Positions 1 through 40,404 of a stretch of DNA of 40,404 bases are shown here, piece after piece. Position 1 is the first letter of the stretch, and the number at the start of each line of letters is the position of its first letter. This stretch comes from Planctomycetota bacterium (GTDB lineage Bacteria; Planctomycetota; UBA11346): positions 1-40,404 of the forward strand of contig JAQIBG010000208.1 in NCBI GenBank assembly GCA_027859175.1. Reading direction: 5' to 3'. The notes below the pieces were generated by a model. It saw only the letters and a list, made by a program, of their open reading frames with translations, was not told the DNA's origin and made no database searches. The position numbers and the translations under genes were made by a program.

Positions 1-1
1 T

Positions 2-64
2 CGCGAGAAGCTCGACTACACAGCCCTGACCCCGGCAGTGCTGCGGGGGCAATTCCGGCGCTGA
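2..64 (+). CDS. 3' end of an upstream CDS (partial), ...REKLDYTALTPAVLRGQFRR*
   Basis: Frame 2 is open from the window edge to a TGA at 62-64; too short for a family call. Confidence 0.4.
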   Translation, partial: REKLDYTALTPAVLRGQFRR

Positions 65-111
65 TTGGGGGCGGCAGTAATGACCGCTACTGGCGTGCTC
101 GGGTTGGCTGA

Positions 112-636
112 GTGGTTACCTTGCAGGCGGTTGCGGTGCCCAGCTCCGTCGTCCGTGTGGTGGATGGTGATACGATCATTGTGCGCCTCAATGACGCTGA
201 CGAGCGGGTGCGCTTGCTGTGGATCGATACGCCGGAGTCGAGAGGCAATAGCCACGGGGCGGCGCGGCCAGAAGGAAAACAGGCGGGTGCAGCCTTGGGG
301 GTACTGCTGAAGGATCGCGACTCGATCCTCTTGTGGGGGCCAGGCGCGACGCTGAAGCGGGATCGGTATCAGCGCATTTTGGCGGTCGTGGCGTTTGACC
401 TTGATGCGGTGACGGGCCAGCCGCGCACGTCGGCCCAGCACGGCTTGATCCAAGGCGGGTGGTCGCCGGTGTGGCGCAAGTACGGGGATCCGCCAGAACC
501 CTTATTGGGGTCCTGGCTGGCACTCGAACGCGAGGCAGAAGGTGCAGCGCGGGGTGCCTGGGGCACCGCGACGGACTACATGATCAACAAGCGCAATGAG
601 CGCACGGCTAAGAAGAACGCCGCACGACACGAGTGA
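112..636 (+). CDS. SNase-like (thermonuclease family) protein
   Basis: Translation has VRVVDGDTIIVRLNDADERVRLLWIDTPES...RDRYQRILAVVAF, the typical SNase pattern (DGDT..., R.R...IDTPE, D.Y.R). GTG start at 112 is tentative. Confidence 0.75.
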   Translation: MVTLQAVAVPSSVVRVVDGDTIIVRLNDADERVRLLWIDTPESRGNSHGAARPEGKQAGAALGVLLKDRDSILLWGPGATLKRDRYQRILAVVAFDLDAVTGQPRTSAQHGLIQGGWSPVWRKYGDPPEPLLGSWLALEREAEGAARGAWGTATDYMINKRNERTAKKNAARHE

Positions 637-680
637 GGCGACGCCACGTGAGCACCTGCCGGCTGTCGCAAAACATGCCG

Positions 681-700
681 GGTGCGCTGGTTAGCGCGCC
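681..700 (+). terminator. Weak hairpin after the SNase-like gene
   Basis: GGTGCGCT-GGTT-AGCGCGCC stem-loop (one G.U pair) about 45 nt after the stop codon; no strong T-tract. Confidence 0.35.
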
Positions 701-712
701 GTCTTAGATGTG

Positions 713-755
713 AAACGGTTGCCGTTTTCTAAAATAAGGCAACGTTTGGAACGTT
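713..755. promoter_or_regulatory. Two closely spaced inverted repeats upstream of the transfer operon
   Basis: AAACGG-TTG-CCGTTT (713-727) and AACGTT-TGG-AACGTT (741-755) in the ~246-bp noncoding gap before the first transfer gene. Confidence 0.4.
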
Positions 756-882
756 AGGGATATGTGCGCAAAAAGTCGGTGCATTTCAAGTGTTGCACGG
801 GACCGATAACGATTCTGCACGCAGCAAACGGGTCAACAATTACCACTTGCCAAATAAGGCGGGCTGACAATCTCCCCGCGTC

Positions 883-1575
883 ATGTTCTACAAACCTGTT
901 GCACTCCTTGCGTTGGCCGTGGCCCTCGATGCGGCCTCGGGCGCCGGGCCTGCAGCGGTTTCGACAACAGGCTTCCGGGACCGGGAACGTATTGTGGCCA
1001 ATTGGGGACATGTCGGTCCTACGTTGCGGCGGCAGCCGGAAGAAGTCAGTGGACAGTTTGAACGGCTGAAGGCCTATCTGCATTCACCCGAAGTGGTGGC
1101 CATGCTGGAGGCCGAACAAAAGCGCATGGTGGCGATTGAGGAACAGTTGGGCAAGCAGCAGGGCGATGCTCGTATGGCGCGGTACCGCACCGAGGATCAG
1201 GATCCTGGGGTGCCACGGGTAGCCTCTCGCACCAGAAGCATTCAAACGCCTGAGTGGATCTTTGGGATACCCTGGGATGTTCGGAAGCAGCTGGTGGTCG
1301 CAGCATTTGATGCGCGCGACGGCGTCCAAGTGGCCTGGGCACGCCGGGTCCGCGCGCTCCATCCGACCGCCGCGATCAATGTGGTGGGCTGGCACAGCCA
1401 GGCTGCACTAGATGCGGTACAAGAAGAGACCCCGGATCTGCGACCAATGTCCGTGGTTAGCGTGCCAGGGGGTGCATCAGCGGCCGACTGGTTGGGTGAT
1501 TGGGGAATTGAGGGATTACCGGCCCTCGTGCGGTGGACCAGCCCCGAGGAACAAGTCATGGAGGAAGGATTGTGA
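883..1575 (+). CDS. Exported TraW/TrbC-like conjugal transfer protein
   Basis: N-terminal hydrophobic segment; C-terminal TrbC/thioredoxin-like pattern (IFGIPWDVRKQLVVAAFD...GIEGLPALVRW); first gene of the transfer cluster. Confidence 0.5.
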   Translation: MFYKPVALLALAVALDAASGAGPAAVSTTGFRDRERIVANWGHVGPTLRRQPEEVSGQFERLKAYLHSPEVVAMLEAEQKRMVAIEEQLGKQQGDARMARYRTEDQDPGVPRVASRTRSIQTPEWIFGIPWDVRKQLVVAAFDARDGVQVAWARRVRALHPTAAINVVGWHSQAALDAVQEETPDLRPMSVVSVPGGASAADWLGDWGIEGLPALVRWTSPEEQVMEEGL

Positions 1576-4500
1576 AAACAGTCACGTTGGTCCTACTCAT
1601 GCTTGGCAGCATGTTGTGGCAGCTGGCTGCCACCGAGGTGCGTTTGGTGGCGACACCGCCACTGCATGTCGCGATGACGCCCGAGCAATCAGTCAGCCTG
1701 ATTGTGGCCGAGGTCGATCTCGATTTGGACGAGTCAGAAGAAGACCTGCTCACGCTGGTCGGGGGATGGGCGCAGGCCGTTGTCGACCCGATCTTCAAAA
1801 CCAATAGTCACGGTACGTACCTCAATGAGCATGGCGGGGAGGCCTCCTTGCCATCCCAATACGTTGTTATTGGGTATCGACTGCGCGAGGTGCATGTTCG
1901 CCTGAATGACGAAGAGGGGCGCTGGAGCACGTATACCTTGTATACGGTTCCGCGTGAGGAGGACGGGCCTGCGTTGGAGCCGGCGCCCGCATTGGTTGCT
2001 GGTGACATCTATTGGTATGAAGGCGGTGCCGCTCGCGTCGTGCAGCTGCGCAATGGGACGGTCTTTGCCAGTAGCGATGATATCCAGTCGTTCCGCCTGT
2101 CTGATGTGTGGGTTTCACAGTATGCGCGCTTTCGCGGATTAGGTCGGCGGGATGGTGTGCGGATTGTTGCACCAGGTGGATGGGCAGTCGCTGATCGGCC
2201 AACTTTTGTGCGGCCGATTGAAGAGGTGAACGGTGCCCTGTTCGCGATCGCGACGATTGAGGGTGTCGGTTATGTGTGGCACGAGCGCCAGGTCACCGTT
2301 GACGGGGCGCCAAGTAGCGACCCGTATTTCCTCGATGGCGAGACGATTTTGCGCAGCGGCGTCCTCATCGGGCCGGACGGGCCGCAGTGGACATTCTCGC
2401 GGCGCTCAGGGACGAACCATATGGCTGTGGGTCCGATTGAAGAGTCGTTGCCGCACAGCACCGTTCCGGAGCCGTACTACACAGACTTTCAGGGGTTTCT
2501 GGGGCGCGATGAGCAGCCGATTAATCTGATTTCCGCAGCCGAAGAGGTCTCGACCGTTGGCAACCAGGATACAATGGCGTTGATGATCGGCTTAAATGAG
2601 GCGAGCGAAGGAACCGACGAGCAAAAGGAAAACGCGGATACTCTGAAAGAGGCCGTGTTGGACCTGGAACCGTTTCAGCGGAACCCACAAGGTCTGCCGG
2701 TACCGGTGGCCTCGGACACCTTAGCCGACCCGGCCATGGAACAGGCGCGTGCAGGTTTAGCGGCGCCAGGTTTTGCCGACGCACTAGCAGTGCGACAGCG
2801 TCACGATCTCAACACGTCTGAGCAGGTTGCGCCCGAGATGGTGGAGGCGGACGAGAGCGACACAAACGCGATTCGCGCTGCGGTCGAAGAAGTTGATGCG
2901 ATTCTGTATCCACAGACGCCAACCAGCCTGCCCTTGCGCGGCAAGCCGATCCCTCGGTATGCGGAAATGCACCCTGCTGGGTTCCGCCCCTTCTACTTAG
3001 AGGGTGAAGCCGTCCCGGGGGCCGGTGATAACCCTGTTCGGCCGATACCCACGGGAGTGGAGACGGGTGCGCCAGCTTACGACTTAGATGGCGATGGCGA
3101 TATCGACCGCATCTATACCAGCGATCCGTACGATAATGGATATGATGAGTTGCGGATTAAATGGGACGTCAGTGCGCGTCTGTTTCGGTATCGCGATGCG
3201 TACGACAATCGGTGGCGGAACAATTTTGCGGTGTTTGCCCAGCAAGCAGGAAACCCCGAGGGTGCCGATCTGCTCTTTGTAGGTAGTGACTCCATGCTGT
3301 ATATGGAAAGGCAAGAGCGTTGGACGGGTGTCACCTTGCACTCATTTGCACTCAACTCACTCCTGTGGCCGACTGGGCGGACCAACGAGTTTCGTTTTGC
3401 GCTGACCCCGCGTTCGGGCCCCGCGCCACCAGTGACGGCGAATGAACCGCTTATTCCAGAAATCGTAACCGCCAACTGGCAGGACATGATCGACGTCACT
3501 GATGATGACGAAGTGGTGGCGGTCGTTGAGACGATGTATACGGAGACGGTGGCTCTGTATACCGAGCTCGGTCCAGATCCAGACCTTGCGACCGAGGTAT
3601 TCTCAAAGGCTAATTTTATCCCAGCCGCGACAGACGGGAAGCCGACGTGCCCGGCGAAATACGTTCGGAACACGATTCCCTATACCTGGAATGGCGTTGT
3701 CGCCGTTCCCGGTCCGATGACCACCGAGGTGGTCTATTTCCCCAGTGGTTGGACGGAAACGCAGATTGAACAAGAGACGACGCCACCGGGCTGGTCGCGA
3801 GGAACCGTTTTCCGCTGGGATTATCCGATGCAGGGTGATGGGTATTCCGCGAACTACCTGCGCGGATCCCGGTTCCCGCGAGGGTACGAGATTGAAATAA
3901 ATCTCCCAGAGGTGATCGCGCGGTATGGCGGACAGTATCCGCTGCAGTCGAGCGATGACCTCGTCTTAAGCGACGGTGCGGACTTTGTGCTTCGCGAGGT
4001 CGCTGATGATGCGCTTGAGCTCATCCCGCTTAATCCGAATGACCCAGAAGATCCAGCGGTGGCGTACAACGCGGAGCAGACAGCGCAGTGGATCGCGCGG
4101 CGCAGCGATGTGCACCAACCACAAGACATGGTAACCGACCGGCAGGCCGGTGGCATGGCGGAGATAAACCATCATAGCGGTGAACGGACTTTCGACATTG
4201 TCGAGGGTGCGGGATTTTATGTATTCAAGGGGCAGCGGCGCGAGTTTACAAGCCGCGCCGAGCAGATGGCCTTGTTGCGCGAGATGTGGGACGATGCACT
4301 CGATCAACCCAAGACCATTTACAAGGTGCTGCACATCGACAACAACCCGGCCAAACCGCTCTTGAATACCGCGTTTGCCAATGCAGATGGCGATGCCGAG
4401 GAGCTCTACCATCCATTAAACGGGCAGGTCAATAATGATCTGCGCGCCGGTGCAGAGCAAAACACACCGAACGTTGCGCGTCGCAATGAGTTGAAGTCTA

Positions 4501-6419
4501 CGATCTGGTTTGCCTTTAGTGGAGCAGAGGGGCGCGAATGGGAAGCGGAGTGGGCACGGAAAATGCCCAAGAACACCAAGTTTAAGTGCATTGAGTGGGA
4601 CGATCTGGACGCCGTGCAGATGATGCTGCCACACCGCGATGTTGAGTTTCTCTCAAGCAATGAAGAGGAGCGGAAATGGAAGGGTGAGGTCATCACGAAG
4701 ATCTTCGGTCGCGTCCACGTTGTGGCCGACATGGATGGTGATGGCGTGACGCGGGCCCATGTCGTTGGGGACCAGGCGGTCGTCGACTTAGCGATGCAAA
4801 ACCCAGGTCAGTACGTCTTCCTGGGTGCCGACCTTCGGTACGGCAAGCCAGCCAATTATCTCGAACAGGTGGCGCTGCTGGATGACCAGCAATATGGGAA
4901 TCCGCGCAACGACCAGTGGGTAGCATGGCATCAGATGGAGTTTCGCCACCCGATGGTGATCTTCTATGATGACCGCCATTCGTCGTTGGTGGTTGCTTAC
5001 GGGGAAAACGCGAATCCAGAACTCTGGACGGAAGCCTGGGATAGCTATACCGCACCCAATGAAGGTTTTGGTGTCGATCCGTGCCGATCGCAGTTCGAGC
5101 AGTGGGTGACCGAAGACAGGGCCGAGGGGCTATATGACAGCCTGCATGCGGAGGAGTTTGCCGAGGCAATTTTGGGGCAAGGCACGATGGCGCCCGCGCC
5201 GACAGCCGTTGAGCAACCGGAAGAGCCGGTTGAGCCAGCCAGTTGGAGCGGCGGGGACCTGACGGAGCCAGAAATCCTTGAGGACCCAGGGCAACCGCCG
5301 GTGCTCACCGCGACCATGCCAGTGGTGCCATGGAAGGGCTATAATTACGGCGAAGATACCTCACGCACGGCTGGCACCAGATGGCTTAATGAAGGCATGC
5401 GCGTCGACTTTTCACGGCCAGGTGGCACGATGTGCTATCACTTCCACCAATATGCCGTGCGGCTAACTGACGCACAAGCGGCAGGACATATTGTTAACCG
5501 TTTTCCAGGTGCGCCGATTTCTCCTGTTTACCGTGGGTCCGGGTTTCTTGGCCCCAGCGAAGGATGGGGTTGGTCCTGGAAGGGAAGTTCCGCCGCAAGC
5601 AGCAGCGGCAATTTTACGGGCGGTCAGTCGAACGATCACCACCTGAACATCATTGAGGCTGTTGTCATTAACCCGGGTGGGAATCGCGGAGTTGAATTTG
5701 GCTGGGGCGCCGATGACGCAGGGTTTCTCTACGTGAATGGTTCTGCGGTTTATTGGAACGCCCGGTATTTGCGGAATGGCAGCTTTGGCGGCACGCTCAA
5801 TCATGGATGGAATGTCCTGACTGGTTATCAGTCGGAGAACTCGGGCATTTCAGGGTGGGACTTTAGAATCAATGGCCGCCGGTGGGGTGATTTTGCTAAT
5901 AGTTCTGCGATGCAGGCTCTGCCGTATTACCGCCTTGGCATTGGTGATGTTGGTGCGCGTGCGGCCTACGATTATTACTACCGCAAGGTAGATGAGTACA
6001 CGGCTGCTGTTGAATGGCAGGCCCGTGCATTTGCAGCGTGGGAAGATGCCTTAGCAGCTTACAATACGAGCGTCGCGAAGCATAATGAATGGGAAGAACG
6101 AGTGGACAGCTATAATGCATGGCTGCCGGACTACCAAGAAGACATGACTGAGTACAATAGCGCGAGCGCTACGTACTCGATTGAAAAGAAAGCCTACGAC
6201 GACTTTATGGCCGCGCGGGACGCATGGCTGGCAGAGAACGCGGAGTTCCTTGCAGCCAAGGCTAAGTGGGACGCCTACCAAACCGCGCGCAGCAACTGGG
6301 CGTGGTTGGTGGCGACGCGTAGCGAAGAGGCCGGCGTAAGCTGGGAAGACCCGGAACCAATTTTCGAGGCGTTTGGGGAGTGGCGGAAGCTCTATGGCGA
6401 GGGCCCATGCGCACCGTAA
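1572..6419 (+). CDS. Giant exported protein (~1615 aa), possible surface or mating-pair protein
   Basis: GTG at 1572 with GGAGGAAGG just upstream and GTGA overlap with the previous stop; signal peptide (VKTVTLVLLMLGSMLWQLAATEV); two DxDGDG-type motifs; aromatic-rich helical C-terminus. Confidence 0.7.
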   Translation: MKTVTLVLLMLGSMLWQLAATEVRLVATPPLHVAMTPEQSVSLIVAEVDLDLDESEEDLLTLVGGWAQAVVDPIFKTNSHGTYLNEHGGEASLPSQYVVIGYRLREVHVRLNDEEGRWSTYTLYTVPREEDGPALEPAPALVAGDIYWYEGGAARVVQLRNGTVFASSDDIQSFRLSDVWVSQYARFRGLGRRDGVRIVAPGGWAVADRPTFVRPIEEVNGALFAIATIEGVGYVWHERQVTVDGAPSSDPYFLDGETILRSGVLIGPDGPQWTFSRRSGTNHMAVGPIEESLPHSTVPEPYYTDFQGFLGRDEQPINLISAAEEVSTVGNQDTMALMIGLNEASEGTDEQKENADTLKEAVLDLEPFQRNPQGLPVPVASDTLADPAMEQARAGLAAPGFADALAVRQRHDLNTSEQVAPEMVEADESDTNAIRAAVEEVDAILYPQTPTSLPLRGKPIPRYAEMHPAGFRPFYLEGEAVPGAGDNPVRPIPTGVETGAPAYDLDGDGDIDRIYTSDPYDNGYDELRIKWDVSARLFRYRDAYDNRWRNNFAVFAQQAGNPEGADLLFVGSDSMLYMERQERWTGVTLHSFALNSLLWPTGRTNEFRFALTPRSGPAPPVTANEPLIPEIVTANWQDMIDVTDDDEVVAVVETMYTETVALYTELGPDPDLATEVFSKANFIPAATDGKPTCPAKYVRNTIPYTWNGVVAVPGPMTTEVVYFPSGWTETQIEQETTPPGWSRGTVFRWDYPMQGDGYSANYLRGSRFPRGYEIEINLPEVIARYGGQYPLQSSDDLVLSDGADFVLREVADDALELIPLNPNDPEDPAVAYNAEQTAQWIARRSDVHQPQDMVTDRQAGGMAEINHHSGERTFDIVEGAGFYVFKGQRREFTSRAEQMALLREMWDDALDQPKTIYKVLHIDNNPAKPLLNTAFANADGDAEELYHPLNGQVNNDLRAGAEQNTPNVARRNELKSTIWFAFSGAEGREWEAEWARKMPKNTKFKCIEWDDLDAVQMMLPHRDVEFLSSNEEERKWKGEVITKIFGRVHVVADMDGDGVTRAHVVGDQAVVDLAMQNPGQYVFLGADLRYGKPANYLEQVALLDDQQYGNPRNDQWVAWHQMEFRHPMVIFYDDRHSSLVVAYGENANPELWTEAWDSYTAPNEGFGVDPCRSQFEQWVTEDRAEGLYDSLHAEEFAEAILGQGTMAPAPTAVEQPEEPVEPASWSGGDLTEPEILEDPGQPPVLTATMPVVPWKGYNYGEDTSRTAGTRWLNEGMRVDFSRPGGTMCYHFHQYAVRLTDAQAAGHIVNRFPGAPISPVYRGSGFLGPSEGWGWSWKGSSAASSSGNFTGGQSNDHHLNIIEAVVINPGGNRGVEFGWGADDAGFLYVNGSAVYWNARYLRNGSFGGTLNHGWNVLTGYQSENSGISGWDFRINGRRWGDFANSSAMQALPYYRLGIGDVGARAAYDYYYRKVDEYTAAVEWQARAFAAWEDALAAYNTSVAKHNEWEERVDSYNAWLPDYQEDMTEYNSASATYSIEKKAYDDFMAARDAWLAENAEFLAAKAKWDAYQTARSNWAWLVATRSEEAGVSWEDPEPIFEAFGEWRKLYGEGPCAP

Positions 6420-7612
6420 CGATCCTGGTTCTGATAATTGGGTTCCTCTTGGCTCCAGGCCGCGCAAGTGCCCTGGACATGGCAACAGGCAAAGGTGCGT
6501 CGGGGTTCACGATGGCAGCAGGCGGGCTCGAAGAACTCGGGATCCTGACGGCTCTTGGCAGCGGCGCGCTTGGTAATTGTTTTGTTGGCAGCATTCGCTG
6601 GGGAGGCATGGAAACATGCACCAGCAGCGGGTGGCCACGCGTCTGCGTCCGCTTTCGCAACAATTACCTCCAGAATTTATTGGAGGCCTCCGGTAAGCGG
6701 CATCACTTTGCTTTGCAAACGGTGATGTCGGCTGCATTTTTGGAGGCGATTGCCGACAGTCAGTCTGCCGCCCCGTCCGCGAAAAAGCTCGGGGTGGACA
6801 TGGGTATGTTTACGTCTGGCAGCGGTCGCGTTCAGGGGCGCACCTTAGCGCCGCCGCTTCTTTATGAGGCTCTTGGGACGCTCGTGCAGGGGGCCTCACT
6901 GAACTCGCTGTGTCGTCCGACTGATCTGCGGTTTGGGTATATCTATTTTGCTGAGGGCGATGAGACCGGCGCAGGCCAGACCCTGTGGCGCTCGATCATC
7001 AGTCCCTATTACCTCAACCGCATGACCAGCGGCATTAGTCTTTTCGCCAAGGCGGTGGAGACCGTCGGCATGTGCGGTCTAGACGTCAACTTTATGCTGT
7101 GTATCGGAGGGTACGGAACGAAGTATCCGACCTCTGGCGATATTGCTGCCTCGTCGCCAGCATTACGACTGATCACGGGCGCCTGGCGCGCACAGGAGAT
7201 CCATGCGGCGCCGGCTGGCACGTACGGTCCCTATGACACCAGCTTGGGACCGGTCATCCACAGTCAGATGCACCTTCCGTTATCGATGGCCGGTGGGGTT
7301 ACGGCGGTCCTGCCACCCTATAGCCCTGGGAGCTATACGCAGTGGCTGTACCCGGGGATGGGCAGCTTGCCGGTTGGGAACCCCGATACCTTCTGCCAGG
7401 TGCTGGGTGTCGGAGCCGGCACGTCGCCACAGGCAATGAATCAAATGCTGAGCGAAGCGATCAATAAAACATGGATTGAAGAGGACACGTTAGCATTTGC
7501 GTATTGGACGCGCTGGACCTGTTGCAACTGGTGCCAGGGCGCGGACGACGCTGCCGTCAAACACATGATCCCCGAGCAGGGCTATAGTCCCGTCTTGACG
7601 CGCAAACCATGA
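6407..7612 (+). CDS. traU: TraU-like conjugal transfer protein
   Basis: Signal peptide from ATG 6407; GNCFVGSIRWGGMETC and Cys-rich C-terminus (WTCCNWCQ); position between TraW- and TrbC/TraF-like genes. Confidence 0.55.
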   Translation: MRTVTILVLIIGFLLAPGRASALDMATGKGASGFTMAAGGLEELGILTALGSGALGNCFVGSIRWGGMETCTSSGWPRVCVRFRNNYLQNLLEASGKRHHFALQTVMSAAFLEAIADSQSAAPSAKKLGVDMGMFTSGSGRVQGRTLAPPLLYEALGTLVQGASLNSLCRPTDLRFGYIYFAEGDETGAGQTLWRSIISPYYLNRMTSGISLFAKAVETVGMCGLDVNFMLCIGGYGTKYPTSGDIAASSPALRLITGAWRAQEIHAAPAGTYGPYDTSLGPVIHSQMHLPLSMAGGVTAVLPPYSPGSYTQWLYPGMGSLPVGNPDTFCQVLGVGAGTSPQAMNQMLSEAINKTWIEEDTLAFAYWTRWTCCNWCQGADDAAVKHMIPEQGYSPVLTRKP

Positions 7613-8514
7613 GGGACGTCGTGGCGTTTGTGGCTCTTATGGGGATTATCTGCCTCAGCGTTACATCGGCCCATGCGGCCGATGCAACGACGTTGTCACC
7701 CGATGAACAGGCGGCATTGCGGGCGATTGTTGACCGTGTTAATGCTGCGGCCAAAGCGCATACCGGTGACGGCATGCCGACTTTGAGTGCGGTCATGCGC
7801 GAGGGTGACACGAGTGGGGCTGGAATGCCGAGCGGTCCCGAAGCAGACGCGATTCGCGAGCAGCTCGCCGCGCTCACGGCGCTTATGGGCGTTGAAGGCG
7901 ACCCCGTTCAGGGGGCGGTGAACGCGGTTGGCGGTGTCGAGATGCCGCGCGATCCCAGTAGCGCAGACAGTTTTGAGATTGGCAACGAGGGTTTGCTGTG
8001 GGTTTTCTGGGCAGCTGATGGTCCCGATATGGTTCTGCTGCCGGCTCAACTGGCGACAGTTGCGCATTCGTTCCCGGAATTGCCGATCCGCGATAATCAC
8101 GTCATGCGGCTGAGCGATTGGCAGGACATGTTGCGGACCCTGTCGCAGATCAAGGACCTCCTTGAAATGCGCGATGACGCGATCCCCGACGCAGCGGAGA
8201 TCGCTCAGAAGCGCGAGTTGCGGGATAGTTTAATGAAGCCGTACCTAGCCGCCACAACGATGGCAGAGGCGCGCCAGACGGGTGGCATTCTCATTTTAGA
8301 GAATGCGGGACCTGCTGTCGATTGGCAGATCACCGAGTTGCCATCATTCGTATTTGTCAGTCCGCGCGGTGTTGTTCATCGCCGTGCCGGTCTCCATAGA
8401 GACCGCACCTTGGCATCCTGGATTGCAGGGTGTCTTGAGTGGGAAGTGGCAAATGACGCTGCGTTGCGCGAACGCCAACGCTTACTGGACCGAGCGTCCA
8501 CGGAGGACCAGTGA
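7609..8514 (+). CDS. TrbC-like exported protein (conjugal pilus assembly, thioredoxin-like)
   Basis: Signal peptide; C-terminal ITELPSFVFVSPRGVVHRRAG resembles TrbC/TraW-type folds; ATGA overlap with the upstream gene. Confidence 0.5.
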   Translation: MRDVVAFVALMGIICLSVTSAHAADATTLSPDEQAALRAIVDRVNAAAKAHTGDGMPTLSAVMREGDTSGAGMPSGPEADAIREQLAALTALMGVEGDPVQGAVNAVGGVEMPRDPSSADSFEIGNEGLLWVFWAADGPDMVLLPAQLATVAHSFPELPIRDNHVMRLSDWQDMLRTLSQIKDLLEMRDDAIPDAAEIAQKRELRDSLMKPYLAATTMAEARQTGGILILENAGPAVDWQITELPSFVFVSPRGVVHRRAGLHRDRTLASWIAGCLEWEVANDAALRERQRLLDRASTEDQ

Positions 8515-9623
8515 GGTTCTTGGGATTAGTGATTAGCTGCGTGTGCCTGGTCTACCCAGTCGTTGGCTGGGCGGAGGATCATGTGGTGGTGGTGGTGCAT
8601 AAAAAGGCACCGGAACCGGTCGCAGCGCAGGCGGTTGTGCACCAACCGGCCGCTGCGCCGGCACCGATGACGATCGAGGAGATTTACAAGCGCTGGGAGA
8701 CCTTTCCGGGGCAACAGATGCTCGACACGCCGAGTGGTCCCGTCCCGTTGTTCGGTATGGATATTGTGCAAGACGCGAACGGGTATCCCGTTCCGCGTCT
8801 GCCTGATCCGTACACGTATGCGGTGATCACCAATCCGGGCGATCACGAAGCAATGAAGCGGTATCTTGATTGGCGCCGTGCGGTCATTCGGCGTACCCGC
8901 ATCTCGATGAACCGTGTGCCCGATGCCGCGTACGAATTGGGCTATGTGACGCCTGAGGTCCTTGAGGTGGCACCGGATCGCCCGCGCGACCGGATGCTGG
9001 TTGGCGACCTGAGTCCAATTGACAAGCGAAGCCTGGGCACGCCGATGATGAATGCCGAGAAGGCGCGCACGCTTGGCATGGAGGCCAGCGAAGTGCCGAA
9101 TCTTCCTGGTGATGTGAGCGCAAGCGGCATCGAGGTGTACTGGTTTTGGCACCAACGGTGCCCCTTCTGTGAGAAGACGGCACGCGATTGGTTTGCGTTC
9201 CAGCGTGTGGTCGGTGAAGCCGGCTACAAAGCGATGTCGGTCAACGTGAGTCCAGTGCAATCGGACAATCAGATCACCAACGCGACGATTGAAACGGCTG
9301 CGATTCTGGAGATTTGGACGCTTATGTGGGGCGAGGATGTCTCGTATTCGTCCAATCGCCTAGACTTCACCGAGTCGGCCCAGTCCTTGAACATTGACCG
9401 GACACCGACGTTTATCTTCGTAAATCGAAAGAAAGGCACGATTGATCGCCTGGAAGGCCCCCAGTCGGTTAACGTGTTGGCTGAAGCTTTTGCCAAAGCC
9501 GGCGGGTGGGATCCGAGCCAGTGGCCGCCGCCACCGGCGACCGCCGGCCCAACTGCCATTAAGGCAGCAGCGACATCGGAGCCGCTGTTAAATGCCACGC
9601 CCATCCCAACGGGAGGGCCGTGA
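8511..9623 (+). CDS. traF: TraF-like conjugal pilus assembly protein with thioredoxin CxxC
   Basis: GIEVYWFWHQRCPFCEKTARDW (CPFC at 9159-9170) ...NIDRTPTFIFVNRKKG; signal peptide; position. Confidence 0.75.
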   Translation: MRFLGLVISCVCLVYPVVGWAEDHVVVVVHKKAPEPVAAQAVVHQPAAAPAPMTIEEIYKRWETFPGQQMLDTPSGPVPLFGMDIVQDANGYPVPRLPDPYTYAVITNPGDHEAMKRYLDWRRAVIRRTRISMNRVPDAAYELGYVTPEVLEVAPDRPRDRMLVGDLSPIDKRSLGTPMMNAEKARTLGMEASEVPNLPGDVSASGIEVYWFWHQRCPFCEKTARDWFAFQRVVGEAGYKAMSVNVSPVQSDNQITNATIETAAILEIWTLMWGEDVSYSSNRLDFTESAQSLNIDRTPTFIFVNRKKGTIDRLEGPQSVNVLAEAFAKAGGWDPSQWPPPPATAGPTAIKAAATSEPLLNATPIPTGGP

Positions 9624-9624
9624 C

Positions 9625-9987
9625 ATGCCGAGCACCAAAGGCAAGCGCACGTCGGTTCGATTATCACCGGCAGCAGTGGAAGCCCTGCGCGGGTATGGGA
9701 ACGAGGCGTTTCAAGGGCACTACTCGACGGCACTCGAACAGATCCTCGATGATACGATTGCAACGATTGCAAAGGGTGACGTAACGCCACCAGGCGAGGC
9801 GACGCGCGCAGCACGGCAAAGTCTGGGGATCGTGATCAGTGCCAAGTGTTTGAACGCCGTTCGACTGCGCAGTTTGCGCCTCGGGTTGGCCAGGCACAGC
9901 GACCTTATCGAAGCCGCGGTGGTTCAGTCATTGCGAAAGACTCCATTTTGGCCGTCCAAGACGGCTAAAGGGGTCAACAATTGTTGA
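9625..9987 (+). CDS. Small basic protein with two ribbon-helix-helix-like segments; candidate regulator
   Basis: KRTSVRLSPAAVEALRGYGNEAFQGHYSTALEQILDDTI and SLGIVISAKCLNAVRLRSLRLGLARHSDLIEAAVVQSL each look like a beta strand plus two helices. Confidence 0.45.
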   Translation: MPSTKGKRTSVRLSPAAVEALRGYGNEAFQGHYSTALEQILDDTIATIAKGDVTPPGEATRAARQSLGIVISAKCLNAVRLRSLRLGLARHSDLIEAAVVQSLRKTPFWPSKTAKGVNNC

Positions 9988-9988
9988 C
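9973..9988. promoter_or_regulatory. Perfect 16-bp palindrome GTCAACAATTGTTGAC, candidate operator
   Basis: Exact self-complementarity; overlaps the stop codon of the RHH-like gene and lies ~45 bp before the next gene. Confidence 0.5.
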
Positions 9989-10022
9989 TCTTCTAAACCC
10001 GTCATACGCTTCGCGAAAGGTG

Positions 10023-10036
10023 CAACAAAAGTGTTG
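10023..10036. promoter_or_regulatory. Inverted repeat CAACA-AAAG-TGTTG overlapping the start of the TraH-like gene
   Basis: Exact 5-bp arms, 4-bp spacer; same CAACA/TGTTG half-site as 9973-9988. Confidence 0.4.
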
Positions 10037-12046
10037 AACATGCGAACTCTCCCGGCGTTGTGCGTAGCACTCCTTTTTGGCCTTTCTGCCTCGCTCTTTG
10101 GGGCAACGGTGGAAGACCAAACAAGTGGTGAGGCGGTCACGCCATTAGCAGACGCATCGCGGATTGGCATCCCCGAGCCTGAAGTCTTTCAGAGCGCTGA
10201 TCCAGATGAGATGGCGGACCTACTTAACCAAGTTCAAGCAGCCATGGAGCTCAAGTTTACGCCCGCGCAAATGGAGCAGATCCACGCCAAGGTTCAGACA
10301 GCGAACATGGCGGAGTTCCTGGAATACGCACGCGGTCAAGAGGCATTCGGTGGGACCAACGAGAGCGACGCTGCCTCACAGGTTTGGAGCGGTGGCGGAT
10401 GGGGCCTGCATGCCAGCGTGCGGCGCAATGCGAATTTCTCTCCCATGCGGCATTTCCCTTCTCAGCAAAGCTTGGCGATCATTGAGGCAACTGGGAATCA
10501 ACTCTCCGGGTATAATGAGAAGCTGCAAAAGGTCAGTGATCGGCTGGAACGCTCAAAGTTCGCATGTGGTAACTTTGATTGGGTCGCCCAGCTCGGCGCT
10601 AAATTTAACAAGGAGGCGCTGGAGAAATATGTAGACTCACTGAGTGAGTCGGCGCTCGCTGCGGCGCCTATGGCCTTTTTAGCTAATTGGAGTCCAACGC
10701 TGTACGAGATTGTGAAATGGCTGCGTGCCTTTGCTGGGGCTGACCTCAATGCTGAAAAGGTAACCTGCGAAAACATGGAGCAGGCCCTCACGAACGTGGG
10801 GCAACGCATGATCCGTGGACCAGGGTTTCCAAAGTGCATTGAGGCAAACAAGCACCTGTCGCCGCATGAGGCCTACCGCATTTGTGGTGGCGGTCGGGCC
10901 GGCATTTTTGACGGCGTCGAAAATTCGCTGGGTAAAATCATGAGTCTCCAAGGAGGCGTTGAGAAGATTAACGTCACCAGTGTCCTCGGCGACATGATGC
11001 GGACGCCCCGCGACACGACGGTCGACTTGAGTTCCGAGACCAACGCCGTGGCGAAAGCCGAGGACGATCTGATTGAAAAACAGGCAGATCTAGATGCTGC
11101 TCCCAATCCAGGGCCTGCCCCAAACGTTGCGGAGGATAGCGACGTAGCCAAGAATTACAGGCTTGCGCTCATGGCCCATGAGGAGGCCAAGAAAGCCTTA
11201 GCAAAGGCCAACGACACCCTCGGGGAAAAACGGCACGACCTCAATGTTGCGAGCAGAACAGATGTTGGCTTCTGGAATCAACTGGGGAATGCCGTTGCTG
11301 ACAATCTGCCAAACATTATTGGCAATATCGATATATCCGCCAAGGCCGGCGTCCACATTGGTCGACAAAACATCTTAGACATGATGTTGCGATATCGCCG
11401 TTTTGGCTACGCGCACGCGCGCGAGTTTTGGGCAGCGCTTGTTGCGCATGGTGGCGAGATCACCGCTACGAACCCTGATCCGACACGCATTTCCGAAGGC
11501 TATACAGCGATCGGCGGTTTTTGTTGGGAGACCATGCAAACGCCGTGGAACACGGCTGGAGCGAGGGGTGGATCTAGGGTGTGGACGCCGAAGGCGACGC
11601 TCGACTACAGTTTCTCGTATGAAACGCTTGATAAGATGGCGTTTCTTGCATTCGCCGAAGAAAACTTGGGAACGGATGATGCACAACGTATTCAGTTTTA
11701 TGAGCGCTATCGCGTTGTCGAGTTGACGAACTGGATAGCGCAACTGGAGGTGTTCTGGTTCCTCGTGGAGCGAACGGAAGAAGTCAAACACGAAGTGCTG
11801 ACGGCGATCCTGAACAACGGGAGCCTCAATCAAGATGGTGTGAACGGGGTGTTTTACACCACGGCCAATAATGCATTTGATGACGTCATCTACGCCTGCG
11901 AGATCAAGCGCGAAGAGGCAGTGATCGAAACGGCGATACGCGTTGCGATTGTTAATAAGTTTGTGTTAACGGTGATGCCGCCAAACCAAGCAGACCAACG
12001 GCCAGCAGACACGGTCATGCCGGCCTTTTCAGACTTTGGACGATAA
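10031..12046 (+). CDS. traH: TraH-like conjugal transfer protein
   Basis: Signal peptide (MRTLPALCVALLFGLSASLFG); 671 aa; lies between TraF-like and TraG_N-like genes; partial resemblance to TraH/PFL_4711-type proteins (YARGQEAFGG, WSGGGWGLHASVRRNANFSP). Confidence 0.5.
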   Translation: MLNMRTLPALCVALLFGLSASLFGATVEDQTSGEAVTPLADASRIGIPEPEVFQSADPDEMADLLNQVQAAMELKFTPAQMEQIHAKVQTANMAEFLEYARGQEAFGGTNESDAASQVWSGGGWGLHASVRRNANFSPMRHFPSQQSLAIIEATGNQLSGYNEKLQKVSDRLERSKFACGNFDWVAQLGAKFNKEALEKYVDSLSESALAAAPMAFLANWSPTLYEIVKWLRAFAGADLNAEKVTCENMEQALTNVGQRMIRGPGFPKCIEANKHLSPHEAYRICGGGRAGIFDGVENSLGKIMSLQGGVEKINVTSVLGDMMRTPRDTTVDLSSETNAVAKAEDDLIEKQADLDAAPNPGPAPNVAEDSDVAKNYRLALMAHEEAKKALAKANDTLGEKRHDLNVASRTDVGFWNQLGNAVADNLPNIIGNIDISAKAGVHIGRQNILDMMLRYRRFGYAHAREFWAALVAHGGEITATNPDPTRISEGYTAIGGFCWETMQTPWNTAGARGGSRVWTPKATLDYSFSYETLDKMAFLAFAEENLGTDDAQRIQFYERYRVVELTNWIAQLEVFWFLVERTEEVKHEVLTAILNNGSLNQDGVNGVFYTTANNAFDDVIYACEIKREEAVIETAIRVAIVNKFVLTVMPPNQADQRPADTVMPAFSDFGR

Positions 12047-12055
12047 GGAGAGAGC

Positions 12056-13225
12056 ATGCGAACAACATCGTTTGTCGTAGTCGGTGTACTGTCAGCGATA
12101 GCATTTTTAGCCGGATGTGGACCTCGCACCCATTCTGTGCCCGCGTATGACTGGCAGAAAATCGCTAAAGGCTACGCCTGGCTAGAGGCAGCGCCAGCCT
12201 ATGACGATGCTGACGACGTCTGGGTGTCGCGATACAATGGAAACGTAGAGGGCTCAAAGGGACCCAAAACGTATACGGACGGCCCGCAGAGACCGTCCGA
12301 TCGCATCCAATGGGTGCGAATTTGGGTGGCGACGGAATTTCCCGGTTTGCATTCAATGGATGAGATTGCGAAGCGGGCACAGGAGCCAAAGGACACCTAT
12401 CCCTGGTACTTTGATCTCACAGGCCAAGCGTTAACTCGAGATAATGCGATTCGCCCGGATATGATACGTGAATACGTTTTGAACAATGAGATGCCGCCAG
12501 CCTCTGTTCGGCGGACGTTTAAGTTCCTCAAATTTGAGGAAGTCGACACCTTTGACGAGGCCGTCGTAGAAAAGGCTAGTCAGAAGTATGTGAAGGACGG
12601 GTTGGCCTATCAAGAGGATGAGGCTGTCGCGCTGCTCGAGAGGGACGCGGATGTGCGGGCCAACGGTGGGTATATCCCGGTCATCCGTCTGTGCATTGGA
12701 CTAGATCGAGAAAATCCCATGACCGCCACGATCCTGGCCGATCAGGCCAAGGTGGACCGCCTTGCTGAGCTTGTGTTTGATTTTTATCAGCGGTACCCAC
12801 TGGACCTCCCGGGCGGCTTTAACGACCAGGATCCACCTTTTGGGCATAGGCATATGGCTATGCTTGAACCGGGCCGCACGGCACAGCGGTTTTTCCCAAG
12901 CAATGAGTATCGTGAGTCAGCGCCGCGATTCATGTCGCCGGTTGTCTTAAACACGAGCGTGAACCTTTTTGCCTATGTCCTCCCGCGATTGAACACCTGG
13001 GCCGAAGAGATGGGTGCGGGTAAGCAAATCTTCACGACTTGGGAACGGAACACATACGGCACGCCCCGCGACTTCCAGCCGCTCATTGGGGACCTGGCCT
13101 TTGGCATTTATGCGGTGCCACGCCGCGATCTCGCGAGTTTTGGCAAGACGATGGCTGCTAAGGGTCCTCGGGATCCCTATCGCTACTTTGGCCCCGACGA
13201 TGTTGCGGATGGCGTGAAGCGCTAA
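12056..13225 (+). CDS. Lipoprotein of unknown function in the transfer cluster
   Basis: Lipobox LAGC near the N-terminus; AAGGAG Shine-Dalgarno. Confidence 0.7.
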   Translation: MRTTSFVVVGVLSAIAFLAGCGPRTHSVPAYDWQKIAKGYAWLEAAPAYDDADDVWVSRYNGNVEGSKGPKTYTDGPQRPSDRIQWVRIWVATEFPGLHSMDEIAKRAQEPKDTYPWYFDLTGQALTRDNAIRPDMIREYVLNNEMPPASVRRTFKFLKFEEVDTFDEAVVEKASQKYVKDGLAYQEDEAVALLERDADVRANGGYIPVIRLCIGLDRENPMTATILADQAKVDRLAELVFDFYQRYPLDLPGGFNDQDPPFGHRHMAMLEPGRTAQRFFPSNEYRESAPRFMSPVVLNTSVNLFAYVLPRLNTWAEEMGAGKQIFTTWERNTYGTPRDFQPLIGDLAFGIYAVPRRDLASFGKTMAAKGPRDPYRYFGPDDVADGVKR

Positions 13226-13227
13226 CT

Positions 13228-16200
13228 ATGGTCCGGTCGCCAGCCTTCTTACGCGTTTTGACCCTCGCACTGCTTGGCATGCCAAGTTTGTGCGCGGCGG
13301 CGAAGACGTTTGATTTAGGGGCTGAGGCCACCGTCGGGTTGACGTGGCTCGCGGGTTGGATCATCGGCTTTGGCGTCTTAATCGTCTTTGGACTAATGAT
13401 CCTGTGGGCCGTCCGCGCGGCAATGCGCGAGGATTACACGCCGAGCTACATTCTTTTTGGGGCCATCTTGTTGGTTTTCATGGCGTGGTCGATAGCCAGC
13501 GGCGCGGGCAGCGGCATCACACTTGGCAAAGATGGAGCCAACCAGGGACAGTTAGTTACCGATTACCCGTGGCAAGTGTTCGGTGGGGACCCAGCGAGCC
13601 CATCCTATAAACCCAGCGCCGCGCCGGCCCATATGGTGCAAGTCGGTTGGGCGATCATGGGGGCCACGTTCAGTTACAACATTCTGAACTACGGCTTCGT
13701 GTCAGGGATTATCCCAATCGTGGTCTTTATCGGGGCGCTGATGGCTGTGCGCGCCGCGCAGCGGTCCCATTCAGTCGCGCCGATCATCATGCATCTCATC
13801 GTCATGTTTGTGGGCGGGTATTTCCTGCTCTGGCCATCGGTCTCGATCGTGCCGCCTATTAATCAGAATGCGGTGCTACAAGAGATTCGAGAAAGCCCAG
13901 GAGATGACCCAATCGCAGTCGTGACACCCATGCAGGTTATGGCACTGCAGGGCGGGATCGGAATTGGTGAGGGCGTGACGCGAGCGTTCACGATGCAAAA
14001 TAACGATGTGGACAGCGTGCTCCTGGCGGCAGCGCTATCGGCGAAACTGGACGATGACGTGTACAACACGTACATGACCTACGCCTCAACGTGCATGACG
14101 GCGATGTTGTCAGTGAATAAGAATCGCAAAGTGACGACTGCCGCGACAAGTGGCTTCGGGCGTTTCAATGACGAGAAATTTGGGGCCTCCAACCTACCCG
14201 TTGCGGAAGGAACGCTCGGGAAGTACCTCTCGGCGCCGAATTATGCGCAGCACGCGCTGAGCCCATATGCAGATAGCATGTTTAGGGACATCTATGTACC
14301 CTATTGGGTTGTAACCAAAAACTATGACCAGGTCTTTAAACACCCAGCAGACATCGACAGGGCGATCCAATTAAATGGCCTAATTAAGCAGGCCTCATGG
14401 CATCCCAACCCACTCATTGGATCGGGGGATGTTGGCACTGTTCCAGCGGCAGGAGAGCGGCGCTACAATGTGGAGTGGCCTGCCTACTACTCTGGTATGT
14501 CGAATGAGGGCTGGGCGCTCTGGGACTATTACGGGAGCGCGAACATCGGCTCTCCACGGTGGCTGCCCTTCTGTGCGGTTGACGGTATCGGGGTTGCCGC
14601 GTCCATGCGCGACAGTCTTTTTGATTCTACGCAGGCGAGCGAAATGATGACTGACGTCTATTTTGGCGCCAGCGGGATGGACCGCGTGAACCCATTTAGT
14701 TGGGACGATATCGTACGGATGCGCATCGCCGACCGTTATGTGAACGGCGACAGTGTCGAATGGTGCACGTCGAGCGTGTCCCCGGATAAGAACGAATCGC
14801 ACCTATGGGGCTGTCTCCTTGCAGGCCATTATACGGTTGGGGGCACGCCCCAGGCCGACGCGATGGTGGAGGCGCAAGAACGCTTTGACGCAATGTGGCG
14901 CCCCGTGCTTGAGGACTCCGCAACGCAGGTGAACGATGACGCGGCCGACGGTGGGCTGTATTCTCCGCAGACACGGTGGCGAACGAGCTTTCCGGCAGGT
15001 ATTCCCGTTAACGGCTTCAACCCACCGACTTGGCGCTGGTATGTAGATCAGTTTATGATCGCACCCGGCGTACAGGAACAAATTGGCCTCGCCAAGCTGA
15101 CCACGAATAAGGGCGAGGAGATTGAAGAGAGCGTCGTTATTAAACTTATGAGAAGCATTGCCCCGATAACGGGGGGCGTTCTTGGTATCTTTGGATGGGT
15201 GGCCACCTTATTCGCGCGCATAGCCGAGATGATTTATCCGCATGCACTTGGGATTATGACGCTGTGGCTCTTGGTGACATATGTGCCGTGTGCCGTATTG
15301 AGTATGCTACCAGGGCGATATGGATTTTTCATCGAATGGGTTAAAGCGGCTGCCGTCCTTGCGATTATGCCGATATTTATCGAGGTAGGCCTTAACTTCC
15401 TGTCGATGGCGGGAAACTCTGGTTTAACGACCATTTTCATACGCCAAGCAGCGGGCCAGACGATGACCGAGGCGGTCCTCAAGATAATGGGTGCCATGTT
15501 TGTCATTTCGAGCTTCACGCTTGCGACGTCGATGGTCGGACTTGGGTTCTCGTCGATCATGAGCGGGCTCGGTGCTATCAACAGCACGGCATTCAAGGTT
15601 GCTGCGGCGACTGGTGTGGTCGCGATGGGCGTTGCCTCGCTTGCGGCCGGTGCAGGCGCGGCTCTGGTTGCGAAGGGGTTGCTGGCGGCAGGCGCAGCCA
15701 AGACCACCGGTGGGCTCGCCAAAACCGCGCTCACGTCGTCAAAGACGGCGAAGGACACCGGGAAAAAAGTCAAAGACGGCACCGAGAAACTGACCAAGTC
15801 AGTGACGCAAGGTGCCAATCAGCGTGCGCCCGTGGATGGTGGGCAACCACGTGGTGGTGGGGATCCGCGCATCGTTAGCGCCACGCAGCAGTTTAATGCT
15901 GAAGAGCAAAGGCTACGGAGTGAGCGCGGTGAGACGTGGAGGAATGCTGGGCGTCAGGTCAGCTCAACCGCTGGCTCGGCGGTTTCCACAGTCGGTTCGA
16001 CCCTCACGTTGGGTGGTGGTGACGCAGATTTGGTCAGCGGAGCCCAGCAAGGCCTAGGGATAGCCGGTGGGCTTGCGCGTGGCACGGGCGACGCACGGCG
16101 TGCGATGCGAACAGGCGGCGCGCTGCGCCGCGCGCGCAAGCTCGGCATGGGTGAACGCGAGGCTTACAATGCCTCCCCCGATGATGCGCTGGCAGCCGAT

Positions 16201-16995
16201 TACGCGAACGTCGCGACAACGTTTGATCGCCAGCGCGAGAATGCGCTGGCTAACGGCGAGGACGCGACTGAGTACGGGCAGCAGGCCGGCGAAAATTACT
16301 GGAATGCGAGCCGCACCGCGAGTGATGATCTGACACGAGCAAACTATGCGATCGCGTCGTCGCGGGCGTATCAGAGCGTCGGAATGACCCGAGAAGCGTC
16401 AAACGGCAGGCGCGCAGCGGCGCGGGATCTTGAGGGCGCGCGCGTCCAGGCGCGCGATTCCTCCTCGCTCGGTCAACTCGGCTTGGGCGAGATGAATCTG
16501 GCCAGCCTCGATGTCGAGATGGGGATCAGCAAAGGCAACGCGTCGGCGGTCCAGCAGGGCATGTCAAATATTGAACGGTTTGGTGACAAGGCCGATTGGC
16601 ACTTCAGCCGTGCCGCAACAGAGGCTGGTGGCGACGGCAGCCTGGACGGTTGGATTCAGAGTAGCAGTGCAACGATGGGCCAACTGGAAGTTGCGCGTGG
16701 CATCGATAGTGCAGCGAACATGAGTGCGCCGATGATTGGCGGTGGTGAACCGCAAGCCGTTGAGGGGTTCTTTGAGAAGAAGGCCGCCAACCTGCGGAAC
16801 CAGGCGGATAGCGGAAGCGAGCAAGCCTCTATTGTTCTGGGAGCACTACTGGCGCGAGCAGGACGGGTTGAAGAAGCGCGCTCGCAGTTGGCAGGGACGT
16901 CGCTCAATTTGGAAGATGTCGAACTCGATCGCAGTATTCAACAGCTGCGCGACGGTCGTTTCTCAACGGTCGAATCATTGTTGAGGAGACTCTGA
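13228..16995 (+). CDS. traG: TraG_N-domain conjugal transfer protein with long C-terminal helical tail
   Basis: Several N-terminal and central TM segments, TraG-like layout (MVQVGWAIMGATFSYNILNYGFVSGIIPIVVFIGALMAVRAA); 1255 aa; position after TraH-like gene. Confidence 0.7.
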   Translation: MVRSPAFLRVLTLALLGMPSLCAAAKTFDLGAEATVGLTWLAGWIIGFGVLIVFGLMILWAVRAAMREDYTPSYILFGAILLVFMAWSIASGAGSGITLGKDGANQGQLVTDYPWQVFGGDPASPSYKPSAAPAHMVQVGWAIMGATFSYNILNYGFVSGIIPIVVFIGALMAVRAAQRSHSVAPIIMHLIVMFVGGYFLLWPSVSIVPPINQNAVLQEIRESPGDDPIAVVTPMQVMALQGGIGIGEGVTRAFTMQNNDVDSVLLAAALSAKLDDDVYNTYMTYASTCMTAMLSVNKNRKVTTAATSGFGRFNDEKFGASNLPVAEGTLGKYLSAPNYAQHALSPYADSMFRDIYVPYWVVTKNYDQVFKHPADIDRAIQLNGLIKQASWHPNPLIGSGDVGTVPAAGERRYNVEWPAYYSGMSNEGWALWDYYGSANIGSPRWLPFCAVDGIGVAASMRDSLFDSTQASEMMTDVYFGASGMDRVNPFSWDDIVRMRIADRYVNGDSVEWCTSSVSPDKNESHLWGCLLAGHYTVGGTPQADAMVEAQERFDAMWRPVLEDSATQVNDDAADGGLYSPQTRWRTSFPAGIPVNGFNPPTWRWYVDQFMIAPGVQEQIGLAKLTTNKGEEIEESVVIKLMRSIAPITGGVLGIFGWVATLFARIAEMIYPHALGIMTLWLLVTYVPCAVLSMLPGRYGFFIEWVKAAAVLAIMPIFIEVGLNFLSMAGNSGLTTIFIRQAAGQTMTEAVLKIMGAMFVISSFTLATSMVGLGFSSIMSGLGAINSTAFKVAAATGVVAMGVASLAAGAGAALVAKGLLAAGAAKTTGGLAKTALTSSKTAKDTGKKVKDGTEKLTKSVTQGANQRAPVDGGQPRGGGDPRIVSATQQFNAEEQRLRSERGETWRNAGRQVSSTAGSAVSTVGSTLTLGGGDADLVSGAQQGLGIAGGLARGTGDARRAMRTGGALRRARKLGMGEREAYNASPDDALAADYANVATTFDRQRENALANGEDATEYGQQAGENYWNASRTASDDLTRANYAIASSRAYQSVGMTREASNGRRAAARDLEGARVQARDSSSLGQLGLGEMNLASLDVEMGISKGNASAVQQGMSNIERFGDKADWHFSRAATEAGGDGSLDGWIQSSSATMGQLEVARGIDSAANMSAPMIGGGEPQAVEGFFEKKAANLRNQADSGSEQASIVLGALLARAGRVEEARSQLAGTSLNLEDVELDRSIQQLRDGRFSTVESLLRRL

Positions 16996-18011
16996 TGCGG
17001 GCTGCGTTTGTTGCCGTACTTTTGTGTGCCGTGGCCTGGTTGCCAGCTGTTCAGGTCCTGTCGTGGGACGATGGGATCGCGTCGATGCGAGCCCAGGAAC
17101 ACCCGGGCTATGCTATCTTTATTGGGCGTCGCCATGCGCGCCTGATTGAGTTGCTTAAATCAAGCGAGATTCAAACGGGCAATGTGCCGATCGTTCATCT
17201 GAGCGCGGCCTCGGAGGTGCTCAATCCATACACGGAACGGCGCGTCCCAGGCACGACGATGATCAGCTTGCTGACCGGCCCGGTTGGTGACCTGACCGGT
17301 GGCTCGTTAATCTTTTTCGATGCGGAAGGTGCTCTGGTACCAAGCCTAACCCTTATCCAAAACTTTCATCGGAATCGCCCTGCGGTCATCGAGCTCTACT
17401 GCCGCATGCTGGTGTCGCCTTTGCGTGATAAGCTCAGCTTAGCCGAGTTCGCTCGCTTCGAGGGGTTACCCATTGGTCTTGAACTGGTGGCAGAGGTCCA
17501 GGCGGGTGCGCATCGAGACTTCAGTCACATTTTCCGGGAGGTGGATGCGGCCGATGTACTCCCACGCGCCGTACTTGGCGACGGCGGTGTGCATGACCTA
17601 CGTGGGGACCTGGCACTCACCGTGGTGACCCGCGATCCCAATGGCGAGGTCTTCATCGCGCTGATGCGCGAGATTCACGTCAAGCTTGCCGTAAACTCGG
17701 GTGCAACGGTACAGCGTCCGCCGCTTATCGTTGCTGGTCCTGCGCAAGCGACCTACCCGGCACTGGATGCCCTAGGCATCACGTACGAGGCCGCAACGCT
17801 GACCAAAGAACAACTGAGAGCCTTTCCGTCACCGGCAATCGTGATTCCCCAAGCGGGCGAACGGCCGGTGACCTTGGTGAGCGGGTTCGTTCCAGGGCAG
17901 GTTCTTGCAGAATATCTGCTACCCAAGGAAGTGCGCGCACTGTTAAACGATTATCGTGTATTAGCGCCGGATATCCCCGTTGGGGATACCGACATTGAGG
18001 CGGGTCAATGA
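16995..18011 (+). CDS. Exported protein of unknown function
   Basis: N-terminal signal peptide; TGATG overlap with the upstream gene. Confidence 0.6.
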   Translation: MRAAFVAVLLCAVAWLPAVQVLSWDDGIASMRAQEHPGYAIFIGRRHARLIELLKSSEIQTGNVPIVHLSAASEVLNPYTERRVPGTTMISLLTGPVGDLTGGSLIFFDAEGALVPSLTLIQNFHRNRPAVIELYCRMLVSPLRDKLSLAEFARFEGLPIGLELVAEVQAGAHRDFSHIFREVDAADVLPRAVLGDGGVHDLRGDLALTVVTRDPNGEVFIALMREIHVKLAVNSGATVQRPPLIVAGPAQATYPALDALGITYEAATLTKEQLRAFPSPAIVIPQAGERPVTLVSGFVPGQVLAEYLLPKEVRALLNDYRVLAPDIPVGDTDIEAGQ

Positions 18012-19567
18012 GCGACGACGCGGAAGCGACGAACCCAGGGAGCGGGACGGTACGCATCAACCCTGCGGTGTTCCTGCCTGGAGCAGCGCTGGCGTTGGGC
18101 TACGCGATTCTGTGTGTGCTGGTTCTTGGTGACTGGGGCCTGACAGCTGGGCTCATAACGCTGGCGCTTGGCGCGGCGTTCCTCATCGGCAGCAGTTGCA
18201 CGATACCTGCGACCCCAGCCTTGCTGGTGGTCGCCAATGGCTTGGTGGCACTGATCCTGCTGCTGCAGGGGCTGGGTGTGTGCACGGCTGGCTGTGGCGG
18301 ATTCATTGACTATCAAAGCCTCGCAGGGATGCCCACCGCGCTAGTCGGCTGTGGCTTGCATGTGGTTCTTATCGCCATGGGCGTGTTGCTGGCCAAGGGG
18401 CGGTGGGTAACCGGGCAAGTATACCGTGTGGCCCTGGCCCTTGGCCAAGGGGCGAGCGCCTTCTTTGCCGCTATCATGATCAGTCATGGACACTGGTGTC
18501 CGTCCTGTGCGGCATCGCATGTGATTATGGCGGGGCAGGTGCTGCTGTTGTGGCGCCTGACGCCCAACGGGCGCCTACGCCTGGTTCACGCCGGTCTGAT
18601 TGCGTTGATCGCTCTGGCGGTGAACGCGAGCTTCCACCACCGATTTGAGCGTGCTGAGCAGGCACCTGGGGATGCCTTGCTGGGCTATTTAGCGACCGTC
18701 GACCAAGCAGGCATTCTCGTGCCAGCAGGTGAGGACGGGCCTGTCGTTCGGCGTGTGGTCGCCCCGCCAGCAGTTGCGCCACGCGCGGCAAAGGGTGAAC
18801 GCCCAGCAATCGTCGTGGACCTGTCGGATGTCAATACGATACCGGAACGCGCGCTCCCACGTTTGGGCCCACCAGTCCAAGACAGCGCTCCGGCTGAGGA
18901 ACCGGCGACCGCAACCCCGGTTGCGGCGACGCTGCGTGAAAGCGGATTCTACCGCTGGGGGTCGGCATCCGCGCCGATTATCATGCGGACGCACATGTCC
19001 TTGGCGTGCGGCGCCTGCCAGGCGCATTGGCCGCACTTACGGAATCTGGCGCCGCTGGTGCGCAACGGGCAGGTCTCGGTGGAGTTCCTGTTTTCATGGC
19101 CGTTATCGCCGCGCGTTCATTGCGGAGCCCGTCTGGCGACGTATGTGATTTATACCGCAGGTCTCCAAGGTGAGCCAGAGTTGCTGGCGGTTGCTGATTG
19201 GCTGTTTAGCGCCGACGGCGTGCGCTTGATTAGTAAAATCGACAGTGTTCTTGGCGCCGAAAACGGCGGTGCCGAACCAACAACCGAATCCCAGCGCGAG
19301 GCGCTGACAACGCTCTTTGTACGCGCCAATAACATCATCGATGCGAAAACGGCTGTTACGACGTATGCCAATGAGCGCACACGTATTGATCAATACCTAG
19401 CGAAGAGCGTGCGCTGGGTCATTGAAAAAGGCCAAAGCCGAGACACACCACGCACGTTTTACCTGAGGAACGGCGAGGAAACGCCGTACCTCGACTCCAC
19501 AAGCTTCGACCGCGATGTGGTCGAAGCCTACATCCACCGCGGTTCAGAGCCGCACACTAACCCCTAA
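18008..19567 (+). CDS. VKOR-like membrane domain fused to DsbA/thioredoxin-like domain
   Basis: Several TM helices; CTAGCGGFIDYQSLAGMPTALVGCGLHVV and HGHWCPSCAASHV (CPSC at 18497-18508), then TM, then MSLACGACQAHWP (CGAC at 19007-19018) in a DsbA-like context. Confidence 0.65.
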   Translation: MSDDAEATNPGSGTVRINPAVFLPGAALALGYAILCVLVLGDWGLTAGLITLALGAAFLIGSSCTIPATPALLVVANGLVALILLLQGLGVCTAGCGGFIDYQSLAGMPTALVGCGLHVVLIAMGVLLAKGRWVTGQVYRVALALGQGASAFFAAIMISHGHWCPSCAASHVIMAGQVLLLWRLTPNGRLRLVHAGLIALIALAVNASFHHRFERAEQAPGDALLGYLATVDQAGILVPAGEDGPVVRRVVAPPAVAPRAAKGERPAIVVDLSDVNTIPERALPRLGPPVQDSAPAEEPATATPVAATLRESGFYRWGSASAPIIMRTHMSLACGACQAHWPHLRNLAPLVRNGQVSVEFLFSWPLSPRVHCGARLATYVIYTAGLQGEPELLAVADWLFSADGVRLISKIDSVLGAENGGAEPTTESQREALTTLFVRANNIIDAKTAVTTYANERTRIDQYLAKSVRWVIEKGQSRDTPRTFYLRNGEETPYLDSTSFDRDVVEAYIHRGSEPHTNP

Positions 19568-19581
19568 CCGGGAGGTTTATT

Positions 19582-19962
19582 ATGGGTATCCGCCTTTCCA
19601 TTCCTGCATGGCTGCGCGCCATCTTTTGCGTTGTCGCACTCCTTGGAGGCGCAGCGACGATGGCCCCCAACCTGAATGCGGCCGTGCAAGACGACGTCAC
19701 GACGGCCGTTGACGATGCCGTCGCTGCTGCTGACACCAGCGGCTCAGCCATGGCCCCTATTCTTGACGAAGGTAACGCCATTGGTCGTTGGGTCGTCATG
19801 ATCCTCTGGCTCTTGGTGCCACTGATCCTCTTCGGCAGCCTCATCGCCTGGGGTGTGATTCAGGCCCGTGGCAATGAAGCTGCTGCAGCACGGAAGACCT
19901 TCATCGCCGTTGGCATTGGTGTGATCTTCTACTTCGGCGTGCTGACGATTTTTTTCAACTAA
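19582..19962 (+). CDS. Candidate conjugative pilin (TraA/VirB2-like small two-TM protein)
   Basis: Signal peptide ending near NLNA, two hydrophobic helices, GGGAGG Shine-Dalgarno, TAA stop, position at the start of the TraL-E-K-B-V-C-like block. Confidence 0.6.
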   Translation: MGIRLSIPAWLRAIFCVVALLGGAATMAPNLNAAVQDDVTTAVDDAVAAADTSGSAMAPILDEGNAIGRWVVMILWLLVPLILFGSLIAWGVIQARGNEAAAARKTFIAVGIGVIFYFGVLTIFFN

Positions 19963-19974
19963 GCAGAAGGCGTG

Positions 19975-20002
19975 GTGGACCAACCCACGGGGGTTGGTCC
20001 AC
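19975..20002 (+). other. Perfect 12-bp stem hairpin downstream of the candidate pilin gene
   Basis: GTGGACCAACCC-ACGG-GGGTTGGTCCAC; no T-tract. Confidence 0.75.
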
Positions 20003-20022
20003 GTTCGCCACGAGAGTAAGCA

Positions 20023-20658
20023 ATGCCCGCACAGCGGACCTTTGAGACATTTTCATCGCATTCGAGCCTGGATTTCCCACTCGAATCTAAGGCGGGATTT
20101 TCCGCTAACGAAAGTACGATTAACCTCGTTGCGCCGCTGTTTGTCGGCATTGTCTGCGCAATGGCTATCCATGGGCTGGCGATCCTCGTGATGGTGCCCG
20201 CCTACTTCATAACACCGCGCATCATGTTGCGGATGAAGAAGAACAAACCGCGTAGCTGGATGCGAGATGGCATCCACCGCATGGGGCTGACTTTCAATAC
20301 GGCGAACGGGTTTCGTCGTGCTTTGGGGACCAAGCGATTTATCGGCCGGCGGATGCTCTCGGGCAGCGCATGGTCGAATGCAGGTAAGGCCAGCCTTTAT
20401 CCCAACAAACCGAGCCACCTGACCTTGGGACTGCCGGCAATCCGGGCCTTTGATCCCAAGTCCAAAACCTTTGGCGAATCAATTACGCCCTTTGACCGCT
20501 GCGCGAAGGTGGCGATCTACGAGCGGTGTTATCGCGGCAAGGCAGCGAAGCTGTCGGCCCATATGGCAGATGCGTTAGCGCCGACGGAAGACGGGGTGCG
20601 AACCTATCAGATGTTCGAAGCGGCCCTCCGGCCAGTGAGCGTGGTGCCACGTGGCTGA
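20023..20658 (+). CDS. TraL/VirB3-like membrane protein (tentative)
   Basis: One or two N-terminal TM segments (INLVAPLFVGIVCAMAIHGLAILVMVPAYFI) followed by a basic region; lies between candidate pilin and TraE-like genes. Confidence 0.35.
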   Translation: MPAQRTFETFSSHSSLDFPLESKAGFSANESTINLVAPLFVGIVCAMAIHGLAILVMVPAYFITPRIMLRMKKNKPRSWMRDGIHRMGLTFNTANGFRRALGTKRFIGRRMLSGSAWSNAGKASLYPNKPSHLTLGLPAIRAFDPKSKTFGESITPFDRCAKVAIYERCYRGKAAKLSAHMADALAPTEDGVRTYQMFEAALRPVSVVPRG

Positions 20659-20905
20659 GGTCCTCCATCTCCCGATCGTGCTGCGGCGCAGCGTATCGCG
20701 TCATGAGCGTGGCACGCTCCTGGTGCTGATCGCACTTATGATCATTCCCAACATCCTTATCGCGGGGGCGTTATTCTACGTGGTCAACAGCGGGCGTGAG
20801 CTCGCGACACCAGACATCGTGCGGGCGGTACCTGCAGACGTCCGCTGGGGTCCGCACATTGACCGAACAGATCGCGAAACGCCCGAGAAGAGGGCTGCTC
20901 GATGA
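20651..20905 (+). CDS. Small single-TM protein
   Basis: 84 aa; TM LLVLIALMIIPNILIAGALFYVV; overlaps the upstream gene and abuts the downstream one. Confidence 0.55.
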   Translation: MAEVLHLPIVLRRSVSRHERGTLLVLIALMIIPNILIAGALFYVVNSGRELATPDIVRAVPADVRWGPHIDRTDRETPEKRAAR

Positions 20906-21816
20906 ATCCTGATAAGGACGATGTGGTGGTCATCGCCGAAGGCGATGATTACCAGCCGACAGAATCAGAGTCCGATGATGGCGCGATGCGCCCAAGCCCA
21001 GGACCCGAGGTGGTCTTGAGTGATGTGACGCCTGAGGAACTCGACCGACACAACCCCTGGAAGAAGGGGGAGGCAGCAGCATTCCTGCGACGCGGTATGC
21101 GACCAGCCGACTCCATTCAGGAGAGTGGCGACGTCCTCATATTAAGCCGGCGCAACGGTGTCCTGTTGTGGGTGTTGCTACTTGAGTGTCTTGTCTTCGT
21201 AGCGCTGTGCTTTGGGCTCGTGTATGCGATTATGAATCAGCGCGTGACGGCGATTCCAGCGGTCGGAGCCATTGCGGGCTACCGCAAGGCGGAGAGCGAC
21301 AAGCAGGCCGTGATTGCGTTTGCCGATATGGTCAGCAACGAAATGGAAACCTGGAGTTGGTGGAACGCGATGGACAACGTGGATCGGGTAAAACCATTTC
21401 TCGATCCAGAGATTCGCGGCCCTTATGAAAGCGCATTCTCGGTTAACCTACGTGATTCAAAACGGTACGCACAGCGTTCTGTTTATGAGCGCGTGAAGGT
21501 GGAATATAAGGGCGTCGTCCGCGAGTCGGTGCACAAGATTATTGTGTTCTACCAAGTATGGGTCGGGCGCGGAAAGACGGACCGCGACTTTACCATCGAT
21601 CGCATTAGTCGGCGTGCCAAAATCCTAGAGATTGCTGAAGGGGAACCGACGACGGAGAACCCCTTTGGGCTCTTTGTGATCCGGCACATTAACCTAACGG
21701 ATAATGACTGGATGGGCGCGCTGCTGAAGCGGGCGGAAGTCGGCGACGAGGTGATTAACCCCTGGGATGAGGCCACGGGCCTGCGTAGCCCGAAGGTCCG
21801 CAAGGAAGCTCCGTGA
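20902..21816 (+). CDS. VirB8/TraE-like inner membrane protein (copy 1)
   Basis: Cytoplasmic N-terminus, one TM, periplasmic domain with W-rich helix then RVKVEYKG.../IIVFYQVWVGRGK strands. Confidence 0.5.
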   Translation: MNPDKDDVVVIAEGDDYQPTESESDDGAMRPSPGPEVVLSDVTPEELDRHNPWKKGEAAAFLRRGMRPADSIQESGDVLILSRRNGVLLWVLLLECLVFVALCFGLVYAIMNQRVTAIPAVGAIAGYRKAESDKQAVIAFADMVSNEMETWSWWNAMDNVDRVKPFLDPEIRGPYESAFSVNLRDSKRYAQRSVYERVKVEYKGVVRESVHKIIVFYQVWVGRGKTDRDFTIDRISRRAKILEIAEGEPTTENPFGLFVIRHINLTDNDWMGALLKRAEVGDEVINPWDEATGLRSPKVRKEAP

Positions 21817-22514
21817 AGGTCTTTGCGGAGAGCGTTGGAACAGCCCCGTTATGGGCGATCCACGGCACAATGGCTGCCGGGATCCTCATCGTGGGGTCGA
21901 TGTGGTGGTACACCCATCGCTTTGGCCCGTCCGTGGTAATCCCAGGTCTCAAAGACAGGGTCGAAGTGACCGATCACCGCAATGACGGCGATTACGCCAA
22001 GGCGATAGCCGAACGGTTTGTGCGGGAATACTTCGTGTTTTCCTGGCACAACTACATCGTCGCCAAGCGGCGGGCTGCCTGGTGGTGTAATCCGGGTGTG
22101 GGGCAGTTCCTTCTGCGTAATTCATTGCCGCGTGAAGAGTACTATCGCCGACTGCACCTCATCTCGTCTGTGGTTATTGAGGATAGCGAGGTTGTCTGGG
22201 AGAATCCCAACAACGATCGCTATGCGATCGAATTGAGACTGGTCAAAACCGAATGGATGGGGCACGTGAAAACGGAAACGCCACTGCGCGGAATCGTTCA
22301 CCTGCGCCCCGTACTCAATGAAGATTTACGCCGACCGTTTCGCCAAGAAGTCGTGAGTTACGACTTTGAGCCTATCGGTGAGGCCGAAACAACGACCGAC
22401 GAGTCGGTGCTCGCGAACACGGGTGCGACCGAAACGATCCTAACGCATCCGGCCACAGATGAGGCCGCGCGTGTTGAGACGGGTAGCAAGAGCGAAAGCT
22501 CGGAGGATAAATGA
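21813..22514 (+). CDS. VirB8/TraE-like inner membrane protein (copy 2)
   Basis: N-terminal TM then AERFVREYFVFSWHNYIVAKRRAAWWCNP...YAIELRLVKTEWMG...RGIVHLRPV; same architecture as 20902-21816. Confidence 0.5.
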   Translation: MKVFAESVGTAPLWAIHGTMAAGILIVGSMWWYTHRFGPSVVIPGLKDRVEVTDHRNDGDYAKAIAERFVREYFVFSWHNYIVAKRRAAWWCNPGVGQFLLRNSLPREEYYRRLHLISSVVIEDSEVVWENPNNDRYAIELRLVKTEWMGHVKTETPLRGIVHLRPVLNEDLRRPFRQEVVSYDFEPIGEAETTTDESVLANTGATETILTHPATDEAARVETGSKSESSEDK

Positions 22515-23353
22515 TGATACGCTGGTTGGCTTTATGTGTCGTGGTGATGGCTATGGCGGGAGCGCCGCTCGCCGCCGAGGTCGTCACGTACGCACATGGT
22601 GGACAGATCCGCGTGCTCGCACACCAGAATACTGGTGCGAACACGGAGCAAATGCGCGCGTTGATTTTTACGGGCGTCACCAAGTTAAGCGTGATGCAGA
22701 CGTGGAATGGCGATGACCTCGATGTCATCCTGGCCGGCAACACGCTGCGTGTGGGACTTCATACCGATCAGAACGTAGAGTTCGGTCTACTCGGGGATAA
22801 CGGTGTCTACTACGCAGTCAGCGTGGAACCGGCTGCGGCCGACGTCACGTTGAGCCCGACGATCACGGTGCTCGCCGATAGTGGCGGTGCAGCCGCCGAT
22901 GATGAGAAGATGCACGGGCGCGGCGGTGGCTATGACGGCAGTCGCTGGGAACACGAAACTGCGCTCGTGTTGCGACTGCACAAACACATTCGTGGTGGTC
23001 GGACCGTTCCGCAGGTCAGTGGCGCGCCAGCGTTCAACGAAGAGATCCTTTTCACAGAGGGACGGCGTGTTCCGGGTCGTGTTTGGCACGCATCAGACGA
23101 TTGGACCGTACTTGAGTACCACCACTGGTCGTTGGGATCGGTGCGTGCGGCCCTGGTTGGGGTCACCTATGGTGGCCGCGACCCAGCGGTACGCTTTGAA
23201 TACCTGACGCAACAAACCGATCGGACGATCGCGATATTCCATTTTACCAAAGCGGACGCGCGGGCTGTATTCAGCGCGAAAGTGGCAGGCGTGACGATGC
23301 TGCCAGGCGACCAGGAAATGTTCATCATTTATGAGCGGACGGAGGGGAAATAG
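22511..23353 (+). CDS. TraK/VirB9-like exported protein
   Basis: Signal peptide, beta-rich, position between TraE-like and TraB-like genes. Confidence 0.5.
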   Translation: MMIRWLALCVVVMAMAGAPLAAEVVTYAHGGQIRVLAHQNTGANTEQMRALIFTGVTKLSVMQTWNGDDLDVILAGNTLRVGLHTDQNVEFGLLGDNGVYYAVSVEPAAADVTLSPTITVLADSGGAAADDEKMHGRGGGYDGSRWEHETALVLRLHKHIRGGRTVPQVSGAPAFNEEILFTEGRRVPGRVWHASDDWTVLEYHHWSLGSVRAALVGVTYGGRDPAVRFEYLTQQTDRTIAIFHFTKADARAVFSAKVAGVTMLPGDQEMFIIYERTEGK

Positions 23354-26300
23354 ATGGCTATCGATCCCCTTGATGGTCGACCGTTGGATGACGGGCAGGA
23401 TAAAGATGAGAACGCGCTGACGCCGCCAGAGGGCAAGAAGCCGGTGACAGGTAAGGGACCAGGTCCAAAAGATGGGTCGGGCGCGCGGGAGCGCAGTCGA
23501 ACCACACGGATGATTAACAACACGAAAGAGGCAGCGAAGGAGAAGCCGCGCCATTTCACGGGGTTGTTTGTCGGTGCTGGTATCGTCGTTGTTGCCCTGA
23601 TAGCGGTGGCCGCTATTGTCGCGAGTCGCGGTCAGGCCGCCGTTACGGCGCCCCCACCCGCGCGCTTTGGCTATGAGACCTCCGAAGATATCGACAGTAA
23701 ATTCGCGACGTTCATGAAAACGATCGAAAGCGAGATGCCTGAGTTGCGCAACCAGGTTGAGGCGATTGCTGAGCAATCGAATGCGTCCGAGCAACGAATG
23801 AATGAGCTCGTGAATCGGGTCGAGATTGCGCGCGAAGCTGATGAGAGGCGCTTGAAAACAGCATTGCAGGAAATCCGGGGAATGCTGGAAGAGCGTGGCG
23901 CCCAAGGTAGTGGGAACGATCAGGACTTGGAGGGATTCATTGCCGTTTTGCGCCGCCAAAAAGATGAAGGTAGCGGTTTAACGTTGTCTGAAGCCCGCGT
24001 GCGCTTGGAGCAATGGCTCCGTAACGCAGGATTTGCGGGCCCAAATCTGGCATCGCTGCGTGATCGGTCACTGGACCAACTTGGCTTTCTCTATGTGGGC
24101 GACGTTGCCGAAGAGGCGCTGAGCGACGAGGAACTGGCCCAGTTGCCGGACGCCTTGCGGGGCGTTGTGCGTGAGCTCGCCGCACACCTGGAAACGACGG
24201 GCCGTTCGGCCGGCAAGGTGTTGTTCCGCGAGGAGGAAGCGCTCGCGTGGTTGCGCGCCAAACTGGGCGATACACAGGTCACCGGAGAACAACTCAAGGC
24301 CGCTGCGTATATGGCGCGTGTACGGCGTGAGAACGTAACCCGTGAGCAGGAGGAGATGCTCCCCGAGCTCGCGCAGATGCGCGACCGGTCGGGCATCGCG
24401 GCAGGGGACCTGTTCCGCGTTGAGGCTTTGGTCCATCGAGAGCGGAAGCGGTGGCCGTTGATGACCCCTGGGCAGCACCTGTCTTTGACCGAGGCACTGG
24501 GGCACGCACGCAAAGTCGACACGAAGCAGCGCGGGACGAGTGCGGCACCGATAAAGATCGCCGACTTGGAAGCCATCAATGGTGCCATCCGGGATGCAGT
24601 CCGCACCGCTATCGGGCAAGGGGTGCGCTCCCAGCCGGATCTGCTGCGCCGTGCGCAAGCAGCCGGCCTCGCCAAGGCGGAAGCGTTGGACGTCAATGTG
24701 GTTAAGAGCGACCTCGATCGCATGGTTATCAACGCGGTTGCCAACGCCGTGCGGGCAACGGTTGCAGCCGAGCAGGGCGGGTCTGATGAGGCGGGAGCCG
24801 ACACGGGTGGATCCGCTCGCGGGAACAGCCAGCAACAACGGTCGCAAGCCGCGCCGGTGCAGGTGCCCGAATTGCGGCTTGGACCGATTGCGGTCCGTGA
24901 AGCGCAAGTGGCACGGTATGCTTGGTTGGTCACAACCATGGCAGCCGAGCGCCTTGAGGTGGACCCGAACACACCAGAAGGTGCGAGTGCTCTCGCGACG
25001 GCCTGGTCGTTGGCTCCGGTTATTGGGCAGGCCGCGTGGCAGAGCACGCTAAGTAACGATGGCACACTGCGCGACTTTACGCGCCAAATCTTGGTCGAGA
25101 TGCAACAGCTCATTTCCGATGGGCGCTCCCTGGGAGCGATCAGCGGCCCAGTGCGTGGGATCCCCGAGGAACACGCGGGCATTGTACGTGGCGTTATGCT
25201 TGGCCTGACGTTTGCAGACATGTCCGAAAGCGGCGACCCAGAAGCCACGCAAACAGCGCTGAAGCGGACCTTAAAGGAATTGCGCGACAAGGGCGTCCGA
25301 CTGCGTGCGGCTGATCTCAATAATCAGCAGGGGTACGAGCGCGTTGCGATGCTGATCACTAGTCTTGGTGGCAGCGTCCTGCCTGTGGTGACCACGCGCG
25401 TCGATATGGTTGCCGGCGTGCTGTCCGAACAGGTCATTGAGCGCCAGGCCGCGCTGGAGCAGATTACGCTGGCCGGCAAGGACCGTGCCATGCAAGAGCG
25501 ATTGATTCGGTCATTGACGGACGACCTTCTACTCGCGCTGCCTGGCGTGCTTGTTGGCTTGGAAGACGGCCGCATGCCCGAAGACATGCTGCGCCGGCTG
25601 GTGATCACCGGTACCAACCGTTGGGCGACGGCATCGACGGCCGAGGTGATGCTACAGGGCCACGGCACCGAATTGATCTCGGACCTGCTCGCGGCTGCCG
25701 CAGACAGTGATGATGTGCTACCGCTCATCTATGGCCGCATGTCGTCGTGGATACCTGATGCGATTCACGAGACATTGGAGGAAACGCGCCCAGAGATAAC
25801 CGATAGTACGATTGGTAAAGTCGCGGCTGATGTGAAAAGTCGACTGAAAGATGGCTTAGAACAGGAGCTCGCGCGCGGCACCATATGGGGCAATTTGTCC
25901 TCACGCGTCAAGTCTACGACGGGATCACTCGACCGCGCAGGCCAAGAGCGCGCATTGATTCACCTCTCGACGCGGCTTGAAGAGACGACGGTTAAACCGC
26001 TAACCCTGCGACGACTCGATGAGACCAGTCAAGCGTTGTACGCAGAGGTCTTGGATGTGATTGCGGGGCGCATTAGTCCCCGGCTGGGGGCCTCCGAGCG
26101 TGCGCCGAGCAGTGGTCGCCGCAGTAGTGGCGGACCGACGCCGGTGCGACCGGCTTTCCAAGAGGTCAAAGACATTGGTCTGCCAGGCCTGCCTATTGGC
26201 AGCCGCACCGAGACCATCAATGGTGATCGGGTGCTGAAGATTCCGGTTGGCAGTCAGCTCTACGTGACCTTAGAGACGGGTGCGGTGTTGCCGGTCAACA

Positions 26301-26908
26301 ACAGCAACACCTCGAACGTTGTGCAGTTACGTGGCGTCGGTGGCTTCTATAGCGCTGCAGGCAATTGGTACCCCTTGCCACCTGTGATCATCCAGGGAAC
26401 GATGACACCGAATCTCGGCGGTGATCGTATCGAGGTCGAGCTCAAGAGTCTGACACTTGAGCTCCCGAATGGGCGCACCATCACCAAAGAGATCACAGGT
26501 ATCGTGGTCGATCAGGTGGATGGTGTCGCCGGCATGCTGGCCGAGTTTCACCGCAACTGGGAAAAGATTATGCCAGAGGCGGGGACGCTTGCGATCCTGC
26601 AGGGCGTCAGTTCAGGCCTAGCGGCCCAAGAAAGCACGGTCGAGGTAACCGGCCAGGGATCCACGATTGCGACGACTCAGTCGGGCTCAGCGGTTAGCCA
26701 AGGTGTGAGCGACGGCTTCCAGGCCGGTGTTGACCTCCTGAGCGAATACACCCGCAACTATCTGGACGCCATTTCGCCAACACTGGAGGCACCGAACGGT
26801 CAGCCGCTGACAGCGGTGTTGACCTCTGAGGTGACGTATCCGGAGTTAACGGCGGTGGACTGGAGCAGTCTCGCATCGCTGAGTACGGAGATTAATGATG
26901 GTTTCTGA
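23354..26908 (+). CDS. traB: TraB/VirB10-like protein with very large central insertion
   Basis: N-terminal TM plus coiled coil, and C-terminal VirB10-like barrel pattern (VLKIPVGSQLYVTLETGAVLPV...PPVIIQGTM...RIEVELKSLTLELPNGRTITKEITGIVVDQVDGVAG). Confidence 0.75.
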   Translation: MAIDPLDGRPLDDGQDKDENALTPPEGKKPVTGKGPGPKDGSGARERSRTTRMINNTKEAAKEKPRHFTGLFVGAGIVVVALIAVAAIVASRGQAAVTAPPPARFGYETSEDIDSKFATFMKTIESEMPELRNQVEAIAEQSNASEQRMNELVNRVEIAREADERRLKTALQEIRGMLEERGAQGSGNDQDLEGFIAVLRRQKDEGSGLTLSEARVRLEQWLRNAGFAGPNLASLRDRSLDQLGFLYVGDVAEEALSDEELAQLPDALRGVVRELAAHLETTGRSAGKVLFREEEALAWLRAKLGDTQVTGEQLKAAAYMARVRRENVTREQEEMLPELAQMRDRSGIAAGDLFRVEALVHRERKRWPLMTPGQHLSLTEALGHARKVDTKQRGTSAAPIKIADLEAINGAIRDAVRTAIGQGVRSQPDLLRRAQAAGLAKAEALDVNVVKSDLDRMVINAVANAVRATVAAEQGGSDEAGADTGGSARGNSQQQRSQAAPVQVPELRLGPIAVREAQVARYAWLVTTMAAERLEVDPNTPEGASALATAWSLAPVIGQAAWQSTLSNDGTLRDFTRQILVEMQQLISDGRSLGAISGPVRGIPEEHAGIVRGVMLGLTFADMSESGDPEATQTALKRTLKELRDKGVRLRAADLNNQQGYERVAMLITSLGGSVLPVVTTRVDMVAGVLSEQVIERQAALEQITLAGKDRAMQERLIRSLTDDLLLALPGVLVGLEDGRMPEDMLRRLVITGTNRWATASTAEVMLQGHGTELISDLLAAAADSDDVLPLIYGRMSSWIPDAIHETLEETRPEITDSTIGKVAADVKSRLKDGLEQELARGTIWGNLSSRVKSTTGSLDRAGQERALIHLSTRLEETTVKPLTLRRLDETSQALYAEVLDVIAGRISPRLGASERAPSSGRRSSGGPTPVRPAFQEVKDIGLPGLPIGSRTETINGDRVLKIPVGSQLYVTLETGAVLPVNNSNTSNVVQLRGVGGFYSAAGNWYPLPPVIIQGTMTPNLGGDRIEVELKSLTLELPNGRTITKEITGIVVDQVDGVAGMLAEFHRNWEKIMPEAGTLAILQGVSSGLAAQESTVEVTGQGSTIATTQSGSAVSQGVSDGFQAGVDLLSEYTRNYLDAISPTLEAPNGQPLTAVLTSEVTYPELTAVDWSSLASLSTEINDGF

Positions 26909-26948
26909 AGCGTTCAAACAGGCGAACCGTTGTGGTAAAGGAGCGCCC

Positions 26949-27626
26949 ATGCGCGCAATGCTCACAGGACTTATTGGCGCTAGCCTGCTTGCGAGCGGTT
27001 GCTCACGGGACCCGGTAACGACCGTACCAGGGCACTTACAGCCGGGTCCATCTATCGAAATTGCTGAACAGGCGATTGGTGGTGGCGGTGGTCGCAACGG
27101 AAGTACCTCGACCGTTGGGCGGGTGCCGGTGATTGCATGGGATGCCCCGAATGTACCGCTTATGGTCGACGGTGAAGTTGATCTCATCTACTTCCTTCCG
27201 ACCGAAAGCCGAGACGGTGAGGCATTACGCTTTGGGCACTACGCGGCCGTGAAGGTACGGGAGCAGTCGTTCACGGTGTCGCATCGGCACGCAACCAAGA
27301 GTTTGCTTAACCGCGAGGATGCCGACCGTATCCAACGGTATGGGATGATCCCCGATAGCGCACGGCTGGAGAAGCGTACGCCAACACAGCGTGGAAAACC
27401 ACTCTTGCCGTATGGTGAACAGACGCAGGAGACAACGCGCGTGTCGGTGGTGGAGGTGTCACCAACCGGGCAGGCCAACGTGGTCGGGACGGGTCGTGTG
27501 CAGATGCCGGCACCCGGATCGGCCGTTAACGGTCAGGATCCAACGACGGAGGCCGCGCTGCGGATGTTGGACCAGTTCAACCGCGCGCAGTCAGGCGCGA
27601 GTCAGAGTGGGGGGACTGGCGAATGA
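26949..27626 (+). CDS. TraV/VirB7-type lipoprotein
   Basis: ATG 26949 with AAAGGAG upstream; lipobox LASGC; located between TraB- and TraC-like genes. Confidence 0.6.
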   Translation: MRAMLTGLIGASLLASGCSRDPVTTVPGHLQPGPSIEIAEQAIGGGGGRNGSTSTVGRVPVIAWDAPNVPLMVDGEVDLIYFLPTESRDGEALRFGHYAAVKVREQSFTVSHRHATKSLLNREDADRIQRYGMIPDSARLEKRTPTQRGKPLLPYGEQTQETTRVSVVEVSPTGQANVVGTGRVQMPAPGSAVNGQDPTTEAALRMLDQFNRAQSGASQSGGTGE

Positions 27627-30600
27627 CAGCACCCTTCGCGGACTTATTCCGGATCGTCAATGTTGACGATGATGGGATCTTTTGGCACTCGTCGGGTGCT
27701 GCCAGCTATGCGTGGCTGGCGCATCCGATCAGCGCCGAGCATTTGACGGGCGCGCAGCGCCATAGCATTGCAGACCGTCTCGGCCGCGCGATTGGACGCC
27801 TGCCATCCGGCGCGACGATCCAATTCATTCAGACCGCGGTGCGCAATATCGATTGGGCGTTAGCCGACTATCAACGCCAAGGTGGCTCCCATATGCCGTT
27901 GATGCGGCAGTATGAAAGCATGCGCGTCGCATCCTTTCAGGAATGGGCACGCGGTATGGAAGAAGCGGTCGGCACGACGACGGCCGCTAAAGACATCCAA
28001 GTCATGATTGTGCTCACCCTTTTTGAGCACCAAGACAAGGCAAGCATGGAGGTCGTGCGCGACTTTAAGGATGCGCTCAGCCGGCCATACCAAAGCCAAG
28101 AAGGGCTCTCACAGGTTGGAATGCTGCGTGCGCACACGCGCACTGAAGAAGCCATCATGGGACTCCGGCAAACGATGCTGAATCAAGTATCGATGCTGGA
28201 GGAAGTCTTTCACGCAGTGCGGATGCCGTGCATCCAAGCACAGAGCGATACCTTCGTGCGTTTCGTGCGGACGATGATCCATCCCAATACAGGGCCGCGT
28301 GAACCAGTCGTCGTGGACGCATCCCTGTATCTGCCCGAGTTGATCTGTCGGACGACCATTGAGACGGATAGTCGCGGCAAGTTCCTTGTGAGCGATGATG
28401 TCCACCAGGGCATGCTCACCGCCGAGAGCTGGCCACGCGACAACCTCTATGCCGGCATGTTGTCGCTAACGAACCAGAACCTCGATAATGAGTTGGCTCC
28501 GATCGATCTGATGCGGGATGCCGTGATCTGCCTTAACTGTCGTGTGGTTGATCGGCAGGAAGCGCTTGAGTGGGTCGATGAGCGCGAACGTTTAGCGTCT
28601 GGCGATACCGACCGCACGGAAAACCGCGAAGTGTTCGCTGATATTGAGGCGTGCCGGCACTGGGTGAAAACCCAGAATAGGCGAATGGTTGACGTGGAGC
28701 TCTCAGTTAAAGTCGTGGGCGAAGACGCAGCCAGCTGTGCGGACAACATGGTCAAGGCGCAGAGCTATTTCCAGGCTTTGGAATTCGGCATGCGCATTGA
28801 GGACCATGATGCGCTGACGATCTGGGCCGAGCAGTTGCCAGGGGGCTATCAACGAAACGCGTCCGCTGATAGTGGGTATCGCGCGCGTCGCCGCCTGGAT
28901 ATCGCAGCCGGTGCCCTGGCACCCATCTACCAAAGCGGGCGCGGAACGCGGCGCTTTGTGCACATGTGCTTTAATGAGCACTTTGAGCCATTTGCGTTTA
29001 ACCAATTCGACCACCCCCGCGCCTTTAACCTGGCTGTCGTCGCGGAGTCGGGTGGTGGGAAGTCACAACGGATCACGGATATCATTACTGATCACATGCG
29101 CGCACCTAATGCGTGGACGTCGATCGTTGACTTCGGCGGTAGTTTTGTGCCGACGATGGCGCTGTTTGATCAAGAAGGATTGGATGTTCGCCTCTCACTG
29201 AAGCGTCGCGAACCCATGAATGTGTTTGCCGGCCCGGGTGACGTGTGCATTCCGATGCTTTTGGACTGGTTACCAGGACTCGCCTTGGCAGAGGGCGAGC
29301 ACCTGGCTCCGACGACGGTGGCTAAAATTGAAGGCGCGTTGCGGAGCGCTTACAAAAGTAAGCTGAAACGGAACGTCGAGTTCTATAGCGATGAGGACCT
29401 TCTAGAGCAAACGCGCGGGGCCTTCCCGACCAATGTCCGAAAGCGTTTCTCGATCGCGTGCTTGAATGAAGAACAGCAGACCTACGTGGCTGACCTTTTG
29501 CGCGGCGATGAAGTGGCGGTACCACGATTCCAGGTCTATTACGTCATGCGGCTGCGCAAATACACCAGCAAGCACAACGTTGTTGTCGACGTGCGATCGC
29601 TGGGCGATATCGACCGCGAGATTCTCGAGCGCTTGCGCGCTGAGTTTGCGTATGTTGAGGAGGTCGAAGGCGAAGCCTACGTGCTGTCAACAGAGCGAAC
29701 GATGGCCGATACGTTGGGGCGTCAAGGTTGGGTCATCGAGGTCGATGACGACTGCCAGTTGGTCGAAGCCGAGCGCCAGGAGGACTATGAAGCCCTGATC
29801 AAGGCCGGCGTCTCTGTGATCTATGATGATGACTACATGGAGGAAAACCGGGAGCGCATTACGATTGACCTTGCCGCACGGTTTGGGCGCAACCATGCCC
29901 AACTGGAAGAATTCATCGCCCACGATCTCAGGCAAATTGATGCCCGAGAGTATTGGGACGTGTTGGTTGGTTTTGTGGACGTTCAGGATGAGGTGATATT
30001 TTCGGACTTTATTCGCGAAGCGAAGAACACACAGGATCCAGAGTTGCTCGGCTTTATCGAGCGCTTGGGTCTCTGGTATGGCGAAGGCGCCTATGCCGAA
30101 TTCTTTGACCGCCGTGGCGGTCCGGATGTTGGCGAGTACGCTATTCTCAACTTCGATTTCAAGCCAATCTTTAAGGCGCAGAAAGCGTTTGTCATCGCTA
30201 TGTTGGGCGCGGTATTGACCCGTATTCTCGTGTTCTGCGACTCATACTTTACGATGAACCTGCGCAAGATGATCGTAGTCGATGAATTCCAGCAATTCCG
30301 CACGCTGGGGCCGACGATCGAAAAGTTCATGCACACGGTCACACTGCAAGCGCGCAAGAGTGGGTACGGCGCGACGGTCGGGACGCAAAAGTTTGAGCAC
30401 CTCAAAGAAGCGAACCTGATCGATCAGTTCCAACACTTCCTCATTGGCGGTCAGTTGCCGAGTTCTCATGCGATTATGCGCAAGGAGCTCGATCTTAACG
30501 ACGAGCAATTGTACGTGGCCAGTAAGGCCCAACTGAGACCAGGCAAGTACAGCGACTTTCTCTTGTACATCCCGGCTACCGGCGTGTGCGACATCACGCG

Positions 30601-30793
30601 CAGTGTACCGACCGCATTCGAGTTGTGGTTGCGCACGACGTACGGACCGGAGCGCGAGATGCGCAACGAAAAGGCACTCTTTTATCAACGGGAAATGGGA
30701 TATTCGCCTGCGAAGGCGATTATCATGGCATGTAAGGACCTCGCAGAAGAGCACCCGCGTGGCCTGCGGCCCAAGGAAGGCGTATCGATATGA
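27623..30793 (+). CDS. traC: TraC/VirB4 family conjugation ATPase
   Basis: Walker A AESGGGKS (29042-29065), Walker B KMIVVDEFQQF, typical length and order. Confidence 0.92.
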   Translation: MTAPFADLFRIVNVDDDGIFWHSSGAASYAWLAHPISAEHLTGAQRHSIADRLGRAIGRLPSGATIQFIQTAVRNIDWALADYQRQGGSHMPLMRQYESMRVASFQEWARGMEEAVGTTTAAKDIQVMIVLTLFEHQDKASMEVVRDFKDALSRPYQSQEGLSQVGMLRAHTRTEEAIMGLRQTMLNQVSMLEEVFHAVRMPCIQAQSDTFVRFVRTMIHPNTGPREPVVVDASLYLPELICRTTIETDSRGKFLVSDDVHQGMLTAESWPRDNLYAGMLSLTNQNLDNELAPIDLMRDAVICLNCRVVDRQEALEWVDERERLASGDTDRTENREVFADIEACRHWVKTQNRRMVDVELSVKVVGEDAASCADNMVKAQSYFQALEFGMRIEDHDALTIWAEQLPGGYQRNASADSGYRARRRLDIAAGALAPIYQSGRGTRRFVHMCFNEHFEPFAFNQFDHPRAFNLAVVAESGGGKSQRITDIITDHMRAPNAWTSIVDFGGSFVPTMALFDQEGLDVRLSLKRREPMNVFAGPGDVCIPMLLDWLPGLALAEGEHLAPTTVAKIEGALRSAYKSKLKRNVEFYSDEDLLEQTRGAFPTNVRKRFSIACLNEEQQTYVADLLRGDEVAVPRFQVYYVMRLRKYTSKHNVVVDVRSLGDIDREILERLRAEFAYVEEVEGEAYVLSTERTMADTLGRQGWVIEVDDDCQLVEAERQEDYEALIKAGVSVIYDDDYMEENRERITIDLAARFGRNHAQLEEFIAHDLRQIDAREYWDVLVGFVDVQDEVIFSDFIREAKNTQDPELLGFIERLGLWYGEGAYAEFFDRRGGPDVGEYAILNFDFKPIFKAQKAFVIAMLGAVLTRILVFCDSYFTMNLRKMIVVDEFQQFRTLGPTIEKFMHTVTLQARKSGYGATVGTQKFEHLKEANLIDQFQHFLIGGQLPSSHAIMRKELDLNDEQLYVASKAQLRPGKYSDFLLYIPATGVCDITRSVPTAFELWLRTTYGPEREMRNEKALFYQREMGYSPAKAIIMACKDLAEEHPRGLRPKEGVSI

Positions 30794-31143
30794 AAACAAT
30801 ACTCTTAGGTTTTGTGATCGTGGCAGTCGTACTCGGCACGGGGTGCCAAGCACATCGTGGGGCTGATGATCGGGTTACCGATGATGACCTGGTGCTGCGC
30901 GAGGAGACGCGCGGGCCTGCCTACGCGGTCGTCGCGCTACGCGAGGTCGATCGGGCACGGTTAAGCGGCAACGTGGTAATTCTCACGAGTGGCAGCGAAC
31001 CGGTCTATGTGCGGTCAACGGCGATTCACGCGGTGGCCACCGAGGATGCCCGCAATCAACTCGGCCATGAAGAAGAATTGCTGCGCTCCATTAAAGAGTT
31101 GCGTGACTCGGTCCAGGAGCAGCAGGCGGGAGCGCCAGAGTGA
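30790..31143 (+). CDS. Small lipoprotein
   Basis: Lipobox LGTGC; ATG overlaps the TraC stop. Confidence 0.6.
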   Translation: MKTILLGFVIVAVVLGTGCQAHRGADDRVTDDDLVLREETRGPAYAVVALREVDRARLSGNVVILTSGSEPVYVRSTAIHAVATEDARNQLGHEEELLRSIKELRDSVQEQQAGAPE

Positions 31144-31514
31144 GAGCTCTCGTGTTTTCCCTTGCCGTCGTTGCATTGCTGGCCGCAGGGTGCGGTCAAG
31201 TTGAACGACCGCGCGCCGAACGCTTAATCAGCGACCCAGAGCATGATCACGCCGAAGAGGTCGCGACCAAGCTGGCCATTTTACACGCGGCGCATGACGA
31301 GCCTATGCTACCGGTTCCGGATGGGCACACCGGTATCGATGGGAAGCTGGTGGTCACGTATGTGGACCTAGCGCGACAAGCAGCCATGGCGAAAGACTGG
31401 GCGACGGCCGACGCGGCCTTGGCCAAGGCGCAACTATTGCTGGAAGGGCGTATCGCCAAACAGCAAGCGGTGGTCCACCTCATGACGCTGTCGATCGACG
31501 GAGACGAGCCATGA
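31140..31514 (+). CDS. Small lipoprotein
   Basis: GTG start overlapping the upstream stop; lipobox LAAGC. Confidence 0.6.
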   Translation: MRALVFSLAVVALLAAGCGQVERPRAERLISDPEHDHAEEVATKLAILHAAHDEPMLPVPDGHTGIDGKLVVTYVDLARQAAMAKDWATADAALAKAQLLLEGRIAKQQAVVHLMTLSIDGDEP

Positions 31515-31825
31515 CGATCCTTGCGAAGTGGGCAAAACATACGGCGATTGTCTTCGCCTTTCTGTTGGCTAGTGGTTTTTTAGCGGCGCTGTGGCGCGGA
31601 CTGGATCTGTGGGAGCGCACGGTGCAAGGCGATGCGGTGCGGGTCCAGATTGAGATGGAGCGGCATCAAGTGTGGCAGCGCATGGTGCAACAGGGGATGA
31701 TGGGACCGGCTGAGTTGACCGCGCAGGGTCAGGCCGTCGAAAGGGACGTCCTGCAGCAGGCAGGAAGAGTGCCGGAATCGTTTGAGGTCCCAGCGTCTGT
31801 TGGGGCCGGTGGTGCCCCTCAATGA
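31511..31825 (+). CDS. Small single-TM protein
   Basis: 104 aa, N-terminal TM, overlapping start and stop junctions. Confidence 0.55.
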   Translation: MTILAKWAKHTAIVFAFLLASGFLAALWRGLDLWERTVQGDAVRVQIEMERHQVWQRMVQQGMMGPAELTAQGQAVERDVLQQAGRVPESFEVPASVGAGGAPQ

Positions 31826-32586
31826 GCGACTCGGTCGCGGTTCCTGTTACGGTTGGCACGGTGCTGAAGGGCGTTGTGGTCGACTACCAGGGGGAAGACC
31901 TGGTCGCGATTACCATCGCCGAGACGGGCGTCACGGTTCCGGCGCAAGCGTCGGGTTTAGTGATCCCGCCAGGGAATGAGCGCGCGGTTCGCGAGCGTCG
32001 CTGGGATGCCCTCATGGCGTCTCAGGGACGTGTTGACGCGGTTGTGCTTGGCTGGCATCAGGGCCTAGCGCAAGTCTTACTGCGCGACGACCACGGGCAC
32101 GTGATCGACGCGGATGCCGTTGAGCTCGGGATCGCGACACCACTCGGCATAAGTCTGCGGTCGGATGTTAAAGGGCACAAGGAGCTGATACAGGCAGTGA
32201 TGGTCGCAGCCCGGCGCAGCGCGGGCCTGTGGGCAGACAAGGACGTTGCTGAAGCGACCTGGGAGACGGTCGGCTCACAGATGCCACCAGGTGCGATGGA
32301 CCGCATCCGGCCGGCGTGGTTTGAAGATCACCCAATTCTGACCTTGTGCATGATTGGAGTGGTCGTGATCGCACTTTGGGTTCGCGCACAGTCGATGCGC
32401 GTCGCTACGGCGGGCGCGGAAGCCTCAGAAGAAGAGCGTGGCAAGATTCGCAAGACGCTTGAATGGGTCATGCGTGCGCACGGGCAGTTTATCCTCCCGC
32501 GCCCCCCGGTGGCGCAGTCTCAAGATCCATTAGATCAGCGCGAAGAAACAGGTGCCGAAGCCGGCCCGCAAAAGGGAAAGCAGTAA
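31822..32586 (+). CDS. Membrane protein of unknown function
   Basis: 254 aa; beta-rich N-terminus, TM ILTLCMIGVVVIALWV near the C-terminus. Confidence 0.6.
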   Translation: MSDSVAVPVTVGTVLKGVVVDYQGEDLVAITIAETGVTVPAQASGLVIPPGNERAVRERRWDALMASQGRVDAVVLGWHQGLAQVLLRDDHGHVIDADAVELGIATPLGISLRSDVKGHKELIQAVMVAARRSAGLWADKDVAEATWETVGSQMPPGAMDRIRPAWFEDHPILTLCMIGVVVIALWVRAQSMRVATAGAEASEEERGKIRKTLEWVMRAHGQFILPRPPVAQSQDPLDQREETGAEAGPQKGKQ

Positions 32587-32593
32587 GGACGAG

Positions 32594-33550
32594 ATGGTTA
32601 TTAAATCGGTGACGGCATTGATAACAGGAACACTCTGTGCGGTAACGGTCGGCCTGCCAGCCGTGGATTACGTACTCCCGCGCAATCAGACCAAAAAACG
32701 CGAGGCCTATCTGGACATCCGCAGCATCGCGGCCGATGTCGCCTCGCCGATGACGCGCACCCAGCCGGGCACAAGCGTACGCGGCAACGGTACGCTGAGC
32801 ATCCTCTATGACAATGAACGGCTCTATCGTGAAGAGGTCGTGCCGGCAGCGAATCGCGACGAAGGAACGCAGCACACGTTAGCAGCACGCTTACGCCTGC
32901 GTATCACCGGCTCCTGGTCGACGGAGGTAGCGGTTCGGGGCATCATAGCGAAAGCTTACGATGGCGCAGATATCAGTACGCTCGATTCCCTGGCGATTTA
33001 TCAACTCTACGATCAACGGTATCGCGGTGCGAACCTGGTCATGGGGCTTGGGTGGCCAGTCGGTCGCGGGAAACCGCTGAGCGAAGGGCATTCGGTTGAC
33101 GAAGTGCGGCCCGATGCAGTCGTGGGCCTCCGCATGACAGAACACGCGTATTTCAACGTGTTCCATCTGAACATCAACGGACGCTACGGCGATTCGATCG
33201 TCTACGTCACTGATCGGGATCGCCCCGTTGATGATGGCCCCGGCATCTTGGAAGGCGAGTGGGTTGGGGACCGCCTGCGGTTAAACGCGAGCTTCGGGTG
33301 GACCTGGCGTCCGATCTGGTGGTATCGGGTCGGTGCCGAAGCGGAGGCGACGATGGATTGGCTGTACGGCGTTAAGGGGAGTGAAAATCAGGAACTGCGA
33401 GACCGGCGCTTCCGCATCGAGCTGTTCCAAGAGTTCACCTGGTCGCCGAATGCGTCATTCGTCGCAGCGGTGGGCGTTGACCCCGATACGCTTAAGGAGC
33501 TTGAGGAGCATGCAATCCTTGGTTCGGCTGGCCTGGTTCTGCGTTTCTAA
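32594..33550 (+). CDS. Putative outer-membrane beta-barrel protein
   Basis: Signal-like N-terminus, alternating amphipathic strands, C-terminal strand ending in Phe (AILGSAGLVLRF); AAGGA before ATG 32594. Confidence 0.55.
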   Translation: MVIKSVTALITGTLCAVTVGLPAVDYVLPRNQTKKREAYLDIRSIAADVASPMTRTQPGTSVRGNGTLSILYDNERLYREEVVPAANRDEGTQHTLAARLRLRITGSWSTEVAVRGIIAKAYDGADISTLDSLAIYQLYDQRYRGANLVMGLGWPVGRGKPLSEGHSVDEVRPDAVVGLRMTEHAYFNVFHLNINGRYGDSIVYVTDRDRPVDDGPGILEGEWVGDRLRLNASFGWTWRPIWWYRVGAEAEATMDWLYGVKGSENQELRDRRFRIELFQEFTWSPNASFVAAVGVDPDTLKELEEHAILGSAGLVLRF

Positions 33551-33552
33551 AG

Positions 33553-34200
33553 ATGTTCGGTCTTCTCGCGCGCTTAGTGGTGTTTTTTCTTTGGGTCACC
33601 ATGGTGTCAGCCTTGGTTGCAGTCCTGACCGCTGGTTTCACCAGCGTCGAGCGTATTGACCAGGCGTATGTGCGCGAAGTGCGCGCCATGCGCTGGCTGG
33701 GGCCAGGCGTCAGCGAAGAGAAGCGCATAGGCCCGGAGCGCCGGGGCCTTGCGGCCGGCAACTGGATTGCCGACCAAATCGATGCGATCGCCCTGCCCAA
33801 CGGCGGGAGCCGCTTGGGCGACGGTGTTCGTGAGGGCGTCCGTCGTACAGGGCTCCGAGCGTGGTGGCAACGTCAACGCCCGCATGTGAATGCGTTCCTC
33901 CCCACGCTGGTCATGCGCCTTGAAGCATTTTTCGTGTCGATGGCCTTGGCCTGTCCCCTATTGATCAGTTGCTATTTCGTTGGTGAGTTTCTCGGGCGCA
34001 AAGCGATGGCAGCCGGCGAGCTCAAACGGGAGAGTACCGTGAATGCGTGGAAATGGGGGTTCCGTAGCGTGGTCCAAGCGATGGCGATTGCGGCAGGCTT
34101 GGTGGTCGCACCGCCTGTTGCCTGGTGGATTGTGCCAGGGATTGCGGTGCTGGGTCTCTGCGCGGTACAGGTGCGACGGTACTTCCCGGAGATCGTGTGA
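33553..34200 (+). CDS. DUF4400/TIGR03747-like integrating-conjugative-element membrane protein
   Basis: 215 aa, TMs at both ends, immediately upstream of the coupling protein as in ICE clusters. Confidence 0.5.
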   Translation: MFGLLARLVVFFLWVTMVSALVAVLTAGFTSVERIDQAYVREVRAMRWLGPGVSEEKRIGPERRGLAAGNWIADQIDAIALPNGGSRLGDGVREGVRRTGLRAWWQRQRPHVNAFLPTLVMRLEAFFVSMALACPLLISCYFVGEFLGRKAMAAGELKRESTVNAWKWGFRSVVQAMAIAAGLVVAPPVAWWIVPGIAVLGLCAVQVRRYFPEIV

Positions 34201-37200
34201 TGGCCGTTGAAGTACCCGTCAATACGCAGGCAGCTTTTGAAAACATGCTGCCGAACCCCATCCGCTCCGCGCGTCTGTTGCGGATTTGGGGGACCATTGC
34301 GGTCGCAATGGTCGCAGCCTTAACGCCGTTCCTGCTGGATTATTGGGTGGTTGCGGCGCTGTTGATGCTCTCGGGGACCACGGCAGTGGTCTGGAGCATG
34401 GTGCTCATCCAACGCGCGCGGCGCGATGAGATCGAGCTGTATAAGAGTCGCCTCTACAGCATCAAAGCCTTGCCGGCACACCCTGACGAAGCGCAGCAGG
34501 AAAAGAAGGACATCAAACTCCCGCTCGCAGAACGGGAGGGCCAGTGGTGGCGACAGCGCGGCCCGAGTTTCACTCACGAGCAGATCGAAGAGACCATCTA
34601 CCAGGCGAACGGGGATGAGCGCACACAGTGCTACTGGCGCCGCGTCCTGGTTCCGGAGACGGCCACCCAACATCGGGCGTTCGCGGTGTATGTGCGCGAA
34701 AAGTGCCCGGAACTGTATCGGATCATTGCCGAGTGGTGGAAAGAGTTCCACGCCGATGAAGTGGCCAGTCAGCTTTGGGCTGGGCAGACCTTCGAGGGGC
34801 TGGACTTTGACGGTCAGGCCTTGGTGCGCACACGCACCGAGGTCGAGTTTTTGACCGGCTGTCACATTGCGCTCGAACCAGATACGTGGCTGGTGCGTGA
34901 AGATAAACGGCCGAGTCATCGGACGTATAGCCTTTTACGGCAACGCCTGGCAGCCGTGCTGCCAGGGGGGGCACCTGCTACCGCGATTATCGATGCTGCG
35001 CCGTGGGTGTGGCGACCGATCCGCAAAAAGCTGTATGTTGGGAAGGGCTATCAGTGGGGGAACGACCACTGCCTCGCCATGCATTACTCGCGCTACTTTG
35101 CGAAGGGACAAGTCCGCAAGGGTCGCCATAAAAAGGCAGCCAAAGAGGGCGAAGACCTGCGAGCAGATCCCCGCTTCCTGGGGCTAGATTGGCGCAAGAT
35201 CGCGCCGGTATGGACAGACTACGAGAAAGACCTGAAACAGCACACGCTGTTTATGGGTGCGAGTGGCTACGGTAAAACCCGTGGCGTTGAGCCCCTTTTG
35301 ATTCAATCAATCTACAATGGGTCAGCGGTGGTCTGGAAAGATCCCAAGGTAGACAATGAGGCCGTTGCGCTCATCGCCCATCACGCGAAACTGGCCGGCC
35401 GCGAGCAGCAAATCGTCTTTCTATCCGTTTCGCGACCCGAATTGCCATACAATTGCAGCTTTAACCCGATTAGCGGTTTTCACGACCCAAGCCAGATTGG
35501 CAACATCCTAGCCGGCATGATGCCGGCGGATGCGGGGCAAAATCAATTCTTCCTTGAAGAGGCCAAGAACACGGGGCGCATCGTAGGCACTCAAGTTGAC
35601 TGGGTGAACAAATGGATGTCGCTGCTCAGCGACGGCGACGATCTCGCGTGGCATCCGCCGCGCCTGGTATTGTGGCTTGAATGGGCGCGCGTGAACAAGC
35701 TCCACGTGGCGTCCGACAGCGAAAAGGGATCGGAGCGCAAGACACGCATCGATGCGAGTTGGGCGGAGTTTCTGGAATCCGAGAAGCGCTTGCGTGCCGA
35801 GGACCGTGATTACCGGCCGCGGTCACCGGGCGAAGAGTGCCTCTTCACGCTTTGGAACCAACCGCAGTATTGTGCGCGGTGGTGGAAACTGCACTTCGGG
35901 CACCTCAATGATTTTGCGCTGAATAATCGGCAACGACTGTTCAGCTGGACGATGCGCCTGGTCTTTCCCTATCTCTGTATCGAAGAGGATCGTTTCCGCG
36001 ACCCGCTGTTCCCGGTCTCAGACAACCTTGAAGTGGTGACGGGCTATACGCCCCCGATGCAGCCTGCCAACAAAGAGAAGGCCACCCCATTGGTGGAGGT
36101 GTACGAACGAGCGAGCACGCACATCCTGGAACCGAACGGCATGTTGCGCGCGGACACCAAGCGCAATAGCTGGGCCTATCTGTATGAAGTGGCTCTTGAT
36201 GCGACACAGCTACCGCAGGTGCATCATATTCTAGAGCGCATGCAACGCAGCATTGGGGAACTGCTTGGTTCCATCAAGCGACCGCCGGAAGAGTACGGCC
36301 AAGCCGTGGCGAACTTGCGTGCGCCCATCAATGAGATCGTCGCTGGCGAAAAGTTTGAACTGCTGTGCTCGGCGGACCCGGACATTACCTGGAAGCGGAT
36401 TCACGAAGAGAAGCTGATCGTCATCTTAGCCTTGGGCTCGATGACGGACCAGAAGGCGTCGGACGCAGTCAGTAAGGCGTTCGTGCAGAGCTTGCTCGGA
36501 TATGGCGGGCATATTCAGGACCGTGGCGGTGCTGATCTCGATTTGCTCTACGTGGGCGACGAAATGTTCAGTTGGATTACGGCCGACTGGGCATCGATTG
36601 TCGATAAACTCCGTGGAACGGGCGTTCGGACCGTAGGCCTTTGTCAGTCAGAGGCCGGCATGCGGTACGCGACGAAGAACCCTGATCTGTTTACGCATAT
36701 CGTCACCAATGTGACGAATCGTTACACGTGCGCGAGCCCCAACCGTGCGGACCAGGAGGCGTTTACGAACGGCCTTGGAACGGTGATTGGATTTGTGCCG
36801 GTCAGAACGGTCACAGAGACGCCAGCACTCGGTTCGGCGGGCAACCAGCAGGTCAGTCAATTCTCGGGCTCTGAGTCCTGGAACTGGACCTCGGAAAAAC
36901 TGCCGAAGCTGGAGCCCGAGTATATTGGCAAGATGCCCATCGGCATGTTCTTCCGTCGCGTGCAAGATCTGCTCCACGTCTACCAGGCGCCACTGGTTGA
37001 ACGAGCCCCGGTGAGCTACCTCGCGCAGGTAGGGATGGATGCGAAGAACAATCGCTGCTTGCTTGAGGGGATCGATTACGGTGTGGCCGGTGGCGATCAC
37101 CTGAGACGCCTGCAGGGGTGGGGCAGTGCCGAGCGCCTGTTCACGTCCGCCGATGCCAACAACACGTCGCACCTCGACGTGGTCGCGCCCGTGTCGGCTA

Positions 37201-38030
37201 CTCCCGTGCCTGCCGCTGCCAGCCTGCCGCAAACGATCCTCCAGGAGATCAGTCTAGCGACGGGTGATGACGGCCCCATCAGTGATGAGGAAGCGGCGAA
37301 GCTCGCGGCCGAGCAGGCGCAGGCAGATGCCTTCCAGGCGGCACTCAGTGCCGAAGGCATGGGCGACGACGAAGACGACGACGAACAAGCCTTTGTGGCC
37401 GAGATGGAGCGGCGCGCACAAGCACAGGAAGCCGCAGATGCGATCGATGAACCCGAGGTTATCGATGACGAAGACGGGGACGACCTGCCGCCGGGTGACG
37501 ATGACGACCCGAGTGATGACGATGATGACCCCTGGGCTGCGGTTGAATCGGGGGCTGAAGAGGCGCCCGAGGATGACTGGTGGGACCAGGACGGGCCGCT
37601 TCCCGTGGATCAGGAGCCGACCGAACCGGTCGCCGTTGAACTGACCGATGACCGGGGGGGCTATCAGAAGGGCCATCGTGACCGCAAGGGGCGTAAAACG
37701 GGCTCATGGACCGTACATGAACCCAACGGGGACGCGGTCGCCGAGGTGCTCTATCGAGAGGATGCGCCAGTTGCAGAGCGGCCAGCAGGACCGAGTGTCA
37801 GCGAGCAGGAAAAATGCCGCGAAGCCTACCCGGAACACGACGGGTGGGTGTACTGCGGGCTGCGCATGGCGGGCAAGCGGATCTTCAGTTGGCTGGTGCT
37901 TGATGAAGAGGATCGCACGCGAGAGCGCCATCGCTACGGGATGGACGGACGGCCAAAGGGCGTCTGGGAGGTGCTCGATGAAACGGGTGCAACTATTGAA
38001 ACGAAGCCAGCCCCGCTAGAGGGACCGTGA
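34200..38030 (+). CDS. traD: TraD/VirD4-type coupling protein (T4CP) with acidic and MORN/YwqK-like C-terminal tail
   Basis: Two N-terminal TMs, Walker A MGASGYGKT (35256-35279), DLDLLYVGDEMF Walker B-like; ATG at 34200 in TGATG overlap. Confidence 0.85.
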   Translation: MAVEVPVNTQAAFENMLPNPIRSARLLRIWGTIAVAMVAALTPFLLDYWVVAALLMLSGTTAVVWSMVLIQRARRDEIELYKSRLYSIKALPAHPDEAQQEKKDIKLPLAEREGQWWRQRGPSFTHEQIEETIYQANGDERTQCYWRRVLVPETATQHRAFAVYVREKCPELYRIIAEWWKEFHADEVASQLWAGQTFEGLDFDGQALVRTRTEVEFLTGCHIALEPDTWLVREDKRPSHRTYSLLRQRLAAVLPGGAPATAIIDAAPWVWRPIRKKLYVGKGYQWGNDHCLAMHYSRYFAKGQVRKGRHKKAAKEGEDLRADPRFLGLDWRKIAPVWTDYEKDLKQHTLFMGASGYGKTRGVEPLLIQSIYNGSAVVWKDPKVDNEAVALIAHHAKLAGREQQIVFLSVSRPELPYNCSFNPISGFHDPSQIGNILAGMMPADAGQNQFFLEEAKNTGRIVGTQVDWVNKWMSLLSDGDDLAWHPPRLVLWLEWARVNKLHVASDSEKGSERKTRIDASWAEFLESEKRLRAEDRDYRPRSPGEECLFTLWNQPQYCARWWKLHFGHLNDFALNNRQRLFSWTMRLVFPYLCIEEDRFRDPLFPVSDNLEVVTGYTPPMQPANKEKATPLVEVYERASTHILEPNGMLRADTKRNSWAYLYEVALDATQLPQVHHILERMQRSIGELLGSIKRPPEEYGQAVANLRAPINEIVAGEKFELLCSADPDITWKRIHEEKLIVILALGSMTDQKASDAVSKAFVQSLLGYGGHIQDRGGADLDLLYVGDEMFSWITADWASIVDKLRGTGVRTVGLCQSEAGMRYATKNPDLFTHIVTNVTNRYTCASPNRADQEAFTNGLGTVIGFVPVRTVTETPALGSAGNQQVSQFSGSESWNWTSEKLPKLEPEYIGKMPIGMFFRRVQDLLHVYQAPLVERAPVSYLAQVGMDAKNNRCLLEGIDYGVAGGDHLRRLQGWGSAERLFTSADANNTSHLDVVAPVSATPVPAAASLPQTILQEISLATGDDGPISDEEAAKLAAEQAQADAFQAALSAEGMGDDEDDDEQAFVAEMERRAQAQEAADAIDEPEVIDDEDGDDLPPGDDDDPSDDDDDPWAAVESGAEEAPEDDWWDQDGPLPVDQEPTEPVAVELTDDRGGYQKGHRDRKGRKTGSWTVHEPNGDAVAEVLYREDAPVAERPAGPSVSEQEKCREAYPEHDGWVYCGLRMAGKRIFSWLVLDEEDRTRERHRYGMDGRPKGVWEVLDETGATIETKPAPLEGP

Positions 38031-38048
38031 TGCAACTCTTTTGTTGCA
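38031..38048. promoter_or_regulatory. Inverted repeat TGCAAC-TCTTTT-GTTGCA, candidate operator
   Basis: Exact 6-bp arms immediately after the traD stop; not followed by a T-tract; half-site resembles 10023-10036. Confidence 0.4.
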
Positions 38049-38076
38049 GAAACGGTGAAGCTATTATCATACTCAT

Positions 38077-38242
38077 GGTTCGCAAGCATGTGCTTGTGAA
38101 CCTCGTTCCTGGGCGCTGTGCTCCCAGGAATAATCTGATCCATAACGGATCATAACCGTCCAACTGCCATTTCGTGGTTGGACTTCCGGCACATTGGATG
38201 CCGTTAATCGCGCTTAAGCGCATGCGCGGGGATAGAACCCGC
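38077..38242 (+). other. Cluster of six inverted repeats/hairpins (candidate structured RNA leader or oriT-like region)
   Basis: 38077-38102 GGTTCGCAAGC/GCTTGTGAACC; 38106-38130 TTCCTGGG/CCCAGGAA; 38136-38152 TGATCC/GGATCA; 38158-38183 GTCCAAC/GTTGGAC; 38210-38221 GCGCTTAAGCGC; 38226-38242 GCGGG/CCCGC. Confidence 0.65.
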
Positions 38243-38256
38243 AGAAGGAGGCCACC

Positions 38257-39000
38257 ATGGCCCGTATGACCGAGAATGCCCTCGAAGGCAACGGCAAGCC
38301 CATCGATAAGATCACCTCGCGTTATTTCGAGCTTTCTGCCGATCAACACGAGGCGATGACGTCGGATGCATTGGACAAAAAGGCGCGCGATCTCGCCACC
38401 GCTGCAAGCGATGGCAAGCGCGACTACCGCAAGTTTCCCCGTTGGGCGATGGCTGAAGAAAAGGCGATCGCTGGGGTTGCACCCGACATGACGAAGGAAG
38501 CGCAGGTTTCGCCCTACGCCCGACTCATGTCGCAGTCTCGTGGCTACGAGCAGGCGGCACGTTCGAAGGAAGCGATCTCGAAAGGGCTCCTCCAAGAATT
38601 TGCCAACGAAGATGGCACCGTTGAGCGCGGCATTGTCTCGCTCGATGGTTCCAAAAAGCCGGCTCGCGAAGGTCAATGGGTGAAGCTCAACAGTGAGGGC
38701 CAACGGCTCGAACTGTCGACCTTCAAGGACGGGAAGGCAAACGGTGAATCCCTCACCTACGATCCGGCCAACGGCCGCGTCGCAGAAAAGGGTTTCTACC
38801 GTGAGGGTGAAAAAGCGGGGACCTTTTACTCGAACTTCAACGAGAAGGGCTTTGCCCAACACGTTGAAAAGTTCAAGGGTGGTGCGCTGGAGAAAGCCTA
38901 CGACCGTACTCCTGAGTCCGTAGAAATGCGGAAAGAGGAACGGGCGCAGACCCAGCGCGCTCAAGAGGCCGTCCACGCTATTCGACCGTCGATGGGATAA
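38257..39000 (+). CDS. MORN/YwqK-repeat-like protein of unknown function
   Basis: GAAGGAGG Shine-Dalgarno; repeats such as REGQWVKLNSEGQRLELSTFKDGKANGESLTYDPANGRVAEKGFYREGEKAGTFYSNFNEKG; TAA stop; own terminator. Confidence 0.75.
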   Translation: MARMTENALEGNGKPIDKITSRYFELSADQHEAMTSDALDKKARDLATAASDGKRDYRKFPRWAMAEEKAIAGVAPDMTKEAQVSPYARLMSQSRGYEQAARSKEAISKGLLQEFANEDGTVERGIVSLDGSKKPAREGQWVKLNSEGQRLELSTFKDGKANGESLTYDPANGRVAEKGFYREGEKAGTFYSNFNEKGFAQHVEKFKGGALEKAYDRTPESVEMRKEERAQTQRAQEAVHAIRPSMG

Positions 39001-39028
39001 CGCAATGTAGCCTTGGCTGCTTGCATTG

Positions 39029-39060
39029 GCGCCCTCACTCTATCGAGTGAGGGCGCTTTT
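39029..39060 (+). terminator. Rho-independent terminator
   Basis: GCGCCCTCACTC-TATC-GAGTGAGGGCGC-TTTT, perfect 12-bp stem. Confidence 0.9.
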
Positions 39061-39083
39061 ACTGCTGGACAACGTCATGGAGC

Positions 39084-40404
39084 GTTTCTATCCGCGCCCC
39101 CGTGAAGGGGCGACCCCTCAACAGCACCGTTTTCCCCGCCTGGGACTGGTTTCTATCCGCGCCCCCGTGAAGGGGCGACTGAACAGCAGGTCGGCGTGTA
39201 TCAGGACCAAATGTTTCTATCCGCGCCCCCGTGAGGGGCGACATGCCCAGCGGGGCCAGGTTGGCGGCGGGGATGGTGTTTCTATCCGCGCCCCCGTGAA
39301 GGGGCGACTTCGTGTGCGTCGATGGGGTCCATCTCCTAGTGGGTTTCTATCCGCGCCCCCGTGAAGGGGCGACGCGCCAAAATGACAAGCGCAACGATGG
39401 GATAAACGTTTCTATCCGCGCCCCCGTGAAGGGGCGACCTGGCGTCTACCCACCCCGGCCTGCGCGCCACGGTTTCTATCCGCGCCCCCGTGAAGGGGCG
39501 ACTGCCTCGCAGTGTCGAGCGGGCCCTGGACTCCCACCAGTTTCTATCCGCGCCCCCGTGAAGGGGCGACGCGCGAATCTGTACCGCGCTTCCATCGGCA
39601 TGATGTTTCTATCCGCGCCCCCGTGAAGGGGCGACAAGACGTCACGCGATGCGGCAATGACGCCCTTCTTGTTTCTATCCGCGCCCCCGTGAAGGGGCGA
39701 CATATGCCCGGCGCGTGTCGGGGTCAACGCTGGTGTTTCTATCCGCGCCCCCGTGAAGGGGCGACCCAATTCCTTGCGCGTAAGGGTGACCGGGCGGTGT
39801 TTCTATCCGCGCCCCCGTGAAGGGGCGACGTCCATGTGACTGCTGCCACCATGGAAGCCATCAAGTTTCTATCCGCGCCCCCGTGAAGGGGCGACCGGCC
39901 AGCCCAATCGTAGCAACCTCACGCGCACGTTTCTATCCGCGCCCCCGTGAAGGGGCGACACCTGCAACCCACGCGCATGAGGAGCAGAACATGTTTCTAT
40001 CCGCGCCCCCGTGAAGGGGCGACTTGCTGTGCTTGGTGGTCGCCAGCACCGAGGACGCGTTTCTATCCGCGCCCCCGTGAAGGGGCGACTGTGGGCGTAA
40101 ACGATCCAATCCTTATCGCTAAGGTTTCTATCCGCGCCCCCGTGAAGGGGCGACATCCACCACCGGCCCCGTAACCGATATTAACGACGTTTCTATCCGC
40201 GCCCCCGTGAAGGGGCGACGCGTTACGCCGGTGCGCTGGACCAAGCGCTGATGTTTCTATCCGCGCCCCCGTGAAGGGGCGACACACGTTTGAGGCCGGC
40301 GAGACCTACGATTTGACCGTTTCTATCCGCGCCCCCGTGAAGGGGCGACCGCGCCAATAATCCATGACCCCGCTCACGGAAACGTTTCTATCCGCGCCCC
40401 CGTG
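39084..40404 (-). CRISPR. Type I-C-like CRISPR array, 20 full repeats plus one truncated by the window end, 20 spacers
   Basis: 31-nt repeat GTTTCTATCCGCGCCCCCGTGAAGGGGCGAC (reverse complement GTCGCCCCTTCACGGGGGCGCGGATAGAAAC) at 39084, 39149, 39213 (30 nt, one A missing), 39278, 39343, 39408, 39472, 39540, 39605, 39671, 39735, 39799, 39865, 39929, 39993, 40059, 40124, 40189, 40253, 40319, 40384; spacers 33-37 nt. Minus orientation inferred from the ...GATAGAAAC repeat end. Confidence 0.98.

Follow-up and report, generated by a model that had tools for sequence, protein, structure and literature searches.

The window, a complete contig of 40,404 bases, belongs to an incomplete 5.6-Mb genome assembled into 495 contigs. 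It carries a gene cluster for an F-like T4SS, with TraU-like, TraF-like thioredoxin, VKOR-like, TraB/TrbI-like and TraC proteins and a long TraD-like coupling protein (T4CP). The family matches of this cluster range from TraC_F_IV (3.2e-9) and a TrbI-like match just under its cut-off (2.9e-8) to a TraU match under the cut-off (0.0018) and a weak TraF match of the thioredoxin-like protein. Judged by these similarities, the T4CP is encoded together with the VirB4/TraC, TraB, TraU and TraF components of a T4SS. Two other proteins of the cluster, encoded at 1533-6419 (1628 aa) and 13228-16995 (1255 aa), have no significant Pfam match, and a third (10031-12046, 671 aa) has no match beyond a weak one to TIGR03755 of NCBIfam. 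No relaxase was recognised among the window proteins, and a MOBH-type relaxase (PF07514) was not found in the genome as far as it is assembled.

The translated T4CP shows a Walker A motif (GASGYGKT) and, by eye, N-terminal membrane segments. Its ATPase core matches TIGR03743 (SXT_TraD, 4.3e-35) and TIGR03754 (4.9e-19), both below the curated cut-offs, and the protein is best classified as a divergent member of the VirD4/TraD type IV coupling proteins. A stretch of ~250 residues between two TraD-matching blocks (aa ~480-730) has no family assignment and is shared with the T4CP of contig SLQH01000553.1, which is described below. The core is followed by an acidic linker, presumably flexible, and a MORN-type tail, and the next gene downstream encodes a second protein with MORN-type repeats, here called P0002 (Table 1).

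Table 1. Features of the T4CP, the noncoding gap and the P0002 gene (window coordinates)
Feature	Position	Strand	Remarks
T4CP (VirD4/TraD-type), 1277 aa	34197..38030	+	GTG start at 34197 or ATG at 34200
Acidic T4CP linker (aa 1025-1152)	37269..37652	+	Net charge -47, pI 4.1; not alignable with the SLQH01000553.1 T4CP
MORN-type T4CP tail (aa 1153-1277)	37653..38027	+	Detected with two HMMs
T4CP repeat unit A GSWTVHEPNGDAVAEVLYRE, preceded by half unit GGYQKGHRDRKGRKT	37701..37760	+	HMM alignment; pairs with GEISIRHPGGAVFGVGRYR of the SLQH01000553.1 T4CP
T4CP repeat unit B RTRERHRYGMDGRPKGVWEVLDETGATIET	37914..38003	+	HMM alignment
Noncoding gap, 226 bp, eight consecutive distinct stem-loops	38031..38256	+	Ends at the P0002 ribosome-binding site AGAAGGAGG
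Stem-loops of the gap	38031-48, 38077-102, 38105-131, 38136-152, 38158-183, 38187-203, 38210-221, 38226-242
P0002, 247 aa	38257..39000	+	Orphan N-half, MORN-type C-half and terminal helix-like segment
Orphan P0002 N-half (aa 1-128)	38257..38640	+	Unmatched in 391 other Planctomycetota genomes (E <= 0.01)
Three P0002 MORN-type units GQWVKLNSEGQRLELSTFKDGKAN / GESLTYDPANGRVAEKGFYREGEKA / GTFYSNFNEKGFAQHVEKFKGGALE	38671..38892	+	Translation and two HMMs
Terminator-like hairpin after P0002, 12-bp stem, TTTT	39029..39060	+	Read from sequence; consensus scan silent, 4 T only

The repeats were detected with an HMM that combines 21 stretches of two MORN units each from other proteins of the Planctomycetota. 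The score of P0002 was 34.8 bits (E 1.7e-11), against 25.8 bits (1.2e-8) for the T4CP tail and 23.5 bits (6e-8) for the tail of the SLQH01000553.1 T4CP, while the remaining window proteins reached at most 1.1 bits; the 21 stretches had been collected from matches to P0002, which makes its own score, unlike that of the T4CP tail, somewhat circular. None of 2000 composition-preserving shuffles equalled any of the three sequences. A second, independent HMM, made from four plasmid proteins annotated as 'YwqK family' (Martelella, Cetobacterium, Ilyobacter and Bernardetia), recovered the same top three more weakly (P0002 1.3e-9, T4CP tail 0.0037, SLQH01000553.1 tail 0.0053), again with 0/2000 shuffles for each. 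P0002 also matches NCBIfam NF033566 at 1.8e-5. As far as profile scores can tell, both P0002 and the T4CP tail carry tandem 23-25 residue GxW...G...Y units of the MORN_2/YwqK class. Pfam MORN_2 matches neither of them even at E = 1, and the T4CP units must therefore be considered degenerate: only two are recognisable in the tail, ~50 residues apart and interrupted. The first-pass annotation had placed such repeats in the last ~125 residues of the T4CP and in the C-terminal half of its neighbour; both ORFs are found at the coordinates given there, and both HMMs and the shuffles bear out the repeats.

It had also called the repeats of the two proteins related, which holds for the repeat class, as recognised by the HMMs, but not for any special likeness. 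Compared directly, the T4CP tail and the P0002 repeats do not score significantly (p = 0.19), and each scores higher against ordinary exported MORN proteins than against the other. The two stretches thus share a common repeat class, and a recent duplication between them can be ruled out. The structure prediction suggested as a check of that claim yields mostly strands in both repeat regions, but at low confidence (pLDDT 46 and 40), and so neither supports nor refutes a shared fold.

Among the Planctomycetota genomes searched and in one genome-contig scan, only one other T4CP of such length was found, on contig SLQH01000553.1 of a planctomycete metagenome assembly. It is 31% identical to the window T4CP, its core also matches TIGR03743 and TIGR03754, and the T4SS genes around it correspond in kind and order to those of the window. 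This protein likewise ends in two MORN-type units (GEISIRHPGGAVFGVGRYRRGVPDGTWSFFDSHGSALGQHSY), which align with window unit A, although the linker before them cannot be aligned. In this sample of two T4CPs, the pattern points to the MORN tail as a selected domain, because it has been kept behind a freely diverging linker. The contig stops 238 bp past its T4CP gene, which puts a P0002-like neighbour beyond reach there. Six shorter, distant TraDs end without a MORN tail, and the tail therefore belongs to this T4CP subfamily; a general property of TraD proteins is ruled out. Within the sensitivity of the searches, none of the features annotated at MORN matches in 72,556 plasmids is a T4CP-MORN fusion, the tail matches no T4CP in that collection, and no report of such a fusion was found in the literature searched.

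P0002 has the marks of a real gene. Its coding score of 0.29 bits/codon is the highest of the six frames and comparable to the T4SS genes, and its start is preceded by a strong ribosome-binding site. The earlier suggestion that the gene is expressed separately from the T4CP agrees with these features, which mark it as apparently separately initiated. No signal peptide is apparent by eye, and the protein is apparently cytoplasmic. Homologues of P0002 were found in none of the plasmids, phages and viral contigs searched, and within the Planctomycetota it finds other proteins through its MORN half only. It has no Pfam or NCBIfam match to the TraM family.

The 226-bp gap between the two genes folds into a string of hairpins with an MFE of -98.2 kcal/mol (z -5.97, 0/200 shuffles); once GC content is corrected for, no other 200-nt stretch in the window is as strongly structured. 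Its sequence occurs once in the genome and has no match in Rfam, which rules out a dispersed repeat or an Rfam RNA. The 238 bp behind the SLQH01000553.1 T4CP show mild structure only (z -1.86), and where strong structure was inspected elsewhere in the contigs, it came from single long hairpins or coding sequence, with no hairpin strings. Candidate roles of the string before P0002 are those of an oriT, a single-strand promoter and a structured 5′ leader.

Behind P0002, the window ends in a CRISPR array (39084-40404) with 19 exact copies of a 31-bp repeat (GTCGCCCCTTCACGGGGGCGCGGATAGAAAC, minus strand). A second contig of the same genome, C74, ends in an array with the same repeat, behind a type I-C cas operon (cas3, cas5, csd1/cas8c, cas7, cas4 and cas1); operon and array lie within 12946-21269. 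Since the repeat is limited to these two contigs, the T4SS and the I-C CRISPR-Cas system probably lie together in one locus or on one element. Contig C74 also carries SNF2-like helicase, ParB-like and SSB genes (1701-4802, 6700-8256 and 11926-12510), fitting a plasmid or an integrative conjugative element.

MORN proteins elsewhere in the genome were located with a longer profile, because the 22-residue MORN_2 model gave no match in this genome or in control genomes. About six other contigs contain MORN matches. Leaving the T4SS aside, every complete MORN protein of this genome and of the SLQH01000553.1 genome starts with a lipoprotein or Sec signal as read by eye; one fragment of the latter genome is truncated by its contig. 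Two adjacent non-exported MORN proteins are thus unlikely by chance, on a post-hoc estimate of about 7 in 5000 genes. Contig C91, which holds the window genome's strongest exported MORN protein, also has a possible reverse-transcriptase-like CDS (PDHGIVCVADDHYL, one frame; 2301-2700), perhaps of a group II intron.

We propose, with a probability of about 40%, that the repeat module on the T4CP arm docks a cognate transfer factor, with P0002 as the first candidate, in an arrangement that would resemble TraD-TraM without being related to it. The TraD C-terminal domain is unstructured and binds substrates, with its last ~8 residues touching TraM, and TraD-TraM has been called the sole structurally defined contact between a T4CP and a relaxosome (PMC10939261). 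In the window, a highly acidic, presumably flexible arm of ~130 residues beyond the ATPase would carry a small MORN-type beta-repeat module, and this module would serve as a cytoplasmic docking head that recruits the transfer factor. The MORN half of P0002 would pair with it, as MORN repeats are known to do among themselves in tail-to-tail dimers (PMC7725318), and the N-half may bind a relaxosome protein or DNA, with the hairpin stretch just upstream of the P0002 gene as a possible site. Docking is favoured by the confinement of MORN repeats within the window to the T4CP and P0002, and by the occurrence of two adjacent MORN proteins lacking export signals in a genome with few MORN loci. The retention of the tail in the SLQH01000553.1 T4CP, its absence from six shorter TraDs, the gene-like features of P0002 and the structured gap before it speak for docking too. 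Against it, the two repeat stretches show no special likeness, MORN repeats are widespread and have diverse binding partners, the T4CP units are few and degenerate, no full-length homologue of P0002 was found in the collections searched, and no relaxase was recognised in the window. Docking is also not implied by the repeats themselves, because membership in the same class alone does not mean binding. A narrower form, in which MORN-to-MORN pairing itself is the basis of substrate or relaxosome recognition and P0002 is an adaptor behind a multi-hairpin oriT or a single-strand promoter, again unrelated in sequence to TraD-TraM, seems doubtful.

The other explanations differ mainly in the role given to P0002. 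It may be an ordinary accessory or cargo gene with MORN repeats, flanked by the T4SS operon and the CRISPR array, with the T4CP tail binding itself, the membrane or another part of the T4SS. The lack of special likeness between the two repeat stretches, the 226 bp that separate P0002 from the operon, its position next to the array and the commonness of MORN proteins all fit this explanation, which we nevertheless hold to be somewhat unlikely: chance adjacency is improbable because MORN loci are few in the 5.6-Mb genome, and P0002 differs from the exported MORN proteins of the same genome. Self-assembly or regulation by the T4CP tail, with P0002 as a competing soluble regulator of T4CP assembly or activity, would suit the tail-to-tail homotypic dimers formed by MORN repeats, for which lipid binding is unsupported (PMC7725318), and the apparently separate expression of P0002. 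With no more than two or three units in the T4CP tail, and these degenerate, a regulatory role is decidedly improbable.

A translocated P0002, docking on the T4CP tail as a protein substrate and aiding the establishment of incoming DNA in the recipient, is unlikely too, if a little less so than the regulator. Plasmid proteins, ParB and SSB among them, are translocated by F-like T4SSs (PMC8406263), and genes for both lie on the contig that is probably joined to the window through the same CRISPR array; the hairpin-rich DNA before P0002 could suit expression from incoming single-stranded DNA. On the other side, no known translocation signal was recognised by eye, the C-terminus is not strongly basic (net +1 over the last 20 residues), and no effector or establishment domain was recognised in the protein. 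Least probable is a YwqK-family antitoxin or immunity protein. The repeat class of P0002 does occur in proteins automatically annotated as 'toxin-antitoxin system YwqK family antitoxin', but no toxin gene was recognised alongside P0002, which has the T4CP upstream and the terminator-like hairpin and CRISPR array downstream. Its orphan N-half is moreover foreign to YwqK, and no PADLOC match was significant.

Several known systems share single elements with this locus. The MORN part of SET7/9 gives a weak alignment with P0002, without significance (E 0.16), but SET7/9 and MORN1 are eukaryotic and have other partner domains. YwqK/MORN_2 proteins, including the Leptospira LIC20035 family (NF033566), have the same GxW...G......Y..G repeat of 23-25 residues; those in the genomes studied here look exported, whereas at this locus a few degenerate units are attached to either a T4CP or an orphan domain. 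SXT/R391 and TOL-type TraD proteins (TIGR03743, TIGR03754) resemble the window and SLQH01000553.1 T4CPs in the ATPase core. Unlike them, the window T4CP scores well below the family cut-offs, is twice as long, and has the insert at aa ~480-730, the acidic linker and the MORN tail. The closest parallel to the proposed docking is TraD-TraM of F, R1 and pED208, where the transfer substrate is recruited by a C-terminal extension of an F-like T4CP past the ATPase; the window T4CP has an extension as well, and a small protein is encoded beside it. The TraD tail, however, is unstructured and binds TraM through its short tip (PMC10939261), whereas MORN-type repeats form the end of the window tail, and repeats of that class recur in P0002, the putative partner, which lacks a TraM match. 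If the docking proposal is correct, a T4CP bearing a repeat head, with a candidate partner of the same repeat class encoded next door, would represent a second, separate solution to relaxosome recognition and offer a first handle on conjugation in Planctomycetota.
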